Part shown: piece after piece, positions 1 to 55,099 of the stretch
Layout of the letters: each line of letters begins with the position of its first letter
Position numbering within the stretch: position 1 is the stretch's first letter
Source of the DNA: a virus
DNA: 55,099 bases
IMG/VR virus record: IMGVR_UViG_3300025543_000032
Span: 1 to 55,099 of that record
Direction: 5' to 3' (one strand)
Notes under the pieces: generated by a model
Databases searched by the model: none
Seen by the model: the letters and a program-made list of their open reading frames with translations, nothing else
Told to the model about the DNA's origin: nothing
Made by a program: the position numbers and the translations under genes

Positions 1-642
1 GTAGTTACTATTATTGATGGTCCTGAGAATCCTGTAGGTATTGCTAAAGAACTAAAAGCTTATGCACTAGAACGTGGTGAGATAATACAGCAGGATAAGT
101 ATAACAAGGTGTATATTCCTAATGATCCTAGTGAGATAACTATGGTTGTGTTGGATCATATTGGCCTACTCAAGACTACTAGAGATCAACCAACGAAGAA
201 ACAAGCTATTGATAAAATGAGCGATGAGCTCAGGTATGCACGTGACTTCTATGGTCATTCACCAGTGGTTGTTAGTCAGTTCAATCGATCTATATCTAAT
301 CCTATCAGGATAAAGAATGGTGATGTTGAGCCACAACTAGAAGACTTTGCTGATAGTTCTACCACACAAAACGATTCAGATGTATGTATGGCCTTGTTTG
401 ACCCTATGCGTTATAATGTAGATGATCCATCAGGATATGACACTAACAAGCTTAGAGATGAATACGGTGGTAAGTACTTCAGGAGTCTTAGACTTATTAA
501 GAATAGCTATGGTGAAGATGATATCAGGATTGGTCTTGCATTCCTTGGCCAGATAGGCATGTTCAAAGAACTACCAAAACGTAGAAACATAACAGAGGCA
601 GATTATGCTTCAGTAATTAACAAATCATTTTTTATATCATGA
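1..642 (+). CDS. Replicative DNA helicase, DnaB-like (5' truncated)
   Basis: The reading frame is open from base 1, so the N-terminus lies outside the window and the first ATG at 109 is probably internal. The 213 visible residues match the C-terminal RecA-like ATPase half of DnaB/gp41-type hexameric helicases. A Walker B-like strand reads TMVVLDHIGLL. It is followed by a VVVSQFNR segment that corresponds to the LSQLNR motif of DnaB, then a DS-rich turn and a late SLRLIKNSYG strand. The Walker A motif must lie upstream of the window. This protein would unwind DNA at the phage fork and work with the primase at 3583. It overlaps the next small gene by ATGA at 639-642. The family call is fairly firm; the exact DnaB subgroup cannot be judged from half a protein. 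Confidence 0.8.
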   Translation, partial: VVTIIDGPENPVGIAKELKAYALERGEIIQQDKYNKVYIPNDPSEITMVVLDHIGLLKTTRDQPTKKQAIDKMSDELRYARDFYGHSPVVVSQFNRSISNPIRIKNGDVEPQLEDFADSSTTQNDSDVCMALFDPMRYNVDDPSGYDTNKLRDEYGGKYFRSLRLIKNSYGEDDIRIGLAFLGQIGMFKELPKRRNITEADYASVINKSFFIS

Positions 643-809
643 CAGAACCATTGCAATTATTAGAAGAGAGACTTGCTGAAATTAGAATAATGCTAGACAC
701 AGCAAAAAAGAACGATTGTTCTCAAGAAGAACTAACTACCTTACATAATAAGTATTACGTGTGTACAGAGACAATTAGAAGATTTGTAAACAAAAGGAGA
801 GTTATATGA
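639..809 (+). CDS. Small hypothetical protein (56 aa)
   Basis: A 56-codon frame starts on an ATGA overlap with the helicase stop (639-642) and ends on another ATGA overlap with the next gene (806-809). This double coupling is the main reason to call it real. The protein is charged and probably helical (start MTEPLQLLEERLAEIRIML) with two cysteines and a basic tail. I recognise no family. Its position between two helicases suggests a replication accessory role, but that is only context. Confidence 0.6.
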   Translation: MTEPLQLLEERLAEIRIMLDTAKKNDCSQEELTTLHNKYYVCTETIRRFVNKRRVI

Positions 810-1891
810 CACTAAGAGACAAGAGACAAAAAGAGTTTGCTGACGTATGGCTAAATCATGGAAAGTTTGGTATTCTAAACTTATGTCCTAGATTTGGTAA
901 GATTAGAACAACGATTAGTATTCTTAATAGAATGGAAAGCAATTGTAATATATTGATTGCATATCCTGACAATAAAATCAAACAGTCTTGGATAGAAGAG
1001 TTTGAAGAGATGAGTTATGTGAATGATAACATAACTTATACTACACACAGATCTTTACACAAGCAGTCAGGTACAGAGTTTGACATTGTTGTTATTGATG
1101 AGATACATTTACTATCAGAGGCCCAGATAGGTGTTTGTGTAGATTTATTCTCTCAGAATGATAACATACTTGGTCTAACAGGTACATTATCTAAGTGGAC
1201 TAAGAGAACACTTAAAGAAGAGCTTGGTATATCAGTGATTGCTAACTACCCAATAAACAAAGCTATTGATGAAGGTGTTATAGCTGACTACCAGATAAAT
1301 GTAATCAAGGTGCCTTTAGACAACACTACTCGCAATGAGTATGGTAAGAAGAAGATCAAGAAGACAGAGCTTCAACAGTTTAAATACCTTAGTGGTGTTA
1401 TAAACAAGATGATGTACTCTGGTGGCAATAGTATGTTTATGCGTCTAGCACGTATGAGACTTATACAAAGCAGCTTAGCTAAGAAGCAAAAGACTAAACA
1501 GATTCTTAATAACAATAAGGATCAGAGAATACTAGTGTTTTGTGGTGTAACAGCAATAGCTGATAGTCTTGGTATACCCTCTTATCACAGCAAGTCTAAG
1601 GACAAAGATGCACTTAAAAACTTCGCAGAAGGAAAAGGTACACACATGGCTGTTGTAAAGATAGGTAACACAGGAGTTACATACAAACCACTAAACAAGG
1701 TGATCATTAATTACTTTGATAGTAATGGTGAAAACCTAGCACAGAAGATTAATAGATGTATGGCTATGGAATATGATACTCCAGACAAGAAAGCACAGAT
1801 ATATATTATATCTTCTAATGAAAAGGTTGAAGAGAAATGGCTTAATAAAGCTCTTGAGTTCTTTGACAAAAGTAAGATTAAATACGTATAA
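806..1891 (+). CDS. Superfamily 2 DNA helicase/ATPase
   Basis: The 361-residue protein has the two-lobed SF2 layout. Near residues 24-36 is a degenerate Walker A (CPRFGKIRTT) where GxGKT would be expected. The Walker B strand is VVIDEIHLL, with a DEIH box, followed by GLTGT as motif III. The second lobe has ILVFCG and a final QKINRCMAM segment in the motif VI position (normally QxxGRxxR). This resembles compact phage helicases of the UvsW/SNF2-like type that remodel forks and recombination intermediates. It is shorter than typical UvsW (about 500 aa), so accessory domains are missing. It is translationally coupled to the small gene upstream. SF2 membership is confident; the substrate is not known. 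Confidence 0.85.
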   Translation: MTLRDKRQKEFADVWLNHGKFGILNLCPRFGKIRTTISILNRMESNCNILIAYPDNKIKQSWIEEFEEMSYVNDNITYTTHRSLHKQSGTEFDIVVIDEIHLLSEAQIGVCVDLFSQNDNILGLTGTLSKWTKRTLKEELGISVIANYPINKAIDEGVIADYQINVIKVPLDNTTRNEYGKKKIKKTELQQFKYLSGVINKMMYSGGNSMFMRLARMRLIQSSLAKKQKTKQILNNNKDQRILVFCGVTAIADSLGIPSYHSKSKDKDALKNFAEGKGTHMAVVKIGNTGVTYKPLNKVIINYFDSNGENLAQKINRCMAMEYDTPDKKAQIYIISSNEKVEEKWLNKALEFFDKSKIKYV

Positions 1892-1897
1892 ATTTCG

Positions 1898-1905
1898 TAT
1901 ATTTG
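1898..1905 (+). promoter_or_regulatory. Bacteroidetes-type -7 element (TATATTTG)
   Basis: TATATTTG matches the TAnnTTTG -7 consensus of Bacteroidetes primary sigma promoters and lies in the short gap between the SF2 helicase stop and the ATPase start at 1938. No TTG sits at the expected 19-21 nt upstream, so only half the consensus is present. The leader that follows contains TTAATAAATAAATA (1917-1930). Confidence 0.45.
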
Positions 1906-1937
1906 CACACCTAATATTAATAAATAAATACATAAAA

Positions 1938-2606
1938 ATGAGTTCAAAATTAATTGGAATTGTTGGTGAAACAGGGACAGGTAAATCAACAGCAGTGAAG
2001 CACTTAAACCCTGAAGAAACCTACATTATTAACGTTGCAAAGAAAGAGCTACCCTTCAAAGGTTCTCAGAAACTTTACAACACAGAAAACAAAAATTACA
2101 AAGAGATTGATGATCCAACGGACATTACAAGATTGCTTAAAACTATCTCGGAGAAAGCCCCACACATTAAAACTATTGTCATAGAGGACAGTAATTATCT
2201 AATGGGCTTCAGAATGGTAGAGAAAGCAATGGAAACTGGCTTTACAAAGTTTAGTGTAATGGCTAAGGATATGGTTGATTTATTTAGATCAGCTAGAGCA
2301 CTACGTGATGATTTAGTTATCTTTTATTTCTCTCACCCTGAAACTATAGAAGACAGCGGAGAGATTATAGGATACAAAATTAAGACAGCAGGTAAACTTA
2401 TTGACAATCAAGTGTTGTTAGAAGGTTTACTAACTGTATGTTTATACACACATGTAGAGGAAACTAAGAGTGGAGCTACGTACGAATTCCTAACAAATAG
2501 ATTTCGTAAGAAGCCTGCAAAGAGTCCAGATGGTATGTTTGAATCAACAAGGATACCAAACAACTTACAGATGGTAAGAGATAGTATAGTAGAGTATTAT
2601 AATTAA
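1938..2606 (+). CDS. P-loop ATPase, Sak4/AAA_24-like recombination protein
   Basis: The 222-residue protein begins with MSSKLIGIVGETGTGKST, a perfect Walker A right at the N-terminus. A Walker B-like strand follows (KTIVIEDSNYLM). This layout matches the small RecA-like AAA_24 ATPases of phages, typified by Sak4, which work with an SSB in single-strand annealing. The next gene, a probable SSB, is the expected partner. The ATG at 1938 is chosen because it is preceded by the -7 element and AT-rich leader and places the P-loop at its usual position. A longer in-frame start at 1773 would lie inside the upstream helicase gene. Another P-loop role, such as packaging or a kinase, is less likely. Confidence 0.7.
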   Translation: MSSKLIGIVGETGTGKSTAVKHLNPEETYIINVAKKELPFKGSQKLYNTENKNYKEIDDPTDITRLLKTISEKAPHIKTIVIEDSNYLMGFRMVEKAMETGFTKFSVMAKDMVDLFRSARALRDDLVIFYFSHPETIEDSGEIIGYKIKTAGKLIDNQVLLEGLLTVCLYTHVEETKSGATYEFLTNRFRKKPAKSPDGMFESTRIPNNLQMVRDSIVEYYN

Positions 2607-2635
2607 TAAATAAATAACAATTAAAATTAAAATTT

Positions 2636-3517
2636 ATGAGTACAATTGGAGGAGTAAAAAGAGAATCCGCAGGAGGTGGAGAAAACACTAACTTTCCTAA
2701 AAAGGTTGGTATATTTGAGGCAGACATTGTAGCTATTAATCCCACAATAGAGGAGTATAGTACAGTGCTTGGAATGGATTTAAAACCAGAAAGTAAAGCT
2801 ACAGACTATTTAGGAGAAACCAGAGATGGTAATTCATACCTGCGTGTAGATGTTTGGTTGAAACAAGTTAAAACTGAGAATCTATTTAAAAGTAGTTTCT
2901 TTCTAGAAGATAGAGAGCGTGAGAACAGAGACCAAACAAAGAAACAATATATCAACAGTGTAGGTATGACAGCTTGGGCTGCTGATGAGAATGATTTGTG
3001 GGATTGGTTCACTGAAGGACGTGATCATCGTGTAGCCTATATTGGTGAAGAAGAATTATATGATTTCATGAGAACATGGTTAGGTCAATTGAACTATCGT
3101 CATGCAACTACAGTTCTACAGTTAGACTGGAAGAAACTTATGCGTGGTAATATTGGTGATCTTAAAAGTGAAATTAATGGTGAATGGTGTAACACTGTTG
3201 TAGCGCTAGCAACTGTTGTTGTTAAGGAGCGTGATGGTGAGACTAAAGAGTATCAGGGTATCTATAACAAAGGGTTCTTGAGTGGTTATACTATGAAGCA
3301 ATTCAGACTAGTAGACTATACAGATAAGAGAATACTAGATAGTTTGAGATCTAGAAAACCTCGTGACCTTAAACCACATGAACGTTTTGCAGTTCGTGTA
3401 AGTGGTGAATATGGATGTAAAGACTACTATATTCTTAAAGAAATAGAAGAGTATAACCCTGGTGATAATCTTGTCGCCTCTGATAATTATATATCAGATG
3501 ATGGGTCAGACTACTAA
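2636..3517 (+). CDS. Probable single-stranded DNA-binding protein
   Basis: The 293-residue protein has no motif that names it outright. It has the traits of a phage SSB: an abundant-protein-like soluble sequence, many aromatic and basic residues in the middle (for example LNYRHATTVLQLDWKKLMRG), and an acidic flexible C-terminal tail (ASDNYISDDGSDY) like those of T4 gp32 and T7 gp2.5. It lies directly after the Sak4-like ATPase and before the primase, and a strong terminator follows it. An AT-rich leader with TTAATAAATAAATA (2603-2616) precedes its start. The SSB role is inferred from these traits and context rather than from recognised sequence identity. Confidence 0.5.
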   Translation: MSTIGGVKRESAGGGENTNFPKKVGIFEADIVAINPTIEEYSTVLGMDLKPESKATDYLGETRDGNSYLRVDVWLKQVKTENLFKSSFFLEDRERENRDQTKKQYINSVGMTAWAADENDLWDWFTEGRDHRVAYIGEEELYDFMRTWLGQLNYRHATTVLQLDWKKLMRGNIGDLKSEINGEWCNTVVALATVVVKERDGETKEYQGIYNKGFLSGYTMKQFRLVDYTDKRILDSLRSRKPRDLKPHERFAVRVSGEYGCKDYYILKEIEEYNPGDNLVASDNYISDDGSDY

Positions 3518-3540
3518 CTAATAAATATATATAAACTAGG

Positions 3541-3570
3541 GCCCTCTTCAGAAATGTTGAGGGCTTTTTA
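3541..3570 (+). terminator. Rho-independent terminator after SSB-like gene
   Basis: A six-base-pair stem, GCCCTC (3541-3546) with GAGGGC (3559-3564), has a 12-nt loop and is followed by TTTTTA. It lies 23 bases after the SSB-like stop and before the primase start at 3583. It probably ends the first replication transcript or reduces readthrough into the primase gene. Confidence 0.8.
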
Positions 3571-3582
3571 ATTTTAAGAAGA

Positions 3583-4596
3583 ATGATTAAAGGAATAAAA
3601 AAAGTATTTCTTACTAAAGAGCTTATTCTTTCTAAAATATCTTCGTATGACATCTTTAGGTTTTACATGCCAAATAAAAATTGGGAAATAGATGTAGTAA
3701 CTCTCTCTCCATTTAGAGATGAGAAACATCCATCGTTTGTTATTGGTCCCAAGGGTGAAGGAGGAGTGTTAATATTTATTGATTTTGCTGATACTAGCTT
3801 AAAAGGTGATGCCTTTAAGTTTGTAGAGAAGCTATACAACATGAAAAACATGTTTGAGGTGTATAGTAAAATTGATAGAGATTTTGACTTAGGGTTCACT
3901 ACAGGTACAACTACAAAGAAGTACGAGAAGATTATTAGAAAATATAATAAGCCTGAAATAGTAAAGAAAGATTATTCTTTTATACAAGTTAAGACCAGAA
4001 AGTTTACCACAGAAGAACTTGCATATTGGAATAATTATTATCAGGACATTGATGATCTGAAAGCAAATAATATATTTTCAGTGGCAGAAGTATATCTAAA
4101 CAAGAAGCGTATTGTTCTAGGGAATAATGAGCTAAGGTTTGGTTATCTGTATGATGGTAAATGGAAAATCTATAGACCTCTATCTGATAGAAGATGGAAG
4201 TGGATGCCTAACAATGTACCAATTACAGCAATGGATGGTTTGGATGATATTAAAGATTGCCATACAGCTTTTATAACTAAAAGCAAGAAAGACTATATGG
4301 TGATGAAAAAGATATTTCCAACTGTATGTGCTGTACAGAACGAAGGTGCAGGATGTTTCTCTGATGAGAATATAGAGTATATTAAATCAAACTCTGAGAA
4401 ACAGATACTATCTTTTGATTCAGATGAAGTGGGTGTAAAGAACAGTACTAGCATAACTAACAAGTTTGGTTTTGAGTATTGTAATGTACCTAAGAAGTAT
4501 CTGAAAGATGGTATAAATGATTGGGCAGACCTAGCTAAGGTTCATGGCCTTAAAGTAATAGAAGAATATTTAATAAATAAACAAATTTTAAAATGA
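3583..4596 (+). CDS. DnaG-like primase without zinc ligands
   Basis: The 337-residue protein has an N-terminal CHC2-like segment (TLSPFRDEKHPSFVIGP, residues about 43-60) matching the CPFHNEKTPSF region of DnaG primases, then a segment in which the cysteine pair is replaced (IDFADTSLKGDAFKFV). The C-terminal half has a TOPRIM fold: an acidic strand (ILSFDSDEVGVKNS) carries the DxD-type metal ligands, preceded by an AVQNEGAGCF strand. It would make RNA primers for the DnaB-like helicase. The Cys/His zinc ligands of the first domain appear to be missing. Its last codons overlap the DUF932 gene (ATGATGA). The primase call is firm, since both key regions are present in the right order. Confidence 0.8.
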   Translation: MIKGIKKVFLTKELILSKISSYDIFRFYMPNKNWEIDVVTLSPFRDEKHPSFVIGPKGEGGVLIFIDFADTSLKGDAFKFVEKLYNMKNMFEVYSKIDRDFDLGFTTGTTTKKYEKIIRKYNKPEIVKKDYSFIQVKTRKFTTEELAYWNNYYQDIDDLKANNIFSVAEVYLNKKRIVLGNNELRFGYLYDGKWKIYRPLSDRRWKWMPNNVPITAMDGLDDIKDCHTAFITKSKKDYMVMKKIFPTVCAVQNEGAGCFSDENIEYIKSNSEKQILSFDSDEVGVKNSTSITNKFGFEYCNVPKKYLKDGINDWADLAKVHGLKVIEEYLINKQILK

Positions 4597-5360
4597 TGAA
4601 ATCAACAATTGAAAATCTGGACAAAATGTTAATCGCTCCAGTACCGAAGGAAACAAAAACGTACAAGCCTGTAAGTCACAAACAACTTATAGACTTAACA
4701 CTTGAGAGCATACACCAGTCAGGTTATAGCTTAGTGAGTCAAGAATACTCTACTGCAAGAGATGGTAATGTAGCAAATGGACGCTACACTATAGGTAATG
4801 TTGCAGACAGTGAGATGAAATTACAAATTGGATGGCAGAACAGCTATGACAAAAGTCTATCACTTAAATTTGCTCTTGGAACTAGTATTATTATTTGTTC
4901 TAATGGTATGGTGAAAGGTGATCACGGTGCATTTAGAAAGAAGCACCAGGGAGACATACAAAGCTTTACCCCAGCAGCTGTATCAGAATACATAAAAGGT
5001 GGAGGTGATGCTTTTCGTAATTTACAGAATGAACGTGATCAGTTCAAAAATATAGAAGTAGATGGTCAAGCGCAAGCAGAGTTATTAGGTAGAATGTTTC
5101 TCAAAGAAGATATAATTACATCTACACAGCTAAATATAATTAAGAGGGAGATCAAAAGTCCAACTCATGATTATGGAGCTGCAGATAGTATGTGGGAACT
5201 TTACAATCATGTTACATTTGCAATGAAGCAAGCTCATCCATCAACTTGGATGCAAGATCATATAAATGTGCATGATTTCTTTAACAATTATGATAAGCCT
5301 TCTGCTAGTCCTATTATAATTGATGCTGAAGTGAGTGATAATCAATTATTAATGTTTTAA
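4593..5360 (+). CDS. DUF932-like phage/plasmid protein
   Basis: The 255-residue protein contains the segment NSYDKSLSLKFALGTSIIICSNGMV, the recognisable core of DUF932 proteins, which are widespread in phages and plasmids and have no settled biochemical function. An acidic stretch closes the protein (IIIDAEVSDNQLLMF). Two adjacent ATG codons (4593 and 4596) could start it, and both overlap the primase stop, so translation is coupled. Its place between primase and uracil-DNA glycosylase suggests a replication-associated role, but no catalytic residues can be pointed to. Confidence 0.65.
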   Translation: MMKSTIENLDKMLIAPVPKETKTYKPVSHKQLIDLTLESIHQSGYSLVSQEYSTARDGNVANGRYTIGNVADSEMKLQIGWQNSYDKSLSLKFALGTSIIICSNGMVKGDHGAFRKKHQGDIQSFTPAAVSEYIKGGGDAFRNLQNERDQFKNIEVDGQAQAELLGRMFLKEDIITSTQLNIIKREIKSPTHDYGAADSMWELYNHVTFAMKQAHPSTWMQDHINVHDFFNNYDKPSASPIIIDAEVSDNQLLMF

Positions 5361-5362
5361 TC

Positions 5363-5584
5363 ATGAAGCTTTCAAAATACTTAGAGACGTTGCAACTACT
5401 TGTTAAGAACAATCCTGTAGTTGCAGATTATGAATGTGTATACGGTATAGATGATGAAGGAAACTCTTTTGGAAGAGTAGTCTTTACACCTACAGTAATG
5501 AAAGTAGATTCTTTAGAGAATCGAGATATTAAAGTAGAAGAAGTTAACACTGCAGAGGATGGTAATGTTGTCTGTATAAATTAA
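5363..5584 (+). CDS. Hypothetical protein (73 aa)
   Basis: This small acidic protein starts two bases after the DUF932 stop and ends just before an AAATAAATAAATG leader for the next gene. It begins MKLSKYLETLQLLVKNNP and has several short predicted beta segments (YECVYGIDDEGNSFGRVVF). The tight spacing on both sides supports its being translated. No family is recognised. Confidence 0.55.
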   Translation: MKLSKYLETLQLLVKNNPVVADYECVYGIDDEGNSFGRVVFTPTVMKVDSLENRDIKVEEVNTAEDGNVVCIN

Positions 5585-5592
5585 ATAAATAA

Positions 5593-6315
5593 ATGGATTG
5601 GAATAATTTTAAATCAATGTTTCACCCATCGTGGCATGATAAAATGAAACCATTTATAGAGAGTAATGAATGTGATGAGATATATGCATTCTTAAAAAAG
5701 GAGAGTAAGAGGGGCAAGCAAATTGCTCCTCTCTCATCTAATGTCTATAGATGTTTTAAAGAAACGCCACTTGATGAAGTGAAAGCAGTAATTATAGGGA
5801 TGTGTCCATATCATACGTTTAAGAACAATCTACCAGTAGCAGACGGTCTACTGATGGGTTGCTCTATAACAGGATATGTACAACCATCTCTAAGTAATGT
5901 TTATAAAGCTCTAGAAACTGAGTTCCATAGAGGACTTAATTTGAGCTATGACGCAACACCTGATGTATCTTATTTGGCACATCAAGGTATACTGATGCTT
6001 AATGTAGCACTCACCACAGAGAAAAATAAAGCAGGTAGTCACATAGCACTATGGGAACCCTTCACAAAGTATTTGTTTGAAGAAGTTCTTAATACGCTAG
6101 GTGTACCTTATCTTTTTCTAGGTAAAGATGCTGCAAGATATAAAAAGTATACAGGAATATTTTCACATGTTTTCACTGTAAGCCATCCAGCAAGTGCTTC
6201 TTACAAAGGAGTTGACTGGGACAGTGAAGATGTGTTTACAAAAATAGATACATTAATTTATGAAAATAACGGATATAGCATCAGCTGGCTAAAAGATGAA
6301 GAAGATCCATTTTAA
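5593..6315 (+). CDS. ung: Family 1 uracil-DNA glycosylase homologue with altered active site
   Basis: The 240-residue protein follows the family 1 UDG layout. The water-activating loop GQDPYH appears as GMCPYH (about residues 67-72), followed by ADGL. The second motif is ILMLNVALT, which keeps the uracil-binding Asn. The third is VSHPASAS in place of HPSPLSA, keeping the catalytic His. The segment GSHIALWEPFTKYL matches the region after motif 2 in E. coli Ung. The catalytic Asp of motif 1 is replaced by Cys, and the Phe that stacks on uracil appears to be Met. It may be inactive on uracil, or it may be a scaffold, as the vaccinia D4 UDG is for DNA polymerase. UDG genes are common in crAss-like phages. 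Confidence 0.85.
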   Translation: MDWNNFKSMFHPSWHDKMKPFIESNECDEIYAFLKKESKRGKQIAPLSSNVYRCFKETPLDEVKAVIIGMCPYHTFKNNLPVADGLLMGCSITGYVQPSLSNVYKALETEFHRGLNLSYDATPDVSYLAHQGILMLNVALTTEKNKAGSHIALWEPFTKYLFEEVLNTLGVPYLFLGKDAARYKKYTGIFSHVFTVSHPASASYKGVDWDSEDVFTKIDTLIYENNGYSISWLKDEEDPF

Positions 6316-6326
6316 AACTAAATATT

Positions 6327-6569
6327 ATGAAAGTAGAATATTGGAACACACCTTATCAGGGTGCTACAAGTGAACTAGTCAGAACAGAAGATTGGCCTGA
6401 CACAGATGAATCTTTTGCAAAGTATTATGACTTAAACAATCAATTAAAATATTGTAATGGTAGTCATTATAAGTTTGTAAGTGATGAAGTAAGAAGAAGA
6501 TATAGTGATGAATTCTTTGATAAATACCACACAATAGAAAATTACTACAAAGGTGGAGTAGTAGATTAA
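6327..6569 (+). CDS. Hypothetical protein (80 aa)
   Basis: This short acidic, Tyr-rich protein begins MKVEYWNTPYQGATSELVRT and lies in a head-to-tail row of small genes after the UDG homologue. It starts 11 bases after that stop and ends 18 bases before the next ATG. No domain, membrane segment or signal peptide is visible. The spacing and strand agree with its neighbours, which is the only support beyond the open frame. Confidence 0.5.
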   Translation: MKVEYWNTPYQGATSELVRTEDWPDTDESFAKYYDLNNQLKYCNGSHYKFVSDEVRRRYSDEFFDKYHTIENYYKGGVVD

Positions 6570-6587
6570 TAATTAAAAAACAGAAAA

Positions 6588-6929
6588 ATGCGAGGAACAT
6601 TAACAGAAGATGCTGGTATATTAGAGCCAGGAGATGAAATAGTTACTAACCAAGGCTCAGAGATGAGATGTTATATAGTGGAAGAAGTTCCACGAGTTAG
6701 TAAACTAAAAACATGGCATAACGGTAAAACACGATACATAGCTGTAAAGTGTAGATCTGCTGTAGTCATGAAGACAACTACAGGTATTAATCATTACACT
6801 AAACAACCTTGGACTAACACTTACAAGGATTATGAGTTTAGAATACCTAATGAAGAAGATCCAATAGTAAAAGTGGATTTAAACTGTAAACAAATATATA
6901 TAATAAATAAATTTAATTATGATGGATAA
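6588..6929 (+). CDS. Hypothetical protein (113 aa), possible paralogue of the next gene
   Basis: The protein starts MRGTLTEDAGILEPGDEIVT and is rich in short beta segments. It ends in a strand with KVDLNCKQIYIINK. The opening LxxGDExV motif and the closing K/R-V-x-x-x-x-x-K-x-I-x-x-I/V-x-K pattern recur in the 98-residue product of the next gene. This suggests a tandem duplication, perhaps of a small SH3-like barrel. The two genes overlap by 11 bases. No known family is recognised. Confidence 0.5.
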   Translation: MRGTLTEDAGILEPGDEIVTNQGSEMRCYIVEEVPRVSKLKTWHNGKTRYIAVKCRSAVVMKTTTGINHYTKQPWTNTYKDYEFRIPNEEDPIVKVDLNCKQIYIINKFNYDG

Positions 6930-7215
6930 AGAAGTAAATAGGCCCATTAAAATGGAAGATCTCCAGGTGGGAGATGAAGTAATTGTACGAGGTATAGACC
7001 TTAACTACATGCAAATTGTAAGACCACCAAAACAGAAACAATACAAAGATTATACTGGAGCACCTTACAGATTGGGATGGACATCATCTGTGTGCAATAG
7101 AATCAATAGCAAGTTTGGAGTTAAGCATGCAGATGATAAAGAAAAGGTAAGGTTTGATTTTCATTGGAAATCAATCTGGTTAGTAAAAAGAGAACAAGAA
7201 TTAATAAATAAATAA
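6919..7215 (+). CDS. Hypothetical protein (98 aa), possible paralogue of the previous gene
   Basis: The product carries MEDLQVGDEVIVRGID near its start and VRFDFHWKSIWLVKRE at its end. Both match in pattern the ends of the preceding 113-residue protein. Two consecutive ATG codons (6919, 6922) could initiate, and both overlap the previous gene. The stop region doubles as the leader of the rIIA homologue, since TTAATAAATAAATA (7200-7213) covers its last codons. Function unknown. Confidence 0.5.
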   Translation: MMDKEVNRPIKMEDLQVGDEVIVRGIDLNYMQIVRPPKQKQYKDYTGAPYRLGWTSSVCNRINSKFGVKHADDKEKVRFDFHWKSIWLVKREQELINK

Positions 7216-7223
7216 ATAGTAAA

Positions 7224-9521
7224 ATGCGATTAGAAAAACAAAAACAAGCAAATGTTCTATACTCAGGAGATAAAAACGAGAGTATAGGAATGTCATTAGA
7301 CATGGATTCTGCACAAGTGTTGATGCAGATGTTAAGTAAGAATCTTTATTCAGATGCTGTAGGATCTGCAGTGAGAGAATGTGCTAGTAATGCACTTGAT
7401 AGTCATAGGCGTGCTGGAGTTAATAAACCTATAATTGTATCGTTGGTGCAGAATAAATCTAATAACTGGGAGTTCTCTGTTGAGGATTTTGGTACAGGTT
7501 TAGATCATCATGATGTACAGAACATTATCAGTAAGTATGGTAAATCTACCAAACGTAATAGTAATACAGAACTTGGTATGATGGGTCTTGGTTTCAAGGC
7601 TCCTCTAGCTTATGCTAGTAGTTTCTATTTTACATGTAGAAAAGATGGTATGGAACGTAAGTACATGATGTATGAAGGTGAGGAAACAAACACTATTGAT
7701 TTAATTAATGAAACTCCTACAACAGAGTGCAATGGTGTAAAAGTTACTGTACCAGTTAGATGGGGTGATAAGTATGACTTTCGTAATAAAATTAAACAGC
7801 AACTTGCATACTTCGAGGATGTATATTTTAATGTAGATGATATTGATAATGAATTCACTATTCATAGATCTAAGTTGTTTCAGTTTTCCGAATTATCTGA
7901 GGATAAAAAACTACATATATGTCTTGATAATGTATACTATCCTCTTGATTTTGATAAAATGGGAATGGAGTCTATAAATATTCCTATTGGACTAAGATTT
8001 AGTCTTACTGATGGTATATTCCCAACACCTAACAGAGAGTCTCTTATATACACTAAAGAAACTAAGAAAACTATAAAGTCTAAGTTAACTGAATTTGCTA
8101 ATTATTGTGTAGAGAAATATAATGAAGGTGTTTCAGAAAATAGTGAAGATGTAGTATCTTATTTAGATTATTACTATAATAAGACAAGAATCTGGAATGT
8201 ACTTGGGACTAAATTTGATCTAAATAGTCTAAATTCTTTTATTACAATACCTTTTGCTAAGCCAAAACTTGAAGGAGTAGATAATTTTGATATTACTAAG
8301 TTTGCTAATCATGAATATGGATATTTTACAGGAGAATATCGTGTTGCTTATAGATATGAAAATGATAGAATGTATAAGGTAGATGATAACAGTTGGCACA
8401 GTAATGTAAAATGGGACAGTCTGGAAAAGTATCCATATCTTATAGAAACTGCTATGAAAGGACATAAGAAAAGTTATCTTAGAGAAATTTGTGGTGAAAG
8501 AGTAGATAATAAAGGCCAGAAGATTAGAAGAACTTACTTTGTACGTAAAACAAAGCCATATTCACTTATGAAAAATGGTCATGCAACAAGAGATTGTTAC
8601 TATACAATTCTAAATCTAAATCTTTATGATAAGAGTATGTGGAGAACTATAATTAAGGAGTTTCAATATATTCAATCATTATTGTTTAAACATATGGTAG
8701 GTATAAATACAATTGAGATTCCTGAACAATGGTTGCTGGATAAAAAAGCTCAGACTTCATCTAAGAGAAAGAGTACAATGGACTCTAAAGGTGTAAAAGT
8801 TGAAGGAGATTTTAACTGTAAAGTTGCTGAAGACTTACTTAGAGAAAATGGTGGTAGAAACTGTAAGTTTGTTTCAGGTCGTATAAATATTGACACTGTA
8901 GAAAAAGGTGGAGATACCTTTGTCTATACTTCTCACGATGAATATATGAAGTTAGATGATTTGTATCATGATACTAAGTTCTTACCAATTAAATATATTA
9001 CATTTTCAAATCGTGAAATGGAATCTTTAGAAAAGTCTCCTAGCGTGGATAATTTGGTTAAATATGAAGATTTCATAGCAGGACATAGTCTATTTATTAG
9101 ATTTGTAACTGCAATGTATTGTAATATTAATGTAAAGAAATGGGAGTATATATATAGAGCTAAAACAAAGATAAATTTAATTAAATCTAAGCTTACTGAT
9201 AAGCTTATAGAAATTGAACTTTATAGAGACAAGAATATTGGCAGCTGTAGATATAACTATTTTGATAAAACTAAACATTTTCTAGACAATGCTAAAGAAC
9301 AGAAACTGTTTAATGATAAGATGAAAGATATGGTTGATGATATGGATAAATTTATCGAAGATAATATTTATGTAGCTACATTATCAAGAGCTATTGCATA
9401 TGGAGGAACTAATAACAATGAATTAATAGATTGTATGGCTCAGTTATTTAGATGTAATGGAGTTGGTTATAATGCAAGTTATGTATTTCTAAAAGATAAA
9501 GTAAAAGAAGAAGATGAGTAG
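7224..9521 (+). CDS. rIIA: rIIA-like GHKL ATPase
   Basis: The 765-residue protein carries a Bergerat-fold ATP site in its first 150 residues. The N box is RECASNALDSH (residues about 52-62), the G1 box is VEDFGTGL, and the G2 box is LGMMGLGFKAPLAYA. These lie in the order seen in Hsp90, MutL and T4 rIIA. The length is close to T4 rIIA (about 725 aa), and an rIIB homologue follows directly. In T4 the rIIA and rIIB proteins are membrane-associated and affect lysis inhibition and exclusion by lambda Rex. Homologues in other phages are often encoded near replication genes, and their role there is less clear. The C-terminal two thirds match no motif I know. A terminator follows. Confidence 0.85.
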   Translation: MRLEKQKQANVLYSGDKNESIGMSLDMDSAQVLMQMLSKNLYSDAVGSAVRECASNALDSHRRAGVNKPIIVSLVQNKSNNWEFSVEDFGTGLDHHDVQNIISKYGKSTKRNSNTELGMMGLGFKAPLAYASSFYFTCRKDGMERKYMMYEGEETNTIDLINETPTTECNGVKVTVPVRWGDKYDFRNKIKQQLAYFEDVYFNVDDIDNEFTIHRSKLFQFSELSEDKKLHICLDNVYYPLDFDKMGMESINIPIGLRFSLTDGIFPTPNRESLIYTKETKKTIKSKLTEFANYCVEKYNEGVSENSEDVVSYLDYYYNKTRIWNVLGTKFDLNSLNSFITIPFAKPKLEGVDNFDITKFANHEYGYFTGEYRVAYRYENDRMYKVDDNSWHSNVKWDSLEKYPYLIETAMKGHKKSYLREICGERVDNKGQKIRRTYFVRKTKPYSLMKNGHATRDCYYTILNLNLYDKSMWRTIIKEFQYIQSLLFKHMVGINTIEIPEQWLLDKKAQTSSKRKSTMDSKGVKVEGDFNCKVAEDLLRENGGRNCKFVSGRINIDTVEKGGDTFVYTSHDEYMKLDDLYHDTKFLPIKYITFSNREMESLEKSPSVDNLVKYEDFIAGHSLFIRFVTAMYCNINVKKWEYIYRAKTKINLIKSKLTDKLIEIELYRDKNIGSCRYNYFDKTKHFLDNAKEQKLFNDKMKDMVDDMDKFIEDNIYVATLSRAIAYGGTNNNELIDCMAQLFRCNGVGYNASYVFLKDKVKEEDE

Positions 9522-9530
9522 TAGTAGTAG

Positions 9531-9561
9531 GGGAGATTATTTGTTAGTCTCCCTTATTTTT
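9531..9561 (+). terminator. Rho-independent terminator after rIIA
   Basis: GGGAGA (9531-9536) pairs with TCTCCC (9548-9553) around an 11-nt loop and is followed by TTATTTTTC. It lies 10 bases after the rIIA stop, between rIIA and rIIB. This suggests that the two are at least partly transcribed as separate units or at different levels. Confidence 0.75.
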
Positions 9562-9594
9562 CGTATATTAATTAATAAATAAAAACAATTAAAA

Positions 9595-11118
9595 ATGAGT
9601 AAATTTCTAAGTTTAGAATGGTTCAAGAACAGAGTGGATCATTCAATTGAAAAAGTTATCGAGAAGAAACTTGATAAACTAGTTGAAGAGGTAGACAACG
9701 ATGGTTCTCCTCAAACAAAACCATACAACAGCATTAAGCTAGTAAATGATGTACTAACTATTGTGCTGTCTGATGGTTCTATAATATCTAAGGTGAATGC
9801 CACTGAAGATGATTATCATGCTGCAGAGTCAGCTGCTACTATTGGAGAACTATATGTAATTGTTAGTGATCCTAATGTTGTTTCTGAGATTGCAGAGAGA
9901 GATAGATCAGAAAGAAGACTAAAGGCTCTTAGAAAGGGTCTTGCTACTTTAGAAGAGAGTGGTGAGTTTGTACTTGATGGAGATTCAGTATATTTTAAAG
10001 GTATATCTAGATCTCTACCGCAGCTATTAGTTGAAGAACTAATTAATGAGGTGAGTCGTGCTGAAGCTTTAGGTATTCCATTAAATGATTATGATGGATA
10101 TCAGTCTCTTAAACGTTTCTTTATGTGGTGTGCACTTAATCCAAGAGCTGAGGTGGCACATGAGTTATACAGATTCTTGAAAGAGAATAGTTTCCGTATT
10201 ACTAAGCAAGGGTTCTTTGTAGCACTTCGTAATGTTGTTACACTACATGGATCTCCAGAGCTTGTACACTTTATATCTAATACATATAATAAAGTGAAAG
10301 CTGTGTGGAAGAAGAGTCCAGATGACTACACTGTATTCTTACAAGATGGTGAGTACAAGATTGTACACGCAGATAAATTGTATAATGAAGAAACACACAC
10401 TAGTACTGTTTGTCCAGATTGTGATGGTGAAGGTGGTTATCATGATGAAGGTGATTCTTATGATGACGAAGATGAGTGGAATGAAGGAGAGTGGATAGAA
10501 TGTGACACATGCGATGGTACAGGTGAAGTTGAAGAGTATGAATATACTGTCACTCACAAGATAGATCATGGAGAAGAGATAGGTAAACTTACAGCTCTAT
10601 ACTTAGATCTACCTAACAGACATGAGAATCGTTTTACAGATGATTGGACTAAAACATTTGACATACGTATTGGTAAAGTGGTGAACATGCCACAAGAAGA
10701 TTGTAACTGGTCAACACAAGATTGTGCTGCAGCTGGTTTACATTTTACTTCTGACCAGATACATTATGTAGGATGTGGTGATCAATCTGTTCTCGTTCTT
10801 ATCAATCCTATGAAAGTGGTTGGTATTGGTGCACATAAAGGTAGATGCTTTGAGTATTTACCAATTATGACTGTACCAAGAGAAGAAGCTACAGAAATAC
10901 TTCATGACAATCAGTTTGATACTCTTCAATTGGATGAAGTGTATGCTGTACGTGAACTTGATGACTTGCAAGCTAAAGTGAAAGAAGGTTTTGCTAAGGA
11001 GTCTAATAAGTATGAGTTTAGCTTACCAAATATATCTTCTATAGATGTACGTAATATTGTTGGAAGTCTTGAAGAGATGAAGGCTGAGATTACTGCAAGA
11101 GTTAGGATGGTAGATTAA
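9595..11118 (+). CDS. rIIB: rIIB-like protein with DnaJ-type zinc-finger insertion
   Basis: The 507-residue protein matches the rIIB layout. The segment FFMWCALNPRAEVAHELYRFL, continued by ENSFRITKQGFFVALRNVV (about residues 179-215), corresponds to the conserved core of T4-type rIIB. The later GLHFTSDQIHYVG segment matches the GLH-containing end of that core. It is longer than T4 rIIB (312 aa). A main reason is an insertion around residues 273-315 with two CxxCxGxG motifs (CPDCDGEG and CDTCDGTG) flanking an acidic stretch, the signature of a DnaJ-type zinc ribbon. The N-terminal 150 residues are coiled and acidic. It is expected to act with the rIIA homologue. Confidence 0.75.
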   Translation: MSKFLSLEWFKNRVDHSIEKVIEKKLDKLVEEVDNDGSPQTKPYNSIKLVNDVLTIVLSDGSIISKVNATEDDYHAAESAATIGELYVIVSDPNVVSEIAERDRSERRLKALRKGLATLEESGEFVLDGDSVYFKGISRSLPQLLVEELINEVSRAEALGIPLNDYDGYQSLKRFFMWCALNPRAEVAHELYRFLKENSFRITKQGFFVALRNVVTLHGSPELVHFISNTYNKVKAVWKKSPDDYTVFLQDGEYKIVHADKLYNEETHTSTVCPDCDGEGGYHDEGDSYDDEDEWNEGEWIECDTCDGTGEVEEYEYTVTHKIDHGEEIGKLTALYLDLPNRHENRFTDDWTKTFDIRIGKVVNMPQEDCNWSTQDCAAAGLHFTSDQIHYVGCGDQSVLVLINPMKVVGIGAHKGRCFEYLPIMTVPREEATEILHDNQFDTLQLDEVYAVRELDDLQAKVKEGFAKESNKYEFSLPNISSIDVRNIVGSLEEMKAEITARVRMVD

Positions 11119-11126
11119 TAAATTAG

Positions 11127-11165
11127 GGGATAACATTTATTTGAATTATATTTGTTATCCCTTTA
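11127..11165 (+). terminator. Hairpin/terminator after rIIB, containing a -7-like box
   Basis: GGGATAAC (11127-11134) pairs perfectly with GTTATCCC (11154-11161), with a 19-nt loop and a T-rich tail (TTTAATTTT). It starts nine bases after the rIIB stop. The loop and right arm also contain TATATTTG (11147-11154), which matches the Bacteroidetes -7 consensus, so the element may combine termination with a new promoter for the HNH gene. No TTG lies at the right distance upstream. Confidence 0.6.
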
Positions 11166-11176
11166 ATTTTAAAATT

Positions 11177-11575
11177 ATGGCAAAGAAACCAAAGAAACCG
11201 AGAGTACCTCGCACTAGAAATGCTGGAACAATGACAGAATCAGCATTTTGGTCTATGATTAGAAGTGCACTAAGACAAAAGAGTAGATGGTGGAAACCAA
11301 TTTCTGAATGTAAAACTCTTGCAAGAAGAGCTTATAAAGGAAAGAATAAAAGACAGAAGTGGGAGTATCAATGCAATAAGTGTAAAAGTTGGTTTAAAAG
11401 TGATCAAGTTAATGTTGATCATATTGAACCTGCAGGTAGCTTAAATTGCTCAAATGATCTTCCACCTTTTGTAGACACTCTATTCTGTGAACAGGAAAAC
11501 TTACAGGTACTTTGTAAAACATGTCATGATGAGAAAACACAATTGGAACGCAAATTAAAACAATTTAAAAAATAA
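11177..11575 (+). CDS. HNH endonuclease
   Basis: The 132-residue protein (ATG at 11177) has a basic N-terminus (MAKKPKKPRVPRTRNAG) and a C-terminal HNH domain. The first CxxC (CNKCKSW) is followed by VNVDHIEP with the HNH Asp-His pair. After that come an ENLQVLCKTCH strand with the second CxxC and the final His. An earlier TTG start at 11141 is rejected because it lies inside the rIIB hairpin. HNH nucleases of this size in phages can be free-standing homing nucleases or packaging-associated nicking enzymes. Here the gene sits among replication genes, so neither is settled. The stop overlaps the next start (TAATG). Confidence 0.85.
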   Translation: MAKKPKKPRVPRTRNAGTMTESAFWSMIRSALRQKSRWWKPISECKTLARRAYKGKNKRQKWEYQCNKCKSWFKSDQVNVDHIEPAGSLNCSNDLPPFVDTLFCEQENLQVLCKTCHDEKTQLERKLKQFKK

Positions 11576-11856
11576 TGAGCGTACAAGAATGGAATTGGAT
11601 GAATCAATTAAAAAACAAAGAAATGAAACAGTTTAGAACACCTGGCCATTATGAGAATGGTCAAAAGTATGATATTATAGACGTATGTAATGATTACTCT
11701 CTTAATTTTAACAGGGGTAACATTGTAAAATATATAGCTAGAGCAGGTAATAAAGGTATTGAGATAGACGATTTATATAAAGCTTTAGATTATTTACAGA
11801 GAGAAATTGAATGTGTTAAATCTATAGGAGAGGAGCGTTATGATAAAAGGAGTTAA
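11575..11856 (+). CDS. DUF3310-like protein
   Basis: The 93-residue product has the characteristic DUF3310 pattern: YDIIDVCNDYSLNFNRGN, then IVKYIARAGNKG, then DLYKALDYLQREIE. This domain occurs in many phages, in some cases attached to or near nucleotide kinases (as in T7 gp1.7), and its fold is helical. The gene is coupled by TAATG to the HNH gene and overlaps the exonuclease gene by 17 bases. The family call is confident from the ordered motifs. A role in nucleotide metabolism is inferred. Confidence 0.8.
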   Translation: MSVQEWNWMNQLKNKEMKQFRTPGHYENGQKYDIIDVCNDYSLNFNRGNIVKYIARAGNKGIEIDDLYKALDYLQREIECVKSIGEERYDKRS

Positions 11857-12679
11857 ATCAGAAACTATTCAAGAAGTTGATATAGTTGTAAAGGAAGTTA
11901 AGAATTGCCCTCTTAAATATGACAACACAGAAAGAGTATTGATAATAGATGCTGACAGTATTATGTATTTTGCTACACACTTTCCTGAAGACTCTCTAAT
12001 GGAGTTTCCAACAGAGGAAGAAAGAATAGAAGAGGCTAAGTATAGAACTAGAACTAAGCTAGAAGAAATTCATAATAACATAGAAGAGTTTTATAATATA
12101 CAAGAAACTTTTATATTTATAGGAGGTCGTGGTAACTTTAGATACAAGCTTTATCCTGACTACAAATCAAATCGAAAAGAAAAGAATCCATTGATTCCAA
12201 TCATTGCAGATTATATGTTAAATGAATTACATGCTATACCTTCTGTAGGAGCTGAAGCTGATGACTATGTATATGATGCTTATATATTGAGCGAAGGTAA
12301 TTGTCTTGTAGCAGCTATAGATAAAGATGTATTTTATAATTGTCCTGATGTACCATTCTATAATTATAGAAGTCATGGAGATACTCTAGGAGAGTTTAAA
12401 TCTATTTCTAAAGAAGAAAGCAGACTAGCTATAGCTTCTCAAGTAGTGATAGGTGATAGTGGTGATGCTATACCTGGAGCTTACAGAGTTGGTAAAGCAT
12501 GGTGTAGAGATAACATGCACCTAGGTATGACAGATTATCAATTTACTAAAGCTATATTTAGAGCGTATCTAAAAGCAAGCGGTGGTAATGGTCAGATAGC
12601 TAAAGAACAGGCTAGATTAAATTACAGTGTATTAAAACTATACACACAGGATGAACTTAAAACAATTAATAAACGCTAA
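11840..12679 (+). CDS. 5'-3' exonuclease / flap endonuclease (PIN-like)
   Basis: The 279-residue protein matches phage FEN-type nucleases such as T5 exonuclease and T4 RNase H. It has an N-terminal VLIIDADSIMYF strand with the first metal-binding Asp residues. LYPDYKSNRK follows (the conserved Y-x-x-Y-K-x-x-R region), then VGAEADDYVYD (the EADD metal cluster) and CLVAAIDKDVF. IGDSGDAIPG falls where the H3TH DNA-binding loop begins. It would remove RNA primers and 5' flaps during phage replication. The length is usual for the family, and all the acidic clusters appear intact. It is coupled to its neighbours by overlaps on both sides. Confidence 0.85.
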   Translation: MIKGVKSETIQEVDIVVKEVKNCPLKYDNTERVLIIDADSIMYFATHFPEDSLMEFPTEEERIEEAKYRTRTKLEEIHNNIEEFYNIQETFIFIGGRGNFRYKLYPDYKSNRKEKNPLIPIIADYMLNELHAIPSVGAEADDYVYDAYILSEGNCLVAAIDKDVFYNCPDVPFYNYRSHGDTLGEFKSISKEESRLAIASQVVIGDSGDAIPGAYRVGKAWCRDNMHLGMTDYQFTKAIFRAYLKASGGNGQIAKEQARLNYSVLKLYTQDELKTINKR

Positions 12680-13230
12680 TGAAAAAAACCATAACTAGTA
12701 TCTTTATGGTTCCAACTTTAAAGATACCTAAAGACGAGCTCCGTAATAATGGGTTCTTAAATGCTTACGTTGAAGACTCTAGTAAAGATATACAGTACTC
12801 AGATTCTGTATATCTTTTGTTCTTACCTGAAGACATACCTAAGTTTAGGGAGTTTCTAGACGATGAGTACGAAAGAACTACAGCTATTATTGAAGACTAT
12901 GACTATCCTGATGGATATGTAGTAGTAGTATATAAACTTAATATGAAATGGGAGATAAACTTTGATCTAATTAGGCAAGGTAGATATTCTGAAACAACTG
13001 ATAATTTTCAAAAGTTATTTAGAAAAGTTATAAAGATTAAGAAGAACGGACTACACAAAGACGAACTATCACTACAGTACAGAATATTTAATAAAACTGA
13101 AGATATGATTGAATATTGGCAGGATAAATTAGGTGTAGAGTGGAATAGTGACTATGAAGTATGGGATGGATTCAATATAGAAAACGAAATATTAGAAATA
13201 GAATCAATATTAAAAACTAAAGTAACATGA
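12679..13230 (+). CDS. Hypothetical protein (183 aa)
   Basis: The start overlaps the exonuclease stop (TAATG) and the stop overlaps the next gene (ATGA), so it is embedded in the operon. The protein is acidic with several beta-strand-like stretches (for example SVYLLFLPEDIPKFREFL, GYVVVVYKL). It has no membrane segments or cysteine motifs. I do not recognise the family. Confidence 0.6.
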   Translation: MKKTITSIFMVPTLKIPKDELRNNGFLNAYVEDSSKDIQYSDSVYLLFLPEDIPKFREFLDDEYERTTAIIEDYDYPDGYVVVVYKLNMKWEINFDLIRQGRYSETTDNFQKLFRKVIKIKKNGLHKDELSLQYRIFNKTEDMIEYWQDKLGVEWNSDYEVWDGFNIENEILEIESILKTKVT

Positions 13231-13649
13231 AAACAATTGAATTATTAAAACAAAATAGAAACGCAGCATTGCATATAAAAACTTGGTATGTAAATAAACT
13301 TACAGAAAGTTTAAAAGATTTCAATGAAGATGCTGAATTCAAAAGAATGATAGCTGAGAAAAAGATAAGTGATAAAGACATTACAAAAATAGTTGAAAGA
13401 TCTCCTAGAAGTCTTCTAGATATGTTTGATGAAAGTAAAATATTTGTAAGTATAACTGCAGAACATAAAGCTTTTACAGCAACAGTAAGTTGTCCAAATT
13501 CAAATGCTGCAACTTTTATAGGACCACTTGATGATAGATATGAAATTGATAAAGCTGTTACTAAAGAGGCAATATTAAAGCTTGAGAGTGTGCTTACACC
13601 TGATACTGAAGAAGTTACAGAAGAACAAAAAAAAGAAGATAAATCATGA
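13227..13649 (+). CDS. Hypothetical protein (140 aa)
   Basis: This is a mostly helical, charged protein beginning MKTIELLKQNRNAALHIKTW and ending with a very acidic, Lys-containing tail (EEVTEEQKKEDKS). It is joined to neighbours by ATGA overlaps at both ends. Nothing in it points to a known family. Confidence 0.55.
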   Translation: MKTIELLKQNRNAALHIKTWYVNKLTESLKDFNEDAEFKRMIAEKKISDKDITKIVERSPRSLLDMFDESKIFVSITAEHKAFTATVSCPNSNAATFIGPLDDRYEIDKAVTKEAILKLESVLTPDTEEVTEEQKKEDKS

Positions 13650-13807
13650 GAACAATTGGAAAAATTATATTAGATTTGCTATCCGATAATCAGATATCAG
13701 CTGCAGAAGCTGAAGTACTAATCACTAGCCTTTCAGAGAATAACAGACCCTCAGGTTTTCAACCTAAGAGGATTGTTGGTCCCTATTGGTTTCAAACAAC
13801 AACTTAG
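13646..13807 (+). CDS. Small hypothetical protein (53 aa)
   Basis: The ATG at 13646 overlaps the stop of the preceding gene (ATGA), and the frame ends at a TAG two bases before the ATG at 13810. The product starts MRTIGKIILDLLSDNQISAA, then a helix rich in Ala/Glu and a Pro-containing tail ending WFQTTT. It is too short for family assignment. The precise fit between neighbours argues that it is translated. Confidence 0.55.
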   Translation: MRTIGKIILDLLSDNQISAAEAEVLITSLSENNRPSGFQPKRIVGPYWFQTTT

Positions 13808-13809
13808 AT

Positions 13810-14139
13810 ATGAGAACAGCTGAAGAATTTAATAACACCTATGAATTAATTTGTGACGGTGGAGGGCTTGTAATAGATGTACCTGCAGTGGTACAATTCT
13901 TAAATGTAGCATTTGATGACTTTATAAAAATTGATGGTTTTAGATACACACAAGTATCTACTGTTCGTGGTATTCCTAGAGTGGATACTAATTTAACAGA
14001 CATCATGCCTTATGTAGGTCACGTTATACATTCAGAATTAGAAGACAAAATATCTTTAATTCTAAAAGTAGAGTTTGAAGTGGAAGAAAGATTAAGATCA
14101 ATAAACCTAGATAAAAACGGTAAACCCTTAGAAATATGA
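13810..14139 (+). CDS. Hypothetical protein (109 aa)
   Basis: The ATG at 13810 is chosen over an upstream in-frame TTG at 13786 because the latter would lie inside the preceding 53-codon gene. The protein has beta-rich segments (GGGLVIDVPAVVQFLNVAF, VGHVIHSELEDKISLILK) and is acidic. It overlaps the nrdB start by ATGA. No family is recognised. Its position directly before the reductase genes may be coincidental. Confidence 0.55.
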   Translation: MRTAEEFNNTYELICDGGGLVIDVPAVVQFLNVAFDDFIKIDGFRYTQVSTVRGIPRVDTNLTDIMPYVGHVIHSELEDKISLILKVEFEVEERLRSINLDKNGKPLEI

Positions 14140-15116
14140 ATAAAGACATCTTTAAAGGTAGAGTGAACATACTACCTTATGAATATCCACAGCTATTAGA
14201 ATACAAGGACGCTATCAGACATTCCTATTGGATAGACACAGAATTTAATTTTACAGAAGACATACAAGATTTTAAAGTGGTAATCTCTGCTAAAGAGCGT
14301 GATGTCATTAAAAAGACAATGCTTGCAATTGCACAGATAGAAGTCAATGTAAAAACATTCTGGGCTGATATGTATAAACGTATGCCTATTACAGAAGTGG
14401 GTGATGTGGGTATGACGTTTGCAGAATCAGAAGTGAGACATAAAGATGCATATGCTAGACTCTTAAGAATATTAGGACTTGAGAAAGAGTTTCAGAAAGT
14501 TATAGAGGTGCCTGCAATAGAAGGTAGACTTAAGTACTTAAAGAAATACCTAGACGGTACACGCTCTAGAGATAATAAAATGTATACTAAGTCTGTACTA
14601 TTGTTCTCTCTATTTATAGAGCACGTAAGTCTGTTTAGTCAGTTCTTAATTATGATGAGTTTTAACAAAGAAAAGAATGTACTTAAAGGTATATCTAATG
14701 TTGTTGAGGCCACTAGTAAAGAAGAAGAGATACATGGTAACTTTGGTGCTGAGATTATTAACATTATTAAGAAAGAGAACCCTGAATGGTTTGATAATAA
14801 TTTTGAAGAGCTTATTTACTCTGCATGTAGAAAAGCCTACAGTGCTGAATGTAAAATACTAGACTGGATCTTTGAAAAAGGAGAACTTAGCTTCCTACCT
14901 AAGGAAACAATACAGCATTTTATAAAGAATAGATTTAATAACTCTCTAGAGAAGATAGGTATGAAGTCTATATTTAATGTAAATAAGGAAAGGCTAGCTT
15001 CAACTAAGTGGTTTGATATAGAGATAACAGGTACAAAAGAAGGAGACTTCTTTTACAAAAAAAGTGTAGATTATAATAAGAAAAGTAAGAGCATTACTGA
15101 GGATGACTTGTTTTAA
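14136..15116 (+). CDS. nrdB: Class I ribonucleotide reductase, beta subunit
   Basis: The 326-residue protein is a ferritin-like R2 subunit. The metal ligands and radical site are visible in order: IEVNVKTFWADMY as the first ligand helix, FAESEVRHKDAYARLL with the Glu-x-x-His pair and a Tyr four residues after the His (the radical Tyr position of E. coli R2), FSLFIEHVSLFSQ, and KEEEIHG for the second Glu-x-x-His. The C-terminal tail is acidic and ends in DDLF, fitting the peptide that docks on the alpha subunit. It makes the radical that alpha uses to reduce ribonucleotides for phage DNA synthesis. The alpha gene follows after one tiny gene, and a thioredoxin gene lies 2 kb further on. Confidence 0.92.
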   Translation: MNKDIFKGRVNILPYEYPQLLEYKDAIRHSYWIDTEFNFTEDIQDFKVVISAKERDVIKKTMLAIAQIEVNVKTFWADMYKRMPITEVGDVGMTFAESEVRHKDAYARLLRILGLEKEFQKVIEVPAIEGRLKYLKKYLDGTRSRDNKMYTKSVLLFSLFIEHVSLFSQFLIMMSFNKEKNVLKGISNVVEATSKEEEIHGNFGAEIINIIKKENPEWFDNNFEELIYSACRKAYSAECKILDWIFEKGELSFLPKETIQHFIKNRFNNSLEKIGMKSIFNVNKERLASTKWFDIEITGTKEGDFFYKKSVDYNKKSKSITEDDLF

Positions 15117-15131
15117 AAATAAGTAAAAGTT

Positions 15132-15230
15132 ATGACAACAGTAGTTTACATTTGGAAATTTATTATGACAGTAGGAATGGTTGCGTGGATAGCCATGATA
15201 ATTTATTTGTTAATTAAAGATAAAACATAA
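15132..15230 (+). CDS. Tiny single-pass membrane protein (32 aa)
   Basis: A 32-codon frame between nrdB and nrdA begins MTTVVYIWKFIMTVGMVAWI and ends with Lys/Asp residues (LIKDKT). Most of it is one hydrophobic helix long enough to span a membrane. It ends three bases before the nrdA start. The hydrophobicity and neat fit suggest a real small protein, but this is not proven. Confidence 0.45.
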   Translation: MTTVVYIWKFIMTVGMVAWIAMIIYLLIKDKT

Positions 15231-15233
15231 GAT

Positions 15234-16859
15234 ATGGAGTATAAAAGATATTACTGGCTTAATGAAGACAGTAGAAAGTTCTTGTCCAGAGGATACTTGG
15301 ATGAGGAACCTGAACAAAGAATAAGAGACATAGCAAACATTGCTGAGAAGTATTTAAATATAAAAGATTTTGCACATAAGTTTGAAGACTATATGGCAAA
15401 AGGATACTACAGCTTATCAACTCCTGTATGGATCAACTTTGGTAAATCAAAAGGTTTGCCTATTAGTTGTTATGGTTCTAATGTGGATGACACACTAGAT
15501 AGTATACTAAATGCAGGACGTGAGATAGGAATGATGTCTAAATATGGAGGAGGTACAAGTGCCTATCTTGGAAACATAAGACCTAGAGGATCAGGTATTA
15601 GTACAGGAGGTCAAGCAGATGGACCTATTCATTATGCTAGAATGTATGACACTGTAGTAGATGTTTGTAAACAATCTGCTGCTAGACGTGGGGCTTGTGC
15701 AGTGTATCTACCTGTAGAGCACGATGACATACATGAGTTTCTAGACATAGGTACAGAGGGTAACCCTATTCAGAATCTACAATATGGTATTACAGTTAGT
15801 GATGCTTGGATTGAAGAAATGAAAAATGGAGATAAAGATAAGCGTAAGATATGGGCTAAGATTATACAAAGACGTAATGAGTTTGGATTTCCATACATTA
15901 TGTTCTCTGATAATTCTAATAAGAATACACCTTATGAAGAGTTAGGATATAAGATAACAGCTTCTAATCTTTGCTCAGAAATACAATTACCTACAGATAG
16001 CTTTCATAGTTTTGTTTGCTGCCTAGGATCTATAAATCTTTTACATTGGGATGAGATTAAGAAGACAGATGCTATAGAAACTTATGTATTGTTTCTAAAT
16101 GCTGTAATGAATGAGTTTATACAAAAAGCAGAGCACTTACCAGGAATGCGAAGAGCTTTTAAGTTTGCAAAAGAACACAGAGCTATAGGCCTAGGAGTGT
16201 TAGGTTATCATTCTTTGTTTCAGTCAAAGCTTATTGAGTTTGAATCTTTAGAAGCTAAGCAAATCAACCATGATGTATTTTCTACATTAAAAGAAAGAAG
16301 TGAGGAAGCATCTAAATGGTTACATGAAGCTAAAGGTTATTCATGTATTAGAGAAGGCTATGCTAATACAACTCTTATGGCTGTAGCACCTACAAAATCT
16401 AGTAGTTTTATACACGGTGCTGTATCTATGGGTATAGAACCTATCAAGTCTAACTATTTTATCAAGGATCTTGCTAAGTCTAAGACTGTTTATAAGAACC
16501 CCTTCTTGGAATGTGAACTAGAAAAGTATGAACTCAACAATGATAAAACATGGGACTCTATTCTTAAGAAAGATGGTTCAGTGCAGCACTTAAAGTTTCC
16601 AACTAAAGAAGTGTTTAAATCTTTTATAGAGATTAGTCCTAAAGAGATTGTACTACAAGCAGCTCAGAGACAGAAGTTTATTGATCAGTCTCAAAGTTTG
16701 AACTTAATGATACATCCTAGTGTAAAAGCTAAAGATATCAATAAGCTTTATCTTTATGCTCATGAGGAAGGAGTTAAAACTTTATACTATCAGTTTAGCC
16801 AGAGCTCAGCTCAAGCATTTGCAAGGAACATTCTTGATTGTGCTAGCTGTGAAGGATAA
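15234..16859 (+). CDS. nrdA: Class I ribonucleotide reductase, alpha subunit
   Basis: The 541-residue protein has the active-site landmarks of class I alpha subunits. The segment LPISCYGSNVDD holds the first redox Cys, SNLCSEIQLP holds the thiyl Cys and catalytic Glu, and CCLGSINL holds the second redox Cys. TLYYQFSQSS provides the Tyr pair that relays the radical. The C-terminal CASCEG supplies the CxxC that is reduced by thioredoxin. It is much shorter than E. coli NrdA (about 760 aa) because the N-terminal ATP-cone is missing, so dATP feedback inhibition through that domain is unlikely. It pairs with the beta subunit at 14136 and probably uses the phage thioredoxin at 18737. Confidence 0.92.
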   Translation: MEYKRYYWLNEDSRKFLSRGYLDEEPEQRIRDIANIAEKYLNIKDFAHKFEDYMAKGYYSLSTPVWINFGKSKGLPISCYGSNVDDTLDSILNAGREIGMMSKYGGGTSAYLGNIRPRGSGISTGGQADGPIHYARMYDTVVDVCKQSAARRGACAVYLPVEHDDIHEFLDIGTEGNPIQNLQYGITVSDAWIEEMKNGDKDKRKIWAKIIQRRNEFGFPYIMFSDNSNKNTPYEELGYKITASNLCSEIQLPTDSFHSFVCCLGSINLLHWDEIKKTDAIETYVLFLNAVMNEFIQKAEHLPGMRRAFKFAKEHRAIGLGVLGYHSLFQSKLIEFESLEAKQINHDVFSTLKERSEEASKWLHEAKGYSCIREGYANTTLMAVAPTKSSSFIHGAVSMGIEPIKSNYFIKDLAKSKTVYKNPFLECELEKYELNNDKTWDSILKKDGSVQHLKFPTKEVFKSFIEISPKEIVLQAAQRQKFIDQSQSLNLMIHPSVKAKDINKLYLYAHEEGVKTLYYQFSQSSAQAFARNILDCASCEG

Positions 16860-16874
16860 CTAAACTAATTATAA

Positions 16875-16930
16875 AAATGTAAGAAATGTTTAACTTAGGT
16901 TTTTTTATCTCTCATACATTTCTTACATTT
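16875..16930 (+). repeat. Perfect 15-bp inverted repeat between nrdA and DUF5522 gene
   Basis: The left arm AAATGTAAGAAATGT (16875-16889) is the exact reverse complement of the right arm (16916-16930), with a 26-nt loop that contains seven T residues. It lies 16 bases after the nrdA stop. It could be a terminator for the reductase operon or an operator. The right arm ends in TACATTTG (16924-16931), matching TAnnTTTG, only four bases before the next ATG. Confidence 0.75.
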
Positions 16931-16935
16931 GACAT

Positions 16936-17100
16936 ATGAAAGTAGATATTAAAAATGGGGACTACTATGTAGAGAATGGTAGAGTTCATTTTAAAGAAGA
17001 ATATCTGCTTAAGAAGAGACAATGCTGTGGTGTAAAATGCATACATTGTCCTTATAGTGAAAGAATAAAAGGAAACACCGTCCTTAAAAAGGTGACTTGA
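16936..17100 (+). CDS. DUF5522-like small cysteine-rich protein (54 aa)
   Basis: The 54-residue product starts MKVDIKNGDYYVENGRVHF and carries YLLKKRQCCGVKCIHCPYSE. This matches the Y-L-x-R-x-x-C-C-G-x-x-C-R-H-C-P-Y core of DUF5522, a small family typical of Bacteroidetes genomes. The cysteines suggest metal binding. The likely -7 box of its promoter ends at 16931, so a transcript would start at or very near the ATG and the message may be leaderless. The gene was probably acquired from the host. It sits alone between two termination-like structures. Confidence 0.65.
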   Translation: MKVDIKNGDYYVENGRVHFKEEYLLKKRQCCGVKCIHCPYSERIKGNTVLKKVT

Positions 17101-17139
17101 ATTAAAATTTTCTGTTCTGTTTTTTAATTGTGAAGAAGG

Positions 17140-17167
17140 GCCTTGGAGTAATCTAAGGCTTTTTTTT
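17140..17167 (+). terminator. Rho-independent terminator upstream of recA
   Basis: GCCTT (17140-17144) pairs with AAGGC (17155-17159) across a 10-nt loop and is followed by eight T residues. It ends transcription from the DUF5522 gene, three bases before the recA promoter begins. Confidence 0.75.
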
Positions 17168-17169
17168 GC

Positions 17170-17200
17170 TTGTAAAATAGAGTGGAATTTTGTATATTTG
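17170..17200 (+). promoter_or_regulatory. Full Bacteroidetes-type promoter for recA
   Basis: TTG (17170-17172) and TATATTTG (17193-17200) are separated by exactly 20 bases, matching the -33/-7 architecture TTG-N19/21-TAnnTTTG of Bacteroidetes. It sits directly after a terminator and 24 bases before the recA ATG. This is the clearest plus-strand promoter in the window and strongly suggests use of the host's primary sigma factor. Confidence 0.8.
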
Positions 17201-17223
17201 AACATAATTAAAAACAATTAAAT

Positions 17224-18333
17224 ATGGCAAAAAAGCTAAAAGAAACAGGGAATAAATTCCAGGATGCTCTGGAAAAATTGAACAAGCAATACGGTCAGGG
17301 TACTGTATTAGCTTTAAACAGTAAAACAGGAGGGGACTATGATCTTATAAGTACAGGATCAATAGGTTTCGATTACATCACCTTAGGGATAGGTGGTTTT
17401 GCAAAAGGTAAAATGTACGAGCTTATGGGCTGGGAAGGTACAGGTAAGTCTACTATATGTGGACATGCTGTAGCTAGTGCTCAAGCTAATGGAGGTAAGG
17501 TAGTTTATATTGATGGCGAGCATGCTGTAGATAAGAATTACTTTGAAGCTCTAGGTGTTGATACAGGTAGCATGTTAATTGCACAACCATCATCTGGAGA
17601 AGAAGGTTTTAACATTGCTGTAGAGCTAATGTCTTCTGGAGAAGTAGATCTTATTATTATAGATTCAGACTCATCATTAATACCTAAAGCAGTATTAGAT
17701 GGTGATGTAGGAGATCATGCAATTGGTAAGAAAGCTAGACTGAACAGTAGTGCTTATCCAAAACTAAAATCTATTGCACACAACACAAACACATGTCTTA
17801 TTGTAATATCTCAATACAGAGAAAAGATTGGTGTAATGTTTGGAAACCCTACAACCACACAAGGTGGACATGCGCTAAAGTTTTATTCTGATGTAAGAAT
17901 AGAAGTTAGTAGATCATTAGCAAAAGATGGTCAAGATGTGTACGGTAACATTACTAAAGTTAGATGTACCAAGAACAAGATGACACCTCCATATCAGAAG
18001 CATCAATTTGATATTGTTTATGGTATAGGTATTGATAGAGTGGGAGAAGCATTACAACTGCTGCATGATTTTGAATTAGGTCGTAAGTATGGTAAGACAT
18101 ATACATTTGATGGGGTTAAGTATGACTTAGAAGAATTCAAACAGATGGTACTAGAAGATGTAAACTTCTTTGAGACAATAAAGTCTACATTAGTTTCTGC
18201 TATACGTGGTGAAGATGATAAGTTTGAGGAAGTTGAATCAGAACCAGTTGTAGATTATGAAGCTGCAAAAGATATAAAGGTTAATTCACCTGAAACTTTA
18301 TCACCTGACTTATTTGACACTACTGATTTATGA
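17224..18333 (+). CDS. recA: RecA/UvsX-family recombinase
   Basis: The 369-residue protein is a clear RecA homologue. Walker A is GWEGTGKST (near residue 72), preceded by GGFAKGKMYELM. KVVYIDGEHAVD corresponds to the DAEHALD strand of RecA. Walker B is VDLIIIDSDSSLIPK, equivalent to VDSVAALTPK. The strand CLIVISQYREKIGVMFG holds the sensor region before the DNA-binding L2 loop (TTTQGGHALKFYSDVRIEV). The length is close to RecA (about 350 aa), and an acidic C-terminal tail is present. It would drive strand exchange in phage recombination-dependent replication, with the SSB-like protein and Sak4-like ATPase. It has its own promoter. Confidence 0.92.
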   Translation: MAKKLKETGNKFQDALEKLNKQYGQGTVLALNSKTGGDYDLISTGSIGFDYITLGIGGFAKGKMYELMGWEGTGKSTICGHAVASAQANGGKVVYIDGEHAVDKNYFEALGVDTGSMLIAQPSSGEEGFNIAVELMSSGEVDLIIIDSDSSLIPKAVLDGDVGDHAIGKKARLNSSAYPKLKSIAHNTNTCLIVISQYREKIGVMFGNPTTTQGGHALKFYSDVRIEVSRSLAKDGQDVYGNITKVRCTKNKMTPPYQKHQFDIVYGIGIDRVGEALQLLHDFELGRKYGKTYTFDGVKYDLEEFKQMVLEDVNFFETIKSTLVSAIRGEDDKFEEVESEPVVDYEAAKDIKVNSPETLSPDLFDTTDL

Positions 18334-18740
18334 AATGTTTAGTGTGTGGAAAGAACTCAGATTCTGAGTATTGCTTCCAACATAAACCTAGAAAACAACT
18401 AGCCACAAATAAAGGATTTAATAAGCCAACACTAACTAAGAAATTAAAGGTTAGTGTTGGTAAATCCAAACCAAACACAGATCATTTACTATTCAAAGCC
18501 ATTTGGAAAAAGAGACCACATAGTTCAGAGTTAAGTGGTGATTATTTAGGCAAAGAAGCATTTAGTACATACTTTCATCATATACTTCCTAAAAATAAAT
18601 ATCCTGAAATTAGGATGGATGAGGAAAATATTATACTTTTGACAGTTGACGAACATGCTAACGTAGAGGCAGATATCTATAGGTATGATGAGATCAATAA
18701 ACGAAGGAATCATTTATTAAAAAAATATAATCTGTCATGA
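18330..18740 (+). CDS. HNH-like zinc-ribbon endonuclease
   Basis: The 136-residue protein has an N-terminal zinc ribbon (MKCLVCGKNSDSEYCFQHK). Its C-terminal half contains YFHHILPKNKYPEIR and NIILLTVDEHANVEAD, with a paired His and a later His in the right places for an HNH/His-Me finger. Phages often carry such proteins near recA as recombination endonucleases, as with lambda NinG/Rap. It overlaps recA by ATGA and thioredoxin by ATGA. The nuclease fold is likely; a specific resolvase role is a guess from context. Confidence 0.55.
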   Translation: MKCLVCGKNSDSEYCFQHKPRKQLATNKGFNKPTLTKKLKVSVGKSKPNTDHLLFKAIWKKRPHSSELSGDYLGKEAFSTYFHHILPKNKYPEIRMDEENIILLTVDEHANVEADIYRYDEINKRRNHLLKKYNLS

Positions 18741-19003
18741 TTGAAGTATTAAAATTCAGTGCTACTTGGTGTGGACCTTGTAGAGTGTTAGCTAGTAATT
18801 TAGCAGGTGTCTCAGGTATAACTAACATAGATATCGATAAAGATATGGAGTTAGCTAAAGAGCACAATGTTAGAAGTGTTCCATTAATGATATTTAAAGT
18901 TGATGGAAAAGAAGTACATCGAAAAGTTGGTGTAATTTCTAAAGATCAGTATGATAGTTTACTAATAGAACTAGGTAATGATTTAAAATGGAGTAAACAA
19001 TAA
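18737..19003 (+). CDS. trxA: Thioredoxin
   Basis: The 88-residue protein has the thioredoxin active site (FSATWCGPCRVL) and the cis-Pro loop (VRSVPLMIF). It is shorter than host thioredoxins (about 105 aa), lacking the first strand and helix, as is common in phage forms. It probably regenerates the C-terminal CxxC of the phage ribonucleotide reductase alpha subunit. Its start overlaps the preceding gene. Confidence 0.88.
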   Translation: MIEVLKFSATWCGPCRVLASNLAGVSGITNIDIDKDMELAKEHNVRSVPLMIFKVDGKEVHRKVGVISKDQYDSLLIELGNDLKWSKQ

Positions 19004-19012
19004 ATAAACAAT

Positions 19013-19312
19013 ATGAAAAACCAATTTTATTACACAAGAAAAGAAGCTATTGATGGTACGGACCCTGTAGAGTATGCAGAGTTTTTAGATAGCATTAACT
19101 TAAACAAAGTTATTAGAACTGTACAAACAGCTAGTGACACTGTAGTGGTGTTATTAGATGACATGCATGAGCGTGTTACAGAAGTACCTAATATTAATCC
19201 TAAAACCAACAAGGTGATTGGTACTAAAAAGAAAGTGGAAGTTTATCAAACAGAAGCTTATTTATATGGAGAAGATATAGAACGATTTAGAAAACTATCA
19301 AATATTGAATAA
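19013..19312 (+). CDS. Hypothetical protein (99 aa)
   Basis: This charged protein begins MKNQFYYTRKEAIDGTDPVE, has a beta-rich middle (TVVVLLDDMHERVTEV) and a Lys-rich turn, and ends in a short helix. It starts nine bases after the thioredoxin stop behind an AT-rich leader and ends one base before the next ATG. No family is recognised. Confidence 0.55.
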   Translation: MKNQFYYTRKEAIDGTDPVEYAEFLDSINLNKVIRTVQTASDTVVVLLDDMHERVTEVPNINPKTNKVIGTKKKVEVYQTEAYLYGEDIERFRKLSNIE

Positions 19313-19313
19313 A

Positions 19314-19610
19314 ATGGCAAAAAAACCTTACAAAGAATTACTAGGAAACAGAATATATGTGAATGTTCCTAAAAAAGATGAGAGTAAAATTATAGTTGAC
19401 GAGAATACTAAAGAAGCTCTACAAAGAGAAATGCTAAAGAAGATGTCTAAACTTAAAGTTTATGATGTTGGAGATATAGTAAAGAATGTAAAAGTGGGAG
19501 ATACAGTACTAGTAGATCCAGGCAAGTTAAAAGATGCAATGGTTATCCCTTTATCTGATGACAAAGATGTACTACTAGTATCCCCATTTGATATATTACA
19601 TGTTTGGTAA
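19314..19610 (+). CDS. GroES/gp31-like co-chaperonin (tentative)
   Basis: The 98-residue product opens MAKKPYKELLGNRIYVNVPKK and shows a GroES-like order of elements. An N-terminal strand is followed by a mobile charged loop, then VYDVGDIVKNVKVGDTVLVDPG (compare VGxG...vkvGDxVlf in GroES), then a VLLVSPFDILHVW end strand. Phages such as T4 (gp31) encode substitutes for GroES that help fold the capsid protein. The ATG at 19314 is preferred over TTG at 19305. The similarity is in pattern and length rather than a signature residue, so the call is tentative. Confidence 0.45.
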   Translation: MAKKPYKELLGNRIYVNVPKKDESKIIVDENTKEALQREMLKKMSKLKVYDVGDIVKNVKVGDTVLVDPGKLKDAMVIPLSDDKDVLLVSPFDILHVW

Positions 19611-20368
19611 TGGAAAATAATAACCTCCCTTTTATATCTTGTAAGTGTATTACGTATGGTCGAGTTGACACATTAGTAGAAGCTTTACATAGTTTTTTAA
19701 TTCAGGATTATCCTAAAGATAGGTGTGAATTAGTTATTGTAAATGATTACCCTAATCAAAAACTTATATATGATCACCCTCAGGTTACTATCTATAACTT
19801 AGATAAAACTTTTCCTTTGATAGGAGAGAAAGAGAACTATGCTATTGAACGATGTAAAGGGGAACTTATTGCTGTATGGGATGATGATGATATAGCACTA
19901 TCAAATCATTTAAAAAATATAGCAAATCACTGGAAAGAAGATACTAATATTATTCATTGGGAAACAGGTGTATATTATAATGAACCTGAGATTACAGCTA
20001 TAACTGGAGTGGGTAACTCAGGAATAGTGTATAGTAAAGATGTGTGGGAAAGAATAGGTAAAAGTCCTCTAGAGAATGCTGGTGGAGACATGACACTAAC
20101 TAATAAAATTCACGCTATAGGTGGTAAAGTAGATGTTAAGATGCCAGATAGTGAAGTTTCTTGGTTTTACATGTGGGGCGGTAGAGGATATCACCAATCT
20201 GGACAAGGTACAGACGATGGAACTAGACCTAATATTATAGAAAGGCACTCAGAACACATAGAAAGCGAGAGGAGAAAAGGTAATATACCTACAGGTGACG
20301 TATATTTACGTCCTAAGTGGAATAAAGATTATAAACAAATGCTAAAAGATTATGTCAGCTCTAGTTGA
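19610..20368 (+). CDS. Glycosyltransferase, family 2-like (GT-A)
   Basis: The 252-residue protein starts MENNNLPFISCKCITYGRVD. It shows the GT-A nucleotide-sugar fold: an ISCKCITYGR first strand, a LVIVNDYPN strand, and ELIAVWDDDDIAL with the DxD metal-binding cluster. A Trp- and Gly-rich stretch later (WFYMWGGRGYHQSG) would form the acceptor side. It overlaps the GroES-like stop (TAATG) and the next glycosyltransferase. It is one of three consecutive glycosyltransferases at the end of the plus-strand arm. The sugar and acceptor cannot be read from the sequence. Confidence 0.8.
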   Translation: MENNNLPFISCKCITYGRVDTLVEALHSFLIQDYPKDRCELVIVNDYPNQKLIYDHPQVTIYNLDKTFPLIGEKENYAIERCKGELIAVWDDDDIALSNHLKNIANHWKEDTNIIHWETGVYYNEPEITAITGVGNSGIVYSKDVWERIGKSPLENAGGDMTLTNKIHAIGGKVDVKMPDSEVSWFYMWGGRGYHQSGQGTDDGTRPNIIERHSEHIESERRKGNIPTGDVYLRPKWNKDYKQMLKDYVSSS

Positions 20369-20924
20369 GTTTATTATTCCTACATACAATAGGCATGAGC
20401 CTTTAATCTGTATGCTAGCTTCTCTTACAGCTCAAACAGATACTGACTGGAGCGGTCATGTAATTATAGATGATACAGAAAGTGAAAGAATATCTGATAT
20501 AGTAAAAAGTTTTAATGATCCTAGAATATACTGTACCTTCATGGATAAGCGGTATAATGACTGGGGACATACGTTAAGAGAGCGTGGTAAACAAATGTCA
20601 GATGCTCAATATATAGTAATGACTGGAGATGATAACTACTACACACCAAACTTTGTTTCTGAACTGCGAACAGCAACAGCTAACTCTCCTGGTTTTATTT
20701 ATTGGGACATGGTACATTCTCATTATGATTATGCATACTTTAAATGTAGTCCATTTAGTAATCAAATAGACATGGGCGCCTTTTCTACTAGAAAAGACCT
20801 AGCTCAGAAAATAGATCTTGGAGTAAGATATGATGCTGATGGTCGGTTTGTAGAACAGTTTAAAAAGAAGTTTGCAGAAGAAGAAATGTTTAAAATAAAT
20901 AAAGTTTTATTTGTACACAACTAG
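20352..20924 (+). CDS. Glycosyltransferase, family 2-like (GT-A)
   Basis: The 190-residue protein has a typical GT2 start (MSALVEFIIPTYNRHEPLIC) and a DD-containing metal site in QYIVMTGDDNYYTP. It is short, so it may be a minimal catalytic domain. It overlaps the previous glycosyltransferase by 17 bases and the next by 14, so the three are one translational unit. It could glycosylate virion proteins, DNA or a host surface; see the fibre proteins on the minus strand. Confidence 0.75.
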   Translation: MSALVEFIIPTYNRHEPLICMLASLTAQTDTDWSGHVIIDDTESERISDIVKSFNDPRIYCTFMDKRYNDWGHTLRERGKQMSDAQYIVMTGDDNYYTPNFVSELRTATANSPGFIYWDMVHSHYDYAYFKCSPFSNQIDMGAFSTRKDLAQKIDLGVRYDADGRFVEQFKKKFAEEEMFKINKVLFVHN

Positions 20925-21561
20925 TAAAGTAAAAGCTCTATTAATTAATAGAAACCTCTTAACCACTTTTAAGAATACGTTAGAGTTCTTAAGAAAAGAA
21001 TCCAGAGTAGAGATTCACATACTGGATCAAAAATCTACTTATCCTCCCCTGTTAGAATTCTACAAAACAATTTCTGAAAAAGTTCACTACTCAGAGAACG
21101 AAGGTCCATATTCAGCATGGCATCATAGATATAATCACTTACGTAAAAATTACTTTATTGTAGCAGATACAGATTGTATATATGATAATGTTCCTGATGA
21201 CTGGTTAGATGTAATGTTACACGCTATAAACCAACCAGGTTCTCCTAAAATAGGATTTTCACTAGAGATAGAAGATCTACCCAATACAGATCAAGGTAAA
21301 CAATCATATGCAAATGAGGCTAAATACTGGGAGAATAAAATTGATTTAGGATGGGACGCTTATGTAGACACTACGTTTGCATTATATAGAACTGATATGC
21401 CATTCTCATATGATGCAATAAGATTAGATAGACCTTATTGTATAAAACATGCACCTTGGTATATAGACGATTGCTGTATACCTGAAGAGTGGCAGTACTA
21501 TTTAGATCATGCTAACACTATATCTACTTGGAGAAATAGAATAAAAAAAAGCCCCAATTAA
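20911..21561 (+). CDS. Glycosyltransferase-like protein with TTG start
   Basis: The 216-residue protein has a GT-A-like acidic cluster in YFIVADTDCIYDNVPDDWL and an N-terminal strand VKALLINRNLLTTFKNTL typical of phage glycosyltransferases. No ATG lies near the start; TTG at 20911, overlapping the end of the previous gene, is the best candidate, and the first in-frame ATG would cut off the fold. The stop codon lies in the loop of the bidirectional terminator. The family is likely; the sugar is unknown. Confidence 0.65.
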   Translation: MYTTSKVKALLINRNLLTTFKNTLEFLRKESRVEIHILDQKSTYPPLLEFYKTISEKVHYSENEGPYSAWHHRYNHLRKNYFIVADTDCIYDNVPDDWLDVMLHAINQPGSPKIGFSLEIEDLPNTDQGKQSYANEAKYWENKIDLGWDAYVDTTFALYRTDMPFSYDAIRLDRPYCIKHAPWYIDDCCIPEEWQYYLDHANTISTWRNRIKKSPN

Positions 21562-21570
21562 GGGGCTTTT
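21543..21570. terminator. Bidirectional terminator between the two arms
   Basis: GCCCC (21551-21555) pairs with GGGGC (21562-21566). A run of eight A residues precedes it on the left and TTTT follows on the right, so it can terminate both the plus-strand glycosyltransferase operon and the minus-strand operon ending at 21572. The plus-strand stop codon TAA is in its loop. Confidence 0.85.
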
Positions 21571-21571
21571 A

Positions 21572-21934
21572 TTATTTACATCCGTATTTACACTTCTTCT
21601 TTTTCATCTTGGATCCAGACTTAGCTTTCATAGTCTTACCATATCCAGCTTTCTTTACTGTTTTACCTTTCTTAGCAAAGCCCATTTTATTACGTACAGC
21701 TGTAGGTAATGCTTTAAGTCCTTTCTGTGAAGGCTTAGGTTTCTTTAATCCAGCCTTAGCTTTTTTCATTTTACCTTTAGGAGGAACCATAGAAGCAGCT
21801 TTGCCACCATAGGTCATCTTCTTAGCTTTTGTTCCAGCCTTAGCCATCTTCATTCCTGATTTGGCCTTTTTCATTTTAGTTCCAGACATAGCTTTTTTCT
21901 TTTTAGCTCCGCCTGCTTTGTATTTACGCATCAT
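21572..21934 (-). CDS. Very basic Lys-rich protein (120 aa), possible DNA-condensing
   Basis: Of 120 residues, 42 are Lys and I see no Asp or Glu. The sequence is built of short Lys/Ala/Gly/Met units (for example AKSGMKMAKAGTKAKK) and ends with a Cys-containing tail (KKKKCKYGCK). The pattern resembles histone H1-like tails and other DNA-condensing proteins. It is the last gene of a minus-strand operon with three more basic proteins upstream. A role in packaging DNA in the virion or organising phage DNA is an inference from charge; no homologue of known function is recognised. Confidence 0.6.
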   Translation of the reverse strand: MMRKYKAGGAKKKKAMSGTKMKKAKSGMKMAKAGTKAKKMTYGGKAASMVPPKGKMKKAKAGLKKPKPSQKGLKALPTAVRNKMGFAKKGKTVKKAGYGKTMKAKSGSKMKKKKCKYGCK

Positions 21935-21952
21935 GATTGTATAGTTTGAGGG

Positions 21953-22252
21953 TTAACATTTCCATCTTCTTCTAGCCTGCCTGATTCTAGAATTAGGATT
22001 ATTCCTAGTCTTAGCAGAGCTACGTTTTAACTGTCCCAAACTCCTAGCGCAATAAGACTTACGTCTCTTTGCAGCTTTAGATCCCTTTTTCACTTTACCT
22101 GTCACAGCAGTCTTTAGTTTACTGCCAGGATTTTTCTTTCTATAGGCTTTTACACCTTTCTTAGTCATACCAGCACCCTTCTTGGTAGGTCTGTAGTTAG
22201 CACCTTTACCCTTAGTGGTTTTTCTGATAGCTTTTTCTTTTCTTTTAGCCAT
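21953..22252 (-). CDS. Basic virion-type protein (99 aa), conserved phage/algal-virus family
   Basis: A basic protein with a single acidic residue. It carries the segments GAGMTKKGVKAYRKKNPGSK, LKTAVTGKVKKGSKAAKRRK, SYCARSLGQLKR and a C-terminal RIRQARRRWKC. This order (GAGMT..GV..YR..NPGS, then a Cys-Ala-Arg turn, then an RxxxRxW-C end) recurs in uncharacterised small proteins of large phages and algal viruses, related to DUF5872/DUF6321-type families. I know of no proven function. Together with its neighbours it may coat or condense DNA in the particle. Confidence 0.6.
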   Translation of the reverse strand: MAKRKEKAIRKTTKGKGANYRPTKKGAGMTKKGVKAYRKKNPGSKLKTAVTGKVKKGSKAAKRRKSYCARSLGQLKRSSAKTRNNPNSRIRQARRRWKC

Positions 22253-22255
22253 AGG

Positions 22256-22528
22256 TTACTTTTTCTTTTTAGTAGACTTCTTACGCTTTCTAAGCGCACT
22301 AGTCCTCCTACCCATGCCCACTTTTTTCTTTTCAGCTACAACAGCAGCTTTACGTTTACCAACACCTTTCCATGTTACAGGTGTTTTCTTACTAACTTTT
22401 TTACTAGGTCTACATTTCTTCACGCCTTTATTCTTAGAAGATCCACAGGGATTACCCTTTTCATCTTTCCATTTCTCTTTAAACCAACGTTTAAGAGCAG
22501 CGCCTTTCTTTGTTTTCCTAACTGCCAT
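22256..22528 (-). CDS. DUF5872-like basic protein (90 aa)
   Basis: The product holds ALKRWFKEKWKDEKGNPCGS followed by KNKGVKKCRPSKKVSKKTPVTW. This is the DUF5872 pattern (L-x-x-W-F-x-x-K-W-x-D...G-x-P-C-G...C-R-P-S-K-x-V-S-x-K-T-P) found in phages and large algal viruses. The rest is a Lys/Arg-rich tail ending KKKK. Two cysteines sit in conserved places and may bind metal. It is the third of four basic proteins encoded in tandem. Confidence 0.7.
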   Translation of the reverse strand: MAVRKTKKGAALKRWFKEKWKDEKGNPCGSSKNKGVKKCRPSKKVSKKTPVTWKGVGKRKAAVVAEKKKVGMGRRTSALRKRKKSTKKKK

Positions 22529-22609
22529 CTATGTTATTATTGCAGAAACCCATAGAGACACTGCTGTTATTAAAAACATTTGAATAATAAAGAATACTAC
22601 CTTTTTCAT
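22529..22609 (-). CDS. Possible 26-residue membrane peptide
   Basis: A 26-codon frame (MKKVVFFIIQMFLITAVSLW and a few more residues) ends directly against the ATG of the DUF5872-like gene, with no gap. Two Lys followed by one hydrophobic helix would give a single membrane span. It is the only candidate in the 166-base gap between two basic protein genes. It is too short to judge by composition alone, so it may not be real. Confidence 0.35.
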   Translation of the reverse strand: MKKVVFFIIQMFLITAVSLWVSAIIT

Positions 22610-22694
22610 TTCTCATTAATATCACACCAACCTAAACATATTTTTTTAAAGGTGATATAATATATTATTTTACATATTAGATTTTTCATTTCTT

Positions 22695-22910
22695 TCAACC
22701 TCTACGTTTTCTACATTTTGCAATAGCACCACTGGCATAAGCAGAGGGAAATACCTTATACTGTCTTTTTATCTTATGATAACAAGCATCGTGATTAGGT
22801 TTTGAAGATTTACTACCTTTTTTAGCTTTAAGCACTCTCTTCTTTGCCACTGTTTTACCAGCAGTTACTTTTTTTCTCCCTCTTACTTTAGATTTTTTTC
22901 TTACAGCCAT
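22695..22910 (-). CDS. Basic protein (71 aa) with conserved YPSAYA-type end
   Basis: The N-terminal half is Lys/Arg-rich (MAVRKKSKVRGRKKVTAGKT). The C-terminal half, DACYHKIKRQYKVFPSAYAS followed by GAIAKCRKRRG, matches a motif recurring in small proteins of large phages and algal viruses (K...Y.V.PSAYA.G..AKCRK). Two cysteines flank it. It belongs to the same basic-protein cluster and starts MAVRK like the DUF5872-like neighbour, so the two may be related. Function unknown; DNA or RNA binding is plausible. Confidence 0.6.
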   Translation of the reverse strand: MAVRKKSKVRGRKKVTAGKTVAKKRVLKAKKGSKSSKPNHDACYHKIKRQYKVFPSAYASGAIAKCRKRRG

Positions 22911-22923
22911 TTATGTTTTTAAG

Positions 22924-23181
22924 TTATTTTACAGGAGTCATTGATATAGGAGGTACTTCAGCTGGTGCTTCAGCTTCTACTACCACATCATTTTTAACTC
23001 CTTCTTCCATAAGTCTTTCGATTATATCATTAGCTCTAGTCATCAATTGATATCTACCAGCTTCTTCTGTACCTAAAAAGGTTCTAATTGTATTAAGGAT
23101 TAATCCGAAATCTTGTCCTGATAGTTCAAATTTAGAGTCAGGTCCCCATGTGTAACGTTTGTTTGGATCGTACTGTGCCAT
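22924..23181 (-). CDS. Hypothetical protein (85 aa)
   Basis: A small acidic protein beginning MAQYDPNKRYTWGPDSKFEL with a helix (ILNTIRTFLGTEEAGRYQLM) and an Ala/Pro/Glu tail. It is the first gene after the promoter at 23215-23245 and leads the basic-protein operon. Proteins of this size with a similar start occur in many marine and freshwater phages, but no function is known to me. Confidence 0.6.
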   Translation of the reverse strand: MAQYDPNKRYTWGPDSKFELSGQDFGLILNTIRTFLGTEEAGRYQLMTRANDIIERLMEEGVKNDVVVEAEAPAEVPPISMTPVK

Positions 23182-23214
23182 AGTTTATTTAATTTTTGGT
23201 TTATAAAATTCTAT

Positions 23215-23245
23215 CAAAGATATAAAATCCTTGTTATGTATCCAA
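23215..23245 (-). promoter_or_regulatory. Full Bacteroidetes-type promoter for the basic-protein operon
   Basis: On the minus strand TTG (23245-23243) is followed after 20 bases by TATCTTTG (23222-23215), matching TTG-N20-TAnnTTTG. The first gene downstream starts at 23181. The -33 element lies in the last codons of the upstream gene, so these genes can be expressed independently of it. Confidence 0.75.
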
Positions 23246-23521
23246 ATTTATCTTAAAGACAATAGTACCTGTAGTCTTAATGCTTTTAGATATATCTAAA
23301 TGGATGTTAAACATTGTATGCAGTTTGATAATTTCTTCTAGTAGCATATTATTGTATTTAGGTACACTAGGTGCCAGTCTAAATATATAAGAGCTTTTCA
23401 TTTTTGTTATCTGTAAACTAGAATATTCATCAACAGAATCTATCACACCTTCTAAGTGTGCAAAATATGCTTTTTCATTTTCTAGTTGAACTTCAGGGAA
23501 AAACTTCCTGCTTATTTGCAT
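23234..23521 (-). CDS. Hypothetical protein (95 aa)
   Basis: The protein starts MQISRKFFPEVQLENEKAYF and alternates charged helices with hydrophobic strands. It ends in a beta-like TTGTIVFKINLDT. No family is recognised. Its 3' end overlaps the promoter of the next operon. Confidence 0.55.
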   Translation of the reverse strand: MQISRKFFPEVQLENEKAYFAHLEGVIDSVDEYSSLQITKMKSSYIFRLAPSVPKYNNMLLEEIIKLHTMFNIHLDISKSIKTTGTIVFKINLDT

Positions 23522-23546
23522 TAATGTTTAGTTTAATATATAAACC

Positions 23547-23564
23547 CAGGGACATAAGTCCCTG
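23547..23564 (-). terminator. Hairpin between two small minus-strand genes
   Basis: CAGGGAC (23547-23553) and GTCCCTG (23558-23564) form a perfect seven-base-pair stem with a four-base loop. On the minus strand it lies 26 bases past the stop of the poly-Thr protein gene and before the next start at 23521. No clear T-run follows, so it may be a weak terminator or an RNA-stability element. Confidence 0.5.
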
Positions 23565-23589
23565 AGATATATAATTTGTTAGTCACTAA

Positions 23590-23805
23590 TTAGATACTAG
23601 TTGTTGTTGTAGTTGTTGTTCCACTTATAGTGGTTGTTGTTGTAGTTGTTGGATTACAACATTCGTATGCTGTAATTTCTTTCCAGTTTCCTACCTTAGG
23701 TTTCTTCCTGCGTAATACAAGAGAACCTGCTACTACTCTGCCAGATCCATCGAATCTAACAAAAGCTTTTAATTCACGTCTATTTGAAGATGCTTTGCTT
23801 CCCAT
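23590..23805 (-). CDS. Small protein with two poly-threonine tracts (71 aa)
   Basis: The N-terminal 50 residues form a compact basic domain (MGSKASSNRRELKAFVRFDG, then VVAGSLVLRRKKPKVGNWKE). The C-terminus is TAYECCNPTTTTTTT followed by ISGTTTTTTTSI. The Cys-Cys then poly-Thr arrangement recurs in the 45-residue protein at 24811-24948, and a poly-Thr tract also occurs in the fibre protein at 30310. Such tracts are flexible and could be O-glycosylated, which would fit the several glycosyltransferase genes nearby. It is probably a virion decoration protein, but that is inferred. Confidence 0.6.
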   Translation of the reverse strand: MGSKASSNRRELKAFVRFDGSGRVVAGSLVLRRKKPKVGNWKEITAYECCNPTTTTTTTISGTTTTTTTSI

Positions 23806-23842
23806 TTGTTTAAGTTTAAAGGGTTAGTAATTAGGGGTTAGG

Positions 23843-24781
23843 TTAAAATTGAGAAACTAATTTCTTAAATTTCTCTGAGTTTTTGGTATTTATTAATTCT
23901 TCTATATAAATTTTTGTTATAGATTTATCATCTACATAATCATAGTTATGATTAAAAGGGTTACTATTTATAAAATTCCCTTTATAGAATTTATCTTTAC
24001 TGTCTGATGTTACTCCAGCCATGTGTAAGATTTTATTAGTTTGCCACATCTCTATAGGATCTGTAGCCCATCTGAAATCTAATTCTTTAACAATTTCAGT
24101 TTCAATATTTCTTTTCCAAAGTATCCACAATACGCACCACATCTCTGAGGTCCATGCTTGTATTGTAGGTTCGTAATCATTATATGTTATATGAGTTCTC
24201 ATAATGTCATATAATCTAGGTGACTGTATTTCAACTTCTTTGAAGTAGTCAATTAGAATGTTGTGAGGTATACCTTTATAATATAACTGGGCGCCTCCTG
24301 ATTCATCATTCTTTTCTACTATAGTGTCAAATGAAACACCAATGTAAGCACACATAGATTTTATTATCTCATCACCTTTAGTCTTTAGATATTGATAACC
24401 TAAATATCCTTTAGTATCACTACAGTAAACTACATTATCTTTTGTAAACAAGCTAAAGTCAACAGCTTCCCTAAATATAACATCTGAATCTATTAAAAAC
24501 AAGTCTTGATCTTTAGTATCTTGTTCTAAGTACTTGACAACTCCATGTATTTTTAATGTAGGGATGTAATGTTTCTGTAGTCTAGTATCTTTAAATATAA
24601 ATACATTTTCAGGATGTGCCTCTTTAAATTTATTTATAAATTCTGATGGCTTTTCACCATCTCTATATAAAAATACTGCACGGTGGTTTTCTAATAAGCC
24701 TAGCTTTTCTAGATTATAGAACTGTACTAAATTTTGCCAGTGAAAATATGGATCATCTGGTTGTGAACAAATACTGATCAT
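23843..24781 (-). CDS. Glycosyltransferase-like protein (312 aa)
   Basis: The protein has a GT-A-type nucleotide-sugar fold: an opening strand MISICSQPDDPYFHWQN, a strand with the DxD metal site (DLFLIDSDVIF), a Gly-Gly turn, and a late HMAGV segment. The AWTSEMWCVLWILWKR stretch resembles the acceptor region of eukaryotic-type hydroxyproline and serine glycosyltransferases and their phage relatives. It lies among the small poly-Thr proteins. A protein acceptor is therefore plausible, but the donor and acceptor are not evident. Confidence 0.65.
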   Translation of the reverse strand: MISICSQPDDPYFHWQNLVQFYNLEKLGLLENHRAVFLYRDGEKPSEFINKFKEAHPENVFIFKDTRLQKHYIPTLKIHGVVKYLEQDTKDQDLFLIDSDVIFREAVDFSLFTKDNVVYCSDTKGYLGYQYLKTKGDEIIKSMCAYIGVSFDTIVEKNDESGGAQLYYKGIPHNILIDYFKEVEIQSPRLYDIMRTHITYNDYEPTIQAWTSEMWCVLWILWKRNIETEIVKELDFRWATDPIEMWQTNKILHMAGVTSDSKDKFYKGNFINSNPFNHNYDYVDDKSITKIYIEELINTKNSEKFKKLVSQF

Positions 24782-24810
24782 AAATATGTAGTTATTGGTT
24801 TTTTAATTAA

Positions 24811-24948
24811 TTACGGTGTAGCAGTTGTTGTTGTTGTAGTTACACAACACTTACCTGAAACCTGAATAAGTCTCTCTAATTGCTTAGAAATGTTCCAAAG
24901 AAGTTTATTAGTTTCATTCCATCCAACTTGTTTACTTGGTATTGCCAT
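24811..24948 (-). CDS. Small protein with C-terminal Cys-Cys/poly-Thr tail (45 aa)
   Basis: The 45-codon frame encodes MAIPSKQVGWNETNKLLWNI, an amphipathic helix, then GKCCVTTTTTTATP at the very end. The tail is like that of the 71-residue protein at 23590-23805, so the two probably share a function or attachment mode. A TAAATTTG -7-like box lies just upstream at 24985-24978. It ends 29 bases before the glycosyltransferase start. Confidence 0.6.
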   Translation of the reverse strand: MAIPSKQVGWNETNKLLWNISKQLERLIQVSGKCCVTTTTTTATP

Positions 24949-24977
24949 TTTGTTTTGTATTAATTGTTACTATGTAA

Positions 24978-24985
24978 CAAATTTA
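24978..24985 (-). promoter_or_regulatory. Possible -7 element (TAAATTTG)
   Basis: TAAATTTG on the minus strand matches TAnnTTTG and lies 30 bases before the ATG of the 45-residue protein gene, in the 114-base gap 24949-25062 that holds no other feature I can see. The nearest TTG is 31 bases upstream, too far for the standard spacing, so support is limited. Confidence 0.35.
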
Positions 24986-25062
24986 TGAATATTCCTAGTA
25001 TTATTTAAGTTCTGTACAAAATTAAAATAACTAGTTTAGTTATCGTTATCTAACTTATTTAA

Positions 25063-25224
25063 TTAGAAGTCTAATGTTAGTGTTACTACAAGTAAATACA
25101 GCTTTATAGTTGTATAATTGTAATTTTCATTTGGGTTTATTATCTCCCAACCCAAAGCAAGTCTTTGATGGGGCCAGTGAAATGCTATTTCTAGTTCCCA
25201 GTCTTCTATATCGTAATCTCTCAT
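25063..25224 (-). CDS. Small hypothetical protein (53 aa)
   Basis: The ATG overlaps the stop of the spanin-like gene (ATGA at 25224), which supports translation. The product starts MRDYDIEDWELEIAFHWPHQ and ends in a beta-like TTIKLYLLVVTLTLDF. It is acidic at the start and hydrophobic at the end. It is the last gene of the lysis operon. No family is recognised. Confidence 0.5.
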   Translation of the reverse strand: MRDYDIEDWELEIAFHWPHQRLALGWEIINPNENYNYTTIKLYLLVVTLTLDF

Positions 25225-25694
25225 CAAAATATTTTGTATTGAACTAAAAAACTAAATCCACTAGGGTTATTAGGTTGTATATAATATCTAGCGCCTATTA
25301 CAATCTTACGTATAATTGCATCTGCTTGAGCATATAACATAGGTGCCTCTATACCTTGAGTAAAAGTTTGCACTCCAACAAATCCATTGAACCTAATAGG
25401 TTTCTTTTTATTTATTATAGATTCCTGTACATCTATATAATCTTGTTGTGTGCTTATGATGGAGTCTTTAGTACTTAGTCTAGCATATAATAACTCTTCC
25501 TTTTTAGTTAGTATCTCTATTCGTTGTTCAAGTTCAGCATACAATATTTTTAAATTATCGTATTTAATTAAGTCTTTAACAACTTCTCTAGCTTGATCTT
25601 CAGATAGTATAACTACAGGTTTACTAGTATCTATCTGTGAAAAACTGCTGAAGCTTACTAATAGGCATACTATCAACCACTTTAACTTGTACAT
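25224..25694 (-). CDS. Exported protein, possible outer-membrane spanin component
   Basis: The 156-residue protein has a clear signal peptide (MYKLKWLIVCLLVSFSSFSQ), then a long charged coiled coil (about residues 30-95). The C-terminal part consists of short strands (FNGFVGVQTF, KIVIGARYYI, FSFLVQYKIF) ending in Phe, as in outer-membrane beta proteins. Its start lies inside the 3' end of the gene for the inner-membrane coiled-coil protein upstream, in another frame. The nesting resembles Rz/Rz1 spanin gene pairs. A spanin role is inferred from topology and the lysis neighbourhood. No lipobox is obvious. Confidence 0.5.
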   Translation of the reverse strand: MYKLKWLIVCLLVSFSSFSQIDTSKPVVILSEDQAREVVKDLIKYDNLKILYAELEQRIEILTKKEELLYARLSTKDSIISTQQDYIDVQESIINKKKPIRFNGFVGVQTFTQGIEAPMLYAQADAIIRKIVIGARYYIQPNNPSGFSFLVQYKIF

Positions 25695-25929
25695 ACTCTT
25701 TTTCTTTAATCACTCTTATCTTTTCAATCACTTCTTTATCAAGAGTGGAAAGACTATCAATACTATATTTAAGTTTTAGATCATTAGCTTTGTAGTAATC
25801 TAACTTTTCTTGAAGCTCACCTAATTGTATTTCGTATTGAGCAATTGATTCATCACTTTTTATCTGCATAAAGATAAGAAGAAATATAATAGCTAATGAT
25901 AACCATTGATTTTTAAAAAAGTTAATCAT
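25624..25929 (-). CDS. Inner-membrane coiled-coil protein, Rz-like i-spanin
   Basis: The 101-residue protein has one N-terminal membrane helix (WLSLAIIFLLIFMQIK) followed by a charged coiled coil to the end (for example ELQEKLDYYKANDLKLKYSI). This is the shape of Rz-type inner-membrane spanins, which link to an outer-membrane partner and disrupt the envelope after the amidase acts. It starts in the last codons of the amidase gene. Its 3' end overlaps the start of the exported protein gene. Confidence 0.55.
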   Translation of the reverse strand: MINFFKNQWLSLAIIFLLIFMQIKSDESIAQYEIQLGELQEKLDYYKANDLKLKYSIDSLSTLDKEVIEKIRVIKEKEYVQVKVVDSMPISKLQQFFTDRY

Positions 25930-26371
25930 CTTTATGAAAGTCTATTATATCTTTGTATTCTTTATACACTGAGAAACTTGGACAAGCTTTACGAGCAAAC
26001 TCATTATGACCATGTAATGTTGCACCATCATAACAACCCATAAGCTCCATTAGAAGTCTCCATAAAGCTTCTTTCTGCTCAGGTGTTCTTGTGTCTTCAG
26101 GAGGCCACTTTCCTCTTTTATTCTTTATATCAGAAAGTCCTCCAATATAACAAACACCTATACTATTTTTATTGTGTCCTCTAACATGTGCCCCTGGAAT
26201 CTCAACAGGTCTACCATTGTGTATAGTTCCATCTAGATATACTATATAATGATATCCTATATCTCTCCAACCTCTTCCTTCAACATGCCATCTTCTAATA
26301 TCATCAACATCAAAATGCTTACCAGCAGGGGTAGCACTACAATGTAATATGATTTTATCTATTCTTCTCAT
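25922..26371 (-). CDS. N-acetylmuramoyl-L-alanine amidase (endolysin)
   Basis: The 149-residue protein is an Amidase_2 / T7 lysozyme-type zinc amidase. It begins MRRIDKIILHCSATPAGKHF with the first zinc His. The segment GRGWRDIGYHYIVYLDG follows, then IPGAHVRGHNKNSIGVCYIG. The ligand pair is completed by TLHGHNEFARKACPSF with the second His and the Cys. All the zinc ligands are present. It cleaves the amide bond between muramic acid and the stem peptide of peptidoglycan. No signal peptide is present, so it depends on a holin, and the two small membrane proteins upstream are candidates. Overlaps with neighbours show a single lysis operon. Confidence 0.92.
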   Translation of the reverse strand: MRRIDKIILHCSATPAGKHFDVDDIRRWHVEGRGWRDIGYHYIVYLDGTIHNGRPVEIPGAHVRGHNKNSIGVCYIGGLSDIKNKRGKWPPEDTRTPEQKEALWRLLMELMGCYDGATLHGHNEFARKACPSFSVYKEYKDIIDFHKDD

Positions 26372-26607
26372 GGTCCTTCTTCAGTAGAATAAGGGTTATA
26401 TATAGGAGAGTCTGACTTCTTTGCTTTAAATAATTTTTCTACTAGATCTGAAGCACCCTGTATTGATATATATACAGTTGCTATTATTACCCAATCAGAA
26501 GAAGTTATAACATCAGAAAATAGACCGAATGAAGCTACTATAAATACAGTGAGCTTTCTACTAATCCACCTTTTTAAAAAGTAATCTATTTTCTCTTTTC
26601 TACTCAT
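26368..26607 (-). CDS. Small membrane protein, candidate holin (79 aa)
   Basis: The 79-residue protein has a basic N-terminus (MSRKEKIDYFLKRWISRK), then one or two hydrophobic stretches (LTVFIVASFGLF and DWVIIATVYISIQGA), then a charged tail. The size, topology and place directly before the amidase fit a holin. It overlaps the amidase gene (ATGA) and the gene upstream. Confidence 0.55.
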   Translation of the reverse strand: MSRKEKIDYFLKRWISRKLTVFIVASFGLFSDVITSSDWVIIATVYISIQGASDLVEKLFKAKKSDSPIYNPYSTEEGP

Positions 26608-26798
26608 GCATTTTTATTGAGCCAAGCTTTTACAATGTCCCAATTCTTATGTGCAAATACACCAAATGAAACACCTGCCCATATTTTGTATCCAAATGTC
26701 CATAAAACTAAACCTAGTAGTAATCCAAGTGCACCTTCTATTCCGTTTGAAACAATCCAACTTTTTATTAGTGCAATGATGTTTTTTAATTTTTCCAT
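26604..26798 (-). CDS. Small membrane protein, lysis cassette (64 aa)
   Basis: The 64-residue product has an amphipathic start (MEKLKNIIALIKSWIVSNG) and a Gly-rich hydrophobic region (ALGLLLGLVLWTFGYKIWAG) that can span the membrane. It may be a holin or antiholin partner of the following gene. It ends in ATGA overlap with that gene and starts one base after the coiled-coil gene's stop. Confidence 0.5.
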   Translation of the reverse strand: MEKLKNIIALIKSWIVSNGIEGALGLLLGLVLWTFGYKIWAGVSFGVFAHKNWDIVKAWLNKNA

Positions 26799-26799
26799 G

Positions 26800-27123
26800 T
26801 TATTTTATTTTAGGGTATATATTTACAAGATATTGAATAATTAAAGCTCCTGCTGTAATCAATCCAATAGTCCAAGAAAACTTCTTTTTAAATTCTTCTT
26901 GTTTCTTAACTTGTGCTTCTAATAATTCTATTTTTTTTTTAAGTTCATCAATGTCATTAACAAACCCTCCTGTTTTTGTAAGAGAGTTTCCTAATATGGC
27001 ATCCACTACTTGTGTTAATTTCGTATCAATAGAGGTCATTTTCTCCTCCATTTCGTTTAAACGATGGTCCATATTCTTTAAATCTTGTTTTACTTGTTGT
27101 TGATAGGGTGTATGTTCAGCCAT
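26800..27123 (-). CDS. Coiled-coil protein with C-terminal membrane anchor (XhlA-like)
   Basis: The 107-residue protein is a long coiled coil (MAEHTPYQQQVKQDLKNMDH onwards) followed by a C-terminal hydrophobic helix (FSWTIGLITAGALIIQYLV). This shape is shared with XhlA/hemolysin-like phage lysis proteins that cooperate with holins. It is the first gene of the lysis operon behind the promoter at 27234-27263. Family assignment is by topology only. Confidence 0.5.
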   Translation of the reverse strand: MAEHTPYQQQVKQDLKNMDHRLNEMEEKMTSIDTKLTQVVDAILGNSLTKTGGFVNDIDELKKKIELLEAQVKKQEEFKKKFSWTIGLITAGALIIQYLVNIYPKIK

Positions 27124-27212
27124 GTTTATATAATAAAAATGAATAGCATAATATACTTGACTTAAGAGTGTAGATTTTTAAGTATATATACAAGTGGTGA
27201 GTAGTTGTGTAA

Positions 27213-27222
27213 TGTGTACACA
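27213..27222. promoter_or_regulatory. 10-bp palindrome at the start of the lysis transcript
   Basis: TGTGTACACA is a perfect palindrome. It lies about 12 bases past the -7 element of the minus-strand lysis promoter, near the expected transcription start, where a repressor could block initiation. Operator function is inferred from position only. Confidence 0.35.
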
Positions 27223-27233
27223 GTTGTAATAGA

Positions 27234-27263
27234 CAAATATAATTAAACTTTTCTTAATACCAA
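27234..27263 (-). promoter_or_regulatory. Full Bacteroidetes-type promoter for the lysis operon
   Basis: On the minus strand TTG (27263-27261) and TATATTTG (27241-27234) are separated by 19 bases, matching the Bacteroidetes consensus. The first gene downstream begins at 27123, leaving a leader of about 100 bases. The 220-base gap 27124-27343 holds this promoter, the palindrome at 27213 and the divergent promoter at 27318, and I see no gene in it. Confidence 0.8.
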
Positions 27264-27317
27264 ATATTTACATTAAATTATTTCTATAATATAGCATAAA
27301 CTTTTCAATTAATTTAC

Positions 27318-27334
27318 TAAATTTGTATACAAAT
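27318..27334 (+). promoter_or_regulatory. -7 element overlapped by a 14-bp palindrome, upstream of the large glycosyltransferase
   Basis: TAAATTTG (27318-27325) matches TAnnTTTG and lies 18 bases before the ATG at 27344. ATTTGTATACAAAT (27321-27334) is a perfect palindrome covering the second half of the -7 box and the probable start site. No TTG stands at the right distance upstream. A protein bound to the palindrome would repress, so regulated expression is likely if this is a promoter. Confidence 0.45.
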
Positions 27335-27343
27335 ACATAATTT

Positions 27344-30307
27344 ATGAAAGTAGAAAAGGCATTTGTTCTATATGCAAACTCTGAATATCTAAGTATTGTA
27401 ACAATGGCAGTGAAAAGTATTAACTCTGTTAGTGATATTCCTGTTATTGTATATATGATGAACTGTCATTCTCAGGTTCCTGGAGCAACTACAATAACTT
27501 TAGAGGTTGATAACATAGATGTTAAGAAAAGTGATTACATAGATAGAAGTGATTCAAACATTTATAGACTTTTAATACAAAGACCTCAGATTATAGAACA
27601 TGCTTTAGAGAACTATGCAGAAGTTGTGGCTTATATAGATTCTGACACTATAGTTACTAAACATATAAACAACATATTTGAACATTACCCTAAAGATTGC
27701 ACCCATCCATATTTTGTACAGGGTGTATATGATTACTTATTTATAGATGGTAGAGGTGGTGTAGAGACTAGAGACGAATTACATCTTAGCTTAGAACATG
27801 CTGCATGTGAATTGTTTGGTGTAGATCAATCAGTTAGAGATAAGTATAGACAAACAGGATACTTTGTTGCTGGTCAAGAGTCTCGTGACTGGATTAATGA
27901 GTGGTCATGGATGTGCAATCACCCAAAAGTTTTAAAAAACCCACAACTATATGCACCGTATCACGAAGAAACAATAGCAAATGTATTGTTATGGAAGTAT
28001 AATATACATGAGGGTTTACCGTTAATGTACATAAACTATAGACAAGATACTAATTTAGATGAACTTGAGTTTACAGGTTATATAAATCATGTTTCAGAAT
28101 GGGTAGCATTGCCTGCTTACAGAAATCAACTAATGGCCTTACATGGAGAAAAAGATATTAAAAAAATGGATAACCTTATAAATAAAATTCATAAGAAGAT
28201 ATTGTTTTTAGCGCCACATCTATCTACAGGAGGTATGCCTCAGTTCTTATTGAAAAGAATTCAGGCTCTTACTGATTTTACAGTGTATGTAGTTGAGTGG
28301 GCTAATTATAGCAATGAGTACACTGTACAAAAAGATCAAATAAAAAAGCTTACTAATAAGTTTTATACACTAGGTGAAGATAAAACAAAGCTTATAAACA
28401 TTATTAAAGATAATGATATAGATATTGTACACATAGATGAGATGGCTGAACATCTAGGTGATGATGCAGATAAAGTTTTACCATTGCTCTATAGTGAAGA
28501 TAGAACTTGGAAGATAGTTGAAACATGTCATAATATATCTTTCAACTATGACAATCAAAAAATATACCATCCTGAAGCCTATGCTTTTTGTAGCCCTCAT
28601 CATCTAGATACTTTCTCAAATACTAACTCTATAGTAGAAGTTATTGAATACCCTATAGAAGAAAAGATATTTGATTGGCAATCTAAACTAAATGCTAAGT
28701 ATGACTTAGGGTTAGATGTAGACAAAAAACATGTAGTGAATGTAGGACTCTGGACAAAAGGTAAGAACCAAGGTGAAGGTGTAGCTCTTGCAAAGAAGTT
28801 TCCTCATGTACAATTTCACTTTGTAGGAAATCAAGCTGGTAACTTTAAAGAATATTGGCAACCTATTATGGAAGACATTCCAGAAAATGTAAAAGTGTGG
28901 GGAGAGCGTACAGATATAGACAAGTTCTTGCTAGCTGCAGATGTATTTATGTTTAATAGTGTGTGGGAATGTAACCCTTTAGTGTTACGAGAAGCTATAG
29001 CATATAAGCTACCTATACTTGCAAGAAACCTACCTCAGTATAAAGACATGTTTACACAGTATATAACAGATCTAAATCCACTAAAGATGAAGAATCAGTT
29101 ATCACAGTTACTAAAAAACACATCACCGTACAATCCTCCTACAGACAACACACTAGTTGATTTTAAAAAAAGCCACACAGATCTTTATACATCCGTGCTA
29201 AACTCAAACTATACAAACTATAAGGTGCACCAAAGCTTTATAGATAGTCCTTTCTTAGAAATCAAAGGATCTAGTAAAGAAAAGTTTACAGTGATAATGG
29301 AAGATGAAAAGGGCCCAGTGTATAGCTCACAAATTGATGCAAACTGCTGGATAAAACTAAACAGAGAGTACTATAGCAAGTGGAAAACTACAGTTAAAAT
29401 AGGAGAAGAAGTAGTTCATACACATGAATTAAACCTTGAAGGTGAAAGAGTGTACATAGCATTTGAAAGCAGCTCATTAGGAGACTCTATAGCATGGATA
29501 CCTTACGTATTAGAGTTTCAGAAGAAGCACAATTGTAAGGTGATTGTAAGTACGTTTAAGAACTTCTTATTTGAGGATGTGTATCCTGAACTTGAGTTTG
29601 TAAAGCCTGGTGCAGATGTGCCTAACATATATGCAATGTATAACATTGGCTGGTTTTACGATGAAAACAAAGAGCCAGAATTACCAAATACAATTCCGTT
29701 ACAAAAAGCCGCTTCCAACATTTTAGGATTAGAACACAGAGAGATAGTACCTAGAGTTAAAAGTGATTGGGGAAATATATGTGGTATGAAAGATAACTAC
29801 AGTGTTCCAGGTAAGTATGTAACTATAGCTACTAACTCTACAGCTGGTTGTAAGTTCTGGACTAGAGAGGGTTGGCAAGATGTTATAAACTATTTACATG
29901 AAAAAGGCTATAAAGTTATTAATACCTCTATAGAAAACAATCCTTTTGATAATTGTGAAAAGATAGTAGATACATCTTTGGAATATACTATCGATTGTAT
30001 AAGACAGAGTAAATTCTTTATAGGACTATCTAGTGGACTTAGTTGGTTAGCTTGGGCTATAGGTACACCTGTTGTAATGATATCAAACTTTACAGAAGCT
30101 GATCATGAGTTTAGTTGCTACAGAGTTACTGATGAATCTTTATGCCATGGGTGTTGGAATAATCCAAATCATAAGTTTGACAAGGGAGATTGGGACTGGT
30201 GCCCTGAACATAAAAATACCCCTAGACATTTTGAATGTCATAGAGGTATAAGTTCTGATAAGGTGATTAGTAAAATTCTAACACTCTTATTAATTTCTAA
30301 GAAGTAA
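27344..30307 (+). CDS. Three-domain glycosyltransferase with O-heptosyltransferase-like C-terminus
   Basis: The 987-residue protein joins three domains. Residues about 1-270 are a GT-A domain like family GT8 (AEVVAYIDSDTIVTKHI holds the DxD). Residues about 280-640 are GT-B/family GT4-like (KKILFLAPHLSTGGMPQFLL; VVNVGLWTKGKNQGEG; SVWECNPLVLREAIAYKLPI). Residues about 700-980 match the bacterial autotransporter O-heptosyltransferase (BAHT) family: IAFESSSLGDSIAWIPYV, KFWTREGWQDVINYL, FIGLSSGLSWLAWAIGTPVV, then Cys934, Cys937, Cys953 and Cys965 in CHGCWN...WCPEHK...ECHRG, the four-Cys iron site of that family. BAHT enzymes attach heptose to protein Ser residues. It is the only plus-strand gene in the virion arm and ends two bases from the opposing fibre gene. 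Confidence 0.8.
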   Translation: MKVEKAFVLYANSEYLSIVTMAVKSINSVSDIPVIVYMMNCHSQVPGATTITLEVDNIDVKKSDYIDRSDSNIYRLLIQRPQIIEHALENYAEVVAYIDSDTIVTKHINNIFEHYPKDCTHPYFVQGVYDYLFIDGRGGVETRDELHLSLEHAACELFGVDQSVRDKYRQTGYFVAGQESRDWINEWSWMCNHPKVLKNPQLYAPYHEETIANVLLWKYNIHEGLPLMYINYRQDTNLDELEFTGYINHVSEWVALPAYRNQLMALHGEKDIKKMDNLINKIHKKILFLAPHLSTGGMPQFLLKRIQALTDFTVYVVEWANYSNEYTVQKDQIKKLTNKFYTLGEDKTKLINIIKDNDIDIVHIDEMAEHLGDDADKVLPLLYSEDRTWKIVETCHNISFNYDNQKIYHPEAYAFCSPHHLDTFSNTNSIVEVIEYPIEEKIFDWQSKLNAKYDLGLDVDKKHVVNVGLWTKGKNQGEGVALAKKFPHVQFHFVGNQAGNFKEYWQPIMEDIPENVKVWGERTDIDKFLLAADVFMFNSVWECNPLVLREAIAYKLPILARNLPQYKDMFTQYITDLNPLKMKNQLSQLLKNTSPYNPPTDNTLVDFKKSHTDLYTSVLNSNYTNYKVHQSFIDSPFLEIKGSSKEKFTVIMEDEKGPVYSSQIDANCWIKLNREYYSKWKTTVKIGEEVVHTHELNLEGERVYIAFESSSLGDSIAWIPYVLEFQKKHNCKVIVSTFKNFLFEDVYPELEFVKPGADVPNIYAMYNIGWFYDENKEPELPNTIPLQKAASNILGLEHREIVPRVKSDWGNICGMKDNYSVPGKYVTIATNSTAGCKFWTREGWQDVINYLHEKGYKVINTSIENNPFDNCEKIVDTSLEYTIDCIRQSKFFIGLSSGLSWLAWAIGTPVVMISNFTEADHEFSCYRVTDESLCHGCWNNPNHKFDKGDWDWCPEHKNTPRHFECHRGISSDKVISKILTLLLISKK

Positions 30308-30309
30308 TA

Positions 30310-30738
30310 TCATCCTAAGCTTGCTACTGTTAATACTGTATACGTAATTTCTCTACCATCTGGTATTGATGTATAATCCAGTGTTATAGTGTCACCTACT
30401 GCATACCCTGAGCCTGCTGCTGTTATAGAAGAAACAGATGTAGCTGCTCCAGTATTACCGTCTAAAACTACATTAAAAGTAGCTCCTGAACCAGAACCGC
30501 TAGTGCTTCTTTGAACAGTGGCATAAGTTCCTCCAGAAAATTTTATGAATCCTCCAGTACTTATTGTAACTGATGCAACACCTGAAGCTGCTGTAGTAGT
30601 AGTTGTGGTTGTAGGATCAGGAAAAACTTGAAGATCTTCTACATAAGCCTCAGTTATAGTTACAGACTTGTTACCAATTCTTGTACCAAGACCTACAACT
30701 GGATCAGTACTTGCACTATTTTTTATTCGTATAGGCAT
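30310..30738 (-). CDS. Small fibre/virion protein with poly-Thr linker (142 aa)
   Basis: The 142-residue protein begins MPIRIKNSASTDPVVGLGTR, has a linker DPTTTTTTTAASG at about residues 41-53, and continues with a beta-rich Gly/Ser/Thr domain (TAAGSGYAVGDTITLDY) like those in phage fibres. It starts one base before the stop of the long fibre gene upstream, so the two are cotranscribed. The Thr tract resembles those in the two small proteins at 23590 and 24811. Probably a fibre tip or accessory. Confidence 0.6.
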   Translation of the reverse strand: MPIRIKNSASTDPVVGLGTRIGNKSVTITEAYVEDLQVFPDPTTTTTTTAASGVASVTISTGGFIKFSGGTYATVQRSTSGSGSGATFNVVLDGNTGAATSVSSITAAGSGYAVGDTITLDYTSIPDGREITYTVLTVASLG

Positions 30739-30739
30739 A

Positions 30740-33700
30740 TTATGTAATTAAATAAACTGTTCCTGCTACTAATGTTCCATTTCCAGATGCTGTGTTATAA
30801 TCTGCCTGTTCTATTTGCACAATATTACTAACTGTAGAAGAACCTGAAGGTTCTCCTGTTGTTGTTGATGTTACTCCAGGAAAAGTTATCCATCTAACTG
30901 CTGACCCAGTTGACTTAAGTATATAATTATTACTACCTGGAGAACCAGTTTCATCAGCAAGACCAGCATTTAGTTCAATATCATCTTCGCACTTAAGTGG
31001 AGCTCTAGCTATAATATCACCTCCTCCTTCTACCTCAAATTCTGAGTTAGCACCACCACTACCACCTGCCAGAAAGCCACCATTTACTTCTAACTTAGCA
31101 CTAGGAGTTGTAATTCCTACCCCTACATTATTTGAAGCATCTTGGTATATAACAGATTCATCTATACCATTTCCAGCATTATTAAATTTAGTTATATACT
31201 TAGCTGTTCCTGATAAACTTACAGAGTTTCCACTAGTTCCAGATGTCCCAGACGTTCCACCTGCACCAGTTACACCAGATGTACCTGCTGTACCACTAGT
31301 ACCAGCTGTACCAGCTGTACCACTACTACCTGAGGTTCCGCTAGTACCTGATGTTCCAGAAGTACCACTATTACCAGATGTACCATTTGCTCCACTGGTA
31401 CCTGATGTTCCACTATCTCCTGATGTTCCACTTGTTCCTGAGTTTCCACTTGTTCCAGAAGTACCACTTGTACCATTATTACCACTTGCCCCAGAGGTTC
31501 CACTAGTACCTGATGTACCTGTATTACCGCTAGTTCCTGAAGTGCCACTATTTCCACTTGTTCCATTAACACCACTTGTCCCATTAACACCACTAGTTCC
31601 TGAATTACCTGATGTTCCAGACGTACCAGATGTACCACTGTTACCACTAGTACCATCATTACCAGAGGTTCCTGAAGTACCAGAGTTTCCACTAGTGCCA
31701 CTAGTTCCTGAAGTACCATTGTTTCCATTCACTCCACTTGTGCCAGAGGTTCCACTAGATCCATCTCCTCCAGTAGCTCCATCAAGGTTTATTTCCCATG
31801 ATGTATAAGTACCTGAACCAACTGTTCGAGTGGGGCTTCCAAATTGTAATGCTCCTGTTCCAGAGTTATATGATATTATTTCACACTCTTGGTATCTAGT
31901 TGCATTGTTAGCTATAATTATAGATTGGGCTGTTGTATAAGCAAGTCCTGTATCAACAGTAATTGTTCCACTATTACCTAATGTAAATGATGTACTTGAT
32001 GTAGTGGCATATTCATCACCTGTATTACCACTTGTTCCTGAAGTACCGCTAGTACCAGTATTTCCAGAGGTACCTGACGTACCACTGTTACCACTAGTGC
32101 CTGAGGTTCCACTTGTACCATTTTGTCCACTAGTTCCACTAGTTCCTGAGGTTCCAGTATTTCCAGAAGTTCCACTTTCACCTGATGTGCCGCTAGTACC
32201 ATCTACTCCACTTGTACCATTTACTCCAGAAGTACCATTTATACCACTAGTACCATCTTCTCCACTGGTGCCTGATGTTCCTGAGGTTCCAGTATTTCCA
32301 CTTGTACCATCTTCCCCACTAGTACCTGAAGTACCACTATTCCCAGACGTACCACTTGTTCCACTACTTCCATCAGCACCACTAGTACCTGTTGTACCAC
32401 TAGTTCCTGAACTACCTGAGTCTCCACTAGTTCCAGAGGTTCCTGTTGTACCAGATGTTCCTGACGAACCACTAGTTCCTGTAGTTCCTGAAGAGCCTGA
32501 TGAACCACTTGTACCAGAAGTTCCATCATTACCATTATTTCCAGAACTACCACTAGTACCACTAGTACCACTAGTACCATTTTGTCCGTTTTCTCCAGAT
32601 GTACCACTTGTGCCACTTGTACCATTGTTTCCAGAAGTACCATTTGCTCCAGAAGTTCCACTCGTTCCAGCTGTTCCAGATGTACCTGTTGTTCCAGAAG
32701 TACCATCTAATGCACTTGATCCACTAGTTCCACTAGTTCCACTTGTGCCTGATATACCAGTAGTACCTGATGTACCACTACTACCGTCTCCACCAGTTGC
32801 ACCATCTAAGTTTACCTCCCAAGCTGTATATGTTCCACTACCTACGGTTCTAGTTGGTGAGCCAAAACATAACTCACCTGTTCCACTATTATAGGAAACA
32901 ACTTCACATTCTTGATAATTACTACTGTCATATGCTATTATAATAGATTGAGCTGTAGTGTATGCTAGTAAAGTATCAACATCTAAACATCCACTATTAC
33001 CTAATGTGAATGAGTCTGTTGATGTTGTTGCATATTTATCTCCTTGATCACCTGAACTACCAGATGTTCCACTTGTTCCAGAAGATCCTGAAATACCACT
33101 AGTTCCAGAGGTACCACTAAAACCAGATGACCCACTTTCTCCTGACGTACCACTAGTACCGCTTGTACCTGTAGTTCCAGCTGTTCCACTAGTGCCAGAT
33201 GTACCATCTTCCCCTGATGTACCTGAGTTTCCAGAGGTTCCACTAGTTCCAGAAGTTCCATCTGCTCCTGAGGATCCACTTGTACCAGTTGTACCAGCAG
33301 TACCACTTGTTCCAGCAGTACCACTCGTTGCAGATGTTCCACTTGTTCCGCTTGTTGCAGATGTTCCAGATGTTCCACTTGTACCTGTTGTACCTGCTGT
33401 TCCACTTGTTGCACTTGTACCAGAGGTACCAGTTGTACCACTAGTTCCAGTGGTTCCTGAAGTACCATCCAAGCCTGCAGTACCAGAAGTACCTGAGGTT
33501 CCTGATGATCCATCACCACCTGTGGCTCCATCTAAGTTAACTTCCCATGTAGAGTATGTACCTGATCCTACAGTTCTTGTAGGTGCTGCAAAACAAAGTT
33601 CTCCAGTTGCACTATTGTATGTTACAACTTCGCACTCTTGATAGTTACTTGCATCATGTGCTACTATTATTGATTGTGCAGTGGTGTATGCCAATCCTGT

Positions 33701-35539
33701 ATCTACATCAATACATCCTGAATTACCTAATGTAAAAGAATCTGTTGAGGATGTTGCATAAAAATCTCCATCATTTCCACTAGTTCCAGAAGTGCCAGAA
33801 GTACCTGTAGTACCTGAGGTTCCGTCTGTTCCTGTAGTACCTGAAGTACCACTAGTACCACTAGTGCCACTGGTACCTGTTGTTCCAGATGTTGCAGATG
33901 TACCAGATGTACCTGATGTACCTGAAGTTGCAGAGGTTCCAGAAGTACCACTAGTTGCAGAAGTACCAGAAGTACCAGAGCTACCAGCTGTTCCTGCTGT
34001 ACCAGATGTAGATCCTACAGATACACCAACTTGTTTTGTTACAACAATAATAGAAGGTGCAGCTGGTGCAGTGAATGGACTGTTTTTAGAAGTTTCAGCT
34101 ATTATTTCTACATACTGAGATGTAGATGCTAGTACAATTTCTAAATAATCACCTGCATCTAATTCTAATATTATAGATACAAAAGGTAATGACTTTCCGT
34201 TATTTGAATTTAACTCTAGAATGGAATCTGTACGTATTATATCTGTACCATTCTTTCTTAAAAATATATCTACTTCAGCAGCACTACCACCTTGAGTCTT
34301 TTGCATTTGTAGAGAGTAACCTATCTCATAAGTTCCAGCATAAGGATATCTAATCTGTTGATTAAAATCTAATGCTATACCATTTGCTACTTCTATTGTA
34401 TTATATGTAATAGCTGTTGGTACATTTGCTGCAGTTACAGTTTGTGTTGTACTATCAGAAAAACTAGCATACCAATTAGCAATTGCTGCTCCTGACGATC
34501 CATTTATACCACTAGTTCCTGCTGTACCTGCTGTCCCAGAAGTCCCTGTTGTACCTGATGTACCACTACTTCCGCTTGTTCCTGTTGTTCCACTGCTTCC
34601 TGATGTGCCAGCTGTTCCTGATGTACCAGTTGTACCTGACGTACCAGCTGTACCACTTGTCCCAGTTGTACCACTTGATCCAGATGTACCACTCGAACCA
34701 CTAGTTCCAGTTGTACCACTTGTACCAGTAGTCCCACTTGTACCACTTGACCCACTAGTTCCTGTACTACCAGATGTTCCTGTTGTTCCACTAGATCCGC
34801 TTGATCCAGAAGAACCATCGCCACCAGTAGCACCATCTAGATTTATTTCCCAACTAGAATAAGTACCACTACCTACAGTACGTGTAGGACTTCCAAAAGC
34901 TAAAGCACCTGTTATTGAATTATAGGATATTACCTCACACTCCTGGTAATTACTAGCATCAAATGCTATAATAATTGATTGAGCCACTGTATAAGCTAAT
35001 CCAACATCAACAGTTAATGTACCTGAGTTTCCTAAAGTGAAAGAATCTGTAGAAGATGTAGCATATTTATCACCATCCTCACCAGATGTACCAGTTGTAC
35101 CTGAAGTTCCACTTGTTCCACTTGATCCAGAACTACCTGATGTACCAGTTGTACCACTTGTTCCTGTTGTTCCTGATGAACCACTAGATCCACTACTGCC
35201 AGATGTACCAGTTGTCCCACTAGTACCTGTTGTCCCACTAGAACCACTAGTTCCACTTGTACCAGAAGAGCCACTAGTTCCTGTTGTACCAGAAGTTCCT
35301 GCTGTGCCAGACGTACCTGTAGTTCCAGACGTACCTGTAGTTCCAGATGTGCCTGATGTTCCACTTGAACCATCAACACCTGCACCTGTACTTAAAGCTT
35401 TATTAATTTCTATTAATATCTGCTCAACTGTTTGATTGGTGGTAGCATTAATGTATATCAAGTTAGGGCCTTCATAGAAGACACATGCACTACTAAGTCT
35501 GATTGGACAAGGATCTGCCGCACAAATTAACTTACTCAT
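30740..35539 (-). CDS. Giant collagen-like Gly-Ser-Thr tail/head fibre (1,599 aa)
   Basis: The protein starts with a short Cys-containing module (MSKLICAADPCPIRLSSACV, residues 1-45). Hundreds of Gly-X-Y triplets follow, mostly GTS, GTT, GSS, GTA and GNS. The triplet runs are interrupted by four copies of a roughly 85-residue beta module (about residues 155-240, 590-675, 830-915 and 1170-1260, each with SFTLGNSG, AQSII, YQECE, PTRTVGSGTY and NLDGATGGDGSSG). One C1q-like jelly-roll domain (about residues 350-510) also interrupts them. The end has KYITKFNNAGNGID and NNVGVGITTPSAKLEVNGGF, typical of phage fibre heads. Triplets without proline suggest a triple helix stabilised in another way, possibly by Thr glycosylation. 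Confidence 0.8.
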   Translation of the reverse strand: MSKLICAADPCPIRLSSACVFYEGPNLIYINATTNQTVEQILIEINKALSTGAGVDGSSGTSGTSGTTGTSGTTGTSGTAGTSGTTGTSGSSGTSGTSGSSGTTGTSGTTGTSGSSGSSGSSGTTGTSGTTGTSGSSGSSGTSGTSGTTGTSGEDGDKYATSSTDSFTLGNSGTLTVDVGLAYTVAQSIIIAFDASNYQECEVISYNSITGALAFGSPTRTVGSGTYSSWEINLDGATGGDGSSGSSGSSGTTGTSGSTGTSGSSGTSGTTGTSGTTGTSGSSGTSGSSGTTGTSGTAGTSGTTGTSGTAGTSGSSGTTGTSGSSGTSGTTGTSGTAGTAGTSGINGSSGAAIANWYASFSDSTTQTVTAANVPTAITYNTIEVANGIALDFNQQIRYPYAGTYEIGYSLQMQKTQGGSAAEVDIFLRKNGTDIIRTDSILELNSNNGKSLPFVSIILELDAGDYLEIVLASTSQYVEIIAETSKNSPFTAPAAPSIIVVTKQVGVSVGSTSGTAGTAGSSGTSGTSATSGTSGTSATSGTSGTSGTSATSGTTGTSGTSGTSGTSGTTGTDGTSGTTGTSGTSGTSGNDGDFYATSSTDSFTLGNSGCIDVDTGLAYTTAQSIIVAHDASNYQECEVVTYNSATGELCFAAPTRTVGSGTYSTWEVNLDGATGGDGSSGTSGTSGTAGLDGTSGTTGTSGTTGTSGTSATSGTAGTTGTSGTSGTSATSGTSGTSATSGTAGTSGTAGTTGTSGSSGADGTSGTSGTSGNSGTSGEDGTSGTSGTAGTTGTSGTSGTSGESGSSGFSGTSGTSGISGSSGTSGTSGSSGDQGDKYATTSTDSFTLGNSGCLDVDTLLAYTTAQSIIIAYDSSNYQECEVVSYNSGTGELCFGSPTRTVGSGTYTAWEVNLDGATGGDGSSGTSGTTGISGTSGTSGTSGSSALDGTSGTTGTSGTAGTSGTSGANGTSGNNGTSGTSGTSGENGQNGTSGTSGTSGSSGNNGNDGTSGTSGSSGSSGTTGTSGSSGTSGTTGTSGTSGDSGSSGTSGTTGTSGADGSSGTSGTSGNSGTSGTSGEDGTSGNTGTSGTSGTSGEDGTSGINGTSGVNGTSGVDGTSGTSGESGTSGNTGTSGTSGTSGQNGTSGTSGTSGNSGTSGTSGNTGTSGTSGTSGNTGDEYATTSSTSFTLGNSGTITVDTGLAYTTAQSIIIANNATRYQECEIISYNSGTGALQFGSPTRTVGSGTYTSWEINLDGATGGDGSSGTSGTSGVNGNNGTSGTSGTSGNSGTSGTSGNDGTSGNSGTSGTSGTSGNSGTSGVNGTSGVNGTSGNSGTSGTSGNTGTSGTSGTSGASGNNGTSGTSGTSGNSGTSGTSGDSGTSGTSGANGTSGNSGTSGTSGTSGTSGSSGTAGTAGTSGTAGTSGVTGAGGTSGTSGTSGNSVSLSGTAKYITKFNNAGNGIDESVIYQDASNNVGVGITTPSAKLEVNGGFLAGGSGGANSEFEVEGGGDIIARAPLKCEDDIELNAGLADETGSPGSNNYILKSTGSAVRWITFPGVTSTTTGEPSGSSTVSNIVQIEQADYNTASGNGTLVAGTVYLIT
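31210..35370 (-). repeat. Degenerate 9-nt collagen-like repeats and four repeated modules
   Basis: Within the fibre gene, Gly-Thr/Ser-Ser/Thr triplets are encoded by variable codons, so the DNA is a degenerate tandem repeat of 9-base multiples rather than a pure satellite. Four larger modules recur at about 31758-32032, 32786-33052, 33508-33778 and 34812-35085, and are 65-80% alike by eye at protein level. A jelly-roll module is at 34010-34490. Such repeats invite recombination that changes fibre length. Confidence 0.8.
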
Positions 35540-35552
35540 CTGGAAATTGTTT

Positions 35553-35960
35553 TTAGTGTACTATTTTCAGGAAGTCTCCTGTTCTATATAATGATCCTAT
35601 TTCTGCTCCAGCAAATATTGCAGCAGCATTGTTAGAATACTCAGGAACTCCTGCATTAGGAGCTGTAATAATTCTTTCCCATTCAGTATCTCTGTCAGCA
35701 GCTTTTGCATAATAAAGAAAGCTAGTTGCAGTATTAACAAAAAGTTTTCCTATATGTGTTGCTACATATTGTGGAACTGGAGTATATACAGGAACAGTTG
35801 TTCCTGTAAGAGGAATTAAATTATTATTTATACTCTCTAATACTACATCCAAGGAGTCTCCTGGATTAGCTGCAATATTAGAAAGATAGGCACCATTGTA
35901 CAAGATACAACTAGCATCTTGATATGTAGCGCAGGTGGGACAAATTTCAGCGATTCTCAT
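35553..35960 (-). CDS. Small virion protein sharing the fibre's N-terminal module (135 aa)
   Basis: The 135-residue product begins MRIAEICPTCATYQDASCIL and continues YNGAYLSNIAANPGDSLDVV, LESINNNL. The long fibre has the same pattern (CPIRLSSACVFYEGPNLIYI, NATTNQTVEQIL, EINKAL). The shared segment is probably a virion attachment module. The rest (TPVPQYVATHIGKLFVNTAT; GAEIGSLYRTGDFLKIVH) is beta-rich. It precedes the fibre gene by 13 bases and is the first of the fibre genes after the giant proteins. Confidence 0.6.
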   Translation of the reverse strand: MRIAEICPTCATYQDASCILYNGAYLSNIAANPGDSLDVVLESINNNLIPLTGTTVPVYTPVPQYVATHIGKLFVNTATSFLYYAKAADRDTEWERIITAPNAGVPEYSNNAAAIFAGAEIGSLYRTGDFLKIVH

Positions 35961-36031
35961 AATTTACGAATTTATGTTTTATTTATGTATTTTAAAAATG
36001 TTATTAAAAATATGCTACTATAATATAGCGT

Positions 36032-39000
36032 TTACCTAGCTGTTTTGGATATTGTGATGTTGAACTCTTTAGCAAACTCTTCATCAAATGATGCTAATAA
36101 AGGTAAAATTGAGTTAGAAACTGGGAATAGCTTCATTGAATTCTTTATTGGCTGTGCTTCTTTTCTAACTTGTTCTGCAGACTTAGTAGGATCAAATAAA
36201 TCAATTCCTGTTGTTTCTTTAAAGAAGTGATTAGTAGCTCTTCCAAAGTCTTCAAACAATCCAATTGCTGGCAGTCCTGAATCTAATGTAGTTGCCATTT
36301 CTGCTGGGTTGTAGAAGAAACTCACCTCACTTATAAACTTATCTACTACTTTTTGAAAGTATCTAAACTTATTTTTTGTTGCTCTATCCTTATCATCATC
36401 TGGTGCCATCCAACCTAAAGCTAAAGCCATACCTAGAAGAGAAGCAAGTAATGCAAGTTCTCTAACTTGATTTCTTAAGTTTAATCTAATCATATCAGAA
36501 AAATCTTCTTTAGTCATATTAAGTGGCTCACCAAATCTTTGCTCATAGTCTCTAGTATACTTATCAAATAACTCATCTATTTTACTAACACCATCTTCTG
36601 ACACTGTAAGAACATCTATAACTTCTTTAACACTTCTTAATATATTAAAGTGTAAGAAATTAGAAAACAATCTAATTCTACCAATGTCATACATCTCACC
36701 AGTAGTCAAACCATCTTCACCTATTTCTACACTAAAGTCATCAGCCACCTTTCTAAACTCACCAAAACGTGTAAGAGCAAGTTTAGGAATCCATCCTTTA
36801 AATACCATTAAAGAACGAAGCCATACATTCATGTTTGCTCTAATGTTATCAAACTCTGTTGCACCACCAGTAGCAGTTCTAGAAAGTGTTCTAGCTACAT
36901 TAGTCAGACGTTGTAGTTCTTCTCTATTACTTAAGTCTAAGCCTGGCACAACAAGCTTACCATCTTCTAGTTTCTTTGTAGCATTAATAGATCTTGTTTT
37001 CTTCAACTCATCAACTTCTTGTTTAATTTTTCCTTTTACTGAGTTGTATTCTTCTGAAGAAGCGTATCTATTTTTATATTTATTCTTTACAAAGTCTCTT
37101 ATATTTACAAGCTTACCGTCTTCAACCATCATGTTATCTAGAAGGGCCATGAATACAGACTTCTCTAGATGTTGTTCAGTTTGTCTAAACCATACAAATA
37201 ATATATCACTATAGTTTTTATCTGTAAGCTTTGACATACCAGCACTCACCATCTTGTCATAAGTAGGATCATCTTTAAGTGGCATAAATTTATCAATAAG
37301 CTGAACAAACATTTTTCGCTCATCATCACTTTTAAATCTATTTCCAAAAAGTCTTGCTTGATATCTAAAAACTTCACTATAATCAAAATATTTTCCTGCA
37401 AGTGCTGCCAATTGTAAGTTACCACCAAAGTAGTTTGCAAGACCTGATATACTTTTAAAACCTAATGCTTTAATTTGAACATATCGATTTAAGAAATCCA
37501 TTATTTTTATAAGTGATCCTGTAGTTTGTTTACTACCTTCTTTTACTGCATCTTGACCTGTAAGACCTCTGGATACAGAATTAATTACTTTTGTAACACC
37601 TTTTGTTACAGTTCCAACAAGTGGCACCTCAACATCAGAATCATCAAGTGCATATTTCTGACCGTATAATACATTTCTAAAAAATTGATCTATAATTTCT
37701 ATGTTATCGTTGTTTCCTTTTTGTTCAATGTTTTTTCCATCTTTAGTAAGAGCCATACTAAACGAAGAAGTCTTTAAATGTTTTTTAAATTGTTCAGCAG
37801 TTTTTACAAGAAGAAGTTGATCTTCTATAGAAGAAAGATATTTGTACTTCTCCATGTGATTAATGTACATTATCATGTTCTTAAATAAGTCTAAACTTAC
37901 ATCAGAATAATCATTAGTACCATCTTCTTTTATACTAAAGTCTGTAGTGTAGTATTTAGGTATAGAGTTTTCTAACTCACCAGTTACTTGATTAATATTT
38001 CCATACCCAACGGTATCAAGCTCTGAAGTAAAGTTAGATTGAAAGTTAGATATGGATCCTAAACTACCATCCCAAGCTAAACTCTCTGCCATACTTTTTC
38101 TTACAAATGGTAGAAAGGTAGATTGTGCTGCATTATTTATATAACCTACATCTCTTGCTTTTGCATTTATATCAGATATAAAATTATAAAGTTCAAATAA
38201 CTCAGGGTCTTTTTTAAGATTAATATATTCTTGACTTTCCCATTTTTCTAATGGATGTCTTTTTATTACATAGTTATTATATCCTCTAAAGTCTACTTTT
38301 GAGATGTCCCACTTTTGATACTCTTGTAGAATAAGTTTTTCTTTTAGTTCTCCATCCTCATAGGTTTTATTAATTCTACGCACACGCTCCTTTAATATTG
38401 GCTTAGCTTCTTTAGCATATGCTTCTAAATCAACATTCTCTTTAAGCCATTTCTTACTTCTCCTACCTTCTTCAGCATTTGCATCAACTTCATCAAAGAA
38501 ATCTCTTTGATATTTATATATAAGTTTATTTGCAATAGCTCCTTTTTTATCTTTTTGATAAATTCCTTCAACTAGCTTTTTTAAATCTCCACCTCTAGCT
38601 TCAAGTTTATTTCTAATTTCAAGAAGCTCATTCACTTCACCTAATGCATCTTCTTGAGCAAAGCCCATTGCACGATTGGCAAGCTTATAAAGAATGTCTA
38701 AAGCTTTCAATCCTATTTCAGATGTTCCTCTAAATAGAGAAGACAAACCTTTTATAATTCTTTCAGGATTCATTAGACCTGTTACAAGGTTACGTTGACC
38801 AATAAACTTATCTGCAAATTCTCCTGAAATCTTAACTATATCCCTTCTAGACTTACGAATAGATGTTGATTGGTCTGTAAGATTTTTAAGTATTTCTTTT
38901 CTGTTAGCAACATCTGCTTTTTCTTCATCAGTTATTGCTTGCTTTTCTAATGTATCATTATATATATAGTCACCGATTCTATCAGCTATTCCACCAAATA

Positions 39001-42000
39001 TATTAGATGAAGCTATGTACTCTCTTAAGTCTGCAGAGAAATTAGAAAGTTCTTCATCTGTTAAATCTTTACTATCTGCTGGTCTACCTTCATATGAAGT
39101 TTTATATTCTGCAATAAGGTTTTGTCCTTCTCTCTGCATAATAGCAATAGCGTCAATCAATGGTCCAATCTGCTGCTGACTCTGAAGAGTTCTAATTGCT
39201 TTATTAATAATATTTGACCTTTCATTTTTAAATGCTCGCTCTTCGTCAGTGTTTGCTTTAGTCTTTGATATTTGATCCTGAATAGCATTTAATTCTTCTA
39301 TCAGTTCATCAAATGCTTCAACTCCTGTACTTTCAGACCTTTCTGATACAGGTGTAATTGTAAGAGGTTCTATTTGTGTTGGATTTACAGATCCAATTTT
39401 TATACCTTTTATCTGTAACTTACTAGTATTATCTTGAGGATTTTCTCTCTTAAGATCCATGATGATAGGAACAGCTCTGTTCTTACCCATTCTTTTTATA
39501 CCGTAGTTATCAAGTAATATCTTTTTATATGTACCAAGCTGTATATCATATGCCCCTTGTTTAAACCAAGCAACATCTTCAGCACCTTTAGCAACACTCA
39601 TAAACTTCCAGTCATATATATTTGCTGTACCATCTTGATCAACAATCAACAAGTCAATTGTACCTGCTTCTTTGTTTTTAGCATCGTATATCATTAATTC
39701 AGAAAAGACTAAAGGGTTCTTACCATTTTCTGAAAATGATGCAATAAGATCTGTGTAGTAGGTTTCTAATTTATCATATATTTGACTGTCAACACTATTT
39801 GAGAAGGTAGGTTTTGGACCAGGGTTAGCTCTTCTTGTACCATCACTATTAAAAAATCTATTGTGTATATCTAAATCAAAGAAGTCGTGGTATTTAGTAC
39901 CTAATACACGTTTCACTTCATTATCTTTATCCTGTTGAGCAGTAAATCCACCAGTACCAAAACGTGACTTATACCAAGCCTTCACTCTATCAGTCACTCT
40001 AGGGACTCTTTTATACTTACCATCAACAAGAACCTCGTAGTGATTTGTAGCTTTCTTCTCACCTCCTAATAAAGGGTCTGCTTTTTCTTCACTCTCTATC
40101 TTCCTCAACATAGGCTTGTCACCACCAATAATTTCTTCCACCTTTCTTTGAAATGCTTTTTGTGGATCTGTAAGTTGATAGTAGATTTCTTTGCTGTCTA
40201 AGTCAACAACACTTCCTTCAAACTCACCACCTATTACTGTCTCTGCTGTTGTAGAGAATATATCAATGTTTGCTTTCTTATACTGTCCTCTAAACCAATC
40301 AGTTATCATATCCCACATTCTTCTAAAGATAGACTGGTCAGCTTCTTCTAATGATGTATCACCTAATATAATAGATGTAATCATTTTATCTACTGCCTCT
40401 TTCTTTATTTTACGAATGTTTGGTTTACCGTTCTCTAATTGATATGCAGGTAAATCTTTATAAGCTTCTAGTGTGTCCTTATATATTTTAAACCTACCTA
40501 TCTTAGATATCATCTCTGTAACAAGCTCAGGATTCTTTTGCTCAATAATAGCTGTAGCAATATGCACCATCTCCTCTGTAAGAGCAACATCCTCTTTACC
40601 TTCAGCAATAGCAATTACACCAGCTGTAAGATCAGCTACAGCATTAACAGAAGACTCATCAATAGCAGGGTTTTGTCTTGCATAATCGGTAAGTGGTTGT
40701 ACATCAACACCCATCTTTTTAATCACTTCTTTCACCTTATTAAGCATTTCAGAAGATGCTTTCGTAATAGGTTGTTCAGTTTGCTTTTGGAAGAGTATAG
40801 TTTCATTAGCTTGTGCAGGAGCAATTAGTACTTCGTTCCAAGTGTTATTATACTCATCCTTAATCTCTACAGGATTGTAACCATTCTTTTTAAGAATGTT
40901 AGTAATGTTATTTTCATAGAAATTAGAAATACTACTTAATTGATTTTTACCAGATTCTACATCAGCAAGTTCTTGTTTAAGAGTTTTTAATTCGTTTTCT
41001 TTTAAAGTTAAACCTCTTTTTAAATCTGTTTTGTACTCATTTTCACTAATTGGTTTTAATACACCAAATGGATCATTTATCTCTCCTATATAAAATTTAT
41101 TATCTTCTTTTACATATTTAAAAGAACCAAAAATTCCTTTATCTAAATCTTTAATTTCTTGTTCTAAAATTTTAATTCTACTTTCTTTCTGCTTTCTAAA
41201 CTCTTCTAAAGTTTGCATTCCTTCAATCTTAGAAGCAGTGTTTCCTTTAGGAAATAAGACTCTTTCATATCTTTTCTTAGCACTATCTTGTATAATAGAT
41301 TTAACAAAGAATGTTACCCAATTACCTTTTTGATTAAGTAGTTGTAGGAATTGATTCTTTTTTGATAATTCTTTAGGTTGTTGTTTAATAGGAGCTTTAC
41401 TTTCATACTCTTCTTTAGTTATAGAAATAGCTTTTGAAAATTGTCCCACTCCTTTTTTTAATTTAATATATTCACCAGGTCTTTGATTTTTATATACATA
41501 CTCAGTATCTTCAAATTTATTATCAAAATATTTAAATCCTCCAACTAAATCTTTTTTATCCCTACCTTTCTGAAATAAATCAGATTGTACTTCTAGTATT
41601 CTACGAGTTTTAGTAACAATTCCCCCTGAACTTCCTTCATGTTTTTGAACATATTGAGATGTCCCTCCCCATCCTTCATATTCAACTTCATATTCTTCTA
41701 AAGTACTATCTATTGTTTTATCATCACTTCTAAACCATCCTATACCATTATCAGTACTAAATCGAGCATGACCTTTTATATTAGGTGTAATATCAGGTGT
41801 AGTTATTTCATTCTCTGTATAATTAGTACCACCTGGAACTGTTAGGTTAGAATAGTATTGAGTAGGTTTATTTTCTCTATAAAGTTTGACAATGTTTCCC
41901 CATTCTTCTTTAGAAATTTGTTTACCGTTTTTAAAATATTCTCTATAAGTATTTTTGTGATTAGTTGTTATTTCATCACCATTATAATTAAAATCTTTAA

Positions 42001-42385
42001 AAGTAAATAAAGTATCAGTTCTTTCGTTGCTAATATTAACCTCAACAATAAAACTATTCTCAGCTAATAAAGATGTAATAATTTCTTCTCTGTCAGTAAT
42101 ACCTTTATTTAATATAATTTCTTTTTGATCTTTAGGTACTTGAAGTTCTGTTAAGGTTTTATCTAAAGTCCAGTTATTCTTTTCACCTTTAGCAAACATT
42201 TGTTTAGCTTTTTGTGAACTAAGAATGTCTATAGATTTTATACTAGCTCTTAAAATAGCTTGTTTACTTTCTGATTGGGGAACTTCACCATTGTAAGTGT
42301 CCCATAAGAAATAAGCCATGTTTTCTCCTCTAGAAGCTACTAGTTCCTTCCATTGTGGTAAGTTTATATTTGGACATGTTGCCAT
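36032..42385 (-). CDS. Giant virion-associated protein with PD-(D/E)XK nuclease-like segment (2,117 aa)
   Basis: The protein starts MATCPNINLPQWKELVASRG, a start typical of giant crAss-like and marine phage proteins. Residues about 195-400 resemble a domain of large polyvalent phage proteins (GHARFSTDNGIGWFR, ILEVQSDLFQKGR, RVLFPKGNTASKIEGM). Around residue 605 ALTEEMVHIATAI resembles a degraded HExxH helix. At about residues 895-930, AGTIDLLIVDQDGTANIYDW then KF gives the D...D-x-K pattern of PD-(D/E)XK nucleases. Long coiled coils follow, then a hydrophobic stretch near residue 1985 (LALLASLLGMALALGWM). It overlaps the upstream RNAP-like gene (TAATG). It is probably packaged in the virion with it. 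Function beyond the nuclease-like segment is unknown. Confidence 0.6.
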   Translation of the reverse strand: MATCPNINLPQWKELVASRGENMAYFLWDTYNGEVPQSESKQAILRASIKSIDILSSQKAKQMFAKGEKNNWTLDKTLTELQVPKDQKEIILNKGITDREEIITSLLAENSFIVEVNISNERTDTLFTFKDFNYNGDEITTNHKNTYREYFKNGKQISKEEWGNIVKLYRENKPTQYYSNLTVPGGTNYTENEITTPDITPNIKGHARFSTDNGIGWFRSDDKTIDSTLEEYEVEYEGWGGTSQYVQKHEGSSGGIVTKTRRILEVQSDLFQKGRDKKDLVGGFKYFDNKFEDTEYVYKNQRPGEYIKLKKGVGQFSKAISITKEEYESKAPIKQQPKELSKKNQFLQLLNQKGNWVTFFVKSIIQDSAKKRYERVLFPKGNTASKIEGMQTLEEFRKQKESRIKILEQEIKDLDKGIFGSFKYVKEDNKFYIGEINDPFGVLKPISENEYKTDLKRGLTLKENELKTLKQELADVESGKNQLSSISNFYENNITNILKKNGYNPVEIKDEYNNTWNEVLIAPAQANETILFQKQTEQPITKASSEMLNKVKEVIKKMGVDVQPLTDYARQNPAIDESSVNAVADLTAGVIAIAEGKEDVALTEEMVHIATAIIEQKNPELVTEMISKIGRFKIYKDTLEAYKDLPAYQLENGKPNIRKIKKEAVDKMITSIILGDTSLEEADQSIFRRMWDMITDWFRGQYKKANIDIFSTTAETVIGGEFEGSVVDLDSKEIYYQLTDPQKAFQRKVEEIIGGDKPMLRKIESEEKADPLLGGEKKATNHYEVLVDGKYKRVPRVTDRVKAWYKSRFGTGGFTAQQDKDNEVKRVLGTKYHDFFDLDIHNRFFNSDGTRRANPGPKPTFSNSVDSQIYDKLETYYTDLIASFSENGKNPLVFSELMIYDAKNKEAGTIDLLIVDQDGTANIYDWKFMSVAKGAEDVAWFKQGAYDIQLGTYKKILLDNYGIKRMGKNRAVPIIMDLKRENPQDNTSKLQIKGIKIGSVNPTQIEPLTITPVSERSESTGVEAFDELIEELNAIQDQISKTKANTDEERAFKNERSNIINKAIRTLQSQQQIGPLIDAIAIMQREGQNLIAEYKTSYEGRPADSKDLTDEELSNFSADLREYIASSNIFGGIADRIGDYIYNDTLEKQAITDEEKADVANRKEILKNLTDQSTSIRKSRRDIVKISGEFADKFIGQRNLVTGLMNPERIIKGLSSLFRGTSEIGLKALDILYKLANRAMGFAQEDALGEVNELLEIRNKLEARGGDLKKLVEGIYQKDKKGAIANKLIYKYQRDFFDEVDANAEEGRRSKKWLKENVDLEAYAKEAKPILKERVRRINKTYEDGELKEKLILQEYQKWDISKVDFRGYNNYVIKRHPLEKWESQEYINLKKDPELFELYNFISDINAKARDVGYINNAAQSTFLPFVRKSMAESLAWDGSLGSISNFQSNFTSELDTVGYGNINQVTGELENSIPKYYTTDFSIKEDGTNDYSDVSLDLFKNMIMYINHMEKYKYLSSIEDQLLLVKTAEQFKKHLKTSSFSMALTKDGKNIEQKGNNDNIEIIDQFFRNVLYGQKYALDDSDVEVPLVGTVTKGVTKVINSVSRGLTGQDAVKEGSKQTTGSLIKIMDFLNRYVQIKALGFKSISGLANYFGGNLQLAALAGKYFDYSEVFRYQARLFGNRFKSDDERKMFVQLIDKFMPLKDDPTYDKMVSAGMSKLTDKNYSDILFVWFRQTEQHLEKSVFMALLDNMMVEDGKLVNIRDFVKNKYKNRYASSEEYNSVKGKIKQEVDELKKTRSINATKKLEDGKLVVPGLDLSNREELQRLTNVARTLSRTATGGATEFDNIRANMNVWLRSLMVFKGWIPKLALTRFGEFRKVADDFSVEIGEDGLTTGEMYDIGRIRLFSNFLHFNILRSVKEVIDVLTVSEDGVSKIDELFDKYTRDYEQRFGEPLNMTKEDFSDMIRLNLRNQVRELALLASLLGMALALGWMAPDDDKDRATKNKFRYFQKVVDKFISEVSFFYNPAEMATTLDSGLPAIGLFEDFGRATNHFFKETTGIDLFDPTKSAEQVRKEAQPIKNSMKLFPVSNSILPLLASFDEEFAKEFNITISKTAR

Positions 42386-45300
42386 TAGCCTTTACATTTT
42401 TTATTAATTATTTCTCCAGCTTGCTCATCAGTGAATCCAGAGTTCTTCAAGCTCTCAGCAGTTATTATTGATTTTGCAAACATTCTGCCATTTACAATTA
42501 TTCTATCTTTTGTAACAGTTATTTCTAGCGGTCCTGTGATAGCTTTATTATACTTTGAAGTTTGTGTTGTATTTTCATACACTGCTACTATTTGACCATC
42601 TGTCACCTCATCCACCTTCATCATACCATTATCAATAATAGATTGCTTAGCTTCTGAATAGAACTCATTAGCTCTAAAGCTATCTCCAAAAGCATTTATT
42701 GCTTTGTATATAGGATATCTTCTGCCTTTTTTATCTTCTGTAAAAATTGGATCTCCATCTACATCTTTTACTATCTTAAACAAACCTTTATTTCTATAAG
42801 AATAGTCACCTTGTTTGCGCATTCTATTTCTCTCTTCTCTTGAAATTTCATAATTAGTCCATGTAAACACTTGATATTCCTTGTTAAAATCATTACCAGT
42901 AACAAGTTGAGGAATCTCATTTGCCCTCATAGCGTTCTTTAAGTTGTTATAACCACTAAATCCTAAAGAGGGATAGAAGGGACCGTACTCTCCAAACCTA
43001 AGATACAGTTCTTTGTTTGGAACTATATCATCGTTATTCCAATTGTTTCTTTGGAATATACCAAGCTCATAGAAGTCGTCTAAATTACTTAAATTTTCTA
43101 TCTTAGGCAAAGTTTTATTGTATATTCTTGCGAAGTCCTCATAAGGAATGAGTGATGTAAATGATATAGGTGAACTACTAAGTCCTGACTGCAGAATAGC
43201 TAGAGTAACTATCTTATCATACAAGTTTGTCTTATCTTTAAGATGATCTCTTAAATCACGGAAAGCATATATAATATTATTTTGATCATATGCTTTACTA
43301 TCTGTATTTTTAAGAGATACATTACTTGGTGTAGTTTCACCGCCAAGTCTAGAAGGTTGCACTTGAAGAAGATCAATTACATGATTATAATATAAAGCGT
43401 GCTCTACATCTTTCTTAACTTCATCAATAAACGAAACCACTTCAGAAGCTACACCTTTATCTGAAAGAAGTGTTTGTTGTATCTGTAAGTTAAGTCCTTG
43501 GTCTGTTTGTACAGCCCAGTCAAATAAATCGTTTACAGCTTTTCTACCCACTGAAATAAATTTTCTATCTGGTAAACTAGTATAAGGTTTAAGAACTTTT
43601 CTTATTACATTTCCAACATTTCCTCTATCTGATAAAATAAAGTTTGAAAGAGCTTCTACAGAGTCATTTAGTTTACTAGCTTGATTTCTAATAAAAGAAT
43701 TTGACAATATTGCTTCTGCAGCAGGTACAGTTTCTCCATCTACATTTTTTGAAGAAAGTATGCTGTCTTTTGCTTTATTGAATTGCTCATTCTTTTTAAA
43801 TACAAGTAACGAATCATTAAACCTTGATGTGTCCCAATTAGTACCTTGTGTAACTGTGTATAATTGATTAGCCATCTTAGCATACTTTAAAAACTCTTGA
43901 AGCATAAACACTTGCTCTAGGTTCTCTTTATCAGTAAATTCTGTTTTACCTAAAGAGTTAAGTAGGGAAGCTTTACTAGGTATTTGTGTAGGTAATTTCT
44001 TTTCTTGAGCTTCTGTCAACCCTCCATATTCTTCTATAGTTTGATTTATAAAATCATCTATAAATAAGAACTTATATCCTGCATTCTCAACTGATTGTAA
44101 ATAGTCACGAATGATTGGTTGGTTCATAAAGTAGGCTATAGTATCAATAGGTACTCCTAAATGTGTAAGAAACATAAATGTTGCTGCTACATTTGGTGTA
44201 GCACCCATCTCCATAATCCATGGACCTTTAGATATATCTACATAACCATCAATAAACTGTCCAAGTATATCAGAAATAAGCTGACCTGCTGCATTATACA
44301 CACCAGATAATGATGGGTATTCTTGTCCATCTATTGTAACCTTATTATATTTTTGAAATGTAATCTTACCATCACCTAAGTATTTTTGATCTTGATAATC
44401 TACATTTTTTAATTTATCACTATCAATAAATACAGGAGATCTTTGAAGAAGAGAATGTATAGTTTGTTGAACAGCAGCAATACCAATAGCTTGTTTACCT
44501 GCTACAAAAGCTTGTCTTAACCTAGACATAAATCTTCTGTCAAGCATGTTATCTATATTAGTGTAATCAAACTCTTTACCTATTACTTTCTCAACAATAG
44601 TTTTAGATATACCTTTTAATTGTTCAGCAGAGTTAGGTGTGGTAAGTCTTTCAAAGTTTGCTGGATGAGTTACTAGGTTTTCAGAAGACTGGATAAACTC
44701 ATTCTCTAGAGATTGCTTATACATTCTATTAACAACTGCATCTCTTACACCATCTTTCTTTAGTTCTTCAACTAATGTAGTTAGAGCATCTTCATCTTGA
44801 CTTACACCAAGAGTTTCAAACAATACACCAGCTTTTTCATCTTTAGCTAAATCAAGCATTCCAGTTAACTCATAACCTTTTAGCTCTTGTAAGTCCTTTA
44901 GTTGTTTTTGTTGATCCTTGTTAAATAACTTACCACTATCAAACATAGCAGCAAACTTATCTTTAGCTTGTTGTCCAAATCCGTAGAAAGAAACAAGTTT
45001 AAGTTTACCATCTTCGTAAAATACATTTTTAAGGTAGACTGAAAGTTTATCAATATCAAAGTCACTTCCCACCTTCTTAACAATAGCAGCAGGTACAACC
45101 ACGTTATCTCCAAACTCTTTTGGTAAAAACTTTTTTATTCTAATCGCATCAATAGAGTTTTGTTTCTGTGTAGGAATACGAAAAGCTAATCCAGATAATA
45201 TCTTTTGTCCTTCTTCTGTATTGTTTAAATATTCAAGAAGTTCTGCATCAGACATGTTACTTTGGAACCAACGTCCCACCATAATCTCCATTGTAGTTGT

Positions 45301-48300
45301 TTTTAAATCATTAACAGGAATATTTTCTTCTTTACCTGTTTCTGTATTTAATACTTTATAAGTTCCGTTTTTATTATCTTCTAAAAACTTAACTTCTTTT
45401 CCATCTTTTGTTAAACTGTAAAAACCTAATACATCAGATGTATATCCTTCTTTACCATTAATTTTTGTCTTAGCTATACGATTAGATTCAAACAGTGCTG
45501 AAGGTATCTGTACCTTTTGTCCACCACTTATCTTAGGACGAACAATTTGCTTATCTACAATAGAATATAGAATGTTTCTAACTTGCTGATATGCAGGAGT
45601 AGCTTCAAGAACTGCCTCTCCTTCTGAAAACGCTGATACAGCATCACTAATATTATCATTAGTTTCTCTTCTAAACACTTCATCACGAATTGTTTTAGCA
45701 GCTTCTGAAAAATCTTCAACAACAAGTTCACCATCTTGTTCTTTGATACCTAAACGCTTTAACATCATTTGATATCCTTCATTAGTCATCTCTTCAAGAA
45801 GACGCTGATTGTTAGCAATCTCTTTATATATTGGAGACTTAGCAATCTTTTGCTCAGGAGATAATTTTATCCAACTATCAAGACTATCTTTATAATCAAA
45901 TGGAACTCCATTATCCATGTAGTCCATAGTGATAAGTTTAGTAGTTTGAGATCCTCGTGTTACCAATGCAGCTTCTTTAGAAGGCACATCACTCTGTAAA
46001 CTCATTATAGAAAATGGTACATCCACTACAGATTTATATTCTGCATCATTAAACACAGCAATACCTTCACCAGTTTGTTGTGTAGATTCAACGTATGTAG
46101 CATGAGAGTTTTCAGCTCCCACCTTTCTACCAGAATCAAACACAATATAGTCTATGTTCTCATCCTGCATCTTGTTGTAAAGCTTAACTCCATTACCTGC
46201 ATCAAGCTCTTTCATCACTCTATAAGAAAGAGGATACAATGCATACTTATCAAGTACAACATTATTATATGTGTATCCTAACTTAGCTCCTGATACAATA
46301 GGTTTTAGAGAGACATAAGCACTCTGTACTGCAGGGTTACCTTCTTTTAAAAGTGCCACCTCATCTTTAGACAGTGTTATTTTCTTATCACGCTTTTCAT
46401 AAGCTTTCTTATCACGCTTTTCATAAGCAATGTCATATCTATATTGCTTCTCTTCATTATCATTCCACTCACCAGCTCTGATTCTAAAGTTACGATATGC
46501 TTTAAAAGATATAATACCACCACCATCAGTTTCTTTAAAGCTCTCATAGTTTGGTAAATCAATAACACCTACAACATCTTGATGTGATGCTGTACGCATA
46601 TAGTCTTGTGTGAAGTTGGTATATCCAATATCACCCTTTTCAAAACCTTCATTCCACACTTTATTAAGTGTTGTATTTGCTTTAGGTGAATTATTAAAAA
46701 GAGCTTGTCTTGGAGATAGGAAACTCTTAGTACGCTTTAGCTCATCTTTGTATTGGTAAGGATCTGAATAAAGAACTTTGTGCACCTCAATGTTAGCAAT
46801 CATGTAATTAATACTCATTGCTGCCATCTCTCTTGTTAGCTCTCTTGGATCAAACTCTTTACGTGATCCTACATTTTCTAATATAAATTTGTTGCCTGTT
46901 TCGTTTTTAATAAGTATTCCATATCTAGTTAAATATTCCTGCATTCTAGATATGTCACTCTGAATGTAACTAGAAATAGCTTGGTTTATTTCATCTTTAT
47001 ACATTGCATATACTTCTTCGGATGTTTTATCAGCGGTAATTATTTTATTATGTAAACTATCACCAAGAATACCTTTAAAGAAACGTAAGTCTTTACTATC
47101 CCTACCTTTAACAACTGGACGATCTTTTTTAGAAAGCTCTAGTTCTGATAGGAAGTATCCTTTAAAGACTTGGTTTACATCAACCAATCCTCTTGCAATA
47201 TCATTAGCAGATATTACATTACCCATATATAACATATGTTCCATACCTGCATCTCCTGGTACAAGGTTTAGATAATAACCTTCTTTGTTTAGATTTAACT
47301 CTTGAACTATTCTTTGTTTTTGAGTGAGTCTAGCAGAAGGTGTAATTCTACCTTTAGTTTCATCAATTATACCTCCAACGTATCCACCTTTAAGTAGGTT
47401 GTTTGCACCTGATCTTTTTTTACCAGTTTTAGAATCAAACATTCTACTAATAATAGTAGAGCCTTGAGTAAATACATCTTTAAGAAGGTACTCATATTGT
47501 GTTCCTGCTAACTCATTTATATTATTTATATTATCAAGTGTATTGTGTAATTCAGAAGCTGCATTCACCCCAAGGAAAGTTTGTACACGTTCTCCCTGTA
47601 AGTTAAAATATGTACTGCTAAATTCTGGATTAGAAACAGCTGTTTTTAATTCAGCTAATTGTAAAAGACGTTTATTAATATCTAAAGATACTGCAGAGAA
47701 AGTTTTCACCTCATCTGTTTTCTCAATACTTTCTTTAATCCCTTCTACAATAGTTTTAAAGTTTTGTGTATTCTTTCCTAACTTATTATATTCTTCACCG
47801 CTAAACTGTATACCTAGGGTTGATAAAAACTTAGTATAGTCTCTAGGAAGACGTAAGGTAACTTTTCCTAACTTCTTTTTATTAGGTGTATATGAACCTT
47901 TCTTTTCATTATATGTAAAGTAACTCTTACCTGATTTTGATAATACAGCTATAGATCGTACATATTCATTTCTAAGTTGGTTAGCTCCACTAGATAAAGT
48001 TGCATCACCCACTGCCACTTCACCATTTGAAAATATAAATATATTCTTTACATCTGAAGCTTGCTTCTTAAATGTCTTCCACATCCCTGTGATGAGATCC
48101 ATTTTGTTTGTTGACTTTATATTTTTAAAATCAACATCACCATCAGAAAAGTCGTTACCAGTTAATCTCTTATATAAAGTTCTGTATGTAGCATCACTTA
48201 CCGCCATGTCTGCTAACCTATTTAACATATCATCAGGGCTTGTAGAAGTGTGTAACTTGTTCATCAATGTGATGTACATCTTACTTACTGGGTTGAGTAG

Positions 48301-51300
48301 TCTACCATTAATAGTAGACACAACAGCTTTACCATTTTTATCTACAATAGGATTAGCAGCAAGTAATAGCTTTATAGCTGCATTTGCTTTTCTAAAGCTA
48401 TCTATCTTAGTAGCATCAAACTTATTGCTCTCTTTAATTCTATCTTCATTACTAAGTTGTATCTCATCATTTTCATCAAACTCAACGTTGTATGCTTTAA
48501 TATACTCCTTATGTTTTTCTGTAAGTCTTGGCCAATCAACAACAATATCTTTTTCTAGCTGACGATTCTGTGCAACTATAGCTAAAAGTCTTTCCTTTTG
48601 TTCTTTTGAAAGATTTTCTGTTTTATCAATAATATTATTAATAGCTATCTCTTTACTTCTAACAGTACCTAATACTCTAGGAAGAAGTTTTTCATAGAAA
48701 TCTTTCTGATTAAGGTTATCTACTATTGTAAACAAACTTTTGTCTGTCTTAATAAAATCATTCAGCATTAAGAATGTCATCTCCTGAACAGTGTCTGATG
48801 TTTGTCTGTCACTTAATGTCTTAAGTCTAAACTCAGAGTCTGATGTAGCAAATGCATCCTCTATATCTATAATACCCTCTTGGGCCATAGAAAGCTGTGT
48901 AGCATATGGCATACGTTTTTTGTAATACCCACTACCTATACGCTTGAATAACTCATCTGTAAAGCTCTCTGCTTTATTCCCAAGTAGAGCATTCTCAATA
49001 AATCTTTTAAGATCTCTAAAGAGTTTAGCAATTCTAGCACCAAATCCTTTAACACCTTGTTTCTTTTGTACAAAGTCTCTAAACTGTTCTGCAAGCTCTT
49101 CTTTAATTTGAGCTGGTGTAGCTTCAGAGTATTTAACTTTTTGACCTGTAGGTCTATCTATAAATGTTCCTTTACGTGCTTTAAACTCATTAATTATATT
49201 AGCTTGTTCTTCAGCACCTGTAAACATTTTCCATACAGCTTCAAATACCTCATGGTATGCTGTACCAGTTTCTGCATTCTCATATACATAAATAGCACCA
49301 TCCTTAAACATACCCCAAGCTTGTCTACCATTAGTAGCTTGAATAATGTTCTTCACTCTAAATACAGGAACGTTAGGAAAGTTTTTCTTTAACCAAGATT
49401 CTACATCTGTCCAGTTTTCTGGTTCAAACATATCAATCTCTTGGTTAATCTTAACACGTAAGTCTTCTGAATTAGCATCAGAGATTGCTTGATTTATTTG
49501 ATCTTCTAAGCTATCTATCTTTTGTTGAGCTTCAGTTTGTTGAGCAGGTGTTCCTATTGCATCCTCACCAATAGTAAATGTTGGCATTCCACTATCATCA
49601 GTTGTTTCTACACTAGTTTGTTGTGCTGGTTGAGTAGGAGCTGCAGGTGCAACCTCTCCACCTATAGTAAATGTTGGCATTCCACTTTTATCTGTCTGCT
49701 CTTTGTATGCAGACTGTGCTCTAACTTCTGTTAGTTGTGGAGCAATTGCATTATATATAGTTTGTTTGATTTGCTGTTGAGGATCTTTCCCAGACTTCTT
49801 TATAGTTTCTACAACAGTTGTTAAATCACCACCCTGTAATATTTGAATCTTCTCTTCATAGTTTTCAAGTGTTGCACTTTCAAAAGCTCTAAAGTTAATC
49901 TTTGCACCATTTGGAGAAGTGTATGTATTAGTTGTTTTACCATCAAGTGTATAACTTATAGCTTTACGAAGAGGTATGTTTGTAGCTTGTGTTGCTGGTT
50001 CTGGTATTTCAAACTCATCAGTTGTGTTTGTTACATAGAAATATACACCCACTCTATTAAACTCACCATCTTTCTTTTCCTTGAGGTTAGTATAAAGAGG
50101 AAGTTCAAAACCTTCTCTTGTAGATCCATCAGGATTCTTGTTAGATAAAAGATAGCTTTGATAATTAGGCCATGTGATAGACTCAATCTCTCCTTCTGGA
50201 GATATAGATGTTATCTGCTCAAATGATTTATTAACATCCTTTGTTTTGTACGCAGTGACATTATTATATATGTTCTCTAGCTCATTAATAATAAGTTCTC
50301 TGTTAGCTTCTAATGAGATAGGAGTGAATCCAAATCTTCTACCCTTAGATCCTATAATTAAATCAGTTCTTGTAAAAGACACTGGACCTTCTTCAAGTTT
50401 AACTTTTTCAAAGAACACACTGTTATTACCAGCATCTTTTCTATTACCTTGTTGGTCAGTTGGTACACCCCAATATGTTACACCTTTTAAAAACTCAAGA
50501 GCACGTATAGAACTATCACTAGTTACACCTTCGTTAGGATTGATTAAGTTCTTAGCCACTTTTAATATAGCATCATATATTGCTGTAGCTTCTTTTTTTG
50601 TATGTAGTCTATTTCTAAGTCTTACATATCCAGTTGGTGTATCTAAGAATACAGATCCAAGTGGTGTGTTATATGTAGTGGTTCCTTTGCTAATGTTTGT
50701 GTTAGTTGTAGGTACATATAATACTAAATCTCTTTCTAAACCATCTTGGTCAACAAGGCCTGCATCTTCTACAGATGTTCTAGCATTATCATCAGTTTGA
50801 GGAATACCAAAAGATGCTTCTATCTCTTGTGGTACACCTAGTGCTGTTTGCTCTAGAATGTTATCTCTTCGTTTTTTATATTCTTTATTAATTGCATCTT
50901 TTACATTTTCAGCTGTTCCCTCTCTATACATTGAACCATCTCTAAATCCAGGTTCAGGCATAGTTTGGTAGATAGCATTGTCTAATAAAGGAGCCCCTTC
51001 TGGTATAGGTTGTCCGTCTACACCAACTAGTTCACTATTCTCATTAACCATCACCATAACAATCGTTGAGTCTTTAAATTTCTCAATAAGTGTAGGATCA
51101 TTATCAAGTATTTGCTCAATTACACCTGGTAATTTAAGATCTTGTGTATTAGATGTAAGAAATAAACCACGTATGTTATCTCTATTCTCAAATGTATCTA
51201 GGTCTAATCCAAATTGATTAGCTCTAATCTCATCAGGTTTAAGTTCTCCATCTGTCTTTCTAGTATCTCTAAATGTTGTAGCTCTGTATATAATTTCAGG

Positions 51301-54300
51301 TGACTTCTTAGATTGAGATTCAAAAGAACTAGTTTTAGAAAAGTCTGTAGGTGCTGACTTATCAGCTGTTGCTATAACCTTACTAAGTCTGAGTTTAAGT
51401 TCAGCCTCTTGTGTTTTTTGAGCAATAAACTCATCCATGATAGATTGAAATCTATCTGTAATAATCTTTCTAGCTTTATACTCAGTTCTTAAGTCAGCTA
51501 AGTCTTTCTCTATTTGTTTTACATCATTAATAGATTCTAAAAGACCTGCTTCATCTACAGTTCCTTCTTTTGACAAGTCAACAGTAAGTGCAAAGTTGGC
51601 CATCTCTTGTTTTAAAAGAGGCCATGTTTCTAGTAAGTTTTCTCCAGACACCACTTGATCTAATAAGTCACTTAGATACTGTGAGTAATCTTGATCAACT
51701 ATATATGTTTGCTTAAGTGTTTTTCTAAATAACTTAGCTGCTGACTTAATAGTTTTTTCTGTACTCTTTAAGAGTTTCTTAGCTGCAGACAGAGCATTGT
51801 TTAAACTTTTACCATTGTCAACTAATAATGCTACTTGGCTTTTAAGTTCTCTTAAAAACTCCCCACTGTCTTCAGGAGCATCAGTAATTTGATTAGCAAA
51901 GTCTTGGAAGTAGGATATGTTAAGTTCAAGTTCTTCTTTCTGAGCGTTTAAGTTATCTATCTCAGCTTCTATATCAGCTTGCATAGATGTAAGATTATTA
52001 AGTGCTTTTGTAAACACTTTTGTAGCCTTTGAGAAGTTGAGCTTAATTTTAGGACCAGTTGGACCAGCCTCTTTCATCTTAGCTATATTCTCTAAGTCTT
52101 CTTTTACCTTAGCTAATTTCTCAGTTTGTTGTGCAAGCTTTTTATTTGTTTCTTCTAAACTCTCTTTAGACTCTTCACCTAATTGTGAAAGCACCTCAAG
52201 TCTAGCCTCTCTATTCTTAGCAAGTGTAGCTTTTTGTGCAGCTAGTTCTGATGGGGACATAAATCCTTCTCTAGAATCTTTCTGCTGTTGGTTCTCTACA
52301 GATCCCACCTTAGATATTCTAGGTTTATCAAAACCTTCTTGTGGAACAAAGAATGAGTTGTCTAGTTGTTTTCTTTTTATGTTACTATTTGAAACTTTAG
52401 TTTTAGCTTTAGGTGCAGCCTTTTTATATGTAGTTAATTCTTTTTTTAATTTAACTTCAGCACCAGGTTTTGTAAAGTTTGCATCATCATATTCTTTAAG
52501 AGCTTTTTTTGCTGCATCATATCTACCTCTAGTACCTTCTAAATCTTTTGGGTCCAGAGCATTTTCTGCATCTTCAAGCTCCTGTAATAGTATATCTCTT
52601 TCTTCTGTAGTTCCTGTACCTACTAGTACATGATATTTTGCTTTTTCTACTTGCTTACCATCTACTAATCTTCCAGGTTTAATAACATAGTTTACAATTA
52701 TGGTTCCTTTTGGAACACTATCACTTTCTTTTTGGATTCCAAATTCTACATTTTCATTTTCAGATATTTCTCTACCAATCTCATTATCAATAATGTATCC
52801 ATCAGCCTCAACTTCTTTCTTTGCATTATTAAACCAAGCCATGTCCTCTTCATTGACTGATTCATCAGTATGGTGAGCATTGTTTAGAAATGTTATTAGA
52901 GCTTCAGCTTTCTCAGCACCTGTTTTTGCATTAGCAAACATTGACTTAGCCCTATTGATTCTTTTTTCTAATTTTGAAACTTTTTGTTTAACATCAGCTT
53001 GTGTTGTTTCAACCTTAGTAGTTTTGTCAGATCCTTTAGTTTTATATACAAAATAAAGTTTACCATCTTGATATTCAAGTCTACCTTTTCTTCTTCCACC
53101 AAAGTTTTTACCAAAGTTAAATTCAAAGATTTCGTTTCTATGGTTGTAATAATAATTAGCTGTCTTGTTATTCTGTAAGGTGCTAGTTTTACCTATCTTA
53201 AAGTTTTCAAGTACATCTGCAGAAACATTCTTTACCTCACCATTTTCAGTTTTTATTTCTAATGTTCCATCTTCATTTACCTTCTGTACTACAAATTGAG
53301 AAATAGGTACAGGAGCATCTAAAGGATCTTTAGCATAATCTACACCCTTACCAACAAAGTATGGAGTGTTTAGTTCAACCTCTTTATCTCCTTGTTTAGT
53401 TTTAACTGTAACAGTTTCAACAGGACCTGTTACAGGAGCATCTTCCTCTATTGGAGCTTCTGAGAAGTTACTAGGGTTTTCTTTTATATCTTGGTAAGCT
53501 TTTAAGAATGATTGTCTTCTTAGTGCAAGTTCTGATACATCTTCTAATGATTGACCAAGTGTTTCTTTTTGATCGTCAAGAATATCCATCTCTTGAATAG
53601 ATGCAACAGCTTCGTTAAATGCTTCTGAGTTACCAGCCACAAGTTGTTCTATAACCTCAGAAGTATTAATACCTGCAGATGTAAGAGGACCCACCATGTC
53701 TAGTATCCTTTGATCATAATCTGCCACTTTAGTAGCAGCATATAACATCTTATTAATTACATCATTACTGTATATAGGTTTTCCATTTTCATCCACCTGT
53801 CCTGAATAACGTAAGTTAAGTGATTGCCATAGAGACTTTACATTATCTGCGGTTTGTTCAAAGCGACCAAGTCTTTCTAAGTATGCCTCTTTTGTATCAC
53901 TTTCAAGAGCTTTACCTTCAGATTGCAGTTGTGCAAAACCTTCTTCTGTACTTGCTAGTTTTTTATATTCGTTTATGTCAGCTTTTACTAAATCATATCT
54001 ACCATACTTAATTCTAGGTGTAAGATAATTAGCAATGTAATCAGCTTCTAAATCTTTACTATTTAAAATATCACCATTCTTAACAGCTTGTTCTCTTTCT
54101 TCTTGTAATACTGTTCCTCTATTTACAGCATCAATAGTTTCTTTTGTAAAGTCTGATAGGTTAGCGTTATTAAGATCTTTAAGTGCTTGAGCTGTATTTT
54201 TTCTTCTTGCTCTGTCTTGTCTAAACCTACCTCTTCCTAACATTATAGATCCAGAAATTCCACCAATAAGAGCATTCTTAGCACCTTCATTACTAAATGC

Positions 54301-55099
54301 ACCATCTGTAATACCTACACCAATAGAATTTAACCAACTAGTAGCTTCACCATTACGTGCTTTATTATAATAGTCTTGTGTAGCCACTGTAGCGGAATAT
54401 TGACTTACTTCTTCAAATGCTTCTGATACAGAAAATGTGTAAGGTCTTATTTTGTTTAATCTAGAAAGAGCTGGGTATTTTGCTTTTGGTTTTATATACT
54501 TACCACCTTCATAAACAATATCATCTATCTCTCTAACAATTCCATTAACTATTCCTTTCTCTGCTTTGTATGTACTTCCTAGTATTTTTGGAAATTGTAC
54601 ATAGTTAGTTGCTGTAAGAATTCCAACATTAGCAAAGAACGTAGCATTACCTGATGCTTCTACAGCAGTGTTAATAGACTCAAGTGCTGCACCTGTTGGT
54701 TCTACACCATATTCTGCTATATGTTCATCAATTAGTTCTTTTCTAAATTCATTACTACTATGTAAAGCCTCTATACCAGCTTCACCAGTTGTAGATAATC
54801 CAGCAACAACAGCTCTACCTGCAGGGTTAAGTGTGTTATAGTTAGAAAGAAACTTATCAGACAGTGCTCTCACCTTACCATATGTATCAGCAACTTTATT
54901 TGCACCTGCTAATCCTGCTTCTGTTGCAGCAAGTGTTTCTGCAGATTTACCAACAGAAAATAATCTAGAACTATATGGAAGAGCTTTTAATGCATTAGTA
55001 TAAACACCTCCTGATAAAGCAGCACCAGCAGCAAATCCTAAGTTCTTTACAACACCATCCCATAAAAAGTTACCTGTAGCCCAATAGGTAGGAGAATAC
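42385..55099 (-). CDS. Giant polyprotein with crAss-like virion RNA polymerase (5' truncated)
   Basis: The frame has at least 4,237 codons and runs off the right edge; the first in-frame start candidate, a GTG at 54873, is likely internal because coding-like sequence continues upstream (for example GFAAGAALSGGVYTNALKAL). Counting from that GTG, AFRIPTQKQNSIDAIRIKKF is followed at residue 3271 by GSDFDIDKLSVY. This matches the NRxPTLH and NADFDGD elements of RNAP beta', with DFDID as the Mg-binding triad seen in crAss-like phage polymerases. Upstream, near residue 2911, IDYIVFDSGRKVG and SKEAALVTRGSQ probably form the beta-type barrel. N-terminal parts are coiled and low in complexity; near residue 1874 is TAYHEVFEAV. 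The polymerase would be injected with the DNA to transcribe early genes. Confidence 0.75.
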   Translation of the reverse strand, partial: YSPTYWATGNFLWDGVVKNLGFAAGAALSGGVYTNALKALPYSSRLFSVGKSAETLAATEAGLAGANKVADTYGKVRALSDKFLSNYNTLNPAGRAVVAGLSTTGEAGIEALHSSNEFRKELIDEHIAEYGVEPTGAALESINTAVEASGNATFFANVGILTATNYVQFPKILGSTYKAEKGIVNGIVREIDDIVYEGGKYIKPKAKYPALSRLNKIRPYTFSVSEAFEEVSQYSATVATQDYYNKARNGEATSWLNSIGVGITDGAFSNEGAKNALIGGISGSIMLGRGRFRQDRARRKNTAQALKDLNNANLSDFTKETIDAVNRGTVLQEEREQAVKNGDILNSKDLEADYIANYLTPRIKYGRYDLVKADINEYKKLASTEEGFAQLQSEGKALESDTKEAYLERLGRFEQTADNVKSLWQSLNLRYSGQVDENGKPIYSNDVINKMLYAATKVADYDQRILDMVGPLTSAGINTSEVIEQLVAGNSEAFNEAVASIQEMDILDDQKETLGQSLEDVSELALRRQSFLKAYQDIKENPSNFSEAPIEEDAPVTGPVETVTVKTKQGDKEVELNTPYFVGKGVDYAKDPLDAPVPISQFVVQKVNEDGTLEIKTENGEVKNVSADVLENFKIGKTSTLQNNKTANYYYNHRNEIFEFNFGKNFGGRRKGRLEYQDGKLYFVYKTKGSDKTTKVETTQADVKQKVSKLEKRINRAKSMFANAKTGAEKAEALITFLNNAHHTDESVNEEDMAWFNNAKKEVEADGYIIDNEIGREISENENVEFGIQKESDSVPKGTIIVNYVIKPGRLVDGKQVEKAKYHVLVGTGTTEERDILLQELEDAENALDPKDLEGTRGRYDAAKKALKEYDDANFTKPGAEVKLKKELTTYKKAAPKAKTKVSNSNIKRKQLDNSFFVPQEGFDKPRISKVGSVENQQQKDSREGFMSPSELAAQKATLAKNREARLEVLSQLGEESKESLEETNKKLAQQTEKLAKVKEDLENIAKMKEAGPTGPKIKLNFSKATKVFTKALNNLTSMQADIEAEIDNLNAQKEELELNISYFQDFANQITDAPEDSGEFLRELKSQVALLVDNGKSLNNALSAAKKLLKSTEKTIKSAAKLFRKTLKQTYIVDQDYSQYLSDLLDQVVSGENLLETWPLLKQEMANFALTVDLSKEGTVDEAGLLESINDVKQIEKDLADLRTEYKARKIITDRFQSIMDEFIAQKTQEAELKLRLSKVIATADKSAPTDFSKTSSFESQSKKSPEIIYRATTFRDTRKTDGELKPDEIRANQFGLDLDTFENRDNIRGLFLTSNTQDLKLPGVIEQILDNDPTLIEKFKDSTIVMVMVNENSELVGVDGQPIPEGAPLLDNAIYQTMPEPGFRDGSMYREGTAENVKDAINKEYKKRRDNILEQTALGVPQEIEASFGIPQTDDNARTSVEDAGLVDQDGLERDLVLYVPTTNTNISKGTTTYNTPLGSVFLDTPTGYVRLRNRLHTKKEATAIYDAILKVAKNLINPNEGVTSDSSIRALEFLKGVTYWGVPTDQQGNRKDAGNNSVFFEKVKLEEGPVSFTRTDLIIGSKGRRFGFTPISLEANRELIINELENIYNNVTAYKTKDVNKSFEQITSISPEGEIESITWPNYQSYLLSNKNPDGSTREGFELPLYTNLKEKKDGEFNRVGVYFYVTNTTDEFEIPEPATQATNIPLRKAISYTLDGKTTNTYTSPNGAKINFRAFESATLENYEEKIQILQGGDLTTVVETIKKSGKDPQQQIKQTIYNAIAPQLTEVRAQSAYKEQTDKSGMPTFTIGGEVAPAAPTQPAQQTSVETTDDSGMPTFTIGEDAIGTPAQQTEAQQKIDSLEDQINQAISDANSEDLRVKINQEIDMFEPENWTDVESWLKKNFPNVPVFRVKNIIQATNGRQAWGMFKDGAIYVYENAETGTAYHEVFEAVWKMFTGAEEQANIINEFKARKGTFIDRPTGQKVKYSEATPAQIKEELAEQFRDFVQKKQGVKGFGARIAKLFRDLKRFIENALLGNKAESFTDELFKRIGSGYYKKRMPYATQLSMAQEGIIDIEDAFATSDSEFRLKTLSDRQTSDTVQEMTFLMLNDFIKTDKSLFTIVDNLNQKDFYEKLLPRVLGTVRSKEIAINNIIDKTENLSKEQKERLLAIVAQNRQLEKDIVVDWPRLTEKHKEYIKAYNVEFDENDEIQLSNEDRIKESNKFDATKIDSFRKANAAIKLLLAANPIVDKNGKAVVSTINGRLLNPVSKMYITLMNKLHTSTSPDDMLNRLADMAVSDATYRTLYKRLTGNDFSDGDVDFKNIKSTNKMDLITGMWKTFKKQASDVKNIFIFSNGEVAVGDATLSSGANQLRNEYVRSIAVLSKSGKSYFTYNEKKGSYTPNKKKLGKVTLRLPRDYTKFLSTLGIQFSGEEYNKLGKNTQNFKTIVEGIKESIEKTDEVKTFSAVSLDINKRLLQLAELKTAVSNPEFSSTYFNLQGERVQTFLGVNAASELHNTLDNINNINELAGTQYEYLLKDVFTQGSTIISRMFDSKTGKKRSGANNLLKGGYVGGIIDETKGRITPSARLTQKQRIVQELNLNKEGYYLNLVPGDAGMEHMLYMGNVISANDIARGLVDVNQVFKGYFLSELELSKKDRPVVKGRDSKDLRFFKGILGDSLHNKIITADKTSEEVYAMYKDEINQAISSYIQSDISRMQEYLTRYGILIKNETGNKFILENVGSRKEFDPRELTREMAAMSINYMIANIEVHKVLYSDPYQYKDELKRTKSFLSPRQALFNNSPKANTTLNKVWNEGFEKGDIGYTNFTQDYMRTASHQDVVGVIDLPNYESFKETDGGGIISFKAYRNFRIRAGEWNDNEEKQYRYDIAYEKRDKKAYEKRDKKITLSKDEVALLKEGNPAVQSAYVSLKPIVSGAKLGYTYNNVVLDKYALYPLSYRVMKELDAGNGVKLYNKMQDENIDYIVFDSGRKVGAENSHATYVESTQQTGEGIAVFNDAEYKSVVDVPFSIMSLQSDVPSKEAALVTRGSQTTKLITMDYMDNGVPFDYKDSLDSWIKLSPEQKIAKSPIYKEIANNQRLLEEMTNEGYQMMLKRLGIKEQDGELVVEDFSEAAKTIRDEVFRRETNDNISDAVSAFSEGEAVLEATPAYQQVRNILYSIVDKQIVRPKISGGQKVQIPSALFESNRIAKTKINGKEGYTSDVLGFYSLTKDGKEVKFLEDNKNGTYKVLNTETGKEENIPVNDLKTTTMEIMVGRWFQSNMSDAELLEYLNNTEEGQKILSGLAFRIPTQKQNSIDAIRIKKFLPKEFGDNVVVPAAIVKKVGSDFDIDKLSVYLKNVFYEDGKLKLVSFYGFGQQAKDKFAAMFDSGKLFNKDQQKQLKDLQELKGYELTGMLDLAKDEKAGVLFETLGVSQDEDALTTLVEELKKDGVRDAVVNRMYKQSLENEFIQSSENLVTHPANFERLTTPNSAEQLKGISKTIVEKVIGKEFDYTNIDNMLDRRFMSRLRQAFVAGKQAIGIAAVQQTIHSLLQRSPVFIDSDKLKNVDYQDQKYLGDGKITFQKYNKVTIDGQEYPSLSGVYNAAGQLISDILGQFIDGYVDISKGPWIMEMGATPNVAATFMFLTHLGVPIDTIAYFMNQPIIRDYLQSVENAGYKFLFIDDFINQTIEEYGGLTEAQEKKLPTQIPSKASLLNSLGKTEFTDKENLEQVFMLQEFLKYAKMANQLYTVTQGTNWDTSRFNDSLLVFKKNEQFNKAKDSILSSKNVDGETVPAAEAILSNSFIRNQASKLNDSVEALSNFILSDRGNVGNVIRKVLKPYTSLPDRKFISVGRKAVNDLFDWAVQTDQGLNLQIQQTLLSDKGVASEVVSFIDEVKKDVEHALYYNHVIDLLQVQPSRLGGETTPSNVSLKNTDSKAYDQNNIIYAFRDLRDHLKDKTNLYDKIVTLAILQSGLSSSPISFTSLIPYEDFARIYNKTLPKIENLSNLDDFYELGIFQRNNWNNDDIVPNKELYLRFGEYGPFYPSLGFSGYNNLKNAMRANEIPQLVTGNDFNKEYQVFTWTNYEISREERNRMRKQGDYSYRNKGLFKIVKDVDGDPIFTEDKKGRRYPIYKAINAFGDSFRANEFYSEAKQSIIDNGMMKVDEVTDGQIVAVYENTTQTSKYNKAITGPLEITVTKDRIIVNGRMFAKSIITAESLKNSGFTDEQAGEIINKKCKG
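46381..46428 (-). repeat. Perfect 24-bp tandem duplication in the RNAP-like gene
   Basis: Bases 46381-46404 and 46405-46428 are identical. They encode AYEKRDKK twice in a row in the polymerase-like protein, keeping the frame. The perfect identity indicates a recent slip, since the surrounding gene is not repetitive. It is upstream of the catalytic motif, in a charged surface-like stretch. Confidence 0.85.
49560..49700 (-). repeat. Duplicated SGMPTFTIG cassette in the giant polyprotein
   Basis: Two copies of a D-x-SGMPTFTIG segment (DNA about 49565-49605 and 49660-49700) lie about 30 residues apart in a linker rich in Ala, Pro, Gln and Thr (APAAPTQPAQQT). The DNA copies are nearly identical. 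They sit about 115-145 residues before the HEVFE motif, where an N-terminal region could be joined to, or cut from, the rest of the chain. Confidence 0.7.

What the first reader, a model, noticed from the sequence alone, without database searches (positions are those of the whole stretch)
27344..30307. Triple glycosyltransferase ending in a BAHT-type protein O-heptosyltransferase
One phage gene joins GT8-like, GT4-like and autotransporter O-heptosyltransferase-like domains. The last keeps the four-Cys iron site (C-x2-C-x15-C-x11-C). BAHT enzymes hyperglycosylate Ser residues in repeated adhesin modules. Next to this gene lies a 1,599-residue Ser/Thr/Gly-repeat fibre and a protein with a Thr tract. 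A phage-encoded system that glycosylates its own fibres is the simplest reading, and I am not aware of one described with these components.
Basis: partly seen in the sequence, partly recalled or inferred. Interest (0 to 1): 0.85.

Follow-up and report, generated by a model that had tools for sequence, protein, structure and literature searches.

The report
Phage enzyme likely sugar-coating its fibres
This phage gene fuses three sugar-attaching enzymes, the last resembling a bacterial protein-glycosylating enzyme, and across many unrelated phages it travels with a collagen-like tail fibre made of glycine-threonine-serine repeats, so these viruses probably coat their own fibres with sugar; no experiment has yet shown it.

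Summary
ORF 27344-30307 (+, 987 aa) joins a GT-A-fold domain, a GT4 domain and a TibC-like domain. The last scores 272 bits on NCBIfam TIGR04414 (cut-off 200), and its AlphaFold model matches TibC (TM 0.84). It keeps the catalytic Asp, the donor Lys/Thr/Trp and the four-Cys iron site. The neighbour is a Gly-X-Y collagen-like fibre: 147 of 283 triplets are GTS, none contains Pro.

GTS repeats occur in 42/50 contigs carrying the enzyme versus 2/50 controls. The enzyme occurs in 29/73 contigs picked only for GTS collagen versus 0/73 controls. Usually the genes sit within 5 kb, convergent.

Two corrections. All 54 phage domains aligned lack TibC's beta-hairpin thumb, needed for its dodecamer; in 53, Thr replaces the adenine-contacting Arg286. 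So this is a thumbless sister of the BAHTs, and heptose as the sugar is not established. The six thumbless cellular homologues (gammaproteobacterial MAGs) also sit beside GTS/GSS-repeat proteins.

Best reading (0.75): a single-polypeptide O-glycan assembly enzyme for the phage's own collagen-like fibre. Concept precedents exist (mycobacteriophage virions; SgtA-BclA3; mimivirus L230); this enzyme-substrate pairing looks new. Glycosylation itself is untested.

The parts
27344..30307 (+). Triple glycosyltransferase gene, 987 aa
   Evidence: dN/dS 0.11-0.17; 127 related stretches in viral contigs
27344..28168 (+). N-terminal GT-A-fold domain (residues 1-275), DxD at D99-D101
   Evidence: AlphaFold pLDDT 92; Foldseek to GT6, GT24/UGGT, GT8; DxD in 69 of 72 relatives
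28181..29188 (+). GT4 domain (about residues 280-615), E542-x7-E550
   Evidence: PF00534 E 1.9e-11; E-x7-E in 78 of 81 sequences
29195..30280 (+). TibC/TIGR04414-like domain (about residues 618-979): N-terminal beta-barrel plus GT-B-type catalytic domain; D714, T833, K837, W901 = TibC D110, T226, K230, W305
   Evidence: TIGR04414 272 bits; TibC TM 0.84, rmsd 2.5; residue map
29939..29944 (+). Place (after residue 866) where TibC's beta-hairpin thumb is deleted
   Evidence: gap in 54 of 54 phage sequences at TibC F265/V266
29987..29989 (+). Thr882 in place of TibC Arg286 (adenine contact)
   Evidence: Thr in 53 of 54 phage sequences, Arg in 79 of 80 cellular ones
30143..30238 (+). Four-Cys iron-finger motif, C934, C937, C953, C965
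   Evidence: sequence; 54 of 54 phage sequences keep all four
30310..30738 (-). Small 142-aa protein with a Thr tract, weakly baseplate-like; possible second substrate
   Evidence: PHROG 32294 E 2e-4
30740..35539 (-). Proposed substrate: 1,599-aa collagen-like tail fibre, GTS/GSS/GTT triplets, no Pro in 283 triplets, 459 Ser+Thr at X/Y positions
   Evidence: PF01391 E 3e-112, PHROG tail fibre, triplet count
35553..35960 (-). 135-aa protein whose N-terminus resembles that of the fibre; possible short fibre partner
   Evidence: sequence comparison by eye

Best explanation
The gene encodes a single-polypeptide O-glycan assembly enzyme that acts in the infected cell on the phage's own newly made collagen-like fibre. 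The C-terminal TibC-like domain attaches the first sugar to Ser (or Thr) hydroxyls in the Gly-Thr-Ser repeats; the GT4 and GT-A domains then add one sugar each. Relatives carry extra modules that would vary the glycan (methyltransferases, an FkbM-type methyltransferase, a GT25-like domain). Because the thumb is missing, the enzyme should not form TibC's ring around a beta-helix; it probably works on single chains before or during trimerisation. Sugars on a Pro-free collagen may stiffen or protect the fibre or mask it. Shown here: domains, fold, conserved catalytic residues, thumb loss, linkage and co-occurrence with GTS collagen. Inferred: activity, substrate, order of addition, benefit. Not known: which sugars; heptose is possible but not established.
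For: Domains and catalytic residues; TibC fold, TM 0.84. Co-occurrence both ways: 42/50 enzyme contigs have GTS repeats versus 2/50 controls; 29/73 contigs chosen only for GTS collagen carry the enzyme versus 0/73 controls, half of them chosen for ordinary GPKGDT collagen; among contigs of at least 60 kb 19/25 versus 0/15. Fisher p from 1e-6 to 3e-17. Of 44 loci with at least 5 kb downstream, 35 have the fibre nearby and 33 of those are downstream and convergent, nearly all within 5 kb. The link recurs on other backbones: isolated Microcystis phage Mel-JY01, a 735-kb phage, and gammaproteobacterial MAGs, where all six thumbless homologues sit beside GTS/GSS-repeat proteins versus 0 of 74 others. 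Fused glycan-building modules. Precedent: SgtA beside bclA3 glycosylates collagen repeats on Thr or Ser (PMC7157674).
Against: No sugar has been shown on any virion. Six large GTS contigs lack the enzyme, though one fibre lies at a contig end. A 636-kb phage has the enzyme and no GTS pattern, and a 117-kb contig (L074/G094) has only three matches. Controls were not matched by lineage, so shared ancestry inflates the p-values. Several phage enzymes in GTS contigs keep a thumb, so thumb loss and substrate are not strictly coupled.
Confidence: 0.75

Rival explanations
1. The enzyme remodels host surface polysaccharide (LPS or O-antigen) during infection, to exclude other phages, as proposed for glycosyltransferases near tail-fibre genes in pelagimyophages.
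For: That is the published reading for phage GT8-type genes near fibres (PMC7029224). GT4, GT8 and GT9 families all include LPS enzymes. The window has further small GT2 genes (19604-21561).
Against: The terminal domain is closest to a protein O-glycosyltransferase (TibC), not to WaaC/WaaF, which match far worse (E 4e-8 or weaker against 8e-31). No membrane segment or flippase was seen in the gene. It does not explain the link to GTS collagen, or the same pairing in bacterial chromosomes.
Confidence: 0.1
2. The enzyme glycosylates other proteins (other virion proteins, or host proteins) and the collagen fibre is only a frequent neighbour because both belong to late tail regions of one phage group.
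For: Many of the 80 relatives share a phage lineage; six GTS-rich contigs lack the enzyme, and some contigs with the enzyme have few or no GTS repeats.
Against: The pairing recurs in a cyanophage isolate, a 735-kb phage and bacterial MAGs, and it is not seen with ordinary GPKGDT collagen.
Confidence: 0.1
3. A DNA-modifying glycosyltransferase set, as in T-even phages.
For: Phage glycosyltransferases often act on DNA (PMC7029224, PMC9614988).
Against: The TibC-like domain has no known DNA-acting relative; the domains are fused and lie beside a fibre gene, not among nucleotide-metabolism genes. Modified-base pathway genes were not searched for systematically.
Confidence: 0.02

Closest known systems
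BAHT family: TibC and AAH, NCBIfam TIGR04414 (PMC4358343)
   Same: Fold (TM 0.84), N-terminal beta-barrel, catalytic Asp, Thr/Lys/Trp of the donor site, four-Cys iron finger, gene beside a repeat-rich surface protein rich in Ser
   Different: No beta-hairpin thumb, Thr in place of Arg286, fused to GT4 and GT-A domains, phage-borne, collagen-like partner instead of an autotransporter
Clostridioides difficile SgtA with spore collagen BclA3 (PMC7157674)
   Same: A glycosyltransferase gene next to a collagen-like gene, adding an O-linked sugar to Thr (or Ser) in the Gly-X-Y repeats; shown in vitro
   Different: Unrelated single-domain enzyme using UDP-GlcNAc; GPT rather than GTS repeats; cellular
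Mimivirus L230 and its collagens (PMC9614988)
   Same: A virus-encoded multidomain enzyme that glycosylates virus-encoded collagen
   Different: Acts on hydroxylysine; GT25-like plus lysyl hydroxylase; eukaryotic virus
Mycobacteriophage virion glycosylation (Freeman et al. 2023, cited in PMC12619734; the paper itself was not held)
   Same: Phage glycosyltransferases modifying the phage's own structural proteins
   Different: Targets are C-termini of capsid and tail-tube subunits; no TibC-like enzyme is described there as far as the citing text says

Membership tests
BAHT (TibC/AAH) | Score above the curated cut-off of TIGR04414 | tested here: met
   272 bits versus 200
BAHT (TibC/AAH) | TibC fold with N-terminal beta-barrel | tested here: met
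   Foldseek E 8e-31, TM 0.84, 377 aligned columns; barrel strands in the model
BAHT (TibC/AAH) | Catalytic Asp110 and donor residues Thr226, Lys230, Trp305 | tested here: met
   54 of 54 phage sequences for all four
BAHT (TibC/AAH) | Arg286, adenine contact of ADP-heptose | tested here: not met
   Thr in 53 of 54 phage sequences, Val in one; Arg in 79 of 80 cellular
BAHT (TibC/AAH) | Four-Cys iron finger | tested here: met
   all four Cys in 54 of 54; spacing 2, 15, 11
BAHT (TibC/AAH) | Beta-hairpin thumb (F265/V266), required for an active dodecamer | tested here: not met
   deleted in 54 of 54
BAHT (TibC/AAH) | Partner is an autotransporter beta-helix | tested here: not met
   the neighbour is a collagen-like fibre, no autotransporter domain in Pfam
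BAHT (TibC/AAH) | Transfers heptose from ADP-heptose to Ser | not testable with these tools
   needs enzyme assay; no ADP-heptose adenylyltransferase over cut-off in 34 records
Collagen-like protein | Long Gly-X-Y repeats | tested here: met
   PF01391 E 3e-112; 283 triplets
Collagen-like protein | Triple helix | not testable with these tools
   no trimer prediction available; no Pro in the repeats, so stability is an open question
GT8 | GT8 sequence family membership | tested here: not met
   no Pfam hit for residues 1-275; GT-A fold only, nearest GT6/GT24/GT8
GT4 | PF00534 above cut-off and E-x7-E motif | tested here: met
   44.3 bits versus 26.4; motif at 542

The most novel reading that the evidence does not exclude
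A thumbless subfamily of TibC-like enzymes, found in phages and a few gammaproteobacteria, is dedicated to Pro-free Gly-Thr-Ser collagen; it uses a donor other than ADP-heptose, and in phages it is fused into one-polypeptide glycan assembly lines whose product makes the Pro-free triple helix stable.
Probability: 0.35. Interest if true: 0.88.

Novelty: new variant of a known kind. Interest (0 to 1): 0.75.

Why it matters
Phage glycosyltransferases near fibre genes are usually read as host-surface or DNA modifiers. Here one group gets a concrete, testable alternative: the fibre itself. It would also give a natural answer to how a collagen without proline could hold together, and a compact enzyme for glycosylating simple GTS repeats.

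Tried and rejected
Host-surface and DNA-modification readings were weighed and rated low (see rivals). Ordinary collagen (GPKGDT) phages were tested as a control for 'any collagen fibre': 0 of 36 carry the enzyme. Phage-borne supply of ADP-heptose was tested: no TIGR02199 match over cut-off in 34 records, one weak match. A strict coupling of thumb loss to GTS substrate was rejected, since some GTS phages have enzymes with a full or shortened thumb. Phase variation by a homopolymer was considered for the broken copy in L069; it is a single in-frame stop, with no frameshift. Kinship of the phage through its 2,117-aa protein gave no match in the phage collection, so the host is unknown. Literature searches found no paper joining a BAHT with a phage or with collagen, within open-licence papers only. 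Searches returned errors and gave no data. No per-contig completeness was shown for the virus records, so absence was read only as a trend in longer contigs.

Full report
What was checked. The window is a 55,099-base virus record from IMG/VR, with phage replication genes (helicase, Sak4, primase, ribonucleotide reductase, UvsX-like), RIIA/RIIB-like genes and an amidase. The ORF at 27344-30307 (+) codes for 987 aa and is under purifying selection against four relatives (dN/dS 0.11-0.17).

Anatomy of the enzyme. Residues 1-275 have no Pfam match, but the AlphaFold model (pLDDT 92) is a GT-A fold with best matches to GT6, GT24 and GT8 enzymes and carries a DxD motif kept in 69 of 72 relatives. 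Residues 280-615 are a GT4 domain (PF00534) with its E-x7-E motif. From about residue 618 to 979 comes a TibC-like domain: TIGR04414 272 bits over a cut-off of 200, TibC at E 4e-46 by sequence and TM 0.84 by model. By the TibC structure paper (PMC4358343), Asp110 is the catalytic base, Thr226, Lys230, Arg286 and Trp305 bind the donor, four Cys hold an iron, and a beta-hairpin thumb with Phe265/Val266 is required for the active dodecamer. In an alignment with 54 phage and 80 cellular sequences, the Asp, Thr, Lys, Trp and four Cys are kept in all 54 phage sequences. Two things are not: the thumb is deleted in all 54, and Arg286 is Thr in 53. Arg286 is kept in 79 of 80 cellular relatives. Residue 300, which in TibC (Pro) and AAH (Ser) sets the choice between the two heptose isomers, is Ser in 51 of 54. 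So the catalytic centre looks alive, the TibC ring should not form, and base recognition has probably changed. That last step is inference.

The neighbour. The fibre at 30740-35539 (-) is collagen-like (PF01391 E 3e-112; PHROG tail-fibre families). In its clean repeat runs 283 triplets were counted: 147 GTS, 33 GSS, 28 GTT, none with Pro, with 459 Ser or Thr in X and Y positions. The two genes converge, with a 142-aa Thr-tract gene between them.

Co-occurrence. A scan with the TibC-like domain gave 127 stretches in viral contigs, 80 kept. Of 44 loci with at least 5 kb downstream, 35 have a GTS-type fibre; 33 of these lie downstream on the opposite strand, and all but one of the 35 within 5 kb. 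Over whole contigs, 42 of 50 have the GTS DNA pattern against 2 of 50 control contigs, each with one match. That is 29 of 73, and 19 of 25 for contigs of at least 60 kb. Controls: 0 of 37 contigs picked by a random 15-mer and 0 of 36 picked by ordinary GPKGDT collagen. They treat contigs as independent, which they are not, so the p-values are too small; the repeats on unrelated backbones carry more weight.

Recurrence elsewhere. The enzymes found through GTS fibres are diverse: most lack the thumb, some have a shortened one, a few have a full one, including two that keep Pro300 and Arg286 as in TibC. Microcystis phage Mel-JY01, an isolate, has a 1,227-aa GT4...TibC-like protein, annotated as 'methyltransferase FkbM', about 1.7 kb from an 805-aa GTS collagen frame on the same strand. 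A 735-kb phage (LR756501) has such an enzyme beside a GTS protein and about 1,300 GTS matches in the genome. Among 80 cellular relatives only six lack the thumb, all from gammaproteobacterial MAGs; all six have small GTS/GSS-repeat proteins within reach, with a lipoprotein-like start in the case read in full (L428), and none of the other 74 do. The tree puts these six and the 54 phage sequences on one side of a strongly supported branch, and TibC with the rest on the other (long branches meet there, so exact order inside is unsure).

Modules. Relatives add a methyltransferase (L007), an FkbM-type methyltransferase (L047), or a GT25-like domain (L062) in front, and one 1,599-aa protein (L081) has GT4, GT-A, GT25-like, TibC-like, FkbM and DUF6165 parts. 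This is what a series of glycan-building steps on one chain would look like. It is also the reason to read the enzyme as a builder of a short glycan, not a single-sugar transferase.

How it most likely works. The TibC-like domain primes Ser or Thr in GTS triplets in the cytoplasm, on chains not yet folded into a trimer, and the other domains extend. The donor comes from the host: none of 34 records has an ADP-heptose adenylyltransferase over cut-off. What the sugar is for (stability of a Pro-free triple helix, protection, masking) is conjecture. Bacterial collagen glycosylation is thought to help stability (PMC8968730).

Against known systems. Concept precedents are SgtA/BclA3 (PMC7157674), mimivirus L230 (PMC9614988) and mycobacteriophage virions (cited in PMC12619734). 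None has a TibC-like enzyme in what was read. Because two defining BAHT features were tested and not met, it is filed as a thumbless sister of the BAHTs and not as a BAHT; that it works like one, as a protein O-glycosyltransferase, stays likely.

Limits. Most contigs are fragments; per-contig completeness was not shown. Absence in six large GTS contigs (one with the fibre at the contig end) and the weak or missing GTS signal in L074's contig and in LR756504 show that the pairing is common but not obligatory.

Noticed in passing
window 19604-21561: Three consecutive small GT2-type genes on the + strand, possibly more glycan-building capacity or host-surface modification.
   Followed up: partly
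window 23843-24781 (-): 312-aa PHROG 4417 protein of unknown function with a 'LIDSDVIF' stretch that looks like a GT-A DxD; no Pfam match.
   Followed up: no
window 21572-21934 (-): Very Lys-rich 120-aa protein made of K/G/M repeats, no family match; could be a packaged DNA-binding protein.
   Followed up: no
window 42385-54873 (-): 4,162-aa protein with no Pfam or PHROG match, next to a 2,117-aa protein with only weak nuclease-like matches.
   Followed up: partly
L069:8123-11086: Near-identical copy of the gene with one in-frame stop at codon 704, cutting off the TibC-like domain; real variant or sequencing error.
   Followed up: partly
L513 (PP395634.1) 739-2298: In Microcystis phage Mel-JY01 the record annotates the antisense strand of the GTS collagen as a hypothetical protein; the 805-aa collagen frame (635-3052 +) is missed, and the glycosyltransferase is named 'methyltransferase FkbM'.
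   Followed up: yes
L428:6503-6883 and 9246-9872: Gammaproteobacterial MAG with a stand-alone thumbless TibC-like gene between two small lipoprotein-like proteins ending in GTS/GSS repeats: a possible cellular version of the system.
   Followed up: partly
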